Origin: Rickettsiales bacterium
Lineage (GTDB): Bacteria > Pseudomonadota > Alphaproteobacteria > Rs-D84
Direction of reading: 5' to 3'
Assembly: GCA_031260805.1 (NCBI GenBank)
Contig: JAISKV010000006.1
Coordinates: 1-47,806 of the forward strand
Length of the DNA: 47,806 nt
Below, piece after piece: positions 1-47,806 of this stretch. How positions within the stretch are numbered: the first letter of the stretch is position 1; the number at the start of each line of letters is the position of its first letter. The notes beneath the pieces were generated by a model. The model saw only the letters and a program-made list of their open reading frames with translations, was not told where the DNA came from and made no database searches. A program made the translations under genes and the position numbers.

Positions 1-219
1 TATAAAATTACGAAAATTCAAGAGATTTCAATAAATATTGGAAAATTATGTAATAATGCAACTTTGCTATTTTTTACTCAAAAAATGATATTTTCGGACA
101 AAAATGGGTCAAAATGTAATGGGTGTCAGTAAATTGACTATTCTTACATATCTGACAAAATGCAACAAAAGCGGCAGGTCTGGGAGTTTTTCGAGTGTCC
201 GGGTTCTTTGAGTTTATGA

Positions 220-262
220 CTGATTTCGAGTCAGGTACATTCAACCACTCTGCCACCCGTCC
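220..262 (-). pseudogene. 5' fragment of tRNA-Ser(CGA); 3' half missing
   Basis: Minus strand reads GGACGGGTGGCAGAGTGGTTGAATGTACCTGACTCGAAATCAG: acceptor 5' strand, D-arm and anticodon stem-loop CTGA-CTCGAAA-TCAG. No T-arm (GGTTCRA) or matching 3' acceptor (CCCGTCC) follows. Confidence 0.55.
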
Positions 263-284
263 GTGTTCGGCATTATAAGGAAAT

Positions 285-809
285 TTATTTCTTTTGCAAT
301 ATTAAAAATCGGGCGCGGCCGTATGCTTTATCCGCCACCACTGTCATATCAGGGATTTTCGGTACAAATGAATTTTCCATTTCCCAGACGACAACCGCAC
401 CATCGGATGCATTTTCGTTAAATTCATCCACAAATTTTTGGCCCAACTGCGGCTGGTCGTACGGCGGATCTACAAAGACCAGGCCTGTTCCGGGCGCCAT
501 GCTCTGAATCATTTTCAGCGCGTCGCGATTCATCACATTCGCCCCGGGCATTCCGCGGACATTGTCGCACACGGTTTCGGATTCAATATCGGAAAACAGG
601 CACAACTTCACCCAATCGCGCGATATGCATTCCGCCCCCAATATTCCGCTGCCGGCAAAGGCGTCCCACGCCGTCTCGAACGGGGCCAATGGCGTCAGGA
701 TGTTGAACACCGCGGTCCGCGCCATATTCTGGGTTGGACGGGCGCCGGCCGGAACTGCGAACTTGCGCCCGCGATAACGACCACTTAAAATTTGCAAATG
801 CGTATCCAT
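285..809 (-). CDS. rsmD: 16S rRNA (guanine966-N2)-methyltransferase RsmD
   Basis: RGRKFAVPAGARPTQNMARTAVFNIL, DAFAGSGILGAE, VFVDPPYD motifs. Confidence 0.88.
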   Translation of the reverse strand: MDTHLQILSGRYRGRKFAVPAGARPTQNMARTAVFNILTPLAPFETAWDAFAGSGILGAECISRDWVKLCLFSDIESETVCDNVRGMPGANVMNRDALKMIQSMAPGTGLVFVDPPYDQPQLGQKFVDEFNENASDGAVVVWEMENSFVPKIPDMTVVADKAYGRARFLILQKK

Positions 810-829
810 GCCTGTATTATATAATCATT

Positions 830-1231
830 ATGTTTATGAAACAAGTAATAAAACAAGCAATTCGCGCTGCCGCCCACAACGATGTTCCTGTCGGCGCTGT
901 CATAGTGCAAAATGGCCGGATTATCGCGCGCGGCGAGAATCAGATTGAACTGCGCGGGGACCCGACGCTGCACGCTGAAATCGTTGCGATTCGCCGCGCG
1001 TGCAAAAAGATAAAGAACAAATTTCTGACTGATTGCGATATTTTCGTATCGCTGGAACCGTGCCAAATGTGCCGGACCGCGATTTCATTGGCGCGCATCC
1101 GCCGCGTGTACTTTGCCGCCCCGGACAACGATCGCAAGAATCCTTGGAATGCGGAAATAATTCACGCGCCGGAATTTTCCGCGCAATCATCGGAATTGCT
1201 AAAAACATTTTTCAGGAACAAACGATCTTGA
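830..1231 (+). CDS. tadA: tRNA-specific adenosine deaminase TadA (start 830 or 836; the ORF-track start at 734 is too long)
   Basis: VPVGAVIV, HAEIVAIRRA and EPCQMC zinc/catalytic motifs. Confidence 0.88.
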   Translation: MFMKQVIKQAIRAAAHNDVPVGAVIVQNGRIIARGENQIELRGDPTLHAEIVAIRRACKKIKNKFLTDCDIFVSLEPCQMCRTAISLARIRRVYFAAPDNDRKNPWNAEIIHAPEFSAQSSELLKTFFRNKRS

Positions 1232-1255
1232 CTTCTGTGCCGGCAGCACTATAAT
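1228..1255 (+). promoter_or_regulatory. Sigma70-like promoter of the lon-like gene (TTGACT-16-TATAAT), 7 nt before ATG
   Basis: TTGACT 1228-1233, TATAAT 1250-1255, ATG at 1263. Confidence 0.6.
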
Positions 1256-1262
1256 TCACAGC

Positions 1263-3020
1263 ATGACGAAACAATACATACTCCCCCTGAAAGGACTGGT
1301 AATCCAACCCGGCATTACCGCGCCTATTTTTATTGACAATCCCGCGTCCATCGCGGTTATTGAGCGCGCCGCGGCCGAGACCAAGCAGATCGTGCTGGTC
1401 CCGCAGCACAGCGGGAACTATCCGATTCGCTCGGAAGACCTGTACGATGTTGGAACGCTGGCAGATGTGTTGCAGGTTTTGACCCTGCCGGATGGAACGC
1501 TGCATTGCATGACGCGGACGCTGGCGCCGGTGCGCTTGTCCGGCACGACGCTGTCTGACGGGTCGTTCAGCGCGTCGGCGGAAGTTCTGCCGCAGCGCAA
1601 GGAAATTGACGAAACGACAGCGGCGTTGCGCGACAAGATTTGCGAAGGCATCCGATTTATCGGCCGCGTGCACCGCGCGAACACCGACAAGTTGAAGAAT
1701 ATCGCGGAAAAGTATCCGATTGCGGCGTTTGTGGAATCCGTCATGAATATTTTGGATTTGGATACGGACGATTCGCTGAAAGTTCTGGTCATGGAGACTT
1801 GGAATGAAAAACTGACTGAAATTATGGGCCATGTGTCGCTGATGTCCGAAATGGCGCGGCTGGACGACAAGATTGACAAGCGCGTGAATTCCCAGATGAA
1901 CCAGTTGCAGCGCGAAATGTATTTGCAGGAAAAAATGCGCGCATTGCAAAAGGAAATGGGCGGTGATCCCGATGACGCCGAAGACACCGCTTCATATAAG
2001 AAAAGGATTGAAAAATCGCAGATGCCGCGCGCCGCGCGGGAACGGGCTTTGTCGGAATTAAAGCGGATTCGCGGCGATCGCAACACCGCGGAAAGCGCGA
2101 TGCTGAAAACTTACCTGGACGAACTGCTGTCCATGCCTTGGGCCAGTGCGGACAAGTCTGAAATTGATTTGACCGCGGCGCGCGAAACGCTGAACAGCGA
2201 GCATTTCGGCATGGATAATGTCAAAGATTTGATTCTGGAACATCTGGCGGTCATGAAGAAAACCGGAAATTTCGGCGGAACGATTTTGTGCCTGGTGGGA
2301 AGTCCGGGCGTAGGGAAAACCAGCCTGGGACAGAGTGTCGCCCGCGCGCTGGGACGAAAATATCAGCGGATAAGTCTGGGCGGAATTTCGGACGAAGCGC
2401 ACTTTCGCGGCCATCGCAAGACCTATATCGGGTCCCAGCCGGGGCGCATCATGGATGCGTTAAAGCGCGCCGGCACCAACAACCCTGTTATAATTCTGGA
2501 TGAAATTGACAAGATGGGGCGCGATTGGCGCGGCGATCCCGAATCGGCTTTGCTGGAAATTCTGGATCCGGAACAGAACAAATCGTTCCGCGATCATTAT
2601 TTGGAATGCGACTTTGATTTGTCAAATGTGGTGTTCATCGCGACTGCGAATTCGCTGAACTTTTCGCCCGCGCTGAAAGACCGCATGGACATCATTGAAA
2701 TCGCGCCGTACGGCGAAGATGAAAAGATGGAAATCGCGCGTCGGCATTTAATCGGGCGGGCGGCGGCCGATACGGGCTGGGCGGTGGACAACATAAATTT
2801 CCCGGACGGCGCCCTGCGGCACTTGATACAAAATTATACCCACGAAGACGGGGTGCGCGAACTGCGGCGCAAGATTTCCGCGCTGCTGCGCCGTGAATTG
2901 CTGAACAACAACGGCGAAGATGTTCCGACCGTTTTTGACAAGGACAAGATTGATTTGATACTGTCGCTGCGAATGTCGCCGCTGTTGAATCGTAAAATCG
3001 GGTTTGGCTTGCGCGCATGA
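1263..3020 (+). CDS. lon: Lon-like AAA+ protein: N-domain plus ATPase, lacking the C-terminal S16 protease domain
   Basis: Lon N-domain, Walker A GSPGVGKT, Walker B VIILDEIDKM, ISLGGISDEAHFRGHRKTYIGSQPGRI; ends at 585 aa just after the lid domain. Confidence 0.88.
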   Translation: MTKQYILPLKGLVIQPGITAPIFIDNPASIAVIERAAAETKQIVLVPQHSGNYPIRSEDLYDVGTLADVLQVLTLPDGTLHCMTRTLAPVRLSGTTLSDGSFSASAEVLPQRKEIDETTAALRDKICEGIRFIGRVHRANTDKLKNIAEKYPIAAFVESVMNILDLDTDDSLKVLVMETWNEKLTEIMGHVSLMSEMARLDDKIDKRVNSQMNQLQREMYLQEKMRALQKEMGGDPDDAEDTASYKKRIEKSQMPRAARERALSELKRIRGDRNTAESAMLKTYLDELLSMPWASADKSEIDLTAARETLNSEHFGMDNVKDLILEHLAVMKKTGNFGGTILCLVGSPGVGKTSLGQSVARALGRKYQRISLGGISDEAHFRGHRKTYIGSQPGRIMDALKRAGTNNPVIILDEIDKMGRDWRGDPESALLEILDPEQNKSFRDHYLECDFDLSNVVFIATANSLNFSPALKDRMDIIEIAPYGEDEKMEIARRHLIGRAAADTGWAVDNINFPDGALRHLIQNYTHEDGVRELRRKISALLRRELLNNNGEDVPTVFDKDKIDLILSLRMSPLLNRKIGFGLRA

Positions 3021-3547
3021 TTCTGGTCATAAATACTGTTTACCCGGGACTGATACAACTGTGCGATGACACGGGCGGTTTGGTCAGTGTTAAAACGGAT
3101 TCCCAGTCAACGGATCTGCCCGGCGCGGTCAAGAAATTCTGCGGAGATTTTTCCAAGATATCAAAAATCGGCGTCATAACCGGCCCGGGCAGTTTCACCG
3201 GAATCCGCCTGGGCATCGCATACGCCAAGGGTTTGGCGCTGGGCTGTGGCGTTCCGATTGTCGGCGTGAACGCGTTCCAAGTTTACTTGGCGAAAAATCC
3301 GGACGCGTTTGTCGCGATTGACAGCGGGCGCGGGGATTTCTTTGTCGGCGCGCGCGACATCGCGCCAACGATAATGACGATTGACGCGGTTGAAGCGCAG
3401 CAATTTGATTATCCGAAAACAGTCGGGCATGCGCCGTTTGATTTAACGGACGCGGTTGCAATTGTCCGCGAATCAAATGAATGCGAACTGGTCATCCCGT
3501 TGTATATAAAACCAAGTTATGCTGAAACAAATCGCAAATCTTCATAA
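3017..3547 (+). CDS. tsaB: tRNA threonylcarbamoyladenosine biosynthesis protein TsaB
   Basis: ITGPGSFTGIRLGIAYAKGLALG motif; ATGA overlap with lon. Confidence 0.87.
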   Translation: MILVINTVYPGLIQLCDDTGGLVSVKTDSQSTDLPGAVKKFCGDFSKISKIGVITGPGSFTGIRLGIAYAKGLALGCGVPIVGVNAFQVYLAKNPDAFVAIDSGRGDFFVGARDIAPTIMTIDAVEAQQFDYPKTVGHAPFDLTDAVAIVRESNECELVIPLYIKPSYAETNRKSS

Positions 3548-3911
3548 ATCGTGCTTTCCGGACCGGCCCTGGTCTGAATCGGATTTTGCCGACCTCCAAA
3601 AGTCTGGCTGTGAAATCATCGCGTCCGAGAATGGCTTTATCGTGTGGCGCACCGTTGCGGACGAAACGGAAATTATCACAATCGGCGTCGCGCCGCATGC
3701 GCGCCGCAGCGGCATCGCGGCTGCAATGCTGGCATTGATAGAGCGGGATATCACGGGTGTCCGCAGCATATTTCTGGAAGTTGCGGCGGATAATGACGCC
3801 GCGATAAGGTTATACGAATCAAACGGATTTGTTAAAATCGCCGTCCGCGGGAAATATTATGATGGAAAAACCGACGCCATTGTCATGCGGAAAACATTGA
3901 AGCGGTTTTAA
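3519..3911 (+). CDS. rimI: RimI-like GNAT acetyltransferase
   Basis: GVAPHARRSGIAAAML, NDAAIRLYESNGF, KYYDGKTDAIVMRK; adjacent to tsaB. Confidence 0.75.
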   Translation: MLKQIANLHKSCFPDRPWSESDFADLQKSGCEIIASENGFIVWRTVADETEIITIGVAPHARRSGIAAAMLALIERDITGVRSIFLEVAADNDAAIRLYESNGFVKIAVRGKYYDGKTDAIVMRKTLKRF

Positions 3912-3920
3912 TTATCCCAT

Positions 3921-3949
3921 TTGACAACCTGCTGCATTTTTTGTACCCT
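3921..3949 (+). promoter_or_regulatory. Sigma70-like promoter (TTGACA-17-TACCCT) close to the IHF/HU start
   Basis: TTGACA 3921-3926, TACCCT 3944-3949, ATG 3959. Confidence 0.5.
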
Positions 3950-3958
3950 GAACAGGAA

Positions 3959-4231
3959 ATGAAAAAGACGGATTTAATCAGAACTTTGCAAATAAGTTTC
4001 AAGCACCTGCGCGTCCAGGATGCCGGCGCGGTCGTACAGTGCATCACGGATGCTATCGCCGGCGGATTGGCGGAAGGGAACCGCGTTGAAATCCGCGGAT
4101 TCGGGTCGTTCATGCCAACAATCCGCAGCGGGCGCGAAACGGTGAATCCGCGGAATGGCGAGCAAATGTTCGTGCCGCCGGTCCGCGGTGTTATTTTTCG
4201 CGCGGGCGGAAATCTCAAAAAAGGAATTTAA
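3959..4231 (+). CDS. HU/IHF family DNA-binding protein (IhfB-like)
   Basis: GNRVEIRGFGSF...NPRNGE.MFVPPVRGVIFRAGGNLKK. Confidence 0.85.
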   Translation: MKKTDLIRTLQISFKHLRVQDAGAVVQCITDAIAGGLAEGNRVEIRGFGSFMPTIRSGRETVNPRNGEQMFVPPVRGVIFRAGGNLKKGI

Positions 4232-4238
4232 GAAAACA

Positions 4239-5990
4239 ATGTCTCTGTTCAAGAAAACACCCCGGGGAATCCGGACAAAAAAGCATGAAAAATATGACTC
4301 GGTCAAACGATTGATGTGGGTAAAGTGCGACCATTGCGGCCGCCTTATCTATTATAAGGACTATAAAGAAAATTTGCGGATTTGTCCAAAGTGCAACCAT
4401 ACATTCGCGATGTCGCCGAAACAGCGGCTGGACATGATGTTTGACGATTATGATTGGGATAAAATAGCATTGCCGACGGCGAACGATGATCCGCTGAACT
4501 TTACGGACCGCATGTCGTACAAAGCGCGGCTGCGGGAAGAGCGGGACGAAACCGGCCAGACCGAGGCTTTGTTCGCGGCCGACGGCACGATTGACGGGAT
4601 TGACGCGACAATCGCGATAATAAATCCGGATTTTATGATGGGGACGATGGGGCGCGTGGTTGGAAACGGCTTTATCGCCGCGGCCGAGCATGCGATAGAG
4701 CGACGCCAGCCATTTATAATTTTCGCGGCCGGCGGCGGCGCGCGCATGCAGGAAAACTTGCTGGCATTGATGCAGATGGCGCGGACAACGCTGGCGGTCA
4801 ATCGTCTGCGGGATGAAAAAATTCCGTATATCGTCGTGCTGACCGATCCGACATTTGGCGGAATAACGGCTTCGTTCGCAATGCTGGGCGATATCAATAT
4901 CGCGGAAAGCGGCGCACGGATTGGCTTTGCCGGGAAACGGGTTATAGAGCAGAATATCCGTGAAAAATTGCCGTCAAATTTCCAGACAGCCGATTACTTG
5001 TACGACCACGGAATGGTTGACTTGGTGTCGCGGCGCGAAGATCTGCGCGAAAATGTGGCGCGGATTTTGCGTGTTATGACAAAAAAGCCCGGCGCGGTTC
5101 AGCAGATTTCCGTGCAAACGCCGAAAGTTGAAAAGACTGATAAGCACGCCAAGCGGCCGAAAATTGATAACAGCGCGTATTCCAAAGTCTTGCTGGCGCG
5201 AAATGAAAATCGTCCGCACTTTCTGGACTTTATCGCGGGACTGGTGTCCGATTGGACGCCGCTGGCCGGGGACAGATTATTTGGCGAAGATCCCGCGATG
5301 CAGGGCGGAATCGGCTATTTCCGCGGCATCCCCAGCGTCATAATCGGCCAGGAAAAGGGCCGCGACATCGCAACGCGGCAGAAATACCGCTTTGGCATGC
5401 CGACGCCCGAAGGATACCGCAAGGCCCAGCGATTAATGCGCTTGGCGGAAAAGTTCAGTTTACCAGTCATTTCGCTGGTTGATACCGATGGCGCATTTGC
5501 CGGCCGCGAGGCGGAAGAGCGCGGAATTTCCCAGGCAATCGCCGCGACGACGCAAACGGGACTGTCCGTCGCCACGCCTTTCGTTTCTGTAATCACGGGC
5601 AGCGGCGGCAGCGGCGGCGCGATTGCAATCGCGACCGGGGACAGGGTCTTGATGATGGAGAACGCGATTTATTCAGTTATATCGCCGGAATCATGCGCGT
5701 CAATTTTGTGGCGCGACAACAAATTCCGCGGCGAAGCGGCAACCGCAATGAAACTGACTGCGCGCGATGCGGCGGATCTTGCGGTCATTGACGCGATTGT
5801 TCCGGAACCGTCCGGCGGCGCGCATACGGACTGGCCCGCGTCGCTGGAATTGCTGGGCGAACGGGTTGTTCGTGAATTAAAGCAATTGGCGGAAATTCCG
5901 GCGGATCAATTGCCGAAAAAACGCGGCGAGAAATTCTTGGCCATGACGCGGGATATTGAAATCTGCCGGGTGGATGGCGGCGAATTATAA
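4239..5990 (+). CDS. accDA: Acetyl-CoA carboxylase carboxyltransferase, fused beta (AccD) and alpha (AccA) subunits
   Basis: N-terminal Cys4 zinc motif CDHCGRLIY...CPKCNH and AccD core; C-terminal AccA core (IGYFRGIPSVIIGQEKGRD...SLVDTDGAFAGREAEERGISQAIA...GSGGSGGAIAI) in one ORF. Confidence 0.92.
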   Translation: MSLFKKTPRGIRTKKHEKYDSVKRLMWVKCDHCGRLIYYKDYKENLRICPKCNHTFAMSPKQRLDMMFDDYDWDKIALPTANDDPLNFTDRMSYKARLREERDETGQTEALFAADGTIDGIDATIAIINPDFMMGTMGRVVGNGFIAAAEHAIERRQPFIIFAAGGGARMQENLLALMQMARTTLAVNRLRDEKIPYIVVLTDPTFGGITASFAMLGDINIAESGARIGFAGKRVIEQNIREKLPSNFQTADYLYDHGMVDLVSRREDLRENVARILRVMTKKPGAVQQISVQTPKVEKTDKHAKRPKIDNSAYSKVLLARNENRPHFLDFIAGLVSDWTPLAGDRLFGEDPAMQGGIGYFRGIPSVIIGQEKGRDIATRQKYRFGMPTPEGYRKAQRLMRLAEKFSLPVISLVDTDGAFAGREAEERGISQAIAATTQTGLSVATPFVSVITGSGGSGGAIAIATGDRVLMMENAIYSVISPESCASILWRDNKFRGEAATAMKLTARDAADLAVIDAIVPEPSGGAHTDWPASLELLGERVVRELKQLAEIPADQLPKKRGEKFLAMTRDIEICRVDGGEL

Positions 5991-6011
5991 AAAACCAAAG
6001 GAAGGAAAAAC

Positions 6012-6347
6012 ATGAAAAAAATATTAATGACTGTTGCGATGATTGGAATAGCCGGCGGCGCGAACGCTGCGTTGTTTGATAATTGCGAACGGGTTTCCGC
6101 GGCGGGCACGGCGGGCGATTATGTCGTAAAATGCCCTGCATCAGCGGACTTGGCTAAAATCGCGAAAATGAAACCGGACAGCAAATTTGCATCGGCGAAA
6201 AAAGATGCCGACGGCAAGCCGCTGAATATCTTTGGATTTATGCAGGATGATGAAAATATTTATATCAATGTCCTGACGAATGGCTGCTTTCGCATCATGA
6301 ACGGCACGGACGCATCGCAAAATTACGCAGTGGAAGTCTGCCGGTGA
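6012..6347 (+). CDS. Small exported hypothetical protein
   Basis: Signal peptide MKKILMTVAMIGIAGGANA; RBS AAGGAAGGA. Confidence 0.7.
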   Translation: MKKILMTVAMIGIAGGANAALFDNCERVSAAGTAGDYVVKCPASADLAKIAKMKPDSKFASAKKDADGKPLNIFGFMQDDENIYINVLTNGCFRIMNGTDASQNYAVEVCR

Positions 6348-6357
6348 TTTAATTTCC

Positions 6358-6396
6358 CCGTCATCATTTCCGCCTGCGCGGGAATGATGACGGGAT
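6358..6396. repeat. GTCAT-type palindrome, possible terminator
   Basis: CCCGTCATCATTTCCGCCTGCGCGGGAATGATGACGGG. Confidence 0.6.
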
Positions 6397-6504
6397 ATTA
6401 TAAAGTAAAAAATATTTAACAAAGTGTTATAAAAAAACTGGCTAAATTTCCCATGGACTTATTTTCTTTAATATATTAGCATTAAAATCAGGACTTGTTT
6501 GTCA

Positions 6505-7077
6505 ATGATTTTTACATCACCCAAATCTTGCAAAATGTTATTTCCGCCTGTTTTTTTATGGGCAGCATTATCTTGCGCAATCCTTTCATTTGATGCCGCA
6601 TATGGTGCGCAAATTGCAGGAACCGGCTATGTGGATTCTGCACTTTCGCTGAAACTGGATAAGAACTCCGTCGCATCGGGAAGGGCGCGGGCATACACGA
6701 CAAAAGCGGACGGAACGCAAGAAAACCGCGGAATTTTTGGAAGCGGGTTTCTGATGTCCTATGGACCTGCGGGCGGCGGGGATTACAATAATCCAAATCC
6801 CGCGCACATCTTGACATTTTACCAGAATTCAGCCGAAGCCGGACTATCGTATACCAGCATGGATCAGTTCAAAACAACAATTGGATTACAAACCATTACG
6901 GACGGCACTGAAAGATCAACCGGACGAACCTATAACGGCAAAAAAACTTATATCAAATCGTTCAGTTCGGCCCAGGCCAGCATCCCCGGCGCGGTGCTTG
7001 TAAAAAAAGCAGACGAATGGGCCGAAACCATCGGCGGTCCAACCGTATCCTGGTCATACGAATACACCAAGGACTAG
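6505..7077 (+). CDS. Exported hypothetical protein
   Basis: ORF with N-terminal hydrophobic stretch; IAGTGYVDSALSLKLDKN resembles exported ORF 35023 (AAKSYVDEAVSAITG). Confidence 0.55.
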   Translation: MIFTSPKSCKMLFPPVFLWAALSCAILSFDAAYGAQIAGTGYVDSALSLKLDKNSVASGRARAYTTKADGTQENRGIFGSGFLMSYGPAGGGDYNNPNPAHILTFYQNSAEAGLSYTSMDQFKTTIGLQTITDGTERSTGRTYNGKKTYIKSFSSAQASIPGAVLVKKADEWAETIGGPTVSWSYEYTKD

Positions 7078-7090
7078 GCACGCGCTGAAT

Positions 7091-7378
7091 TTATTTTTTG
7101 CAGTTCAGCGCATCGCCGTCATTTATGTACATAATCCAGTCAGAGCCTTTGGACCACAGCACGACCGTGTCGCCGTTCAAGTCGCCCTGGTACTTCGCGC
7201 CGGATGCGGACACCACTTGCGGCAGATTGACTGTGATGCCGTTGATGTTTGCGGTTATCGCGTCTTCCGCCACTTGAATCTTGACATTATGCCCGCCGCA
7301 TTTGATGGCGTTTTCATCGGCCGAGCATGCAATCAGCATCGGCGCGGCAAATAACAAAGACAGAATTATTTTATACAT
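7091..7378 (-). CDS. Lipoprotein, MliC-like (C-type lysozyme inhibitor) candidate
   Basis: MYKIILSLLFAAPMLIAC lipobox; C-terminal SASGAKYQGDLNGDTVVLWSKGSDWIMY resembles MliC/PliC. Confidence 0.55.
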   Translation of the reverse strand: MYKIILSLLFAAPMLIACSADENAIKCGGHNVKIQVAEDAITANINGITVNLPQVVSASGAKYQGDLNGDTVVLWSKGSDWIMYINDGDALNCKK

Positions 7379-7509
7379 TTTATCCCCCATGAATGCTTGC
7401 ATATATTTTAATGCGCGCGCGCCCAAAAATCAAATGTTTTTATAAGAAAACACTCCTATCAACAAATCTTTTCTTTTGTGGAAAAATATTTTTGCACAAA
7501 GGAAATATC

Positions 7510-10500
7510 ATGAAGAAATTAAGCATTTTAATCATAGCGCTGCTGGCGGCTGATGCGTTTGCGGAATCCTCCGCGGATTTTGCCGCGCGGTGGAATGGCG
7601 GCGCGCCAAATATCTATTTGGTCGGCAATGATTTGGGAAATGGAAATTATGGCTTGCAGATTTCCGATTATTTGGCCGCGCGCGCGGCCGCCGTCATACT
7701 GTGCGGTTCAAGCGACGGGGCGACATGCGGCGCGCCGAACGGGACCGCGATTTATCTGAATAATTATTCCCTGAACTTTCAACCGGGATGGGGGAGTGAT
7801 TTGTCCGCGACCATTCAAGACTTGTCAATTTACAATGCGGCCGGCGGCGCGATTGTGTTCAGCGGCAATGGCACGGGCGTTCACAATCTGGACTTGAACG
7901 GAATTTATTTTTACAACAATGCCGGCGGCGCGGTCGCCGTTTCCGCGCAGATTCAGAGCGCGGCCGACAACAACTATATCCTGACAAACAACGATTTTAC
8001 CGGCAACCGGGCGGCCAGCGGCGGGGCTGTTTACATGGCTTCCAATAATTCATTGCAATACGGCGCGGCGAATCCGACTGTGTTTTCGGTATCGGAAGAC
8101 ACCGGGACGCAATCGCATTACATCGCGTTGAACAAGGCGACAAGCGGAAACGGCGGCGGAATTTATTTCATTTATAACAATTCGCAAGGCGATGGTGTCA
8201 ACGATTTCAGCGCGACCGGATATACTTACTGGCAGAATTACGCGGCAGGCAGCGGCGGCGCGATTTATTTCGGCGTTATAAACGGGAATAATCCGACGAT
8301 AAACAACCTGACTGTGTCCGGCGGCAAGTTCGTTCAGAACCAGGCCGGCAGCGGCGGCGCGATTGCGACAGAAATCAACGGCGGCGGCACGAATATAAAT
8401 GTCAGTATTGGCGGGGACTTTTACAGCAACAGCGCGACCGGCAATGGCGGCGCGATTTATCGCGTCATTGGGAACCAGTATTCACCGTACGGCGGCGTAA
8501 TAAATTACGACATCAATGGGAACTTTGACGGAAACAAAGCGGCCAGCGGCGGCGCGATTTACAGCAGCATCAATCCTGGCCAGGCGACATTAAACCAAAC
8601 AATCAGCGGCGATTTCACAAACAACTATGCGACGGGCAGCGGCGGCGCGATTTATAATTACGGGTCAAGCGCCAATGGATTGAATATCGCAGACGGGACG
8701 CTGTTTTGGGGCAACGGGGCGGCGTACGGCGGCGCGATTTACAACGACGGGTACGGCGTCATCAATCTGAACACTGGCGCGGCCGGCATCAGTTTTGGAA
8801 ATAATTACTCATCGTCCGCCGCAAACGGATCCGATATTTATCAGGCGACCAGCAACGCGATAATAAACATTCTGGGATCGGGCAAAGTGAATATCAACGA
8901 CGGCATCGGCGGGCTGGGAATCATAAATCAGGGCGCCGGCACCGAACTTAATCTGGCCGCCAACAGCAACAGCAGCGGATACGCCGGCGTGTTTCAGCAG
9001 TCTTCCGGCGCGGTGCTGAACGCGAACGGCGTGATGTTCGGCGGGCTGAATAATGTCGGCGGCACGGCCAATATTAATTCGCACGCCGGAAATATTTATT
9101 TCAATGCACAAATGCTGGACGGCGGAGTCATGAACTATACTTCCAGCGCGGCGACGCGCGTGGACATATCCGCGGCCGCGATGCCCGACGGCGCTGGAAT
9201 CAGTTTTGAGGGCGCGAACGCCCAGGCGAATTTCAACGGTTATGCGTTCAACCTGATGAATGATATTTCCAACGGCCAGGTCAATAATATCAATTTCAAC
9301 GGCGGCGACATAACATTGGGCGCGAATTTGTTCAACGGGACGACCAAGTACTATTTCGGCGCGGGCGCGGTCATCAACCTGGCCGATTCGTCCAGCGACT
9401 ATCAGCAGTACAGTTTTGTAAATCTGTCTGCGGACAGCGCGGCGGCATTGTCATTGAAACTGGGCAACGACACGGGCAGTTTGTCCACGGATTCATTGAG
9501 CGTCGCATCCGGCGGCGGCATAATCGGCCTTGGCAAAGTTTATATTGATGACGAGAATGGATTGATAACAGGACTGGTTCGCGCCATATATGGAAATGTG
9601 TTAAAGTTCCAAAACGGCTTGACCCAGCAAGTCGCGACTTCATTGGGAACATACAACATCACAACCGTCAATGATCAGTACTTGCAGTTTTCAGCAATAA
9701 CAACCGGCGGCGGCGGAACCAGCGTTTCCCAAAATCCTGATACCGGAATGATAACGGTTGATCCGGGCGATGGCAATACGACAATCATAACCCAGGATCC
9801 TGATACAGGAATGATAACGGTTGATCCGGGCGACGGCAATACGACAGTCGTCAATCCTGGCGATGGCGGCACCATAAATATCCCCGGCGGGCAAGTAGTA
9901 ATCACCCCCGGCGATGGCGGCGACGGACCGACAATAAATGTAAGCACGCCGGACACAGGCGCCGCGACGGTCTTGGTCTTGAACGATGTGAACGCGCTTA
10001 ACGCGGCGGCAATCGCGGCGACCTTTTCCTCTGCCAGTGCGCGCGCGTGGCAGATTGGCGCGACCCAGACTTATTACAATTCTGCAAATCTGGACGACAT
10101 GGCGGCCGGGACTTTTTCAGTCCACGGCGCGAATGCTGGAACCCGTACTTCCGTTTTATCAGGATTGAACGCATCAAATCCTGACACGCATCAATCGCTG
10201 TTTGTTATAGTGAATGACGGGACGGACTTTACTTTATCCGATTTGATTGTTGAAGATGCGCAGACGGCGGACGGCGGCGCAGTGCTGAATATGAACAGCG
10301 CCGGATCATCCGCGTTCTTGAACAACCTGCTGGTGCAAAACAATTCCGCGGCGGGCGACGGCGGCGCAGTCAGCATCAGCGCCGGCAGCGTCCAGTCCGG
10401 CAGCGTTGACTTTTACCATAATTCCGCGGACGGCGACGGCGGCGCGATTTGGAATGCCGGCGACAATTTTGTACTCAAAGGCGGCTCGTTCCGCGAAAAC

Positions 10501-12771
10501 AATGCAGACAGTGGCGGCGCGATTTATACAAATGCCGCACAGAATAACGACATGGTTTTGTATGCGGCCGATGCGGATTTGATATTTGATACAAACACGG
10601 CGACAACCAGCGGCGGCGCTGTATTCAATGACGGGTATCTGACCATGGGGGCATCGGCATCAGGCGACATCGTTTTCACAAACAACAGCGATGGAACCGG
10701 GGCGAACGACATCCGCAACGACGGAACGCTGACGCTGGCCAGCCTGGGCGGACGCATTTTAATCGGCGGCGGATTTGTCGGAACCGGAACGATAAATAAA
10801 AACGGACTGGCAGAACTGGCGCTGGGGGCGGACGCAAAGAACCTGGGCTTTACAGGCGTATTCAACATGGCGAACGGCAGCGTCAGCGCGAACGGTGAAT
10901 TCTTTGGCGGAACCACGAATGTGAGTGCCGGAACACTGAACTGGAACGCCGGCGCGGTCAAGGATGATTCCGCGGTTCTGAACATGACCGGCGGCGTCAT
11001 CAATATCTATGGCTCGCTGCGTCTGGGCAATCAGGACGATATCATCGGATACAACGCGAATATAAACCTGCACAGCAGCGGGAACTATGAAATCGCGGGC
11101 GGAACCCTGTACCTGGGCGCAACGGATCAATTGGTTGATCCGGATGGAACATTCGGCTGGGCCAGCATGTCCGACGGATGGTTAAGCGTCAGCGGGCAGA
11201 ATATGTTTGTTTATTCCGGCGCGTTCATCCAGACCGGCGGCGTCGCGATTTCAGAAAACATGGCGACGGTGTACCTGAATCAGAACAGCCCGACCTTTGG
11301 ACTTTTCGGCGGCGATATGGTCTTGTCCAATTCAACGATCAATGTCATGAATTACGAATTGAATCTGGCGGCCGGCAGCGGGACGATTGCACAGACCAGC
11401 GGCACGCTGGCCATGGGCGACGGGGCGGTTTTCAGTTCCATAGACGGAATTTTGCAGGCGCACCAGTTCGCTGGAAAATTCGCCCTGATTTCAATGTCGG
11501 GGCAATCTGAAACAATCGCAAAGTTTTCAGTTGATCTGGACGCGCAGAGTTTTGTTTCGGACAAATGGTCTTTCGCAGGCGGCATCGCGTCGGCGGGCGA
11601 ACTGGCTGTTCACGGAAACGGCAAAGACATCGCCGACATGACCGCCATGAATGGGACGGTCGTTCTGGACCAGATAAACCTGCTGAACGCGCCGTCTGCA
11701 TTGATCGTGCCGTTTACAGTTCTGGAATCAGCGTCTTACGATTCCGGGATGACATTCGCGGCGGCGGCGGACGATGTCATGACGCCCAGCGGATTGTACC
11801 GCCTGGCGTCCGTCGGAAACGGAAATTACGAACTGCGGTTCCTGGACAATAATCCCGATTCGGCCCGCGGACAGGCCGTATCCCAAGCCATGCTGGGCAG
11901 TCAATTAATTATGACTGAATCAATCTTTGATCATGTGTACCTGGACAGCAACGAATGCTTTCACTGCAATTATCAAGCCTGGCAGTTCGAGGAGCATCGC
12001 AACGGCGTCTGGGCCAAAGGCGCGGGCGCGACCGAGAAAATGCATCTGAGCGACGCGCTGCCAGAAATGAAAAACGATTCGTACAGCGTGATTGCGGGAT
12101 TTGATTTTGACGCAATCGGACTGTCCGGCCCCTGGCACTTTCTGCCAACAGTGTTCATGGCGTACAATGCCGGCAGCCAGGAATTTGGCAATGCGAAAAT
12201 GAATCAGGACGGCATTCAACTGGGATTCATGGGTTCATGGGGAACCTATCAATTCATCACCAGCGCACTGGCGTACGGCGGCGCGTACCAGAATAAAATG
12301 ATGATTGCGGGCGCGGAAGACAAAACCAGCAACTGGTTCACCGGCGCGGCGTGGAAGTCTGCGTACAACATTCACATAACCGCCCAGGATTTTATAATCC
12401 AGCCGTCGCTGATGGCGTCGTATAATTACTATGGCAAGCAGGACTGGACTTCATCATACGGCGATATACAAATGGCGTCCGGATATCTGGCGGGAATTAA
12501 TCTGACGCCGGAACTGGCGGCAATCCTGGGTTGGGACGGATGGGCGGTGTTCGCATCGGCGAAATACAGCCATAACTTTGGAAACAAGCAAACCGCAACT
12601 ATCGGCGAAATTCAATTGCCAGAAATCGGAATCGCCGGATTTATGGAGTACGCGATCGGGGGAAATTTTCGCGCATCGGGCAGCCTGTCATTTGACGCAA
12701 AGTTCACAACGCGGCAATCGTCGGAACTCTCTACATACGGCGGACAGTTGGGGATTGCGTATAAGTTTTAG
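7510..12771 (+). CDS. Autotransporter with Pmp-like GGAI(Y) repeats and a C-terminal beta-barrel
   Basis: Signal peptide MKKLSILIIALLAADAFA; many GGAIY/FxxN motifs (SGGAIYF, NGGAIYR, ASGGAIYS); barrel-like end terminating in aromatic (IAYKF); RBS AAAGGAAA. Confidence 0.85.
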   Translation: MKKLSILIIALLAADAFAESSADFAARWNGGAPNIYLVGNDLGNGNYGLQISDYLAARAAAVILCGSSDGATCGAPNGTAIYLNNYSLNFQPGWGSDLSATIQDLSIYNAAGGAIVFSGNGTGVHNLDLNGIYFYNNAGGAVAVSAQIQSAADNNYILTNNDFTGNRAASGGAVYMASNNSLQYGAANPTVFSVSEDTGTQSHYIALNKATSGNGGGIYFIYNNSQGDGVNDFSATGYTYWQNYAAGSGGAIYFGVINGNNPTINNLTVSGGKFVQNQAGSGGAIATEINGGGTNINVSIGGDFYSNSATGNGGAIYRVIGNQYSPYGGVINYDINGNFDGNKAASGGAIYSSINPGQATLNQTISGDFTNNYATGSGGAIYNYGSSANGLNIADGTLFWGNGAAYGGAIYNDGYGVINLNTGAAGISFGNNYSSSAANGSDIYQATSNAIINILGSGKVNINDGIGGLGIINQGAGTELNLAANSNSSGYAGVFQQSSGAVLNANGVMFGGLNNVGGTANINSHAGNIYFNAQMLDGGVMNYTSSAATRVDISAAAMPDGAGISFEGANAQANFNGYAFNLMNDISNGQVNNINFNGGDITLGANLFNGTTKYYFGAGAVINLADSSSDYQQYSFVNLSADSAAALSLKLGNDTGSLSTDSLSVASGGGIIGLGKVYIDDENGLITGLVRAIYGNVLKFQNGLTQQVATSLGTYNITTVNDQYLQFSAITTGGGGTSVSQNPDTGMITVDPGDGNTTIITQDPDTGMITVDPGDGNTTVVNPGDGGTINIPGGQVVITPGDGGDGPTINVSTPDTGAATVLVLNDVNALNAAAIAATFSSASARAWQIGATQTYYNSANLDDMAAGTFSVHGANAGTRTSVLSGLNASNPDTHQSLFVIVNDGTDFTLSDLIVEDAQTADGGAVLNMNSAGSSAFLNNLLVQNNSAAGDGGAVSISAGSVQSGSVDFYHNSADGDGGAIWNAGDNFVLKGGSFRENNADSGGAIYTNAAQNNDMVLYAADADLIFDTNTATTSGGAVFNDGYLTMGASASGDIVFTNNSDGTGANDIRNDGTLTLASLGGRILIGGGFVGTGTINKNGLAELALGADAKNLGFTGVFNMANGSVSANGEFFGGTTNVSAGTLNWNAGAVKDDSAVLNMTGGVINIYGSLRLGNQDDIIGYNANINLHSSGNYEIAGGTLYLGATDQLVDPDGTFGWASMSDGWLSVSGQNMFVYSGAFIQTGGVAISENMATVYLNQNSPTFGLFGGDMVLSNSTINVMNYELNLAAGSGTIAQTSGTLAMGDGAVFSSIDGILQAHQFAGKFALISMSGQSETIAKFSVDLDAQSFVSDKWSFAGGIASAGELAVHGNGKDIADMTAMNGTVVLDQINLLNAPSALIVPFTVLESASYDSGMTFAAAADDVMTPSGLYRLASVGNGNYELRFLDNNPDSARGQAVSQAMLGSQLIMTESIFDHVYLDSNECFHCNYQAWQFEEHRNGVWAKGAGATEKMHLSDALPEMKNDSYSVIAGFDFDAIGLSGPWHFLPTVFMAYNAGSQEFGNAKMNQDGIQLGFMGSWGTYQFITSALAYGGAYQNKMMIAGAEDKTSNWFTGAAWKSAYNIHITAQDFIIQPSLMASYNYYGKQDWTSSYGDIQMASGYLAGINLTPELAAILGWDGWAVFASAKYSHNFGNKQTATIGEIQLPEIGIAGFMEYAIGGNFRASGSLSFDAKFTTRQSSELSTYGGQLGIAYKF
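9736..9861 (+). repeat. 63-bp tandem repeat x2 in the autotransporter linker
   Basis: CCTGATACMGGAATGATAACGGTTGATCCGGGCGAYGGCAATACGACA repeated with period 63 (21 aa: DPDTGMITVDPGDGNTT). Confidence 0.8.
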
Positions 12772-12775
12772 CGGA

Positions 12776-12844
12776 GGTATAGGTGAAGGTGCAAGTGCAG
12801 GCATCATTCCTGCGCGCACTTACACATTCACCCACACCTATACC
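12776..12844. terminator. Long imperfect hairpin between convergent genes
   Basis: GGTATAGGTG...CACCTATACC arms with further pairing; overlaps the end of the XRE gene. Confidence 0.5.
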
Positions 12845-13239
12845 AGCATTCCCTGCAATACGGACAGGATTGTTTTGCGCTGGTCGTCGCTGGGCAATTT
12901 CCAGTATAATTTCATCAGTTCCAGACTTTCGTTATTGCTGAAAGGATCGTTCGGCGCAGGTTCGGCCAATTTTGCATTTATGCCGCCCGGCATATAACTC
13001 TGCGTGCCGGAATAGAAAAACGATATCGGGGTTTCCAACGCGGTGCTGATTTGCAGCAGGCGCGAAGCCGAGATGCGATTTTCAGCCGCTTCATATTTTT
13101 GCATTTGCTGGAAAGTAACGCCGCATTTTTCGGCCAATTGTTTTTGCGTCATGCCCAAAATATTGCGGCGCAATTGAATCCGCTGACCAATGTGCTGGTC
13201 TATGAATTTGGAAATATTTTTGTTTATCTCGCCCGGCAT
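12838..13239 (-). CDS. XRE/HTH_3 family transcriptional regulator
   Basis: IGQRIQLRRNILGMTQKQLAEKCGVTFQQMQKYEAAENRISASRLLQISTALE. Confidence 0.85.
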   Translation of the reverse strand: MPGEINKNISKFIDQHIGQRIQLRRNILGMTQKQLAEKCGVTFQQMQKYEAAENRISASRLLQISTALETPISFFYSGTQSYMPGGINAKLAEPAPNDPFSNNESLELMKLYWKLPSDDQRKTILSVLQGMLV

Positions 13240-13337
13240 AAACGGCAGTATAGGATTTTTTTCAATCCGCCGCAATAAAATAAAGTGCAGAGAGTCATCT
13301 GACACGACCCCGCCCCGCATCGCCGATAGCGTTGTGT

Positions 13338-13530
13338 TCTTTTATACCACTACCCCGTCCGCCTGCGGCGTCCACCCCTTCGCCAGCGAAGGGGAATTCG
13401 TTGGCCTGCACATTAAAACGAAGTTCGGACAACTCCCCTTCGCTGGGACCCACCCACGAAAAACTTCGTTTTTCGCGGGGCCCGGGAAAGGGGTGGACGC
13501 CGCAGGCGGACGGGGTAGTGGTATAAAAGA
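13338..13530. mobile_element. MITE-like inverted-repeat element (CCACTACCCCGTCC family), copy 1
   Basis: 43-bp perfect inverted repeat TCTTTTATACCACTACCCCGTCCGCCTGCGGCGTCCACCCCTT at both ends. Confidence 0.85.
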
Positions 13531-13654
13531 GTGAAAAAATTAAATGTTGCCGTCGCGCTTCGCGCGACACATTCACTTTTTCACTTCTTTTACTTTTTTT
13601 CACTTGCAGGTACCCTGTCAGATTTACTAGACTATAATCCATCAAGGAAGGGGA

Positions 13655-16600
13655 ATGCCCATAAAACGCTTGTTTTTTGCCTTGTTTGGCGTGTTTGTAT
13701 TGGCGGCTGTGATGCCGCTGTCTGTCGCGCATGCCGCATATACCTGCACCCAGTGCTATACCCAGTGCAATGCGAATTATGTATATTGCACCACGCCCAG
13801 TTTTGATCGGGGCGGCGGAAATATTTGCGGCACGGGCAGCGACGCGTGTCCCGCATGCGTCGGATGTCCATCCGGATATTCCAGGTCCGGGACTTCCAGC
13901 ACCCAGACCGCCTGCACGCCTGATTGCACGCAATGCTCTACCCAATCGCCGTATACATTGGGCGGATGTTTGACGAATACAAACAGTTGTTATAGAAATT
14001 GCGCGACATCTGACATTGCCAATTCATACGCATTAACCGGAACGATAACCAAGGGCGGAACAAACACCTGCACGCTGACCAGTTGCAACGGCGGCTATCG
14101 CAAGAGCAGCAATGCCTGCCAGGGGTGCCCGGCTGGTTCCAGTTCCAGCAACGGAAATACCAACGATTATTGTTCCTGCAACACTGACACCAAGCGCGGC
14201 GGATCATGGACCGGGGAAAGCACGACCAGCGGAACAACCGGCTGTTCCAAGCCAAGCGCGACCATTACTTTTGACAAAGGCGCGGCCGACAGCGGGGCCC
14301 CGTCTTACACCAGCGGCATATTTGAGTACAATACTGCCAAGGCATTGCCGACAGTAAATACAATGGCCAAGGCCGGATATGCATTCAACGGCTGGGGAAC
14401 CGCAAACGGATGCACCAGCGGCGATACCGGAAACAAAATTTATACCAGCACTCCGCCTTCCACGCTTTTTGCATGCTGGACGGCCAACAGCAATACACTG
14501 TCTCTTAATAAAAACGGCGGCAATTGCACAATAGAGGGGACAGCCAGCACGACCACCGCGTCAAAATCTTTGACCACCGGGCAGACATATACTTTGCCGA
14601 CCATTGATTCATGCGCCCAGACAAATTATGCACTGCCCACAACGCGGCAATGGTGCACGACCGATGGCAGCGGGACGCCGACTTGTTATAACCAAGGCGC
14701 GACCTATACAATGGGTTCCGGCAACGCGACGCTGTATATCAAATGGAATTACACGGTCGCGTACGATGGAAACGGAAGAACCGGCGGAACAGCGATGCCG
14801 GGTTCAACAACCTGCGTCAAGAATGCGAATTGCACAATCGCAACCGTGCCGGCCGCGCCGACCAGGGCCGGATACACACCAAACACAACAACTTGGTACA
14901 GCACGAACGCCGGCGGAACCCCCAGTTATGCAAGCGCGTTGACAACATACACGGCCGGACCGAAAACGCTTTATCTGAAATGGACTGCGAATACATTTTA
15001 TATACAATATGACGCGAATGGGGGCAGCGGCGCGCCGGGCAACCTGACCTGCACCTATGACGGCACATGCACGCTGACGACAACCGCGCCGACAGGCAAG
15101 CCATCCGATTATACAACTTTTGTCGGATGGGCGACCAGCACGGCAAATGCGGCCAGCGGCACGACTGTTTCAACAATGAATAATGCCACGACGACAAACG
15201 GCGACACTGTCAAAGTTTATGCGGTGTGGAGCAAGTCTTGCAGCCAGACAAACACCATCACAAATTGCAGCACATACACCACGCCGACCGCCACGCAATA
15301 TTATGGCGGATCATGCAGCGCGGCAAACCGGACTTGCGCAACCTGCACTGCATGCACCAAGGGCGCGGGCGTCGCGACATGCAGCGCGCCGGGCGGAACA
15401 ACCTGCACATACGCGGCGACTTGCGACAACGGGTACAACACGCCTGTGGTTTCCAATACCAGCGCGTCCTGCACCGGGAACAACATAACCATCAATTACA
15501 ACCGTGATGGCGGCAGCGGGTCTGATCCTGCATCAGGATCCTGCGTTTACGGCGGAAAATTCAATCTGGCGACATACACCGGTATCAAAAGTGGCTTTTC
15601 TTATGGCGGATGGCAGAACGCGTCCGGCACCGCGCTGGGCGGCAACGGCGTTGAAATAAATTGCAGCGCGCTGGGGGTATATTCCGGCAGCACCCAGGTC
15701 AAGGCCATTTGGAATATTGAAACAAATAAAGTGATAACATTTGCAGCGAACGGCGGGACCTGCACGACAACCACCCAATCCGTTGTTTATAATACTGCGA
15801 CAAACTTAACCGATGTTAACACGCTGGGATGCAAGCGCGACGGACATGTCTTTACCGGCTGGACCGGCGGGCCCAACGGCAGTTATGCAAACGGCGCGTC
15901 AATAACATTAACAGCGGGCACGACGCTGACAGCCGGGTGGACCGCATGCGGCAAAGGCCAATATAAACCGGCGTCCGCGAATGCGACCGCGACATGCGGG
16001 ACTTGCGGCGCGGGTTCGTACCAGCAAAACACCGGTTCAACCAGTTGCACCGCCTGCACGGACGGATATACTTCCGCGGCCGGGGCCCAGGCATCGTCTT
16101 CTTGCAGCGCGTGCGGGGCGATTGACGGACGGAACGCGTGGGGAACGCAGACTTGGAATGCAGCGACAAATGTTGTTGACGGACTTTGCACTGTGGCCAC
16201 CTGTATCGCGAACAGATATAAGAGCGGCAATACCTGCCCGGCGTGCAGTTCGGTTGGCGACGGCACATTTACTTTGTCCGATTTGGGAACAACGACCCAA
16301 AATGCGTGCTATAAATCGTGCGACAACATAACGAATGCGTCATCAATGACGGGACGCAATTATTACAACCAGACGGATACTTGCGAAGTTAACCAATGCA
16401 CAGCCGGTTCATATAAATCTGGAACCGGAACAACCGCAACCTGCCCCATTTGCGCCGAAGGATCATACAGCGCGGCAAACGGCGCGACTGCGTGCACGGC
16501 CTGCACCGCGGGCACAACCATACTCGGCACGGCATTGGCCGATCACAATGCGGCGGCCAAATGCGCGGCATGCACGAACACGATTGCGGCAGGGATTGAT

Positions 16601-19600
16601 AATTGGGCTGCGGTCGCATGGTCTGCGAACAGCGTTCCGGCCAGATGCACGATTTCTTCATGCAAGGCGGCGTACAGCCTGGGCGGGACGAACCAGTCCA
16701 CAACATGCGCGTACTGCCCGACAACAGGCGATGGCGACTGCGGATGCGCGGCGGGAAATTTTCCCAGCGGCGGCGTTTGCAGCGCGTCAACGATAACCTG
16801 CGTGGCGGCGGGATTGACCGGCGCGACCGGGAATGCGACCTGGACCGGGTCCGCGTGGGATTTGACCCAGTGCCACAAGACCTGCACCCCGCCGACGCTG
16901 GCATCATTGCCGGGGTGCAAGACGGTCAGCGCGGCGTATGAAAACTATTATACCGGCGTGGCTTGGCCGGACTGCACTTACACCGTGACGGCAAATGACG
17001 GGTACACCGCGCACAGCGGAACCGCGCCTTATTGCAGCGCCAACGATTACACGATAACATTGGTCCAGAATGGCGGAACAGGCGGCACGACCAGCATTAT
17101 AGAAACATACGGCACCAAATGGACGCCCGCATCAATAACATTGCCGTCGCGCGGGAATTCCGCGTTCAAGGGCTACTATTCCGCGGATGACTGCGGCGGC
17201 ACGGCCGTGATTCCGGCAACCGGAACGATGCCCGCAAACACAACATACACCGCAGCCGCCAGTCTGTATGCTTGCTGGAAGTGCGATGCGGGAACTTACT
17301 GGAACGGCAGCACTTGCACAGACTGTCCGCGCGGATCATATAAAATCGGCGAATCCAACGGATACGGCGCGGCGGCGGCTTGCACCGTATGCCCGGGCGG
17401 TCAAACAACCGCCAGCACCAAGACGACAACAAACACCTGCGCGGCGAATACCTGCGTCAGCACGACACTGATATCAACAAACGCAAATGACGCCACCGGA
17501 AATCAAGGCGTTTCAGGGTGGCGGACGCAGACATTCGCTGAATTGGCGGGCGGCGGCTATAATTCCAACTGTTCTATTGATTCATGCAAGACCGGTTATG
17601 CGCGGATATCGCAGAACACTTGTTCATATTGCAGCGCGAACGGCGGCGTGAATTCCACAGCCAATGGAAATCCGATATTCAATTCCGGAAACGCAAATAC
17701 TTCCAGCGATTGCATCGTGACGACTTGCCGGGCCCAGGGGTATAAAATCAGCGCGCTGGCAACCAACAACAATGACTGCCAGTTATGCCCGATAAACCAG
17801 TGGCACATCGCAACCGGGACCAGTTCGGTCTTGGCATACACGGCAACAGGCGGAAATAATACAACCGCATCATGCGCGGCTGACGACTGTGCAGCGGGTT
17901 ATTATCATGAAGCGTATCTGCCATTCCTGACCCAGGCCAGCAATACGCCCGGCGTGTGCAGTCCGGCCGGCGATTGCAGCGTGTCAACATGCTATAACTG
18001 GAACGCGGCGGGCAGCGGCAATCTGGGATGCAATTCGTCAACATGCCTTATCAATTCGTGCAAAGACGGATATGAATTAAAGACCGCGTGTTCAACTGCG
18101 GCGGATGTCAGTTGTGAATCGCAATACGACAGCAATCCTGTGTGCGCGCCGAAAACATACACAATAACGCTGAATAAAAATCCGCGCGGCAGCAACGGCA
18201 CGGTCAGCGGAACCGCATCGGCATCCGTGAATTGCACTTTTGACAAGGCCTGCACGATACCGGTCGCCAGCGGACTGTCGCAGAACGGATACACAAACAG
18301 CAATACTTGGTGCAAGAACGCGGACGGCACGGGCGGATGCTTTGTCGGCGCTGTTCCGGCCGGAACGAATATCAGTCCGACCGGCGGCGCGATAACGCTG
18401 TACGCCAAATGGACGGCCACGGAATATTCCGTCGCGCTGAACGCGCACAATAATCCCGGGGGCAGTTATTATGACTGGCACGGCACGCAGACGGCGTACT
18501 TGCAGTATGACACGGGTTGGTCTGTGCTGTTGGGCGGGCAATTCAGCGCCCAACCGAGCATTGTCATCCCCGGCAAGAACGGGTATGTGTTCAACGGATA
18601 CTGGACGGCGGAAACCGGCGGAAGCCAAGTCATTGATGCGGCTGGAAAATTCAAGACAGGATTTCTGACACTGACCAGCAACAACACGACCGTGCTTCAC
18701 GCGCAGTGGACGCCCAAGGTTTATACGATTCTGTTTGATGAAAATAATGGCGATACGCCATCCAGCCCGGCCGTGCTTTACGAAAAGTACAACACCGGAT
18801 GGTTCACGAATGCAGGCGCATCCGCCGCGTTTACCGCTTGGACCAGTTTGCCGACGCGCGCGACATATAACTTTATCGGATTCACGACCGAGCCAAATGG
18901 CGGACTGGTGGTCTTTGACGCGACCGGCGCGCCGCAACTGACAACTATATCCAGCCAGACCGGGACGACAACCCTGTACGCGCAGTGGGAACTGGCGATT
19001 ATTCATTGCAACGCCGGATTTTACAAAAATACCAGCGGCGTCTGCACGCAATGCACGACGGGATCTTACTGCGAAGGCGGCGATTATCTGCTGGATACCC
19101 AGGAACGCGGGCGTATTTCATGCAGCACGGTCGGCGACGGATCGTACACTCTGTCCGCAGCCGGATCTGACGAAACCAGCGATTGTTATAAGAACACAAC
19201 CTGCGGCATTCTGAATTCTTATCAGATAACCGGCGGAACAGGCACTCAGAATTTCGGCGGAAATGATACCTGCACAGCGACGCTGGTGTCGTGCAACGCG
19301 AATTATTGGAAAAATGTGAACGCCTGCACGCTGTGCCCCGACAGCGGAATTGTATCCGCGCCAAGTGTCGGCGACGCGACGACTTGCTATAAAATCTGCG
19401 CGGACAAGGCGACCCCTGCGCATTGCGCGGACATCATAAATAATCTGGCGGCCGCGAATTCGCATTATTCCAATCCGGCCGGAACCGGCGGCGCGTACGC
19501 GACCTGCACATACACCGTATCGCCGAACACCGGTTATCACACCAGCGGCAGTCCCGGCGCGAATCCATCCTGTGTCGCGAACAATTATTCAATCAAGTTC

Positions 19601-21580
19601 AATGCAAACGGCGGATCCGGCGCAACAGCGGACAAGCAATGCACTTATGACCAGAATTGCCAATTGACCAGCAACGGATTTTACAAGACCGGATATGTCT
19701 GGACCGGATGGGCGACTGCGGCCGCGGCGGAAACCAGCCTGTCGGACGGCGACATGGTTCTGAATCGCACTGCGGCGGAAAATGAAATTTATAACTTGTT
19801 CGCTAAATACGGCCGTTGCGCGATCGGATATTATTATGACGGGGCATCGTGCGCCGAGTGCCCAATAGGAGCGGTTTGCGGAACAGAAACCTGCATTGAT
19901 GAAGCCGATTGCTGCCCGACTGGAAAATACTTTAACGGAACTTCGTGCGTTTCATGCCCGGCGGGGGATCCGACCTGCACCAGCGGCGGCGGTTGCAGCG
20001 CGTCTTTTGTCTGCTGCCCATCCGGATATTGGAACGACAGCGGAACATGCCGGCAGTGCGCAGTTGGCGACACGACATGCGGAACGAATGGCGGCGGTGG
20101 CGATGATCATTGCCCGATCGGATACTATTTCACAGGGACCGGATGCGCGAATTGCCCGAACGGTCAGACAACTTGCAGCGGAACTTGCACAGGCGGCGCT
20201 TGCGTATGCCCGAACGGAACAACGACGGCCGCGGGCGGCATGACCAGCCTTAACGATTGCAGCGTCAGTTGCAACACGGCGAACGGAACGGTATCGGCAA
20301 CTTGGCTGGATCCTTCATTTGCAGATGTCTTGTCCGGCAAGGCGTGCCAAGTTGACGATTGCGGCGGCGGGGCGGTGCCAAATGGCGGCGGCGATCAGTG
20401 CGATCTGTGTCCGATCGGGACATATAAACTGGACTCGTTCTATCCGGCCCAGGTCTGCGCGATATGCCCGCCGAACTTTGAGTGCACCGAACCCGGAACC
20501 GGTGGCGGCGGCGGATTGGACAGCATTTTCAAGTGCAAATACGGATGGACAATGCGCGGCGATCCTGATGCGGGAACCGCTTGGTGCGAATCAAACTGCG
20601 ATTTCGGAACAACAGGGTTTGGAATGCAAAACGCAAACGGCGCATGCATTTATACAGGATGCATCAGCGGATACCACTTGGTTGACGGCAGCACTGGATG
20701 CGAAGCGGATGTCCGGCAATGCAACACCGCCGACGGCACCGGATACCAGACTTGGAAAAACGGAACCTGGGGAACTTGCGGGCTGACGGCATGCGGCGAA
20801 GGATTTACACTGAAAAATGGTGTCTGCACGCCGAACGACCGCGAATGCACGACAAATGGCGGAACCGGAATGCAGTCCTGGGACGGGACAGCGTGGGGCA
20901 CTTGCCGCGAAACGGCGTGCAATTACAATCACGAAATGATCGGCGGTTCATGCGTGCCTTGCAACTTGCCGAATGCAGCAACTTACTCGCAATCCGGCAA
21001 TTGCAAAATCGCGACATGCAAATCAGGATGGCATGTGTCGGCGTTCGGCGAATGCGAAACAAATACCGTGGAATGCGAAATCCCGCACGCCGTCATCGCG
21101 ACCAAGGTCTGGAATAACAACGCGTACGGCAAATGCACGCCGCAAAAGTGCGAAGATTACTTCCACATAGAAGCCGACGCATGCATCAATGACGACCAGC
21201 CATGCATTCTGGACAACGGCAGCGGAATCGCTTCTTGGAACAAGATTTCCGATACAGCCGGCAATTGGGGTCCGTGCATTATCCAGAATTGCAATCCGGG
21301 ATACACCGGCGACAAAAACCTGACCGCGGAAAAGAACAAAGCCTGCGGAATCTGCAAGAATAGATACGGAATATTTGGTGAAATAGTCGCGGCGTCATAC
21401 GCCCAGGAATGCGAAATTACCGCATGCAATTACCAAGGCGAATTGTATAATCTGGAAGGCGGCGAATGCGTCCCGATTTGCAGCCCGAACGGTCGCAGCG
21501 ATGAAACGGGAACAATGGTGTGGAACAATACGACGCACAAGTGCGAGCGAACCTGCAACGCAGGATACAGCATGTGGTAA
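13655..21580 (+). CDS. Giant exported Cys-rich protein with InlB-B-like repeats and TNFR/ephrin-receptor-like Cys-rich repeats
   Basis: 2641 aa; signal peptide MPIKRLFFALFGVFVLAAVMPLSVAHA; repeats like FYIQYDANGGSGAPGNLTCTYDGTCTL...VYAVW and CPAGSYKSG..CPICAEGSYSAANGATACTACTAGT; upstream TATAAT and RBS AAGGAAGGGG. Confidence 0.85.
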   Translation: MPIKRLFFALFGVFVLAAVMPLSVAHAAYTCTQCYTQCNANYVYCTTPSFDRGGGNICGTGSDACPACVGCPSGYSRSGTSSTQTACTPDCTQCSTQSPYTLGGCLTNTNSCYRNCATSDIANSYALTGTITKGGTNTCTLTSCNGGYRKSSNACQGCPAGSSSSNGNTNDYCSCNTDTKRGGSWTGESTTSGTTGCSKPSATITFDKGAADSGAPSYTSGIFEYNTAKALPTVNTMAKAGYAFNGWGTANGCTSGDTGNKIYTSTPPSTLFACWTANSNTLSLNKNGGNCTIEGTASTTTASKSLTTGQTYTLPTIDSCAQTNYALPTTRQWCTTDGSGTPTCYNQGATYTMGSGNATLYIKWNYTVAYDGNGRTGGTAMPGSTTCVKNANCTIATVPAAPTRAGYTPNTTTWYSTNAGGTPSYASALTTYTAGPKTLYLKWTANTFYIQYDANGGSGAPGNLTCTYDGTCTLTTTAPTGKPSDYTTFVGWATSTANAASGTTVSTMNNATTTNGDTVKVYAVWSKSCSQTNTITNCSTYTTPTATQYYGGSCSAANRTCATCTACTKGAGVATCSAPGGTTCTYAATCDNGYNTPVVSNTSASCTGNNITINYNRDGGSGSDPASGSCVYGGKFNLATYTGIKSGFSYGGWQNASGTALGGNGVEINCSALGVYSGSTQVKAIWNIETNKVITFAANGGTCTTTTQSVVYNTATNLTDVNTLGCKRDGHVFTGWTGGPNGSYANGASITLTAGTTLTAGWTACGKGQYKPASANATATCGTCGAGSYQQNTGSTSCTACTDGYTSAAGAQASSSCSACGAIDGRNAWGTQTWNAATNVVDGLCTVATCIANRYKSGNTCPACSSVGDGTFTLSDLGTTTQNACYKSCDNITNASSMTGRNYYNQTDTCEVNQCTAGSYKSGTGTTATCPICAEGSYSAANGATACTACTAGTTILGTALADHNAAAKCAACTNTIAAGIDNWAAVAWSANSVPARCTISSCKAAYSLGGTNQSTTCAYCPTTGDGDCGCAAGNFPSGGVCSASTITCVAAGLTGATGNATWTGSAWDLTQCHKTCTPPTLASLPGCKTVSAAYENYYTGVAWPDCTYTVTANDGYTAHSGTAPYCSANDYTITLVQNGGTGGTTSIIETYGTKWTPASITLPSRGNSAFKGYYSADDCGGTAVIPATGTMPANTTYTAAASLYACWKCDAGTYWNGSTCTDCPRGSYKIGESNGYGAAAACTVCPGGQTTASTKTTTNTCAANTCVSTTLISTNANDATGNQGVSGWRTQTFAELAGGGYNSNCSIDSCKTGYARISQNTCSYCSANGGVNSTANGNPIFNSGNANTSSDCIVTTCRAQGYKISALATNNNDCQLCPINQWHIATGTSSVLAYTATGGNNTTASCAADDCAAGYYHEAYLPFLTQASNTPGVCSPAGDCSVSTCYNWNAAGSGNLGCNSSTCLINSCKDGYELKTACSTAADVSCESQYDSNPVCAPKTYTITLNKNPRGSNGTVSGTASASVNCTFDKACTIPVASGLSQNGYTNSNTWCKNADGTGGCFVGAVPAGTNISPTGGAITLYAKWTATEYSVALNAHNNPGGSYYDWHGTQTAYLQYDTGWSVLLGGQFSAQPSIVIPGKNGYVFNGYWTAETGGSQVIDAAGKFKTGFLTLTSNNTTVLHAQWTPKVYTILFDENNGDTPSSPAVLYEKYNTGWFTNAGASAAFTAWTSLPTRATYNFIGFTTEPNGGLVVFDATGAPQLTTISSQTGTTTLYAQWELAIIHCNAGFYKNTSGVCTQCTTGSYCEGGDYLLDTQERGRISCSTVGDGSYTLSAAGSDETSDCYKNTTCGILNSYQITGGTGTQNFGGNDTCTATLVSCNANYWKNVNACTLCPDSGIVSAPSVGDATTCYKICADKATPAHCADIINNLAAANSHYSNPAGTGGAYATCTYTVSPNTGYHTSGSPGANPSCVANNYSIKFNANGGSGATADKQCTYDQNCQLTSNGFYKTGYVWTGWATAAAAETSLSDGDMVLNRTAAENEIYNLFAKYGRCAIGYYYDGASCAECPIGAVCGTETCIDEADCCPTGKYFNGTSCVSCPAGDPTCTSGGGCSASFVCCPSGYWNDSGTCRQCAVGDTTCGTNGGGGDDHCPIGYYFTGTGCANCPNGQTTCSGTCTGGACVCPNGTTTAAGGMTSLNDCSVSCNTANGTVSATWLDPSFADVLSGKACQVDDCGGGAVPNGGGDQCDLCPIGTYKLDSFYPAQVCAICPPNFECTEPGTGGGGGLDSIFKCKYGWTMRGDPDAGTAWCESNCDFGTTGFGMQNANGACIYTGCISGYHLVDGSTGCEADVRQCNTADGTGYQTWKNGTWGTCGLTACGEGFTLKNGVCTPNDRECTTNGGTGMQSWDGTAWGTCRETACNYNHEMIGGSCVPCNLPNAATYSQSGNCKIATCKSGWHVSAFGECETNTVECEIPHAVIATKVWNNNAYGKCTPQKCEDYFHIEADACINDDQPCILDNGSGIASWNKISDTAGNWGPCIIQNCNPGYTGDKNLTAEKNKACGICKNRYGIFGEIVAASYAQECEITACNYQGELYNLEGGECVPICSPNGRSDETGTMVWNNTTHKCERTCNAGYSMW

Positions 21581-21605
21581 AAAACGCGCACAAGCGCGTT
21601 TTTTA
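21579..21605 (+). terminator. Rho-independent terminator of the giant gene
   Basis: AAAAAACGCGCACAAGCGCGTTTTTT. Confidence 0.8.
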
Positions 21606-21638
21606 ATTCACAATGCACAATGCATAATGCACAATTAA
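21604..21638 (+). repeat. Heptanucleotide array, left arm of MITE-like copy 2
   Basis: TAATTCA CAATGCA CAATGCA TAATGCA CAATTAA in strict 7-bp phase. Confidence 0.8.
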
Positions 21639-21833
21639 CCACTACCCCGTCCGCCTGCGGTGTTCACCCCTTCGCCTGCGAAGGGGAATTTGATGGTCTG
21701 CATCACACGATAAAACAACATTTATTGAAACGAAGTCGGGACAATTCCCCTTCGCTGGGACCCACCCACGAAAAACTTCGTTTTTCGCGGGGCCCGGGGA
21801 AGGGGTGGACGCTGCAGGCGGACGGGGTAGTGG
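21639..21833. mobile_element. MITE-like inverted-repeat element, copy 2
   Basis: CCACTACCCCGTCCGCCTGCGG.GTTCACCCCTT ... AAGGGGTGGACGCTGCAGGCGGACGGGGTAGTGG; interior shared with copy 1 (CCCACGAAAAACTTCGTTTTTCGCGGGGCCCGGG). Confidence 0.85.
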
Positions 21834-21893
21834 TACAATTAAGAATTATCAAATTATGTCTGACACTCTGTTTATTATAGCAGACAACGATAA

Positions 21894-21928
21894 TTCTTAT
21901 TTCTTAATTCTTCTTTCTTAATTAAACT
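21894..21928 (+). repeat. Heptanucleotide array TTCTTNN x4 plus one diverged unit
   Basis: TTCTTAT TTCTTAA TTCTTCT TTCTTAA TTAAACT, next to an AACCACCCC(GG)..CACCCCTCCATGGGAGAGG element fragment. Confidence 0.75.
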
Positions 21929-22007
21929 CTGTAAACCACCCCGGCCTTCGGCCACCCCTCCATGGGAGAGGAACTGCCACGAGTTCCGAGTACGAATAAC
22001 GAATCAC

Positions 22008-22037
22008 AAAAAAAACGCGCTTGCGCGCGTTTTTTTT
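22008..22037 (-). terminator. Terminator of rnpB
   Basis: AAAAAAAACGCGCTTGCGCGCGTTTTTTTT. Confidence 0.75.
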
Positions 22038-22336
22038 CAGACTTTCGTAAGCCGGATTCTGTTCCGCGTTTCCACGGCGGACGCAATTAATCTGCCGCGG
22101 CAGATTACTCTGCCGGGTCAAGCCCCCTACCCGTTTCCAACCGGTGGCACGGTTAACGGAAACCTATTTGAGGTTGCATCGCATAGAGATTGCCCGTTTC
22201 ACCCACCGCTTGCCGTGATTCGTCTCTGTTGCTCTGATCGTCGGGTCGCCCCGCGCGGCCGTTGGCCGCTATGCTGCCACATGATGTCCGGACTTTCCTC
22301 GGCCATTGCTGACCGCTGCGTCCTGATCGTCTGATT
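22036..22336 (-). ncRNA. rnpB: RNase P RNA (bacterial type A)
   Basis: Minus strand has GAGGAAAGTCCGGACATC, GGTGAAACGGGCAATCTC, GGGTAGGGGGCTTGACCC and ACAGAATCCGGCTTACG hallmarks. Confidence 0.93.
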
Positions 22337-22380
22337 TTTGCATTCTATCTGATTTTCAATTTAATGCAAATTTATCATTA

Positions 22381-22704
22381 TTATTCGCCTGATTTTTTTG
22401 CGGATTCCAGCGCAAACACCAATGCGCGGCGCGCCGCCAAGCGGATTTTTCCCGCAAAGGCGCGCATATTCATATCGTCCGCGACCCGATTCCCAAAGAT
22501 TTTCGCGATATATTCAATTTGGGCGGGCGACACAGTAAAAACCCGGCTGACTATCTGATCCGGCGTCAATTGTATAACACCGCCGGGGACAATTGGCGCA
22601 GCCGCCGGAATATCCGCGGATTCCGGCGTGCAAATCGGGGCGCGGCCGCGCATTTCCAGTCTTTTTTGGATTTTTTCCAATAATTCGTCGGTTGTTTCTT
22701 TCAT
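22381..22704 (-). CDS. Hypothetical protein
   Basis: 107-aa ORF between rnpB and secA with plausible composition. Confidence 0.5.
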   Translation of the reverse strand: MKETTDELLEKIQKRLEMRGRAPICTPESADIPAAAPIVPGGVIQLTPDQIVSRVFTVSPAQIEYIAKIFGNRVADDMNMRAFAGKIRLAARRALVFALESAKKSGE

Positions 22705-22806
22705 AGTTGCAAATTATATCAGAAAATCGGGAAATCGCAAATAATTTGCCTTGAATATTTGGGACTTATTTACTATATATTCACAGACACAAAGGAATTG
22801 GAACAA

Positions 22807-25368
22807 ATGTTGAAAATATTGCAAAAAATTATTGGAAATTCTAATGACAGATTAATCAAGAATTACGACAAACTGGTATCATTGATAAATGATTTGGAAC
22901 CGTGGTATCACGCGATGACGGACGATCAATTGCGCGACGCGACCACAGAATTAAAGCAAAAACTGGCGGCCGGGGCGCGCGAACAGGATATTCTGGCGGA
23001 CGCATTCGCGCTGGTCCGCGAAGGCGGCATCCGCGCGACCGGCATGCGGCACTTTAATGTCCAGTTAATCGGCGGAATGGTGCTGAACGACGGCCAGATT
23101 TGCGAAATGAAGACCGGCGAAGGAAAAACGCTGGTCGCGACGCTGGCGTTGTTTCTGAAAGCCTTGCACGGCCGCGGCGCGCATCTGATAACCGTGAATG
23201 ATTACCTGGCGTCGCGCGACGCGGAAAGCATGGGCGAGTTATACAAATTCCTGGGGCTGACCGTCGGGGTCATTCAGCACGACATGGACGACGACGCGCG
23301 GCGCGCGGCGTACCAGTGCGACATAACATATGTGACGAACAGCGAACTGGGCTTTGATTATCTGCGCGACAATATGAAGTTCACCAAGGCCCAGCAGGTA
23401 TTGCGTCCGTTCTGGTACGCGATTGTTGACGAAGTGGATTCCATTCTGATTGATGAAGCCCGCACGCCGCTTATCATTTCCGGACCTTCCGAAGACACCA
23501 GCGAACTGTATGTCGCGATTGACGCGGCCGTTAAAAAACTGCGCGAATCCGATTACAAGAAAGACGAAAAGGACAAGCATGTAACCCTGACCGACGCCGG
23601 CGTGGACAGCATGACAAAACTGCTTACCGATTCCGGACTGATGACCGGGGAAAACCTGTACGCGCCTGAAAACTCCGCGCTGGTCATGCATATCGGGCAA
23701 TCGCTGCTGGCAAACCACTTGTATCAGAAAAATGTGAATTATGTCGTGCGCGACGGACAGATTTTAATCGTTGACGAATTCACGGGACGCGTCATGACGG
23801 GCCGGCGTTTCGGCAAAGGCCTGCACCAGGCGATAGAGGCCAAGGAAGGCGTCGCCGTGCAGCCTGAAAATCAGACGGTATCTTCAATTTCTTATCAAAA
23901 CTTGTTCCGGATGTATCCAAAACTGGCCGGGATGACCGGCACCGCGATGACCGAAGCGGCCGAGTTCGAGGAAATTTACAATCTGCGCGTCGTATCCGTG
24001 CCGACCAACCGGCCTGTGATGCGCAACGATCACCAAGACGAAATTTACAAAAACAAGTCCGAAAAATATGACGCGATAATCGCGCAGATAAAAACATGCC
24101 TGGACAGAAGTCAACCCGTTCTGGTCGGGACAATAACAATTGAAAAATCCGAAGAATTGGCGGCGGAAGTCAGAAAACGGCTGAACATCCAGCCGGCGGT
24201 ATTGAATGCCAAGCATCACGAATCCGAAGCGAGAATAATCATGCAGGCCGGCGCCCCAGGGACCATTACAATCGCGACCAACATGGCGGGCCGCGGCACA
24301 GACATCAAACTGGGCGGCAATGCCGAAGAATTAATCAAAGAGCAAAAAGCGACAAGCAAAGAGCAGAAAGATGCAATCTATGCGATGGTTGAAAAAAACA
24401 AAAAGTTGGTTTTGGATGCGGGCGGACTGTTTGTTATTGGAACCGAACGGCACGAATCGCGCCGCATTGACAACCAATTGCGCGGACGATCCGGACGCCA
24501 GGGGGATCCCGGCGAATCCAAGTTCTTTCTGGCATTGGACGACGATTTGATGCGGATTTTCGGCGCGGCGCGGCTGGGCGGCATGCTGACGACGATGGGG
24601 TTGAAACCCGGCGAGGCGATAACGCATCCCTGGATTACCAAGGCCCTGGAAAAAGCGCAGAAGCGCGTGGAAGCCCGGTATTTTGAGTCGCGCAAGGAAC
24701 TGTTAAAGTACGACAATGTCATGAACGAGCAGCGCAAGGTTGTTTATTCCCAGCGCGACGAATTGATGTCTTCGGAAAATCTGCAACCGTTCATGCGCGA
24801 GTTAATCGGCGATGTCGTTGAAAATATTTGCGAGTCAAACATTCCGGAAAAATCGCGTTCCGAAGAATGGAATACCGATGGCATTCATGACGCGTTCATC
24901 CGGACATTCGGCATGGACATAACAGATATCCAAAACTGGAAGTCGGACGAAACAATCAACGAAACCAAGGCGTTTGATTCTTTGCTGCAACTGGCAAACT
25001 CGCGCTATGCGGCGCAAGAGCAAAAGTACGGACGCGAACTGATGGCGATGGCCGAGCGCCAGATGACGCTGTCCGCGCTGGACGCTTGCTGGAAACGGCA
25101 TCTGGCCCAGATGGATTACTTGCAGACGGGAATCGGGCTGCGTGGGTACGCCCAGAAAAATCCATTGTATGAATACAAGCGCGAGGCTTTTGATTTATTC
25201 AAGAACATGATGCTGGCATTCAAGACTCAGTCCGTCGTTTATGTTTGCAGAATGGAACTGAATCGCCGCGAGTTGGAAGAAACCAAGGCCGACCAAGAAT
25301 CGTACGGGGAATCGCTGAATGACGAAACGCCTGCAATCGCCGAAGACAAATGGAAAAAAATATTTTAG
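22807..25368 (+). CDS. secA: Preprotein translocase subunit SecA (no C-terminal Zn/SecB-binding tail)
   Basis: MKTGEGKTLVATL, VDEVDSILIDEARTPLIISG, TNMAGRGTDIKLGG, GTERHESRRIDNQLRGRSGRQGDPGES; RBS AAAGGAAT. Confidence 0.96.
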   Translation: MLKILQKIIGNSNDRLIKNYDKLVSLINDLEPWYHAMTDDQLRDATTELKQKLAAGAREQDILADAFALVREGGIRATGMRHFNVQLIGGMVLNDGQICEMKTGEGKTLVATLALFLKALHGRGAHLITVNDYLASRDAESMGELYKFLGLTVGVIQHDMDDDARRAAYQCDITYVTNSELGFDYLRDNMKFTKAQQVLRPFWYAIVDEVDSILIDEARTPLIISGPSEDTSELYVAIDAAVKKLRESDYKKDEKDKHVTLTDAGVDSMTKLLTDSGLMTGENLYAPENSALVMHIGQSLLANHLYQKNVNYVVRDGQILIVDEFTGRVMTGRRFGKGLHQAIEAKEGVAVQPENQTVSSISYQNLFRMYPKLAGMTGTAMTEAAEFEEIYNLRVVSVPTNRPVMRNDHQDEIYKNKSEKYDAIIAQIKTCLDRSQPVLVGTITIEKSEELAAEVRKRLNIQPAVLNAKHHESEARIIMQAGAPGTITIATNMAGRGTDIKLGGNAEELIKEQKATSKEQKDAIYAMVEKNKKLVLDAGGLFVIGTERHESRRIDNQLRGRSGRQGDPGESKFFLALDDDLMRIFGAARLGGMLTTMGLKPGEAITHPWITKALEKAQKRVEARYFESRKELLKYDNVMNEQRKVVYSQRDELMSSENLQPFMRELIGDVVENICESNIPEKSRSEEWNTDGIHDAFIRTFGMDITDIQNWKSDETINETKAFDSLLQLANSRYAAQEQKYGRELMAMAERQMTLSALDACWKRHLAQMDYLQTGIGLRGYAQKNPLYEYKREAFDLFKNMMLAFKTQSVVYVCRMELNRRELEETKADQESYGESLNDETPAIAEDKWKKIF

Positions 25369-25789
25369 TTATTAGTTATTATACCTTGGAAATTGGAATG
25401 GCAGAGAGCATAATCTTGATTAAAAGTGAAGCATTTGCAGATCGCATAATAAAATTATATAAATTTCTATGTTATGAAAAACAAGAATATATAATTTCTA
25501 AACAAATCTTCCGAAGTGGTACCAGTATTGGCGCAAATATTGCAGAATCAATGTATGCGGAAAGCAAAAAGGACTTTATATCAAAACTCGCAATTGCACA
25601 AAAGGAAACCGCGGAAACATTATACTGGTTGCGCAGACTTCAAGCAGGGCAATTTATAAATACATCGCAGTATGAGAATATTTATGCAGATTGCACGGAA
25701 CTTATAAAAATAATAACTTCCATAATAACATCAACAAAATTAAAATATGTGCCCAAGAGTATAATAACTAATAACTAATAATTAATAAC
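25365..25789. mobile_element. Heptad-armed inverted-repeat element (TTAGTTA family) carrying a four-helix-bundle ORF
   Basis: Left TTAGTTA TTAGTTA TTATACC (25365-25385); right GTATAATAACTAATAACTAATAATTAATAAC (25759-25789); 20-bp perfect terminal inverted repeat. Confidence 0.75.
25398..25778 (+). CDS. Four helix bundle protein (TIGR02436 / 23S rRNA IVS ORF / Avd-like)
   Basis: YEKQEYIISKQIFRSGTSIGANIAESMYAESKKDFISKLAIAQKETAETLYWLRRL is the family signature. Confidence 0.88.
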   Translation: MAESIILIKSEAFADRIIKLYKFLCYEKQEYIISKQIFRSGTSIGANIAESMYAESKKDFISKLAIAQKETAETLYWLRRLQAGQFINTSQYENIYADCTELIKIITSIITSTKLKYVPKSIITNN

Positions 25790-25790
25790 C

Positions 25791-28700
25791 ATGAGTGATT
25801 TCGTTCATCTTAATCTTCACACTGGGTATTCGGTCGGGATTGGAACAATAACTGTCCAGCGGCTGGCCGAACTGTGCGCGGAAAACAAGATGCCGGCCGT
25901 CGCGATAACCGACACCAATCTGATGACAGGAATCGCCGAAGCGTCGGACAAGTTGCCGGCGTCCGGAATTCAGCCGATAATCGGTATTACCATTTCTGTG
26001 AATCATCACAACGCCGATCCGAAAATGCTGCGCGCGGATTCGCTGGCGCGCGTGATTTTATTGGCGCAGAACCACGGCGGATACCTGAACCTGTGCAGGC
26101 TGTCCGAAATAATGTACATGCGCGACGCCAATCTGCATCTGGGCGCGCACATAACGATTGACGAACTGTTTTCGCATGCGGACGGATTGATTTGTCTGTC
26201 CGGAAATATTTTGATTAACGAAATTTTGCAAGGGCTGGACGCCGCGCCGACCGCGCGGAAATTTTACAGCGCGTTCGGGGACCGGTTTTACATTGAATTG
26301 CAGCGGCACGGACTGGACGCAGAAATAAAGTCCGAGCCCGGGTTATTGCGCATCGCGCGCGAATTGAATATTCCGATTGTCGCGACGAACAACGCGTGCT
26401 TTGCCGCGCCTGAAAATTACGAATCTTCCGATGCGTACGGATGCATTCTGGACCAGACGAAAATCATAGATCCCGATCGCCGCCGCCGGTCGTCCGAACA
26501 GTATTTCAAGTCCGCGGCAGAAATGCGCGAACTGTTTTCCGATTTGGCAGAGGCTTGCGACAACACGGTTTCAATCGCGCGGCGATGCAATTTCTTTGTC
26601 AATGTTCATGAAAAACCGCTGCTGCCGAAATTCGCCGCGGACTTTGACGAAGAATGCAGAATGCTGCGCGACGGCACGATGTCCGGCTTGACCAAATTGG
26701 TCGCGGATATGCCGGAAGACGCGCGCAAGCCGTACTTTGACCAGGCCGAGTTTGAGTTGCAGACGATTATAAACATGGGATTTCCAGGATACTTTTTAAT
26801 CGTCGCGGAATACATAGAATGGTGTCGGGAAAATGACATCATGACCGGGCCGGGTCGCGGATCCGGCGCGGGATCCGTCGTCGCATGGTCGCTGGGGATT
26901 ACCAAGGTTGATCCGTTGAAATACGGATTGCTGTTCGAGCGGTTCTTGAATCCGGACCGCATTTCAATGCCCGACTTTGATATTGATTTCGAGCCGGTCG
27001 GATTGGAGAGAGTCAAGCAGCATCTGATTGAAAAATATGGAAACGAAGAAGTCTGCCAAATCATAACTTTCGGATCGTTGCAGGCCAAGGGCGCGGTGCG
27101 CGATTGCGGCCGCGTGTTCGGCGTGCCTTATTCCAAATCCGACAAACTGTGCAAAATTATTCCAAACGACGCCAAGACTTTGCGCGACGCGATAAACGGA
27201 AATTATGAAATTCAAGACATCCTTAACGACGACGACATCATGAAAAAATCCGTGTCCGTCGCGATGGATATAGAAGGCGCCATCCGCGCCCTGGGCCAGC
27301 ACGCGTGCGGCATCGTTATCGGCGATCGTCCGACGATTCAGATTTCGCCGGTGTACCGCGATGCGGCGAACCCGCTGCCTTCGTGCCAGTTTGACATGGA
27401 TTATTTGGAAAAGGCCGGGCTGATTAAATTTGATTTTTTGGGATTGGAAACGCTGGCTATACTTAAACGCGCGGCGGCGATGATTGAAAAAAATCATCTG
27501 AAAAAAATAGACTTGGAAAACATCCCGCTGGATGACGAACTGACATTCAAGAATATTTACCAGCCCGGCAAGACGGACGGCATATTTCAATTTGAAGCCC
27601 AATTTGTCAAGCAGACGCTGAAAAAAATGCGCCCGACCAAGTTCGAGCATCTGGTCGCGCTGACCGCGCTGAACCGACCCGGGCCAATCGGGTTTATTCC
27701 GTCCTATATCGCGCGGATGCATGGGGAAGAGCCTGTGCAGTATCCGCATGACAAGGCCAAGGATATTCTGGAAGAAACATTCGGAATTTTCGTGTACCAG
27801 GAACAAATCATGCTGCTGACGCGCGCGCTGGCCGGATTCACGCGCGGCGAAGCCGATGGCGTGCGCAAGGCGATGGGCAAAAAAATCATCAAGATGATGA
27901 ACGAGTTCGAAGTCAAGTGGCTGGCCGGATGCGAACGCGAAAATACTCTGGCGCCGGACGCGGCAAAAAAAATGTGGGAGGAGTTCAAGGAATTCGCCAA
28001 GTACGCATTTAACAAATCGCATTCTGTGTGCTATGGCATCATATCCCAGCAGTGCGCTTATCTGAAAGCGCACTGGCCTGCGGAATTTCTGGCTGCATCA
28101 ATATCCAGTTCGCTGAACGATGCCGAGAAGATATCCGCATTTATGGAAGATGCCCGCGCAAATTTCGGCATAGTCGTCGTTCCGCCCGACATCAACAAGT
28201 CCGAAGCATTGTTCCATGTCGCGGACGGAAAAATAATTTATGGTCTGGCCGGGATAAAGGGCGTCGGCACGGCGGCCGCCAATCAGATTGTCGCCGAACG
28301 AATCCGCGGCGGCGCGTTCAAGGACCTTACCGATTTCGCAAAGCGGACCGCCGGAATGATAAACAAGCGCGTCGTGGAATCGTTTGCGAAAACAGGCGTG
28401 CTGGATTGTCTGGAACCTTCGCGCGCGCGGGTGTTCATGAATGCCGATGCGATTCTGATGTACGCGTCCCGGCAGCGGGCGGACGCGGGCGTGCTTTCGC
28501 TGTTCGGCGATGAAGGCGGCGGCGAGAAAATAAAACTGCAACCCGTTCCTGAATGGAGTTTCGGAGAACGCTTGGAAAACGAGTTGTCGGCGCTGGGCTT
28601 TTACATTTCCGCGCATCCGCTGGACCAGTATAAAAATTTATTGGAACGCAGCGGCATGGTCAACAGCATAACCCTGCAAAAAACGCCGGACAGAAAACAG

Positions 28701-29156
28701 GTATCAATCGCCGCGAATGTGAATTCTTACCAGCGGCGGCGCACCAAGGCCGGCAAGGAAATGTTAAGCGTCAACGCGTCCGATATTTTTGGAAACATTG
28801 ACGCGGTCGCGTTCGGCGACAGCGCGATTGAATTTGCAAACATCCTGGCGCGCGAATCAGTCGTCATTATAAACGGACGGGCATCGGCGCGCGACGACAC
28901 TGTTTCAATCTTTATAGACGGGATTTCGCCAATATCCGCATGGGTGTCCGGGGCGGTGAAGAAACTGACGCTGAACATTTCCGATACCGAAGTATTGCCC
29001 GGGTTAAAGGGATTGATTGACAGCCTGCCGAACGGGAACACCCGCATCGTTCTGCGTATCGGCGAAAACTCGCTGGCAATTCCGCGCAGCGTGCGATTGA
29101 ACGAAACGATTGTGTCCGACATGTCGCAACTGGGCATCAAGATAGAGATGGAGTGA
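25791..29156 (+). CDS. dnaE: DNA polymerase III subunit alpha
   Basis: PHP domain start FVHLNLHTGYSV; GPGRGSGAGSVVAW; MPDFDIDFE; IFVYQEQIM; KSHSVCYGIISQQCAYLKAHWPAEF. Confidence 0.96.
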   Translation: MSDFVHLNLHTGYSVGIGTITVQRLAELCAENKMPAVAITDTNLMTGIAEASDKLPASGIQPIIGITISVNHHNADPKMLRADSLARVILLAQNHGGYLNLCRLSEIMYMRDANLHLGAHITIDELFSHADGLICLSGNILINEILQGLDAAPTARKFYSAFGDRFYIELQRHGLDAEIKSEPGLLRIARELNIPIVATNNACFAAPENYESSDAYGCILDQTKIIDPDRRRRSSEQYFKSAAEMRELFSDLAEACDNTVSIARRCNFFVNVHEKPLLPKFAADFDEECRMLRDGTMSGLTKLVADMPEDARKPYFDQAEFELQTIINMGFPGYFLIVAEYIEWCRENDIMTGPGRGSGAGSVVAWSLGITKVDPLKYGLLFERFLNPDRISMPDFDIDFEPVGLERVKQHLIEKYGNEEVCQIITFGSLQAKGAVRDCGRVFGVPYSKSDKLCKIIPNDAKTLRDAINGNYEIQDILNDDDIMKKSVSVAMDIEGAIRALGQHACGIVIGDRPTIQISPVYRDAANPLPSCQFDMDYLEKAGLIKFDFLGLETLAILKRAAAMIEKNHLKKIDLENIPLDDELTFKNIYQPGKTDGIFQFEAQFVKQTLKKMRPTKFEHLVALTALNRPGPIGFIPSYIARMHGEEPVQYPHDKAKDILEETFGIFVYQEQIMLLTRALAGFTRGEADGVRKAMGKKIIKMMNEFEVKWLAGCERENTLAPDAAKKMWEEFKEFAKYAFNKSHSVCYGIISQQCAYLKAHWPAEFLAASISSSLNDAEKISAFMEDARANFGIVVVPPDINKSEALFHVADGKIIYGLAGIKGVGTAAANQIVAERIRGGAFKDLTDFAKRTAGMINKRVVESFAKTGVLDCLEPSRARVFMNADAILMYASRQRADAGVLSLFGDEGGGEKIKLQPVPEWSFGERLENELSALGFYISAHPLDQYKNLLERSGMVNSITLQKTPDRKQVSIAANVNSYQRRRTKAGKEMLSVNASDIFGNIDAVAFGDSAIEFANILARESVVIINGRASARDDTVSIFIDGISPISAWVSGAVKKLTLNISDTEVLPGLKGLIDSLPNGNTRIVLRIGENSLAIPRSVRLNETIVSDMSQLGIKIEME

Positions 29157-29157
29157 A

Positions 29158-29254
29158 TATAGTTATTAATTTTTAATTATTAGTTATTATACCATTGTGC
29201 GCGCTATAACAATTCCGCCACCACAAACAAAATAACTAATAACTAATAACTAAT
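29158..29254. mobile_element. Short heptad-armed inverted-repeat element (no ORF)
   Basis: TTAGTTATTATACCATTGTGCGCGC...CCGCCACCACAAACAAAATAACTAATAACTAATAACTAAT. Confidence 0.75.
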
Positions 29255-30088
29255 ATGAAACACATACCGGTGCTCTTGAATGCTGTTTTGGAAATGCTGG
29301 GGGATATTCGCGGCAAGACGATTATTGACGCGACATTCGGGGCCGGCGGATACAGCCGCGCCTTTCTGGAACGCGGCGCGGGTGTTATTGCGTTTGACCG
29401 CGATACGACTGTCAAAAAATTCGCGGATGAAATTCATGATAAGAATTTTCAATTTTTTAACAAACCATTTTCCGAAATCCGGACACTGAACCTTGAAAAC
29501 TGCCATGTTGTCTTTGACTTTGGCGTATCGTCAATGCAGATTGACACGCCGGACCGCGGGTTTTCTTGGCGGTTTGACGCGCCGCTGGACATGCGCATGG
29601 GCGGCGGAATCACGGCCGGACAATTGATAGAAGATTCAACGGTTGACGAATTGGCGCGGATTCTGCGCGATTACGGCGATGTGAAAAAGTCAAGAATGTT
29701 TGCGACAATCATTAAAAACGCAAATCCGAAAACGACTTTCCAATTGCGGGATTTGATAAATAATCCCAAGGATATCGCCCCGATTTTTCAGGCCCTGCGC
29801 ATCGCGGTAAACGACGAACTGGGCGAAATACGGACGGCATTGAACGCGGTGCCGGAACTGCTGGGGGCCGGCGGAATTTGCGCCGCGGTCAGTTTTCATT
29901 CATTGGAAGACCGGATTGTAAAATCATATTTCCGCGAATTAACGGCGCCTGTCGGCGACCCGCGAATACCGGTCGCGGCGATCCGGCAGTGGGAACTGTT
30001 AAAGACGGTCCGGCCGGACGCGGACGAACTGGACGCCAATCCGCGGGCGCGCAGCGCGCACTTGCGCGGGATAAAAAAAGTGTTATAA
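29255..30088 (+). CDS. rsmH: 16S rRNA (cytosine1402-N4)-methyltransferase RsmH (MraW)
   Basis: HIPVLLNAVLEML, DATFGAGGYSRAFLE, FDFGVSSMQIDTPDRGFSW, SFHSLEDRIVKSYFRE. Confidence 0.95.
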   Translation: MKHIPVLLNAVLEMLGDIRGKTIIDATFGAGGYSRAFLERGAGVIAFDRDTTVKKFADEIHDKNFQFFNKPFSEIRTLNLENCHVVFDFGVSSMQIDTPDRGFSWRFDAPLDMRMGGGITAGQLIEDSTVDELARILRDYGDVKKSRMFATIIKNANPKTTFQLRDLINNPKDIAPIFQALRIAVNDELGEIRTALNAVPELLGAGGICAAVSFHSLEDRIVKSYFRELTAPVGDPRIPVAAIRQWELLKTVRPDADELDANPRARSAHLRGIKKVL

Positions 30089-30101
30089 TCAAACCAGGCT
30101 T

Positions 30102-30210
30102 CGTCATTCCGGCATTGAATCTGTAAAAACATTTGATAATTGTTTTTCCAAAGAACCGGAATCCATTGAACCATAGATTCCGGGTCGCGCTGCGCTTGCC
30201 CGGAATGACG
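30102..30210. repeat. GTCATTCC-type palindromic intergenic element
   Basis: CGTCATTCCGG ... CCGGAATCCATTGAACC...TTGCCCGGAATGACG. Confidence 0.75.
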
Positions 30211-30215
30211 ACAAA

Positions 30216-31388
30216 ATGAAAATATTTTTTATCTTTTATCTTTTAATTTTTATCTTGCCGGCGGCGCATGCGTTTTCAACGCCGGCAAAATCGGCGTACC
30301 TGTACGACTATCATTCCGGCGCGGTGCTGTTTGACAAGGATGCGGACGAACTGATGCCGCCTTCGTCCATGCTGAAACTGATGACGATCGCGCTGGGAAT
30401 GCAGGCGTTGCAGGACGGCGAATTGAAATTGGCCGACAAACTGCCGGTGTCAAAAAATGCGGACTATCAAAACCCGGTGTGGCACAGCGCCAGCAAGATT
30501 TGCCTTTCCGAAGGCCAGCGCGTTTCAGTTTCAGATTTATTGGACGGAATGATAGTATTAAGCGGCGGCGACGCCTCGGTTGTTCTGGCGGAAAAACTGG
30601 CGGGCAGCGAATCCGCGTTCACTGATAAAATGACCGCATTCGCGCGCGGGATAGGCATGGAGAATTCCACCTTTGGAAACGCGACCGGCCTGCCGCATCC
30701 GGATAATTTGATGACCAGCCGCGAATTGGGAATTCTGGCAAAATACATCATTGACAAGTTTCCGGAATATTATCCGCGGTTTGCCCAGCGGCGGTTTGAG
30801 TTCGGCGATTTCAAGTCCGACTGGTGCCGTCAATGGGGCGCGTCGCACACGCTGAATTACAATAAACTGCTGTTCATCATGGGCGGCGCGGACGGGCTTA
30901 AAACCGGGCACACCAGCAGCGGCGGATACGGCATGGTCGCGTCGGCGCGCCGCGGCGGGCGACGGCTGATCGGCGTAATCAACGGATTGCGCGCGGCGGA
31001 TCACAACGCGCTGGCCGGACAGATGAAGAAATTGCTGGAATTCGGATTTTCAGATTTCCAAAATAAATCGTTTATAAAATCCGATGCGGTTATTGCGGAA
31101 ATCCCGGTCTGGTACGGGCGCCGTAATTTTGTCGCGGCCGGGGTCGCAAATGATTTCGTTTTAACTTTCCAAAAAAATCAAACCGGCGACGGGATAAAAA
31201 TAATCGCCCGGTATGAGGAGCCTTTGCGCGCGCCGGTATCCGCTGGTCAGAAACTGGGCGCGGTTATCGCGATGCGCGACGGGCGCGAAATCGCGCGCGC
31301 TGATCTGGTCGCGAAATCCAGGGTCGGACGAGCATGGTTTTTCGGGCGCATAATGCAAAACATCAGGGTGATATTCAATGGCCGTTAA
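30216..31388 (+). CDS. dacA: D-alanyl-D-alanine carboxypeptidase (PBP5/6 family)
   Basis: Signal peptide; SSMLKLMT (SxxK), LSGGDAS at the SxN position, GLKTGHT (KTG). Confidence 0.9.
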   Translation: MKIFFIFYLLIFILPAAHAFSTPAKSAYLYDYHSGAVLFDKDADELMPPSSMLKLMTIALGMQALQDGELKLADKLPVSKNADYQNPVWHSASKICLSEGQRVSVSDLLDGMIVLSGGDASVVLAEKLAGSESAFTDKMTAFARGIGMENSTFGNATGLPHPDNLMTSRELGILAKYIIDKFPEYYPRFAQRRFEFGDFKSDWCRQWGASHTLNYNKLLFIMGGADGLKTGHTSSGGYGMVASARRGGRRLIGVINGLRAADHNALAGQMKKLLEFGFSDFQNKSFIKSDAVIAEIPVWYGRRNFVAAGVANDFVLTFQKNQTGDGIKIIARYEEPLRAPVSAGQKLGAVIAMRDGREIARADLVAKSRVGRAWFFGRIMQNIRVIFNGR

Positions 31389-32319
31389 AAAGCAATCCGT
31401 ATCAGACTTTCCGCATCCGTGCGAAAATCCGGCGCTGGTCGGGCATGACGATTTCATCGCTTCTTTTACGGCCGCATGGGCCGCGCGCGAAAAATATCCG
31501 ATTCACCACGCATGGATAATTTCCGGACCGCGCGGCATCGGCAAGGCGACCGCGGCATACGGACTGGCGCGGATAATCCTGGGCGGCGCGAATGACGCGG
31601 CCGCGGTTGCGAAAATGCGCGACGGGGGCTTTGGCGATTTCTTTGTCATTGACCTGGACCACAATATTGACAAGGACGGGCGGCCAAAGCCGGACAGCAA
31701 AGAAATTTCGGTTTATACCATCCGCGCGCTGATTGAAAAATTGCAAAAGACTTCGCTGACCGGGGCGTGGCGCGTCGTTCTGGTTGACGCGCTGGACGAA
31801 CTGAACCGCAACGCGGCGAACGCGTTCTTGAAAATTCTGGAAGAGCCGCCCGAAAAAACAATTTTTCTGATGCCGACGCACCGCCTGGCCGTGGTGCTGG
31901 CGACGCTGCGGTCGCGGTCGCGCGTGGAAAAACTGCGCCCGCTGACAAACGCGCAGTTGCGGACGCTGTGGGGCCGGTTTTTGCCGGACGATGATTTGTC
32001 GGCGGAATTGCTGAAAATTTCCGGGGGATGCTTTGGCCGATTGGGCGCGATGAAGCGCAGCGGCGCGGACGAATTGTTTTTGGATTTAACCGCGCTGTGC
32101 AAAAATAAAAACTCAACGCCGGCGGACGCGCTGGCGCTGGCCGGACGCATTGCAAAATCGCCGGATAATTTCGGAATTTTCTGCGATGCCGCGGCAAATT
32201 TCGGGCTTGCGGATTTGTATTCGGAAATATCGGCGGATCTGCGGATGATGAATTCTGTCAATCTGAATCCGGAAAGCACCGCGTTCAGATTAATCGGAAA
32301 ATTAAAGAAATGTTTATAG
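31378..32319 (+). CDS. holB: DNA polymerase III subunit delta'
   Basis: HAWIISGPRGIGKATAAYGLAR, VLVDALDELNRNAANAFLKILEEPPEKTIFLM. Confidence 0.88.
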   Translation: MAVKKQSVSDFPHPCENPALVGHDDFIASFTAAWAAREKYPIHHAWIISGPRGIGKATAAYGLARIILGGANDAAAVAKMRDGGFGDFFVIDLDHNIDKDGRPKPDSKEISVYTIRALIEKLQKTSLTGAWRVVLVDALDELNRNAANAFLKILEEPPEKTIFLMPTHRLAVVLATLRSRSRVEKLRPLTNAQLRTLWGRFLPDDDLSAELLKISGGCFGRLGAMKRSGADELFLDLTALCKNKNSTPADALALAGRIAKSPDNFGIFCDAAANFGLADLYSEISADLRMMNSVNLNPESTAFRLIGKLKKCL

Positions 32320-33050
32320 ACACTCACGCGCATTTTTACGACAGCAATCCGGACGAAGTCATCGCGAACGCGGCCGCGGCCAATGTCGGAATTATTGTCG
32401 CGGCATCCGCGCATCCGGATGATTTGGAAAAAAATACCGCGCTGTGCGAAAAGTATGAAAATATATTCTGCACAATCGGGATTCATCCGGAATATGCGAA
32501 TCAGCGTTCAGATTTCAGATTTCAGATTTCAGATAAAGTAATTGGGATTGGCGAAATCGGGTTGGATTATCACTATGAAAACAACCCGCCGCGCGATGCG
32601 CAGATTGAATTGTTTTTGCGGCAACTGGAAATCGCACAAAACGCCGGACTGCCCGTGGCGGTCCATACCCGCGACGCAGAACAGGATACGATAAACATCC
32701 TGGGCGACCATTCCGGACATGGAGTCCTGCACTGCTTTACAGGGACATGGAACCTGGCGAAAACTATGCTGGACCGCGGCTGGTTTGTTTCCGCCAGCGG
32801 GATAATCTCGTTCAAGAATTCCGACGATTTGCGCGACACTTTCGCGCGGATTCCAACGGACAGAATCGTTATTGAAACCGATTCCCCGTTCTGCGCGCCG
32901 GTTCCGTACCGCGGCAAGCAGTGCCAGCCGTTCATGGCTGCGGAAGTTGCGAAATGCATGGCGCAGATAAAAAATATCCCGCTGCCGGAAATGGAAATTA
33001 TTTTGGAAGAAAACACTAAACGGCTGTACCCGAAACTATGCAGAAATTGA
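32310..33050 (+). CDS. tatD: TatD family metal-dependent hydrolase
   Basis: MFIDTHAHFYD, IGEIGLDYHYENNPPRDAQIELFLRQL, HCFTGTW, ETDSPFCAPVPYRGKQCQP. Confidence 0.93.
   Translation: MFIDTHAHFYDSNPDEVIANAAAANVGIIVAASAHPDDLEKNTALCEKYENIFCTIGIHPEYANQRSDFRFQISDKVIGIGEIGLDYHYENNPPRDAQIELFLRQLEIAQNAGLPVAVHTRDAEQDTINILGDHSGHGVLHCFTGTWNLAKTMLDRGWFVSASGIISFKNSDDLRDTFARIPTDRIVIETDSPFCAPVPYRGKQCQPFMAAEVAKCMAQIKNIPLPEMEIILEENTKRLYPKLCRN
32507..32534 (+). repeat. Heptanucleotide tandem repeat TTCAGAT x4 inside tatD
   Basis: Four perfect consecutive TTCAGAT units, encoding SDFRFQISD. Confidence 0.95.
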
Positions 33051-33610
33051 TTTTAATCATTGACGACGACGACGCGGTGCGGTGCGGCCTGGCCGCAGGG
33101 CTACGCGATGCCGGGTTCGCGGCAATAACGGCGGACAGCGCGGAAACAGGCGCGCAAATCCTGAAACGCGCAATCCCGGACGCCATTGTCTTGGACCGGA
33201 TGATGGTCGGCGTGGACGGGCTGACATTTCTGCGCGGCATCCGCGCGGCCGGGACGCGGATTCCGGTGCTGATGCTGACCGCGCTGGGCGGGCCGGAAAA
33301 CGCTATTGACGGTCTGGCCGGCGGCGCGGATGATTATTTGGCCAAGCCTTTCCGTCTGGCGGAATTAATCCTGCGTCTGAAAAATATTACGAAAAATGCG
33401 CCGGCGATGCAGATGCCCGAATCATTAAAATTGCTGAATTTGACAACGGCCGAACGGGACTTGCTGAACAAACTGGCGTCGCCGATTGGGAATGTAGTGC
33501 CGGCGGCACCGATGACCGCGAAAAGGCTGGGTGATAAATTACTTGCCAAAGCAAATGAATTTAGTATCATTAATGTACGCGGCCAAGGATACCGTTTAAT
33601 ATGCGTTTAA
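33038..33610 (+). CDS. Response regulator (OmpR-like, short output domain)
   Basis: LIIDDDDAVRCGL, VLDRMMVGVDGL, GADDYLAKPF; C-terminal VRGQGYRLI. Confidence 0.88.
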   Translation: MQKLILIIDDDDAVRCGLAAGLRDAGFAAITADSAETGAQILKRAIPDAIVLDRMMVGVDGLTFLRGIRAAGTRIPVLMLTALGGPENAIDGLAGGADDYLAKPFRLAELILRLKNITKNAPAMQMPESLKLLNLTTAERDLLNKLASPIGNVVPAAPMTAKRLGDKLLAKANEFSIINVRGQGYRLICV

Positions 33611-34887
33611 TACCCAGAAGTTTTTTATGGCGTACAATTTTGATGATACTGGTACCGTTAATCGTGTCCCAGGTTATTGTCGCGCAGACTTTTTTCGGCA
33701 ACCATTGGGACAAGGTTCATTCCGCAATGGCGCGCAGTCTGTCCGGCGAAATCACAACCATGATGAATCTGGTGCAGTCCGGAAATCTGCCCGCAGTCAA
33801 GACTATGGCGGCGGACACGGGTATAAATGTCAGCATTAACGACAAATTAAACCGCCCGAAAAAGAACGACAATTCACGGATGGAAGTCGGAAAATTGTCG
33901 CAATACCTGCGCAGCCAGATAAAAACGCCCGTCAATATTTACATTGATCGCGGAAACCGCCTGCTGTTCGTTGACATCCCGGGAAATGACGGGAAAATAA
34001 TAACATTCGCGTCCAGCCTGCGCCGCGTGTATTCCACCAGCACCGAAGTATTTTTAATCTGGCTGTTCGGATCAATATTGATCGCGGCGATTTTAATCAC
34101 GCCTTTTATCATCAGCCACTCGCGGTCCATAACACGGGTCGCGCGCGCTGCAAACCGGTTTGGCCGCGGATTGGATATGCTTAACTTCCGGCCGTCCGGA
34201 TCGCGTGAAATCCGCGATGCGTCCAATGCGCTGATTACGATGAAGGAACGGCTGGACCGTTATAACGCGACGCGCACAAACATGCTGAACGCCGTGTCGC
34301 ACGATCTGAAATCCCCGTTGACGCGCATGCGTCTGGCGCTGGAAACAGGCGCGGCAGACCAGGACGCCATGCTTCGCGATATTGACCGCATGACCGAGAT
34401 GGTGAACGGATATCTGGCGTTCGCCCGCGGCGAAATGCCTGAAATAGAACAGGAAGTATCCCTGCCCCCGATGCTGACGCGGATTGCGCGCGATGAAACC
34501 AAAGATAAAAAAATCAAATTGACGCTGAATTTGCCGGAAACGCCGGCGCTGTTTTACGCGCGGCCGCTGTCGCTGGCTCGAGCGTTTCAGAACCTGATTG
34601 AAAACGCGGCGCGGCATGCCAAGTCCAAGATAAATATTACCGAGCATGATGATGGAGAAATTCTGGAAGTCTTGATTGACGACGACGGTCCGGGCATCCC
34701 GCAGGACAAGCGCGCGGCCGTCATGCAGCCTTTTGTCCGATTGGATGAATCGCGCGGCGCGGCAACCGGCGGCAGCGGGCTGGGGCTGTCAATCGCGCAA
34801 ACAGCAATTGAAAACCACGGCGGCACGATTGAATTACTGACCAGTCCGATTGGCGGCCTGCGCGTGCGCGTCGTTCTGCCGGTGTAA
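33601..34887 (+). CDS. Sensor histidine kinase (EnvZ-like)
   Basis: SHDLKSPLTRMRLALE H-box, NLIENAARHA N-box, DDGPGIP, GGSGLGLSIAQ. Confidence 0.93.
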   Translation: MRLIPRSFLWRTILMILVPLIVSQVIVAQTFFGNHWDKVHSAMARSLSGEITTMMNLVQSGNLPAVKTMAADTGINVSINDKLNRPKKNDNSRMEVGKLSQYLRSQIKTPVNIYIDRGNRLLFVDIPGNDGKIITFASSLRRVYSTSTEVFLIWLFGSILIAAILITPFIISHSRSITRVARAANRFGRGLDMLNFRPSGSREIRDASNALITMKERLDRYNATRTNMLNAVSHDLKSPLTRMRLALETGAADQDAMLRDIDRMTEMVNGYLAFARGEMPEIEQEVSLPPMLTRIARDETKDKKIKLTLNLPETPALFYARPLSLARAFQNLIENAARHAKSKINITEHDDGEILEVLIDDDGPGIPQDKRAAVMQPFVRLDESRGAATGGSGLGLSIAQTAIENHGGTIELLTSPIGGLRVRVVLPV

Positions 34888-35001
34888 AAATACCCGCGAT
34901 GGTGTTTTTTTACTTTACCTTCCAAATCTAAAAATGGTAGTATCTCGATATGAATGTAGCCGCGCGATTTATTGCAGTTCTTTGTACCCCGCAGAAGTCT
35001 A

Positions 35002-35013
35002 GGGGGGGGGGGG
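35002..35013 (+). repeat. 12-bp poly-G tract
   Basis: AGTCTA(G)12AATATCACTGTGAGA, 9 nt before a GTG start. Confidence 0.9.
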
Positions 35014-35022
35014 AATATCACT

Positions 35023-35493
35023 GTGAGATTGGCGCGATTTATCTTGATCGCGGTCTTTATCTTTGCAACCGCCGCAAATGCAGATACCGGCCCTCTGGCA
35101 GCCAAGTCTTATGTTGATGAAGCCGTATCGGCGATAACCGGATCAATTGCAACTGTCGCATTCAGCGGAAATTACAACGATTTATCAAATAAACCAACAT
35201 CCATGCCGCCATCAGGCGCAGCCGGCGGGGATTTGACAGGAACTTACCCAAATCCAACATTGATTGCCAGCGGCGTTGCCGCCGGATCTTATGGCCCGTC
35301 TGCAAACGCAACACCCGCATTCGGCGCGCAGTTTAATGTCCCGCAAATAACAGTTGATGCCAAAGGGCGCGCAACCGGCGCAACAACGCGCACAATAACA
35401 ATGCCGACAGTATCTGGAACACAAAATAATATGATCATCATCGGGCCGAACGGCGTTCCAACCGACAGCGGAATCCGGATTTATGTGGAATAA
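35023..35493 (+). CDS. Exported protein with tail-fibre-like motif (GTG start; in-frame TTG at 34972 possible)
   Basis: Signal peptide MRLARFILIAVFIFATAANA; GGDLTGTYPNPTLIASGV...FNVPQITVDAKGRATGATTRTI. Confidence 0.7.
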   Translation: MRLARFILIAVFIFATAANADTGPLAAKSYVDEAVSAITGSIATVAFSGNYNDLSNKPTSMPPSGAAGGDLTGTYPNPTLIASGVAAGSYGPSANATPAFGAQFNVPQITVDAKGRATGATTRTITMPTVSGTQNNMIIIGPNGVPTDSGIRIYVE

Positions 35494-35517
35494 TTATTCC
35501 TTTTGTTCTGATAGAAA

Positions 35518-36546
35518 ATGAAAATTTATTCTTTTTTCTTTATTCTTTTTTCTTTTACTTGCGCCTTTGGCGCCAGCATCAATATTGACGGCGTATCGGT
35601 GCCGCTGTCCACTACCAAGCCCAGTACACCCGCGCTGAATGTGGTATCCGGCGGCACGACATATTACGCTGCGCTGTCAACAACATGCCCATACTTTGAC
35701 ACGCCAAAGGCGCGCGTAGTATCCGGCGGAACAACATACACTATCGCAAATGCCGGGACATATGCATTGTACCAAGAGATATCCGCATTTAATTCTTGCC
35801 AAACCATCACCCTGCCCCGCGGATGCTATCGCGTGGAAGTCCGCGGCGGTCGCGGCGGTGCCGGCGGCAGCGCGTCAAACGGATCCGATGCGGCCGCGGC
35901 AACATATGATTTCAATCTGGCTAATTCCGCAACCGCATACGCATTCCGCGGCGGCGATGGAAATGGCGGCGGCGCATGCGGAACCGGCGGAAACAGCGCG
36001 GGCAGCGGCGGCGGCGCATCAGGCGTGGATTCAATGTTCATGTTGTCTGGCGACGGGATTTACAAATCAACCGGCGGCGGCGGCGGTCAAGGCGCATCCG
36101 CCCGCGATAATGGCGGGACAGCCCACAATTGCGGCGGCGGCGGTGGTGGTGGCGGAGGCAACGGAATGGGTTCGCGCAGAAATTATGAAATCAACAATAA
36201 CTTTATGATGTGTGGGGCCGGCGGCGGCGGTTCGCCGAACGGGGCTGGAGCCGGCGAGAGTGTCAGCGGATCTTATGGCGGCGGCGCATCATCCGCCGGC
36301 ACAGCAGGCGGCGGCGGCGGCGGCGGAAATGCGTGGCGAATTACCGATAAAACTTCCGGCGGCAGCGGTGGGGCGACCGCATCGTGGTCTTGCAATGGGC
36401 AGACATTGTATTCTTATGGCGGCGGTGGCGGAGGGGCGATTCAGAACAAAGCCACCAGCGCAGTTAACAAGGACGGATGCAACGGCGGAAGCGGCAGCAC
36501 AGGATCATCATCTACCAGTCATGTCAGAATTTATCGCGTGCAATGA
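35518..36546 (+). CDS. Exported glycine-rich protein (Gly_rich/ALK-like glycine-rich region)
   Basis: Signal peptide MKIYSFFFILFSFTCAFG; YRVEVRGGRGGAGGSASNG and long GGGGGG runs. Confidence 0.75.
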   Translation: MKIYSFFFILFSFTCAFGASINIDGVSVPLSTTKPSTPALNVVSGGTTYYAALSTTCPYFDTPKARVVSGGTTYTIANAGTYALYQEISAFNSCQTITLPRGCYRVEVRGGRGGAGGSASNGSDAAAATYDFNLANSATAYAFRGGDGNGGGACGTGGNSAGSGGGASGVDSMFMLSGDGIYKSTGGGGGQGASARDNGGTAHNCGGGGGGGGGNGMGSRRNYEINNNFMMCGAGGGGSPNGAGAGESVSGSYGGGASSAGTAGGGGGGGNAWRITDKTSGGSGGATASWSCNGQTLYSYGGGGGGAIQNKATSAVNKDGCNGGSGSTGSSSTSHVRIYRVQ

Positions 36547-36592
36547 ATTAATATAATGACGATGGAATTGGAATTGTTTACTTATTGTTTTT

Positions 36593-36753
36593 ACCACTAC
36601 CCCGTCAGCGGCTACGCCGCTGCCACCCCTTCGCCGGCGAAGGGGATTATCCCAACTTCGTTTCAATAAATATCGTTTTATTATGTGATGCAGGCCATCA
36701 AATTCCCCTTCGCTGGCGAAGGGGTGGCGCGCGAAGCGCGACGGGGTAGTGGT
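36593..36753. mobile_element. MITE-like inverted-repeat element, copy 3
   Basis: ACCACTACCCCGTC..CACCCCTTCGCCGGCGAAGGGG ... CCCCTTCGCTGGCGAAGGGGTGG...GACGGGGTAGTGGT. Confidence 0.85.
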
Positions 36754-36780
36754 ACAATTATGAATTGTAAATTGTGCATT
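36753..36780 (-). repeat. Heptanucleotide array, right arm of copy 3
   Basis: TACAATT ATGAATT GTAAATT GTGCATT in 7-bp phase; reverse complement of the CAATGCA-type left arms. Confidence 0.75.
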
Positions 36781-36811
36781 GAAAAAATCGCCATCCGGCG
36801 ATTTTTTTATT
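36781..36811 (-). terminator. Rho-independent terminator
   Basis: AAAAAATCGCCATCCGGCGATTTTTTT. Confidence 0.75.
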
Positions 36812-37211
36812 CTGCTGTTTCAGGTGCTGCGTCTGTTTTTGGTCCGCGATGGCCACGAAAAGACTTTTTCCATGCGCCGATTTCTTCACGGGTTATGCAG
36901 CCGTCCTGGTTCGCATCCGCCGCGACAACCTTGGCCTGCATTTCAGGACACGCGATTTTTGACATATCAACGCATTCGCCGATAAACTCAAACCGCGGCA
37001 TTTTTTTGCCGAATTTTCCGCAATGTCCGCATGTCAATTTGCAGATTGCAAAACCGGCCAGGACTGCAATCAGCAAGACAATAAATTTCTTGAACTTGCT
37101 GCGGCAGCAACATCCCTGGGCGCAACCGCATGGCGCAGACGCGACGGCCGGTGCCGATTTTGATGCGGATTTCGGCGCGATTTTTTTAACTTGTTTTGTT
37201 TTAGTTGGCAT
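36807..37211 (-). CDS. Small Cys-rich membrane protein with EF-hand loop
   Basis: CGCAQGCCCRSKFKKFIVLLIAVLAGFAICKLTCGHCG TM segment; EF-hand loop DANQDGCITREE; RBS AAAGGAAGG. Confidence 0.72.
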   Translation of the reverse strand: MPTKTKQVKKIAPKSASKSAPAVASAPCGCAQGCCCRSKFKKFIVLLIAVLAGFAICKLTCGHCGKFGKKMPRFEFIGECVDMSKIACPEMQAKVVAADANQDGCITREEIGAWKKSFRGHRGPKTDAAPETAE

Positions 37212-37276
37212 AATTCCTTCCTTTTGGTTTATACGCGGTTATTGTAGTTGAAACGAGCGCATCGGTCAAGGGAAAT

Positions 37277-37306
37277 AAAAAATCGCCCCTCGGGCGATTT
37301 TTTTTA
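37277..37306 (-). terminator. Rho-independent terminator of rpsF-rpsR-rplI
   Basis: AAAAAATCGCCCCTCGGGCGATTTTTTTT. Confidence 0.75.
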
Positions 37307-37879
37307 TTCTTCCGTTGCAGATTTTTCCACAACCGGTTCTTCCGTTGCAGCCGGTTCCGCCGCCGGTTCTTCTTCAATTTTTTTGGTTCCAAATGTCAAT
37401 TTCTTGCCTGCGACCAACGCGTCAATTTCTTCGGCCGTTTGCGCGACATAGACCTTGACAGGGACAACCACATCCGCGTGCAAGACAACACTGGTCTCGA
37501 ACACGCCGATTGTTTTAATCGGGCTGCCCATCAGTATCTGATTGGATTCCAATTTGATATTCAATGCGTCGCCGATGAATTTCGCGATATCGCGCGAAGA
37601 CACGCTGCCATACAATTGGCCGGTGTCGCCCGCACTGCGAATCATGTGCAGTTTGATGCCAGCAACTTTGCTTTGCAAAGATTCGGCGGTTTTCTTGGCC
37701 GCTTCCTGTTTTGCAATCAGGCCTGCCTTCTTTGACTCAAACACTGCGGCGTTCTGAGCGGTCCAGCGGATCGCGCGGCCCGTCGGCAGCAGATAATTCC
37801 GCGCATAGCCGGTCGCTACATCAACGATATCGCCGATATTTCCCAACTTGCGTATTTTTTCATTTAATATTACTTTCAT
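37304..37879 (-). CDS. rplI: 50S ribosomal protein L9 with acidic C-terminal tail
   Basis: MKVILNEKIRKLGNIGDIVDVATGYARNYLLPTGRAI. Confidence 0.95.
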   Translation of the reverse strand: MKVILNEKIRKLGNIGDIVDVATGYARNYLLPTGRAIRWTAQNAAVFESKKAGLIAKQEAAKKTAESLQSKVAGIKLHMIRSAGDTGQLYGSVSSRDIAKFIGDALNIKLESNQILMGSPIKTIGVFETSVVLHADVVVPVKVYVAQTAEEIDALVAGKKLTFGTKKIEEEPAAEPAATEEPVVEKSATEE

Positions 37880-37928
37880 TTTGTCCTCGCCAGAGTTAGG
37901 GGGCGTCCGCCCCCAAAATTACTTTTAT

Positions 37929-38156
37929 TTATCCCAAATTGTTCTTTACAAATGCAATCAGACCCAAGTGGCGCGCGCGTTTTATCGCCTGGGCCAGTTT
38001 GCGTTGATCTTTCTGCGCCACGCCCGTTATCCGGGACGGATCTATCTTGCCCCGTTCGGACACATAGTGGCTGAGTGTTTTGATATCTTTATAATCAATT
38101 TCCTTGCCCTGCAAAGGGTTGGATTTTTTACGATAAATTGCTGCACGAACTGCCAT
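37929..38156 (-). CDS. rpsR: 30S ribosomal protein S18
   Basis: [50 protein letters not shown]. Confidence 0.96.
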
Positions 38157-38157
38157 T

Positions 38158-38493
38158 TTATTCAGCCTCCTCTGCTTTTCTCATCATTATTGACGGTTTT
38201 GTTGACAATTCGTCAACGCGGACATTCAAGAAACGAATCACATCTTCATCAATGCGCAGTTTCCGTTCGTATTCCGTAATGTTTTTTCCGTCCATTTCAA
38301 TATTCAGCATGACAAAATGAGCCTTGCGATTTTTACGAATCACATAAGACAAATTTTTCAGGCCCCAAAATTCCGTGCCGGCAACCTTGCCGCCCAGTTC
38401 GCTGATGATATTTGTAAAAGACGAAGTCTTGTCGCGCACCTGCGCGTCAGTCAAATCCTGGCGAAACACCAAGACGCTTTCATAAAACGCCAT
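38158..38493 (-). CDS. rpsF: 30S ribosomal protein S6
   Basis: [19 protein letters not shown]...[26 protein letters not shown]. Confidence 0.95.
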
Positions 38494-38638
38494 ATATATA
38501 CTCCCTTGGATTACGCCGACGACACATCGTTCGCCAGCAGGACATTTTCGTGATTATAGAGAATTATTTCGCCGAATGCAACTTTTTTCTTGCGGCGCGC
38601 CGATTTATTTTTCTATACTCTGTTTCGAGAGGATTTTA

Positions 38639-39421
38639 ATGAATTCGCATTTTCATCGCATCTTGAACAGAATGGCCCTGTTTACCGCAGTAATTATCGG
38701 CGGAGTAATTCTATGGCGCGGTGAATTATTGGCGTTCGCGCTGCAAAATATCTGGCTGAATGGCGTAATTATCGGGGCGTCTTTGTTTGGAATAGGGCTT
38801 TGTTTCTCATGCATGTTCGCGCTGGTCCCGGAATACAACTGGTTTCGCCGGTTTGCGGCCGGCCGCGATGCCGCCCTGCCTCCGCGGATTTTGCGCCCGG
38901 TCGCGATAACGCTGGCCAAGGCGCGCGGGGAATTGTCGCCGGAATCCGCAAATCACTTGCTGGAAATGGTGGCCGGACGGTTCGAAGACACCCGCGAATC
39001 CATACGATACATCACAAATTTATTGATTTTTCTGGGGCTGCTGGGGACTTTCTGGGGCCTGATTCATACGCTGGGCGGATTTTCAGATCTGGTCGCGGGG
39101 CTTAATTTCGCAGACGCCGACATCATGGTCAAGATGCAGAACGGATTGCGCGGACCGCTGTCCGGCATGGGGATCGCATTCACCAGTTCGCTGTTCGGAC
39201 TGGCCGGCAGTTTGGTTATCGGATTTCTGGCGTTGCAGGTGAACTTGGCCCAAGGCACGATTTTCCGCGAATTGGAAGAGCATTTGGCGGCAAAAACCAA
39301 AAATATAAACGCCGTGCCGCTGGAATCAGCCGCATTAGAATTAACCAAGGCCGTGCGCCATTTGGAAAAAACCATCAGTTTAATGGAGAGAGAAAATGTT
39401 AAGGTTTCGCGAAAGAACTAA
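38639..39421 (+). CDS. MotA/TolQ/ExbB-family proton channel-like protein
   Basis: Multiple TMs; LLGLLGTFWGLIHTLGGFSDL and LRGPLSGMGIAFTSSLFGLAGSLVIGFL. Confidence 0.8.
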   Translation: MNSHFHRILNRMALFTAVIIGGVILWRGELLAFALQNIWLNGVIIGASLFGIGLCFSCMFALVPEYNWFRRFAAGRDAALPPRILRPVAITLAKARGELSPESANHLLEMVAGRFEDTRESIRYITNLLIFLGLLGTFWGLIHTLGGFSDLVAGLNFADADIMVKMQNGLRGPLSGMGIAFTSSLFGLAGSLVIGFLALQVNLAQGTIFRELEEHLAAKTKNINAVPLESAALELTKAVRHLEKTISLMERENVKVSRKN

Positions 39422-40523
39422 CGCTTGGCCGGGATTTGTGGATTTGTTTTCCAACCTGGTCATCATACTGATTTTCCTGTTGATTGTCTTTGTGTTCCTG
39501 TGGACGACGACCAGCGTGTTCAACTCGGAAACGGGGGTCAAGCGCGTCGCGGAACTGACCCAGCAGAATGCTGACCAGGCCGCCCAGATTGCAACTATGA
39601 ACGCGGACGATGCCGAAGCAAAACGAATCCTGGCCATCGCGCGGAACGAGTTAGAGCAACTGGCCGCCGACACCGCCGCGTTGAAAGATCAAAATGCGGA
39701 ATTGGACAGAATCTTGAAATCGCAACTGGCAATACTGAACGCGCATAACGAAGAATTGCGCGGCCAGGTTGTGGAAAAAGATTCTGAATTGGCCGATTTG
39801 GATTCGCAACTCCAAAACTTGTCCGATTCCGGCGATACTATGTTCGCTATCATTGAAACGCTGAAACAACAGTTGGAATTTTCGCGCGGCAAAGTAATGG
39901 ACAGCGAACAGGAAAAATCCGAACTGGCTGCGGAACTGCAAAAACTTAATGACGCCTTGAACGCGGCCGAAGCACGGTCCGCTGAACGCGAAACCCAGTA
40001 CGCCGCGCTGTCCCAACGATTGAACAAGGCGCTGGCTGATCGGGCCGCCGCCGCGACGGATGTGAATCAGTATCAATCGGACTTCTATACCGCGATAAAA
40101 ACCGCGTTGAGCGATCGCACGACCGTTGACACCAGTTCGGATCGCTTTGTCATCCCCAGCGATATTTTGTTCGCCAGCGGCAAATACGAATTGTCCGATG
40201 CAGGCAAAAAGCAACTGCGCATCATCGCCGGCGTTATCAAAGATTTGGAAAATCAAATCCCGGTCAGCGTGAACTGGATAATCCGGGTTGACGGGCATAC
40301 GGATAAAAAGAAAGTCATCAGCGGAACGACGGCCTATAAAAACAATACGGAATTGTCGCTGCTGCGCGCGCGCGCGGTCGCGCGGGAATTGATTGGGGCC
40401 GGCGTTTCGCGGCAACGCGTGATACCCAGCGGCTTTGGCGAATTGTATCCGCGCGAATTGGGAACGGACGCGGCGTCATTGCAAAAGAACCGCAGGATTG
40501 AACTGCGCCTGACGAATCCTTAA
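39396..40523 (+). CDS. MotB/OmpA-family peptidoglycan-binding protein with coiled-coil
   Basis: Single N-terminal TM with Asp (FVDLFSNLVIILIFLLIVFVFLW); C-terminal OmpA-like RVDGHTD...LSLLRARAVARELI...GFGELYP...NRRIELRL. Confidence 0.85.
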   Translation: MLRFRERTNAWPGFVDLFSNLVIILIFLLIVFVFLWTTTSVFNSETGVKRVAELTQQNADQAAQIATMNADDAEAKRILAIARNELEQLAADTAALKDQNAELDRILKSQLAILNAHNEELRGQVVEKDSELADLDSQLQNLSDSGDTMFAIIETLKQQLEFSRGKVMDSEQEKSELAAELQKLNDALNAAEARSAERETQYAALSQRLNKALADRAAAATDVNQYQSDFYTAIKTALSDRTTVDTSSDRFVIPSDILFASGKYELSDAGKKQLRIIAGVIKDLENQIPVSVNWIIRVDGHTDKKKVISGTTAYKNNTELSLLRARAVARELIGAGVSRQRVIPSGFGELYPRELGTDAASLQKNRRIELRLTNP

Positions 40524-40550
40524 AAAAACGGGCCGTGGCCCGTTTTTTAC
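40521..40550. terminator. Bidirectional terminator between motB-like and groL
   Basis: TAAAAAAACGGGCCGTGGCCCGTTTTTTA. Confidence 0.75.
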
Positions 40551-42160
40551 ATCATTCCGCCCATGCCGCCTGGGATTGGCGTCGGTTTTTCTTCGGGGAT
40601 ATCAGACATCACGCAGCCCGTCGTTATCATGACGCCCGCTGTGCTGGCCGCAGCCAGCAGCGCTGTTTTCACGACCAATGCCGGATCAATGATGCCCATT
40701 GCAATCATGTCGCCGTACGCTCCGGTCTGGGCATTGTATCCAAAGTTATAATCGCTGTTTTCCAAGACTTTGCCAACAACGACATCGCCGTTTATTCCCG
40801 CATTCGCGACAATTTGTATCAGCGGCGCGGATAGCGTTTTCCGCACGATGTCAATGCCTGTTTTCTGGTCGTCGTTCGCGCCGGATACTTTATCCAGAAC
40901 GGCCGCCGCGCGCGCCAGCGCAACGCCGCCGCCTGCAATGATTCCGTCGCGAACCGCGGCGCGCGTTGCAGCCAAAGCGTCGTCAACGCGATCTTTTTTC
41001 TCTTTAACTTCCACTTCGGTCATGCCGCCGACCTTGATAACCGCAACACCGCCGACCAAGCGCGCCAAGCGTTCTGACAACTTTTCGCGATCATAATCGC
41101 TGGTGGTGTTTGCCAATGCCGCGCGAATTTCATCGCTGCGGTTTTTAATCGCGGATTTTTCGCCAGCGCCATCAACAATCAGAGTATTTTCCTTGCCGAC
41201 AACCACCCGTTTCGCGCTGCCCAGAACCGCCGGAGATATATTTTCCAGCGTCATTCCAAAGTCATCGGAAATCACGGTCGCGCCGGTCAGAATCGCAATG
41301 TCTTTCAGCATTTCTTTACGCCGGTCGCCAAAGCCCGGGGCCTTGACAGCGCAGATTTTCAGGCCGCCGCGGATGCGGTTCAGCACCAGCGTCGCCAAGG
41401 CTTCGGATTCAACATCGTCCGCGATAATCAGCAGCGGCTTGCCCGACTGCGCGATCGGTTCCAGAATCGGCAGCAATGCCTGCAACCCTGTTATTTTCTT
41501 TTCGGATACCAGAATCTGCGCGCCGTCCAGTTCCGCCAGCATTTTTTCCGCGTTCGTCACAAAGTAAGGCGACATAAACCCGTTGGAAAACTGCATTCCT
41601 TCCACTACTGTGATTTCAGTATCCAGACCCTTGGCTTCTTCCACGGTAATCACGCCTTCCTTGCCGACGCGTTCCATCGCTTCTGCGATTTGCCGGCCCA
41701 ATTCCGCGTCGCCGTTTGCGGAAATTGTCGCAACCTGGGCGATTTCAGTGCTGTCTTTGACCGGTTTCGCATGTTCGTCAATGTCGCGGATGACTTCGCC
41801 CACGGCCAGGTCTATGCCGCGTTTCAGGTCCATAGGGTTCATTCCGGCGGCTGTCATTTTGTACCCTTCGTTAAACATCTTGCGCGCCAGAACGGTCGCG
41901 GTCGTCGTGCCGTCGCCCGCGGAATCGCCAGCCTTTTTTGCAACGCCCTGCATTAATTTAGCGCCGATATTTTCTTCCGGGTCTTTCAGTGAAACTTCTT
42001 TGGCAACGCTGACGCCGTCTTTGGTGGCGACCGGGCTGCCGTACGGTTTTTCAATAACCACAGTGCGTCCCTTGGGTCCCATAGTGATCGCGACGGCATC
42101 CGCCAGAATGTTCACGCCGTCTTTGACTTTTTCAGTGTTGAAAACGATATTTTTCGCCAT
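40547..42160 (-). CDS. groL: Chaperonin GroEL
   Basis: [53 protein letters not shown]-terminal GGMGGMM. Confidence 0.98.
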
Positions 42161-42185
42161 ATTATGTTTACTCCTTCGTCGTAAA

Positions 42186-42288
42186 AGTTATTAATTATAA
42201 GTTATTAGTTATTATACACCGATTTTGGCGGCATAATTATTATAACGCGCGCAATGGTATAATAACTAATAATTAATAACGAATAATT
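42186..42288. mobile_element. Short heptad-armed inverted-repeat element between groS and groL
   Basis: AGTTATTAATTATAAGTTATTAGTTATTATACACC...CAATGGTATAATAACTAATAATTAATAAC. Confidence 0.72.
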
Positions 42289-42291
42289 GAT

Positions 42292-42564
42292 TTAAAGAAT
42301 CCCCAGAATGTCTGTTTCCTTGATTAAAATGAAATCGCGGCCGTCAATTTTGACTTCGTTCGCGGACGAAGCCCATTTTGCGAACAGCACGATGTCGCCG
42401 GATTTGACGGTTGTCTTTTCGTCTTTGGTTCCGGGGCCGGCTGCGACGACGCGGGCGCGCGAGGGCTTTTCCCGGGCATTGTCCGGAATTATGATTCCGC
42501 CGGCCGTCCGCGCGTCTTCGTCCAGCCGTTCCAATAATACAAAATTATGAAGTGGTTTTAACAT
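42292..42564 (-). CDS. groS: Co-chaperonin GroES
   Basis: MLKPLHNFVLLERLDEDARTAGGIIIPDNAREKPSRARVVAAGPG. Confidence 0.96.
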   Translation of the reverse strand: MLKPLHNFVLLERLDEDARTAGGIIIPDNAREKPSRARVVAAGPGTKDEKTTVKSGDIVLFAKWASSANEVKIDGRDFILIKETDILGIL

Positions 42565-42619
42565 TTGATTCTCCTGATGTTATGGCTTATAATATAATGG
42601 AAATAAAAAGGATTTCAAG

Positions 42620-42961
42620 ATGTATGATAAAAACAATGTATTTGCGAGAATAATCCGCGGCGAACTGCCTGCGGACAAGATTTATGAAGACGAATTCGCG
42701 CTGGCATTTCATAACATTCATCCGCTGGCCAAAATTCACGCGCTGGTGGTGCCGCGCGGCGAATACGCCGACATCTTTGACTTTGCTGAAAACGCGCCGG
42801 CGGATGCGCAAAAGAAATTCTGGGACGCGGTGAAAAAAACCGCAAAGTTGGTGAGTTCGTCCGGGGACGCGCATCTGGGCGCTAATATCGGGCAATACGC
42901 GTCGGTTCCGCATTTCCATGTACATGTCATGTGCGATGACAAATATATAAACGAAGCATGA
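42620..42961 (+). CDS. HIT family hydrolase
   Basis: NVFARIIRGELPADKIYEDE; PHFHVHVM HIT motif. Confidence 0.93.
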   Translation: MYDKNNVFARIIRGELPADKIYEDEFALAFHNIHPLAKIHALVVPRGEYADIFDFAENAPADAQKKFWDAVKKTAKLVSSSGDAHLGANIGQYASVPHFHVHVMCDDKYINEA

Positions 42962-42963
42962 AA

Positions 42964-43068
42964 ATTATTAGTTATTAATTATTAGTTATTAGTTATTATA
43001 CCATTGTGCATGCCGCAATAATTCCGCCACCACAAACAAAAGTATAATAACTAATAACTAATAACTAA
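42964..43068. mobile_element. Short heptad-armed inverted-repeat element
   Basis: TTAGTTATTAGTTATTATACCATTGTGCATGC...CCGCCACCACAAACAAAAGTATAATAACTAATAACTAATAACTAA. Confidence 0.78.
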
Positions 43069-43095
43069 AAAAATCCGCCGGCGGCGGATTTTTTT
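43067..43095 (-). terminator. Terminator of lemA (possibly bidirectional)
   Basis: AAAAAAATCCGCCGGCGGCGGATTTTTTT. Confidence 0.75.
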
Positions 43096-43645
43096 AGAAC
43101 TCTACCTGCGGGGCGTTTTTGGTCGCCCGTTTTTCTTCCGCATCCAACTCGAACAATTTTTCTTCACGGATTCTGAACAAGTTTGCGATGATATTGGAAG
43201 GAAACGACTGTATCGCCGTATTCAACCCCATGACCACGGTATTATAAAATTGACGCGCAGATTGAATCTTGGTTTCCGTATCCGACAATTCCCCCTGTAA
43301 TTCCAGAAAGTTTTCATTCGCGCGCAGCGCCGGATAACTCTCCGCCAATGCAAAGATGTTTTTCAGCGCGCCGGTCAATTTGTTTTCCGCCGCGGATTTT
43401 TTATCATCGCCGGCCGAAATCGCGCTGTTGCGGGCCTTGATGACGGCTTCCAGCGTGCCGCTTTCGTGTTTTGCCGCGCCCTTGACCGCAGCGACCAGAT
43501 TCGGAATCAAGTCATGCCGCCGCTTTAACTGCGTTTCAATCGTCGCCCATGCTTCGCGCGATTGATTGCGGCGCGCGACCAGCCCGTTGTAAACCCCGAT
43601 TACATACAATAAAACCACTGCGATTACCGCGATTGCTATCCACAT
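43094..43645 (-). CDS. lemA: LemA family protein
   Basis: YNGLVARRNQSREAWATIETQLKRRHDLIPNLVAAVKGAAKHE. Confidence 0.94.
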   Translation of the reverse strand: MWIAIAVIAVVLLYVIGVYNGLVARRNQSREAWATIETQLKRRHDLIPNLVAAVKGAAKHESGTLEAVIKARNSAISAGDDKKSAAENKLTGALKNIFALAESYPALRANENFLELQGELSDTETKIQSARQFYNTVVMGLNTAIQSFPSNIIANLFRIREEKLFELDAEEKRATKNAPQVEF

Positions 43646-43659
43646 TTTTTCCTCGTTTG

Positions 43660-44265
43660 CTATTTGTTAAATTTCAGCATGCCGTCTTCTGTCGCCGCGT
43701 TCCATCCCAGCGCGCCCAGCGCGTTGATAAGGCTGCGCCGCTTGGCCGCATTGTATAAAATCTGCACGCGCCCGCCGCCGATTGATTTCACCGACATGTT
43801 TAATCCGTCAATTTCATCCAATCCCGCATTGATATTTTTCCAATCCCGCAGACCGTTCGTCAGATAAATAACAGCCGCCGCATTGTCGCCGACATCGTAC
43901 GCCAGAGAATTGGCAATTCCATTCGCCGCGAACAGTTTTTTCACCGCGGATTCGTCAAAATTTATTTTTATAGTGGCGGCATAGTTCGTCGCGGAAATTT
44001 TTTCATCTTCAATCGCGGTGTTCGCGATCAGGTTCTCTATCTCGCCGCCGGATAATTTGTCGGCCAGCGCCGCAACCGCGGCATGATCGGCATAGCGGTC
44101 GCCGACCTGGATAAAGATGTCGCGGCGCGCAGACGACAGCGCGTTTGTCTTGGCCGCGGCCGCCGAAGCAGCAGACCGTTCAATCGTCGCGGTGCCGGAC
44201 AAATCCGCGGCGAACGCCCCGCCGAGACAAAAGATAAAAGATAAAAGATAAATAAATTTTCTCAT
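43660..44265 (-). CDS. Exported hypothetical protein
   Basis: Signal peptide MRKFIYLLSFIFCLGGAFA; in series with lemA and an OM protein gene. Confidence 0.65.
   Translation of the reverse strand: MRKFIYLLSFIFCLGGAFAADLSGTATIERSAASAAAAKTNALSSARRDIFIQVGDRYADHAAVAALADKLSGGEIENLIANTAIEDEKISATNYAATIKINFDESAVKKLFAANGIANSLAYDVGDNAAAVIYLTNGLRDWKNINAGLDEIDGLNMSVKSIGGGRVQILYNAAKRRSLINALGALGWNAATEDGMLKFNK
44230..44250 (-). repeat. Heptanucleotide tandem repeat AAAGATA x3 in the signal-peptide coding region
   Basis: Three perfect AAAGATA units (TATCTTT on coding strand). Confidence 0.9.
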
Positions 44266-44310
44266 ACGGAAGATTATAATTGGTTTAATTGCGCTTTGCA
44301 ACAAATAAAC

Positions 44311-45801
44311 TTAAAACTTTCCGCTTAATCCGATTCTGATTCCCAGCGATTTATAGAACGAATTGACTTCTTTATTCTGTTTGCAGGTCCAATTCGGACA
44401 TTCGGTGAATGTATCCTGGATGTACCACAAATCTTCGTCCCCTGCGTCCAGTCCGGCCGCTTCGTCGCCGCCATAATAATAGTCAATTATTCCCCAGTAC
44501 AAATCTTCATAATATTTCCCGCTTAAATAAGTAGTTGCCGACGCGCCGCTGACCGAATAATAATCGTAATTAAATCCGATATTCAGATACACTGTGTTTG
44601 TTATCGCGGTTTTGTATGTCGCGCCCATCCCCAGATGATACGCGTCGCCAAATCCGCTGGTGTCTTCCACGCTTTTCGGATGCGCCCAATCAAACCGGTA
44701 CGGCTGGTCCCCGACAGATGTGTATGCCGGCAGCCCCAGTTCAATCCGCGCATTCACCGCATTCGTCGCGTTTATCGCGTAATCCATGTCCAGCGCCAAG
44801 TACGGCCCAGCCCAGGTAACATCGTATTTGTGGCTGGTTCCGGCCTGTTGAAAATAGTAAGTCCCGCCGCTGTTTATCCATCCGGTGGCAACCTGCTTCC
44901 AATAATCATTATCCGGATCATCCCACAGTATTTCATACGACGGGTTGCTTGTGTTTCCATCGGTCCAAGTAATCAGCGGATCACAATTGACTTCGCCGGC
45001 ATCGGTTTCATAACAGCGGCCAGTTTCAACAGACATTCCGAAATTCTTGTTTGTTGAAACCCGATAGTTCAGACTGCGATAGCCAATGCTGGGGGTCAGT
45101 TTCAGATTCCCGATTGCAAATTTATCGGTCAGCCCCAATCCCAGGTTCCATCCCAGCATGCTGCCGCCGCCGGACGCGCCGACCGAAACCGCATGGCCGT
45201 AAATGTCGCCGATGAACTGATCCCCGGCGTCGTACACGCCGTTGCTGTTCGCGTCGTAAAAGTAAGTGTCTTCGTAAATTCCGCCGGCCGAGATATCATC
45301 GTCAATCATGCGCGATTCGCCGGTCTGCATGCCCAGTTTTAATCCTGCATCCAACTTTAACCCCGCGCCGTTTCCGATGTCAAAAATATACCCCGCGCCA
45401 ATATTGAATGTCAGCCATGACATGGCGTCGTATGACAGCGCGCTGCCCGCGGTGTTCATATCAAATTCCCAGGACGAGTATTCCATGCCGACATCGCCGC
45501 CCAGATAAAATCCGCGATCTGCCGATTGCGGCGCCGTTGCACGCGATTGCTGCTGCGGCTGGGCCGAACCGACGGGACCATATCCGCTGTATCGCGAATT
45601 GGCGGGATTATAGGCCGCTGACTGCACCGGCCGGTAATAATTTTGCTGTTGCTGGACGGGCTGCTGATAACCACTGTAATAACTGCCGCCGGCGCGGGAC
45701 GCAGCCTGTACGGGCTGGTACTGTTGTCCGGTATAGTAAGTCCCGGCCGCGAATGCCGATAACGGCATTGCCGCAAAAATAAATGTGAATAGCCTTTTCA
45801 T
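44311..45801 (-). CDS. Outer-membrane beta-barrel protein with Q/Y/P-rich N-terminal segment
   Basis: Signal peptide MKRLFTFIFAAMPLSAFA; GFYLGGDVGMEYSSWEF...; C-terminal RIGLSGKF. Confidence 0.75.
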   Translation of the reverse strand: MKRLFTFIFAAMPLSAFAAGTYYTGQQYQPVQAASRAGGSYYSGYQQPVQQQQNYYRPVQSAAYNPANSRYSGYGPVGSAQPQQQSRATAPQSADRGFYLGGDVGMEYSSWEFDMNTAGSALSYDAMSWLTFNIGAGYIFDIGNGAGLKLDAGLKLGMQTGESRMIDDDISAGGIYEDTYFYDANSNGVYDAGDQFIGDIYGHAVSVGASGGGSMLGWNLGLGLTDKFAIGNLKLTPSIGYRSLNYRVSTNKNFGMSVETGRCYETDAGEVNCDPLITWTDGNTSNPSYEILWDDPDNDYWKQVATGWINSGGTYYFQQAGTSHKYDVTWAGPYLALDMDYAINATNAVNARIELGLPAYTSVGDQPYRFDWAHPKSVEDTSGFGDAYHLGMGATYKTAITNTVYLNIGFNYDYYSVSGASATTYLSGKYYEDLYWGIIDYYYGGDEAAGLDAGDEDLWYIQDTFTECPNWTCKQNKEVNSFYKSLGIRIGLSGKF

Positions 45802-45891
45802 AATCTCTCCAATCAAAAGCATTTTATCATATTTTCAAGGATTATAAAAATCAAAGTTTTTTTATATTATTTTCACTTTATTATCCCCCGT

Positions 45892-45963
45892 CGTCATTCC
45901 GGGGGAGCGGAGCAAAACCCGGAATCCATACAAAATGGACCCCGGGTCAAGCCCGGGGTGACG
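45892..45963. repeat. GTCATTCC-type palindromic intergenic element
   Basis: CGTCATTCCGGG...CCCGGAATCC...GGACCCCGGGTCAAGCCCGGGGTGACG. Confidence 0.75.
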
Positions 45964-46004
45964 ATAGAGTGGTACGACAGTGTTCCCGCATGATGACCAA
46001 TGGT

Positions 46005-46050
46005 GTACCACAATGGTATAATAACTAACAATTAATAACTAATAACTATT
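46005..46050. repeat. Half copy of the heptad-armed element
   Basis: CCACAATGGTATAATAACTAACAATTAATAACTAATAACTATT; no opposite arm. Confidence 0.65.
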
Positions 46051-46080
46051 AAAAAAACGGGCTTGCGCCCGTTTTTTTAA
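46050..46080 (-). terminator. Rho-independent terminator of rubrerythrin
   Basis: TTAAAAAAACGGGCTTGCGCCCGTTTTTTTAA. Confidence 0.78.
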
Positions 46081-46697
46081 TCAATATTCGTATACTCGCA
46101 AAAGCCTTCGTTCGTGTCGCACTGTATCGCCAATGCTTCGGAAACAAAGTATCCGCGCGGATGCAGACACGCCGGGCACACTGTCGGCGCATCCGTTCCC
46201 ACATGCCAGTTGCCGCAATTTGTGCAGCGCCACATGACGATTTTATCTTGCTTGAATATTTTTCCTGATTCAATCGCTTCTATCAGCGCGCGATAACGCG
46301 CTTCGTGATACCGTTCCGCATGACCGATATTTTTCAAGATTTCTGCGATTGCCGGAAATCCTTCCTGGGCGGCGATTTGCGCGAATTTCGGGTACATGAC
46401 CGTGTTTTCTTCATGTTCGCCGAATGCGGCCGCCTGCAAATTTTCCAGCGTCGTTCCGATTTTCCCGGCCGAAAAAGCCGCGGTTATTTCCAGATCGCCG
46501 CCTTCCAAGAACTTGAACAGCCGTTCGGCGTGTTCCTTTTCCTGGTCCGCGGTTTCCGTAAAAATTTTTCCGATGGCTTCATACCCTTCGCTTTTCGCCG
46601 CCGACGCAAAGAATGTATAGCGGTTGCGCGCCTGGGATTCGCCTGCGAATGCGATGAGAATATTTTTTTCTGTTTGTGTTCCTTTCAATGTCGGCAT
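46077..46697 (-). CDS. rbr: Rubrerythrin
   Basis: FAGESQARNRYTFFASAAKSEGYEAIGKIF...EKEHAERLF...GHAERYHEARYRAL; rubredoxin-like MWRCTNCGNWHVGTDAPTVCPACLHPRGYF. Confidence 0.95.
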   Translation of the reverse strand: MPTLKGTQTEKNILIAFAGESQARNRYTFFASAAKSEGYEAIGKIFTETADQEKEHAERLFKFLEGGDLEITAAFSAGKIGTTLENLQAAAFGEHEENTVMYPKFAQIAAQEGFPAIAEILKNIGHAERYHEARYRALIEAIESGKIFKQDKIVMWRCTNCGNWHVGTDAPTVCPACLHPRGYFVSEALAIQCDTNEGFCEYTNID

Positions 46698-46801
46698 GAT
46701 TTCTCCTTTGACCTTTTTCTGACGCGAATTTTAACATGAAACCGTGCCGGTTGCAAATTTTTGATTGTATCAATCGTGCAAAGTTTTGTATAATGCGCTT
46801 T

Positions 46802-47662
46802 ATGAGAATTGTCTGCAAATTTTTTTGCCTGGTGATTTGTGCATTTCATCTTGCCCCTGTTTTTGCCGACGACTTTTATCCCGCCGCCAGCGTTCGCGCC
46901 GTCCAGATCGCCGCGATGCAAAAGTGCTGCCTGGTGAATAATGCCGCGCCGCAATCGTCCGGCGCGAATATGGAATTCTTGTTAAAGACCGTGGACATCT
47001 GCAACGGCAATGCTACCAATTACGGTGCCGGCGCGCGGGCAACGACCAGTTGGGCGAATACGGCCGCTGTGGACGGCGCGTTCGGAACTTTGTCCCAGTC
47101 GCAATTGTCCGAGCCTTACTTGCAATTGCCGGATAACCGGCAGTTTAATTTTACTATGGATTGGGGACCAGGGTACAAGATAGAAGTTAAGTTTAAGATT
47201 GATGTCATGACATCCGTGGCGAATGTGGTGTTTTACAACAATTGTTATTCCCGGTTCGGATTTATGGCGGAACAAGGGTATTTTCGGGCGGATTATCTGA
47301 ACAATGAAATGAAAAATTTGGGAATCACGCGGGATACAAATATTCATACGATTGTAAAGCAGGATCGCAATAATTGGTTTGACGGGGTGCTGTATCAAAA
47401 TAATAGCACGGCGCAAACGGATGCAAAAACGAACTGTCCGATTACAATCGGCGCGCACGCAAATACCGACATTACATACGCGATGGAAGGCCGGATTTAT
47501 TATGTGAAAATTTGGGATGGCGCGGGAAAATTGTTGAAACACTTTGTCCCGATGCCGGTCGGCGCGCAATTTGCATCCGCGCCCGCGCTGTACGATATTA
47601 TTTCGGGGGAAACGGTGTACGACCGCACGAACAGCCCTGTGTCGTACGGCGGCTGTGATTAA
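46802..47662 (+). CDS. Exported protein with LamG/concanavalin-like domain
   Basis: Signal peptide MRIVCKFFCLVICAFHLAPVFA; GRIYYVKIWDGAGKLLKHFVPMPVGAQFASAPALYDIISGETVYDRTNSP. Confidence 0.7.
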   Translation: MRIVCKFFCLVICAFHLAPVFADDFYPAASVRAVQIAAMQKCCLVNNAAPQSSGANMEFLLKTVDICNGNATNYGAGARATTSWANTAAVDGAFGTLSQSQLSEPYLQLPDNRQFNFTMDWGPGYKIEVKFKIDVMTSVANVVFYNNCYSRFGFMAEQGYFRADYLNNEMKNLGITRDTNIHTIVKQDRNNWFDGVLYQNNSTAQTDAKTNCPITIGAHANTDITYAMEGRIYYVKIWDGAGKLLKHFVPMPVGAQFASAPALYDIISGETVYDRTNSPVSYGGCD

Positions 47663-47687
47663 AAAATCGCCAGCGGCGAATTTTTCA
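47661..47687 (+). terminator. Terminator-like hairpin
   Basis: AAAAAATCGCCAGCGGCGAATTTTTC. Confidence 0.6.
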
Positions 47688-47713
47688 ATGCACAATGTAC
47701 AATGCACAATTTT
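47686..47713 (+). repeat. Heptanucleotide array, left arm of MITE-like copy 4
   Basis: CAATGCA CAATGTA CAATGCA CAATTTT in strict 7-bp phase. Confidence 0.8.
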
Positions 47714-47806
47714 ACCACTACCCCGTCCGCCTGCGGCGTCCACCCCTTCGCTGGCGAAGGGGATTTATCCTTACTTCGTTTCAGGTGCAGGCCAACGAAT
47801 TCCCCT
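47714..47806. mobile_element. MITE-like element, copy 4 (cut by window end)
   Basis: ACCACTACCCCGTCCGCCTGCGGCGTCCACCCCTTCGCTGGCGAAGGGG...GCAGGCCAACGAATTCCCCT. Confidence 0.8.

Follow-up and report, generated by a model that had tools for sequence, protein, structure and literature searches.

Period 7 is the sole strongly enriched tandem period in the 729-kb genome analyzed here, and the arrays behind this signal suggest, at what we would call even chances from the sequence evidence, a process, at work throughout the genome and the family, in which tolerant DNA is overwritten with modules of about 31-35 nt (4-5 heptads). The tolerant targets of such writing would be spacers, signal-peptide cores, and the linkers of conserved proteins. 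The window, by which we mean the whole 47,806-nt stretch under analysis, is contig C13 of an assembly of 729,005 bp in 15 contigs that is 93.5% complete, and the genomes of its family and order relatives are all 0.7-1.1 Mb, sizes that agree with the reduced gut Alphaproteobacteria known as 'Enterousia', of the order Rs-D84 (PMC12306168). A previous sequence-only reading had noticed heptad arms on two unrelated repeat families, together with a third array, and had proposed a common process that adds 7-nt units at element ends, through slippage or templated terminal addition, rather than descent from one repeat. That interpretation was half right. A common process is the better reading, since unrelated families share one period, but it would consist of writing modules in place and not of adding heptads at termini.

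Period, length, and unit composition of the arrays

The arrays that had been quoted from the window are all present there (Table 1), and among its TRF rows period 7 outnumbers every other period. Genome-wide, 80 kb of intergenic sequence shows autocorrelation maxima at 7, 14, and 21 nt (0.305 for a lag of 7 versus 0.286 for 6 and 0.278 for 8). With a fixed score cutoff, the intergenic arrays come to 85 for period 7, 46 for period 14, and 14 for period 21, with 0-10 for each remaining period in the range 2-24 and about 0.1 in shuffles. Strong arrays in the whole genome number 209 at period 7 versus 3, 19, 1, and 10 at periods 5, 6, 8, and 9, so the proposal of a special period survived the comparison that could have overturned it, and tandem 7-nt units are over-represented relative to other periods, as in bacterial heptameric SSRs. 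Elsewhere, the relative G010 has 81 strong arrays, the relative G009 has 2 in 694 kb, and 50 kb of E. coli K-12 yielded none at period 7; one genome per species was compared, the nearest relatives being at about 60-67% amino-acid identity. The arrays do not form a regularly spaced chromosome-wide mark, their spacing being random (CV 0.945 versus 0.905 +- 0.072), nor are AAATCAT arrays a feature of the class, with chance-like matches only, in 2 non-family genomes of 240 (3 genomes tallied).

Table 1. Heptad arrays and associated elements in the window
Position	Strand	Feature	Remarks
21605..21636	+	heptad array AATTCACAATGCACAATGCATAATGCACAATT, AATKCAY family	between terminator and left end of GC-rich element
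21638..21838	+	GC-rich inverted-repeat element	core ends ACCACTACCCCGTC ... GACGGGGTAGTGGT
21836..21847	-	short right arm ACAATTAAGAATT, AATTAAG type	orientation opposite to 21891-21923
21891..21923	+	33-nt heptad array TAATTCTTATTTCTTAATTCTTCTTTCTTAATT, TTCTTAA/TTCTTAT family	followed by a AACCACCCCGG fragment at about 21934
24336..24370	+	weak array of heptads within secA	linker IKEQKATSKEQKD
25365..25381	+	short TTAGTTA array	
25762..25788	-	TTAGTTA-family array	immediately upstream of dnaE (ORF 25791-29156)
29160..29189	+	TTAGTTA-family inverted-repeat element, left arm	
29231..29255	-	TTAGTTA-family inverted-repeat element, right arm	partner of 29160..29189
30223..30256	+	TATCTTT-family array	signal-peptide core MKIFFIFYLLIFILPA of D-Ala-D-Ala carboxypeptidase (PF00768)
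32501..32534	+	34-nt TTCAGAT array inside TatD-family gene	substitutes the orthologous loop
35525..35556	+	TTTATTC/TTTTTTC array	N-terminal signal-like segment of ORF 35518-36546
36593..36753	+	GC-rich inverted-repeat element	
36756..36781	-	right arm AATTATG AATTGTA AATTGTG CATTG (ACAATTATGAATTGTAAATTGTGCATTG at about 36755-36781)	adjoins terminator
42182..42214	+	TTAGTTA family, left arm	
42260..42291	-	TTAGTTA family, right arm	
42963..42998	+	TTAGTTA family, left arm	36 nt
43045..43071	-	TTAGTTA family, right arm	
44225..44252	-	TATCTTT-family array	signal-like N-terminus (FIYLLSFIFCLGGAFA) of ORF 43660-44304
46019..46052	-	34-nt TTAGTTA-family array	
47686..47710	+	CAATGCA arm CAATGCACAATGTACAATGCACAAT	left of GC-rich element at window end
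47714..47806	+	GC-rich element	cut by window end

Array length is the second distinctive property. Copy number at period 7 peaks at 4.5 and falls from 50 arrays with 5.0 copies to 7 with 5.5, whereas at periods 5, 6, 8, and 9 it simply declines. Array lengths peak at 31-35 nt, as they do in part of G010. The edges are sharp, with no residual periodicity beyond the ends: outside the arrays, the match to a periodic continuation is 0.22-0.28 at nearly all distances past the first base (random, 0.248). Arrays do not begin and end in all phases equally, in part an effect of how variable positions of the unit are trimmed. Stepwise addition of 7-nt units at termini, as had been proposed, fits poorly with a length that peaks at about 31-35 nt without a fall-off with unit number and with arrays that replace loops in genes.

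The units fall into many families. Clustering of 236 arrays gave 23 clusters, versus 56.5 expected for random heptads of equal composition, the largest families being AACTAAT (= TTAGTTA), AAGAATT, AAAAGAT, AACTCTG, AAAAGTG, AAACCTT, AAATCAT, and AATAATG. At least eight unrelated families are well populated, more than the two or three recognized before, and the CAATGCA family is a small one. Units are as different within an array as between arrays of one family (distances of 1.17 versus 1.18 for AAACCTT and 1.68 versus 1.72 for AAATCAT). Local tandem duplication predicts units that are more alike within an array, while equality is what copying from a shared pool, or repeated exchange between arrays shifted by 7 nt, would give, so the observed equality favors templated patch replacement among arrays and runs against growth from a local unit by slippage or stepwise addition.

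That heptamers dominate the long repeats of bacteria has been on record since 2007 at the latest, and no tested mechanism for it is known to us. Many bacteria are reported to have heptamers as their commonest long simple repeats, with slippage proposed as the cause (PMC4679880, PMC4692102). If replication slippage prefers 7 nt, an idea of polymerase contact that is credited to Mrazek and colleagues, then local heptads would be duplicated in tandem, and period 7 is indeed special in this genome. We consider this explanation unlikely here, and disfavored as the whole story, because arrays of 4.5 copies are commonest and those of more than 5 are scarce, units are no more alike within arrays than between them, a few unit families dominate, and replacement in genes is nearly length-neutral. 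Taken together, the length peak, sharp edges, near-neutral replacement, unit mixing, and recurrence disfavor both slippage and terminal 7-nt addition.

Arrays inside genes and their recurrence in relatives

About 120 of the 319 arrays lie in ORFs, and only 28 inverted pairs of one family lie within 250 bp, which is difficult to reconcile with the idea that units are added at the ends of elements. Half of the ORF arrays are within the first 35 codons, where most resemble signal-peptide cores as judged by eye (for example, MKKILFIIHYSLFIAFAA, MKKLLALFSLFTFHFSLSAA, and MKIFFIFYLLIFILPA), and the other half are internal, in linkers of ligA, mnmE, pheT, der, mutL, valS, tatD, and, weakly, secA (genes assigned with NCBIfam). 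Because 3 does not divide 7, an array of heptads encodes the identical run of seven residues over and over, whichever frame is read. In this one genome, arrays make up dozens of signal peptides and linkers, a case of a mutational process as a source of raw coding sequence. Two very large ORFs in the window encode what are likely surface proteins, one of 1792 aa (7393-12771) with degenerate GGCGGCGCGATTTAT repeats of about 93 nt and one of 2641 aa (13655-21580) with Listeria-Bacteroides repeat domains (PF09479).

Comparison with orthologues rules out plain insertion of arrays into genes, the change being near length-neutral. The array KNHKSEIIN in LigA aligns gap-free with every family orthologue except one, and in MnmE EIINHKSEIINR occupies the place of RIISNKDQIKPR in the relative G016; PheT gives another example of replacement. 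In 119 comparisons of arrays with orthologues (this genome, G010, and G009), the change in length was within 3 aa in 73 and +8 aa or more in 9, for modules with a coding length of about 11 aa. Random windows of those same proteins stay within 3 aa in 80% of cases, and exactly zero change was found in 21 of the 119 array loops versus 55% of random windows; G010 arrays carry a mean change of about +3 aa. Replacement is therefore approximate rather than strictly length-neutral. Modules take the place of most of a loop while its length stays roughly the same, and selection on that length must play a part. In-frame inserts that resemble RPEs and are about 30 aa long also occur, such as SPSLRGSVAQRATRGSSPQSA...GGGTG in G010, in TatD among other genes, and NHPAAARHPSKGGELRPNANASSPPLEGCPQGGVV in a C12 gene of this genome orthologous to G010 C3:9724, and sometimes they occupy a loop that bears a heptad array in the other genome.

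Arrays recur in the same genes of relatives. LigA, PheT, and MnmE of relatives contain arrays with other units (CCATCAT, GTGAACC, ACGCATC, GGGACYA, and others), some of them at the same loops. For 85 coding arrays of this genome an orthologue could be aligned from G010, which belongs to another genus, and in 16 of these cases G010 has an overlapping array at the aligned site. That is about ten times the chance figure (mean of 1.64 and maximum of 5 in 300 draws of random placement), although such placement spans whole proteins and is blind to loop preference, so part of this excess reflects shared tolerant sites. In most of the 16 pairs, the units are clearly different; units agree between this genome and a relative in MnmE, C12:97422-98723, and LigA. 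At four sites, AAATCAN arrays are present in both lineages, with nucleotide identity of 79-94% in the array versus 61-65% in the remainder of the gene, and 73-91% versus 43-45% at third codon positions, values that speak for rewriting or homogenization but are inflated by the choice of sites with recognizable arrays on both sides. Gene-internal replacement and recurrence are possibly the trace of a so far undescribed mechanism.

Could selection alone produce this pattern, with no special mutational process, through a DNA or RNA motif of four to five evenly spaced protein-binding words or through the composition of signal peptides? Unit profiles that are degenerate yet consistent (for example, MACTCTR and AAACCTY), the non-uniform start and end phases, and the hydrophobic coding in signal peptides would all suit such selection. 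The same families, however, turn up in signal peptides and linkers as well as in spacers, eight or more of them are unrelated, arrays are randomly spaced along the chromosome, and most sites shared with G010 carry other units there, which together leave this explanation distinctly improbable.

Inverted arms, a reverse transcriptase, and a proposed templated process

Neighbors of one family no more than 250 bp apart form 28 inverted pairs and 0 direct ones, bearing out the observation that arms are inverted around cores. TTAGTTA inverted pairs frequently enclose a 46-nt spacer. The end of the GC-rich element, ACCACTACCCCGTC, is present 79 times in the genome, and its outer flank consists of AATGCAC, TTCAGAG, AATTAAG, or GARAYAT heptads or has no heptads; the copy at C12:41202-41337 has a TTCAGAG arm on its left and a TTAGTTA arm on its right. 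A heptad array lies within 12 nt of 22 of these 79 core ends (28%), versus 10.8% of random intergenic points. The GC-rich family had been described as flanked by such arms; because the same core bears differing families or none, the arms are modular, not a fixed part of the element, and lie outside its descent. A more diverged arm, GAGACAT GTGAAAT GAGATAT GAAACAT, stands between terminators and the GC-rich element at C4:12496, C6:36761, C6:39982, and C11:39522. Many arms in the window are immediately adjacent to a hairpin and T run that resemble a terminator (22009, 36782, 43068, 46052, and 47661), and an RNase P RNA of bacterial class A (22033-22334, minus strand) sits directly beside the locus at 21604-21928.

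These pairs raise the possibility that the arrays are the ends of MITE- or REP-like elements moved by a heptad-binding transposase, with solitary arrays as remnants. The TTAGTTA and GC-rich elements do combine multiple copies, terminal inverted repeats, and a common core, as MITEs do, and solitary and coding arrays do not. The exclusively inverted pairs, the common 46-nt spacer, and, in phage-like IMG/VR contigs, dispersed elements whose conserved core lies between heptad arms of 33 nt speak for this explanation, but about 120 arrays are in ORFs, nearly always single, coreless, and without extra length, and the identical GC-rich core occurs with differing heptad families or with none. No Y1 transposase (PF01797) was found in this genome, which sets aside RAYT/REPIN-type mobilization as far as the Y1 family is concerned. 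Movement of element ends is, in our view, as unlikely as slippage.

The sequence-only reading had asked for a linked reverse transcriptase (RT), terminal transferase, or transposase. An RT of the type found in diversity-generating retroelements (DGRs), 350 aa long and with an IGNLCSQ motif, is encoded at C12:148-1197, with heptads adjoining its 3' end. Its closest solved relative is 8ub7 (2.8e-38; the next is at 2.7e-14), which we take to be the Bordetella phage DGR RT. A 68-aa ORF lies upstream, and the contig edge is formed by a repeat common to contig C9. Self-comparison for a DGR template/variable repeat pair recovered only copies of dispersed elements, in a setting where the RT is at a contig edge and a template beyond it could escape. 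RT homologues occur in about half of the genomes of the family. Dependence of the arrays on the RT is rejected by G010, which bears arrays without it, so the RT is at most one contributor. That an RT of this type makes short cDNAs pasted over chromosomal DNA at many sites, as in mutagenic homing, is the least probable explanation, for although DGRs replace sequence in place (PMC3521204, PMC3240598), this genome encodes such an RT, and arrays occur in 7 of 12 RT-positive versus 3 of 11 RT-negative relatives (small samples; not significant), G010 (97% complete, 3 contigs) has its 81 arrays while matching neither this RT nor PF00078, RT-positive G016, G021, and G022 are without arrays in the stretches sampled, and no adenine-biased template/variable repeat pair was found.

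Any mechanism has to accommodate a fixed module length, sharp edges, replacement in place, mixing of units at the level of families, and recurrence at the same site with other units. In-place module writing could do so if it were templated by existing arrays, with ectopic conversion or template switching copying a patch of about 33 nt. Such templating would account for the family structure, the shuffling of units, and the conservation of shared arrays at the nucleotide level. In size, such a patch would be close to the 35-nt site of a single SSB tetramer. Purifying selection would then retain in-frame copies that code for hydrophobic or hydrophilic stretches as required. Inverted pairs around a core form a second layer, in which some pairs (the TTAGTTA elements with their conserved 46-nt spacer, and the GC-rich element) are dispersed repeats that carry or abut modules.

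Relation to known heptamer repeats and other systems

Heptad arrays are also found beyond this family. Exact IMG/VR probes (AAATCAT)3, (TTAGTTA)3, (AAACCTT)3, and (TTTTCAC)3 each matched 11-37 stretches, versus 3 for a period-8 probe of similar composition and 17 for a period-6 probe, and stretches matched by the heptad probes held 7.6-33 further heptad arrays per 100 kb versus 1.8 in those matched by the period-6 probe. Two phage-like contigs, 3300032163_001985 and 3300036766_000602, carry a dispersed intergenic element with 33-nt (AGATTTA)n inverted arms and a conserved core that includes TTATCAGTTTTTTTGAATGCT. Together with the heptamers of Xanthomonas, these elements indicate that the module length and the paired arrangement recur in unrelated genomes. 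More tentatively, and with rather less than even confidence, we propose an undescribed bacterial process in which heptad modules of about 33 nt would be written over the chromosome from a genome-specific heptad pool as template, recurring in distant lineages and phages and building signal peptides, linkers, and inverted-repeat arms.

Among named systems, Rickettsia palindromic elements (RPEs) are palindromes of about 150 bp that add in-frame sequence (PMC10969869). Like the arrays, they are small repeats tolerated in conserved genes of a reduced alphaproteobacterial genome, but RPEs are in-frame additions of about 100-150 bp, whereas heptad modules are about 33 nt, tandem, and near length-neutral; the closer RPE analogue in these genomes is the GC-rich element. 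DGRs resemble the present case in that coding DNA is rewritten in place and an RT near DGR RTs is present; in contrast to DGRs, there are hundreds of targets, no adenine bias, no template/variable pair, and an array-bearing relative without the RT.

In Beggiatoaceae and some cyanobacteria, TAACTGA direct repeats occur in dispersed arrays of two to six units (PMC4679880). They too are dispersed heptamer arrays but, unlike those described here, have one exact unit with rare variants, lie upstream of start codons, and lack inverted arms. Calothrix is described, in a secondary citation (PMC4692102), as having three STRR heptamer families in one genome. Going by that description, the presence of several heptamer families per genome is a likeness to the arrays reported here. 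We know of no description of STRR heptamers as inverted-repeat arms, as gene-internal replacements, or in signal peptides.

A close parallel is that of the GGGNATC heptamers of Xanthomonas and Nostoc, which are dispersed, degenerate at fixed positions, and prefer four units, with 70-75 inverted neighbor pairs of arrays per Xanthomonas genome (PMC4692102). The arrays described here share the preference for about four units (peak 4.5 copies) and the inversion of neighbors (28 versus 0 direct). Xanthomonas and Nostoc, however, have one G-rich, G-quadruplex-forming unit type per genome, about 90% of it intergenic, whereas here at least eight AT-rich families depart from the GGGNATC pattern, and 120 of 319 arrays are in ORFs, where they replace loops and signal-peptide cores. 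Heptamer arrays, the preference for four units, and inverted pairs were thus already known from Xanthomonas, while the many families, the in-place replacement, and the recurrence seem to be new.

Follow-up and report, generated by a model that had tools for sequence, protein, structure and literature searches.

Heptanucleotide arrays in the signal-peptide cores of a Rickettsiales bacterium suggest that repeat DNA is recycled into protein export signals

Dispersed palindromic DNA lying in frame inside protein genes is familiar from the Rickettsia palindromic elements. Bacterial heptanucleotide repeats have been described as mostly intergenic, patchy over lineages, built from few units and dispersed, the known examples being TAACTGA in Beggiatoaceae, GGGAATC in Xanthomonas and GGGGA(C/T)T in Nostoc (PMC4679880, PMC4692102). 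Among the long simple repeats of many bacteria, heptads are the most common class, and polymerase slippage has been proposed as their origin (Mrazek 2007, as cited in PMC4679880); Lin and Kussell, as cited in PMC4692102, found simple repeats enriched near N-termini and linked them to frameshifting phase variation. The neuO gene of the Escherichia coli K1 phage CUS-3 carries AAGACTC repeats of 3-53 units, most often 20 (PMC13001214). The intervening-sequence (IVS) elements of 23S rRNA have been proposed to be mobile or selfish (PMC4990558). The present genome brings such heptads together with signal peptides (SPs) and with genes of the IVS-type family PF05635. No paper found in our literature search joins heptanucleotides to either of these; most subscription journals lay outside its coverage, and the novelty of both links is provisional.

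The first-pass annotation of the window (the whole 47,806-nucleotide stretch analysed) had reported T-rich 7-nt arrays in the signal peptides of dacA and of the genes at 35518 and 44265, and TRF finds arrays at all three sites, as follows:

30216..31388, plus strand: dacA, D-Ala-D-Ala carboxypeptidase (Peptidase_S11, Pfam PF00768, E=9.8e-52; PBP5_C, PF07943, E=2.1e-16)
30223..30256, plus strand: TATCTTT heptad array, the hydrophobic core of the dacA SP (MKIFFIFYLLIFILPAAHA; TRF period 7)
35518..36546, plus strand: exported glycine-rich gene with SP MKIYSFFFILFSFTCA (ORF, SP rule)
35525..35556, plus strand: TTTATTCTTTTTTC array of period 7/14 in the SP of the 35518 gene (TRF)
43660..44265, minus strand: exported gene with SP MRKFIYLLSFIFCLGGAFA (ORF, SP rule)
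44225..44252, minus strand: TATCTTT x 3-4 array in the SP of the 43660..44265 gene (TRF)

From its ATG at 30216 the dacA sequence is ATGAAAATATTTTTTATCTTTTATCTTTTAATTTTTATCTTGCCG, and its array has 12 lag-7 matches in one exact run; the exact run at 44225..44252 has 17. A Pfam search with the glycine-rich gene gave no match, and the orthologue of the minus-strand gene in the relative G035 has a non-heptad SP. A palindromic element (CGTCATTCCGG ... CCGGAATGACG) occupies window positions 30102-30213 and stops three bases short of the dacA start codon; at C2:2446-2701 inverted heptad arms enclose a palindrome of this kind. A contig search of genomes with dacA returned distant relatives only.

Are other signal peptides of this genome built in the same way? 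Candidates were taken with our own gene caller and a simple SP rule, which gave 101 genes, including one false call (EF-G). Over 508 kb the lag-7 nucleotide identity of the SP cores is 0.406 versus 0.300 after codon-order shuffling (z=16-18); lag 14 gives z=10, and all remaining lags give less than 4. The same codon-shuffle test at lag 7 finds no excess in internal membrane segments (z=0.1), in the N-termini of non-SP genes (z=0.3) or in codons 51-67 of the SP genes themselves (z=0.4), and neither residue composition nor hydrophobicity explains the SP excess. The overall count of 25 heptad SPs in 100 is inflated by the part of the sample that was picked for TATCTTT matches; in blindly picked stretches 7 of 42 SPs are heptad (z=6.6 versus the codon shuffle). 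Statistically, about 15-25% of signal peptides have a hydrophobic core made of a heptad array and other hydrophobic segments have none, and the period-7 enrichment in further signal peptides on which the first-pass annotation had staked its proposal is present.

The SP arrays have about 2.5-5 units each and are often imperfect. By Pfam, their hosts are TolB, OmpA/Pal-like, BamB-like, two DacA, SLT, M48/TPR and CagX/VirB9 proteins, together with DUF2147, DUF2155, SNase and (a weak match) SurA-like proteins. A second dacA-like gene, at L046:9890-10999 (C12:75890-76999), has (TTTTCAC)n as its SP, and two more arrays (AAAAGTG and AATCACG) stand C-terminally, where the PBP5_C match is absent.

Heptads occur all over the genome, in signal peptides and beyond, and we surveyed them in 508 kb of its 729 kb. 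In the window, exact period-7 runs with 8 or more matches number 15 where 1.0 is expected, and the 508 kb has 66 runs of at least 11 matches where block-wise shuffles give 0.4; among periods 2 to 22, compared over the same 508 kb, only 7, 14 and 21 show a large excess. The 184 heptad arrays counted belong to a restricted number of unit families, the largest being AACTAAT (23), AAAAGAT (19), AAGAATT (19) and AAACCTT (15). About 145 of the 184 lie wholly or mostly outside gene calls, and the share of bases within heptads is 8.5% in SPs, 1.7% between genes and 0.17% in other coding sequence, the excess in SPs remaining at matched A+T. The picture first drawn from the window, of real arrays in signal peptides, holds in that part, but the majority of heptad arrays lie between genes, and there are many more heptad SPs, in units other than those first seen. 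One array inside a gene of the window is the following:

32507..32534, plus strand: TTCAGAT x 4 array in a tatD-family gene, coding SDFRFQISD (TRF; TatD_DNase E=1.9e-72)

This perfect array directly precedes the conserved GIGEIGLDY motif, and the domain is apparently intact. Heptad-bearing repeats probably break the assembly, since identical heptad arrays stand at equal distance from two contig ends (C9:29-61 and C12:29-61). At window positions 13295, 36685 and 46982, antisense or spurious ORFs contain repeated nonsense peptides (FAGEGVDAAGGRGSG and alike), and these point to a dispersed GC-rich repeat family.

The coding property of such repeats is exact. Any 7-nt unit gives a single cyclic heptapeptide common to all three frames (TATCTTT gives YLLSFIF), and because 7 and 3 share no factor, a stop-free array of at least 3 units is frame-neutral coding. 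When strand-specific cyclic heptads are enumerated, 1612 of 2344 are open, and among those with at least 4 T, 109 of 166 are open, uncharged and hydrophobic by our threshold. The frame neutrality noticed at first reading is borne out in use: the TATCTTT word TTTATCTTTTATCTTTT is read as SP core in each of the three frames, by 6, 3 and 1 genes. The 30-nt version in the dacA array (TTTTATCTTTTATCTTTTAATTTTTATCTT), with its imperfect third unit, recurs identically at C9:24872, within the SP of the unrelated gene at C9:24858, and at the intergenic site C12:156372, and has many near copies too. At C11:43549-/43610+ each arm of one inverted heptad pair is the SP of one of two divergent genes; SP arrays have a nearby inverted arm at one locus only.

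The enrichment recurs with other units in another, related genus (g3, represented by 480 kb of G002), where 11 of 81 SPs are heptad (z=7.5, controls clean) and the units are ATTTGCT, CTTTTGC and CTTTATT; further start-anchored heptad SP cases occur genome-wide in G002. Heptad-poor relatives such as G035 have no heptad SPs and an SP lag-7 z of 0.3. Signal-peptide cores are rewritten in their DNA, and the mature proteins behind them stay conserved, because orthologous SPs are written in different heptads or in none: that of dacA uses TATCTTT in the present genome, TTTGCTG in G002 and TTTTTTA in G012, a different heptad in each of three genera, and has no heptad in two further genera (G035 and G015), and DUF2147, SurA-like and other orthologues show the same kind of rewriting. 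To judge from the genomes searched, the units are lineage-specific, since the start-anchored TATCTTT pattern is absent from other genomes of the family and the start-anchored TTTTCAC pattern from 141 other genomes of the class. Start-anchored CTGCCTA gave 3 candidate matches in 11 genomes of another family, and twenty stretches of other alphaproteobacteria (several of them short or masked) have almost no heptads.

Heptads also surround the PF05635 genes and form hairpins. The window contains the following examples:

25365..25381, plus strand: left heptad arm (TTAGTTA) of the PF05635 element (TRF)
25392..25778, plus strand: PF05635 gene, coding a four-helix-bundle protein of the 23S rRNA intervening-sequence type (Pfam E=2.7e-26)
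25762..25789, plus strand: right arm of the PF05635 element, an inverted heptad (TAATAAC; TRF)
29166..29255, no strand: ORF-less hairpin with heptad arms and a 41-bp loop (inverted-pair analysis)
42188..42286, no strand: ORF-less hairpin with heptad arms and a 45-bp loop (inverted-pair analysis)
42965..43068, no strand: ORF-less hairpin with (TTATTAG)n / (TAATAAC)n arms and a 46-bp loop (inverted-pair analysis)

The genome has five PF05635 copies, and the window copy is flanked by secA and dnaE-like coding regions, outside 23S rRNA. The hairpin at 42965..43068 has a DNA fold of -19.1 kcal/mol (z=-6.3), and its 46-bp loop is common to copies on C15, C14, C9 and C4; the design of the AACTAAT family is an arm, a conserved loop of ~46 bp and an inverted arm. 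Neighbouring arrays that share units and lie no more than 250 bp apart form 25 inverted pairs and no direct one. The arms of the window PF05635 element and the ORF-less hairpins have common inner ends (TTATTATACC), and the right arm is AGTATAATAAC in ORF-less copies and in the PF05635 gene copy alike.

A heptad array lies within ~120 bp of 22 of the 29 PF05635 loci in the family (control zones 2.3%) and of 20 of 25 such loci elsewhere in Pseudomonadota (control zones 0.7%), counted on both sides and not as upstream or downstream, the loci not being strand-oriented. Arms are inverted-complementary at 13 of the 29 family loci and 8 of the 25 others, and periods other than 7 are almost absent around PF05635 loci. 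Long heptad arrays do change in unit number, since the arms of orthologous PF05635 elements differ by whole 7-nt units between four related species of another family (L215, L218, L222 and L229), with about 6.7, 4.7, 6 and 2.9 units on the left and 12.7, 9.4, 8.7 and 4.4 on the right. Across 16 genomes, from samples of unequal and in some cases small size and uncorrected for phylogeny, heptad load correlates with PF05635 copy number (rho=0.64, p=0.008; other periods, rho=0.17); the link to PF05635 as a source is not strict, because G008 has many heptads and one PF05635 copy.

We propose the following explanation and put its probability, taken whole, at about 65%. The genome carries heptanucleotide arrays as a dispersed pool drawn from a restricted range of units; they stand mostly between genes, many of them as hairpin pairs, and they flank PF05635 genes. 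Most T-rich units, in arrays of three or more without stops, read as an uncharged, hydrophobic peptide in every frame. Arrays would repeatedly have been captured into the 5' ends of exported genes, or have regrown within them, and would persist in signal peptides because the Sec/SRP export machinery accepts almost any hydrophobic core; elsewhere in genes they would be purged. ON/OFF switching would not be their main role. Capture or retention as SP cores is a well supported reading of these sequences, and the idea that such arrays are a plausible source of signal peptides, raised from the window alone, fits the SP-specific enrichment, its replication with other units in G002 and the rewritten orthologous SPs. 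We are less sure of the step by which small hairpin elements related to IVS/PF05635 may have spread the pool and be the source of the heptads. The stronger version, in which small mobile elements (IVS-type genes and ORF-less hairpins) spread heptads and a T-rich arm becomes a working SP wherever it lands before a gene, is in our view less likely than not; if true, it would make such elements a standing generator of export signals.

Could the arrays have grown where they stand, by local slippage in T-rich SP DNA and without any dispersed element? Slippage is the origin proposed for the heptads that outnumber other long simple repeats in many bacteria (Mrazek 2007, as cited in PMC4679880), and the perfect arrays, which reach about 5 units, look recent. 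Yet T-rich internal membrane segments show no heptad growth, and identical imperfect 30-nt words at unrelated loci, the restricted set of units in each genome and the bracketing of PF05635 genes by heptads all argue for dispersal, so that we consider slippage by itself unlikely. The arrays might instead be contingency loci, as the first-pass annotation had suggested, in which slippage by one 7-nt unit changes the reading frame and so turns the exported protein ON or OFF, in the manner of neuO. They do lie in SP codons, at the 5' end of the coding region, where gain or loss of one unit necessarily changes the frame; the long heptad arms of PF05635 elements in another family differ in unit number between congeneric species; and neuO is a proven case of heptanucleotide switching within 5' coding sequence (PMC13001214). 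Against this, the SP arrays are short beside those of neuO (about 2.5-5 units, compared with 3-53 and most often 20) and often imperfect, their hosts include housekeeping envelope genes (TolB, OmpA/Pal-like, BamB-like, SurA-like and DacA), and the same excess extends over many unrelated exported genes. Phase variation of the exported proteins is possible in principle but unsupported, and we rate it as quite improbable.

A regulatory role, in which the arrays are RNA or DNA motifs by the start codon that fall in SP codons incidentally, is suggested by the TAACTGA arrays of Beggiatoaceae, for which such a role has been proposed and which stand immediately before start codons (PMC4679880), and by the closeness with which the present arrays follow the start codon. 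The units differ between genes and genera, having mainly T-richness in common, and non-SP genes lack arrays at the same place, which leaves this reading very little weight. To an artefact of hydrophobic T-rich codons, gene duplication or the gene caller we give next to no credence: T-rich codons are common in SP cores and one SP call was false, but many hosts belong to known exported families. The codon-composition form of it is excluded by the codon-shuffle control and the internal membrane segments, and likeness of the SPs through gene duplication was rejected, the mature proteins showing only four weak pairwise similarities.

Capture and retention of dispersed heptads, our preferred reading, matters in that the fast origin and turnover of signal peptides are poorly understood, and the DNA record here would hold one route, from a repeat whose period is coprime with the codon to a hydrophobic core in any frame. 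The association with PF05635 could explain why heptanucleotide repeats are so patchy among the several groups of bacteria that have them, and it would give a possible biology to a protein family that has been met chiefly in 23S rRNA.

Compared with the Rickettsia palindromic elements, which are longer and lie in varied protein regions, the DNA in signal peptides here is a heptad word of ~30 nt. The arrays resemble the bacterial heptanucleotide repeats already described in being period-7 direct repeats of few units, dispersed, mostly intergenic and patchy, and differ from them in the large variety of units within one genome, the frequent inverted pairs and the T-rich SP cores. With neuO they share heptanucleotides in the 5' coding region and a read-through that depends on unit number (PMC13001214); neuO is one accessory gene with proven switching and 3-53 units, whereas here many genes, some of them housekeeping, carry ~2.5-5. 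The PF05635 elements are like the 23S rRNA IVS (S23/PF05635) in being short stem-loops whose terminal inverted repeats enclose an ORF of this protein family (PMC4990558), and unlike it they occur as dispersed copies, with the window copy between protein genes, with heptad arms specific to the element and with ORF-less hairpin relatives.
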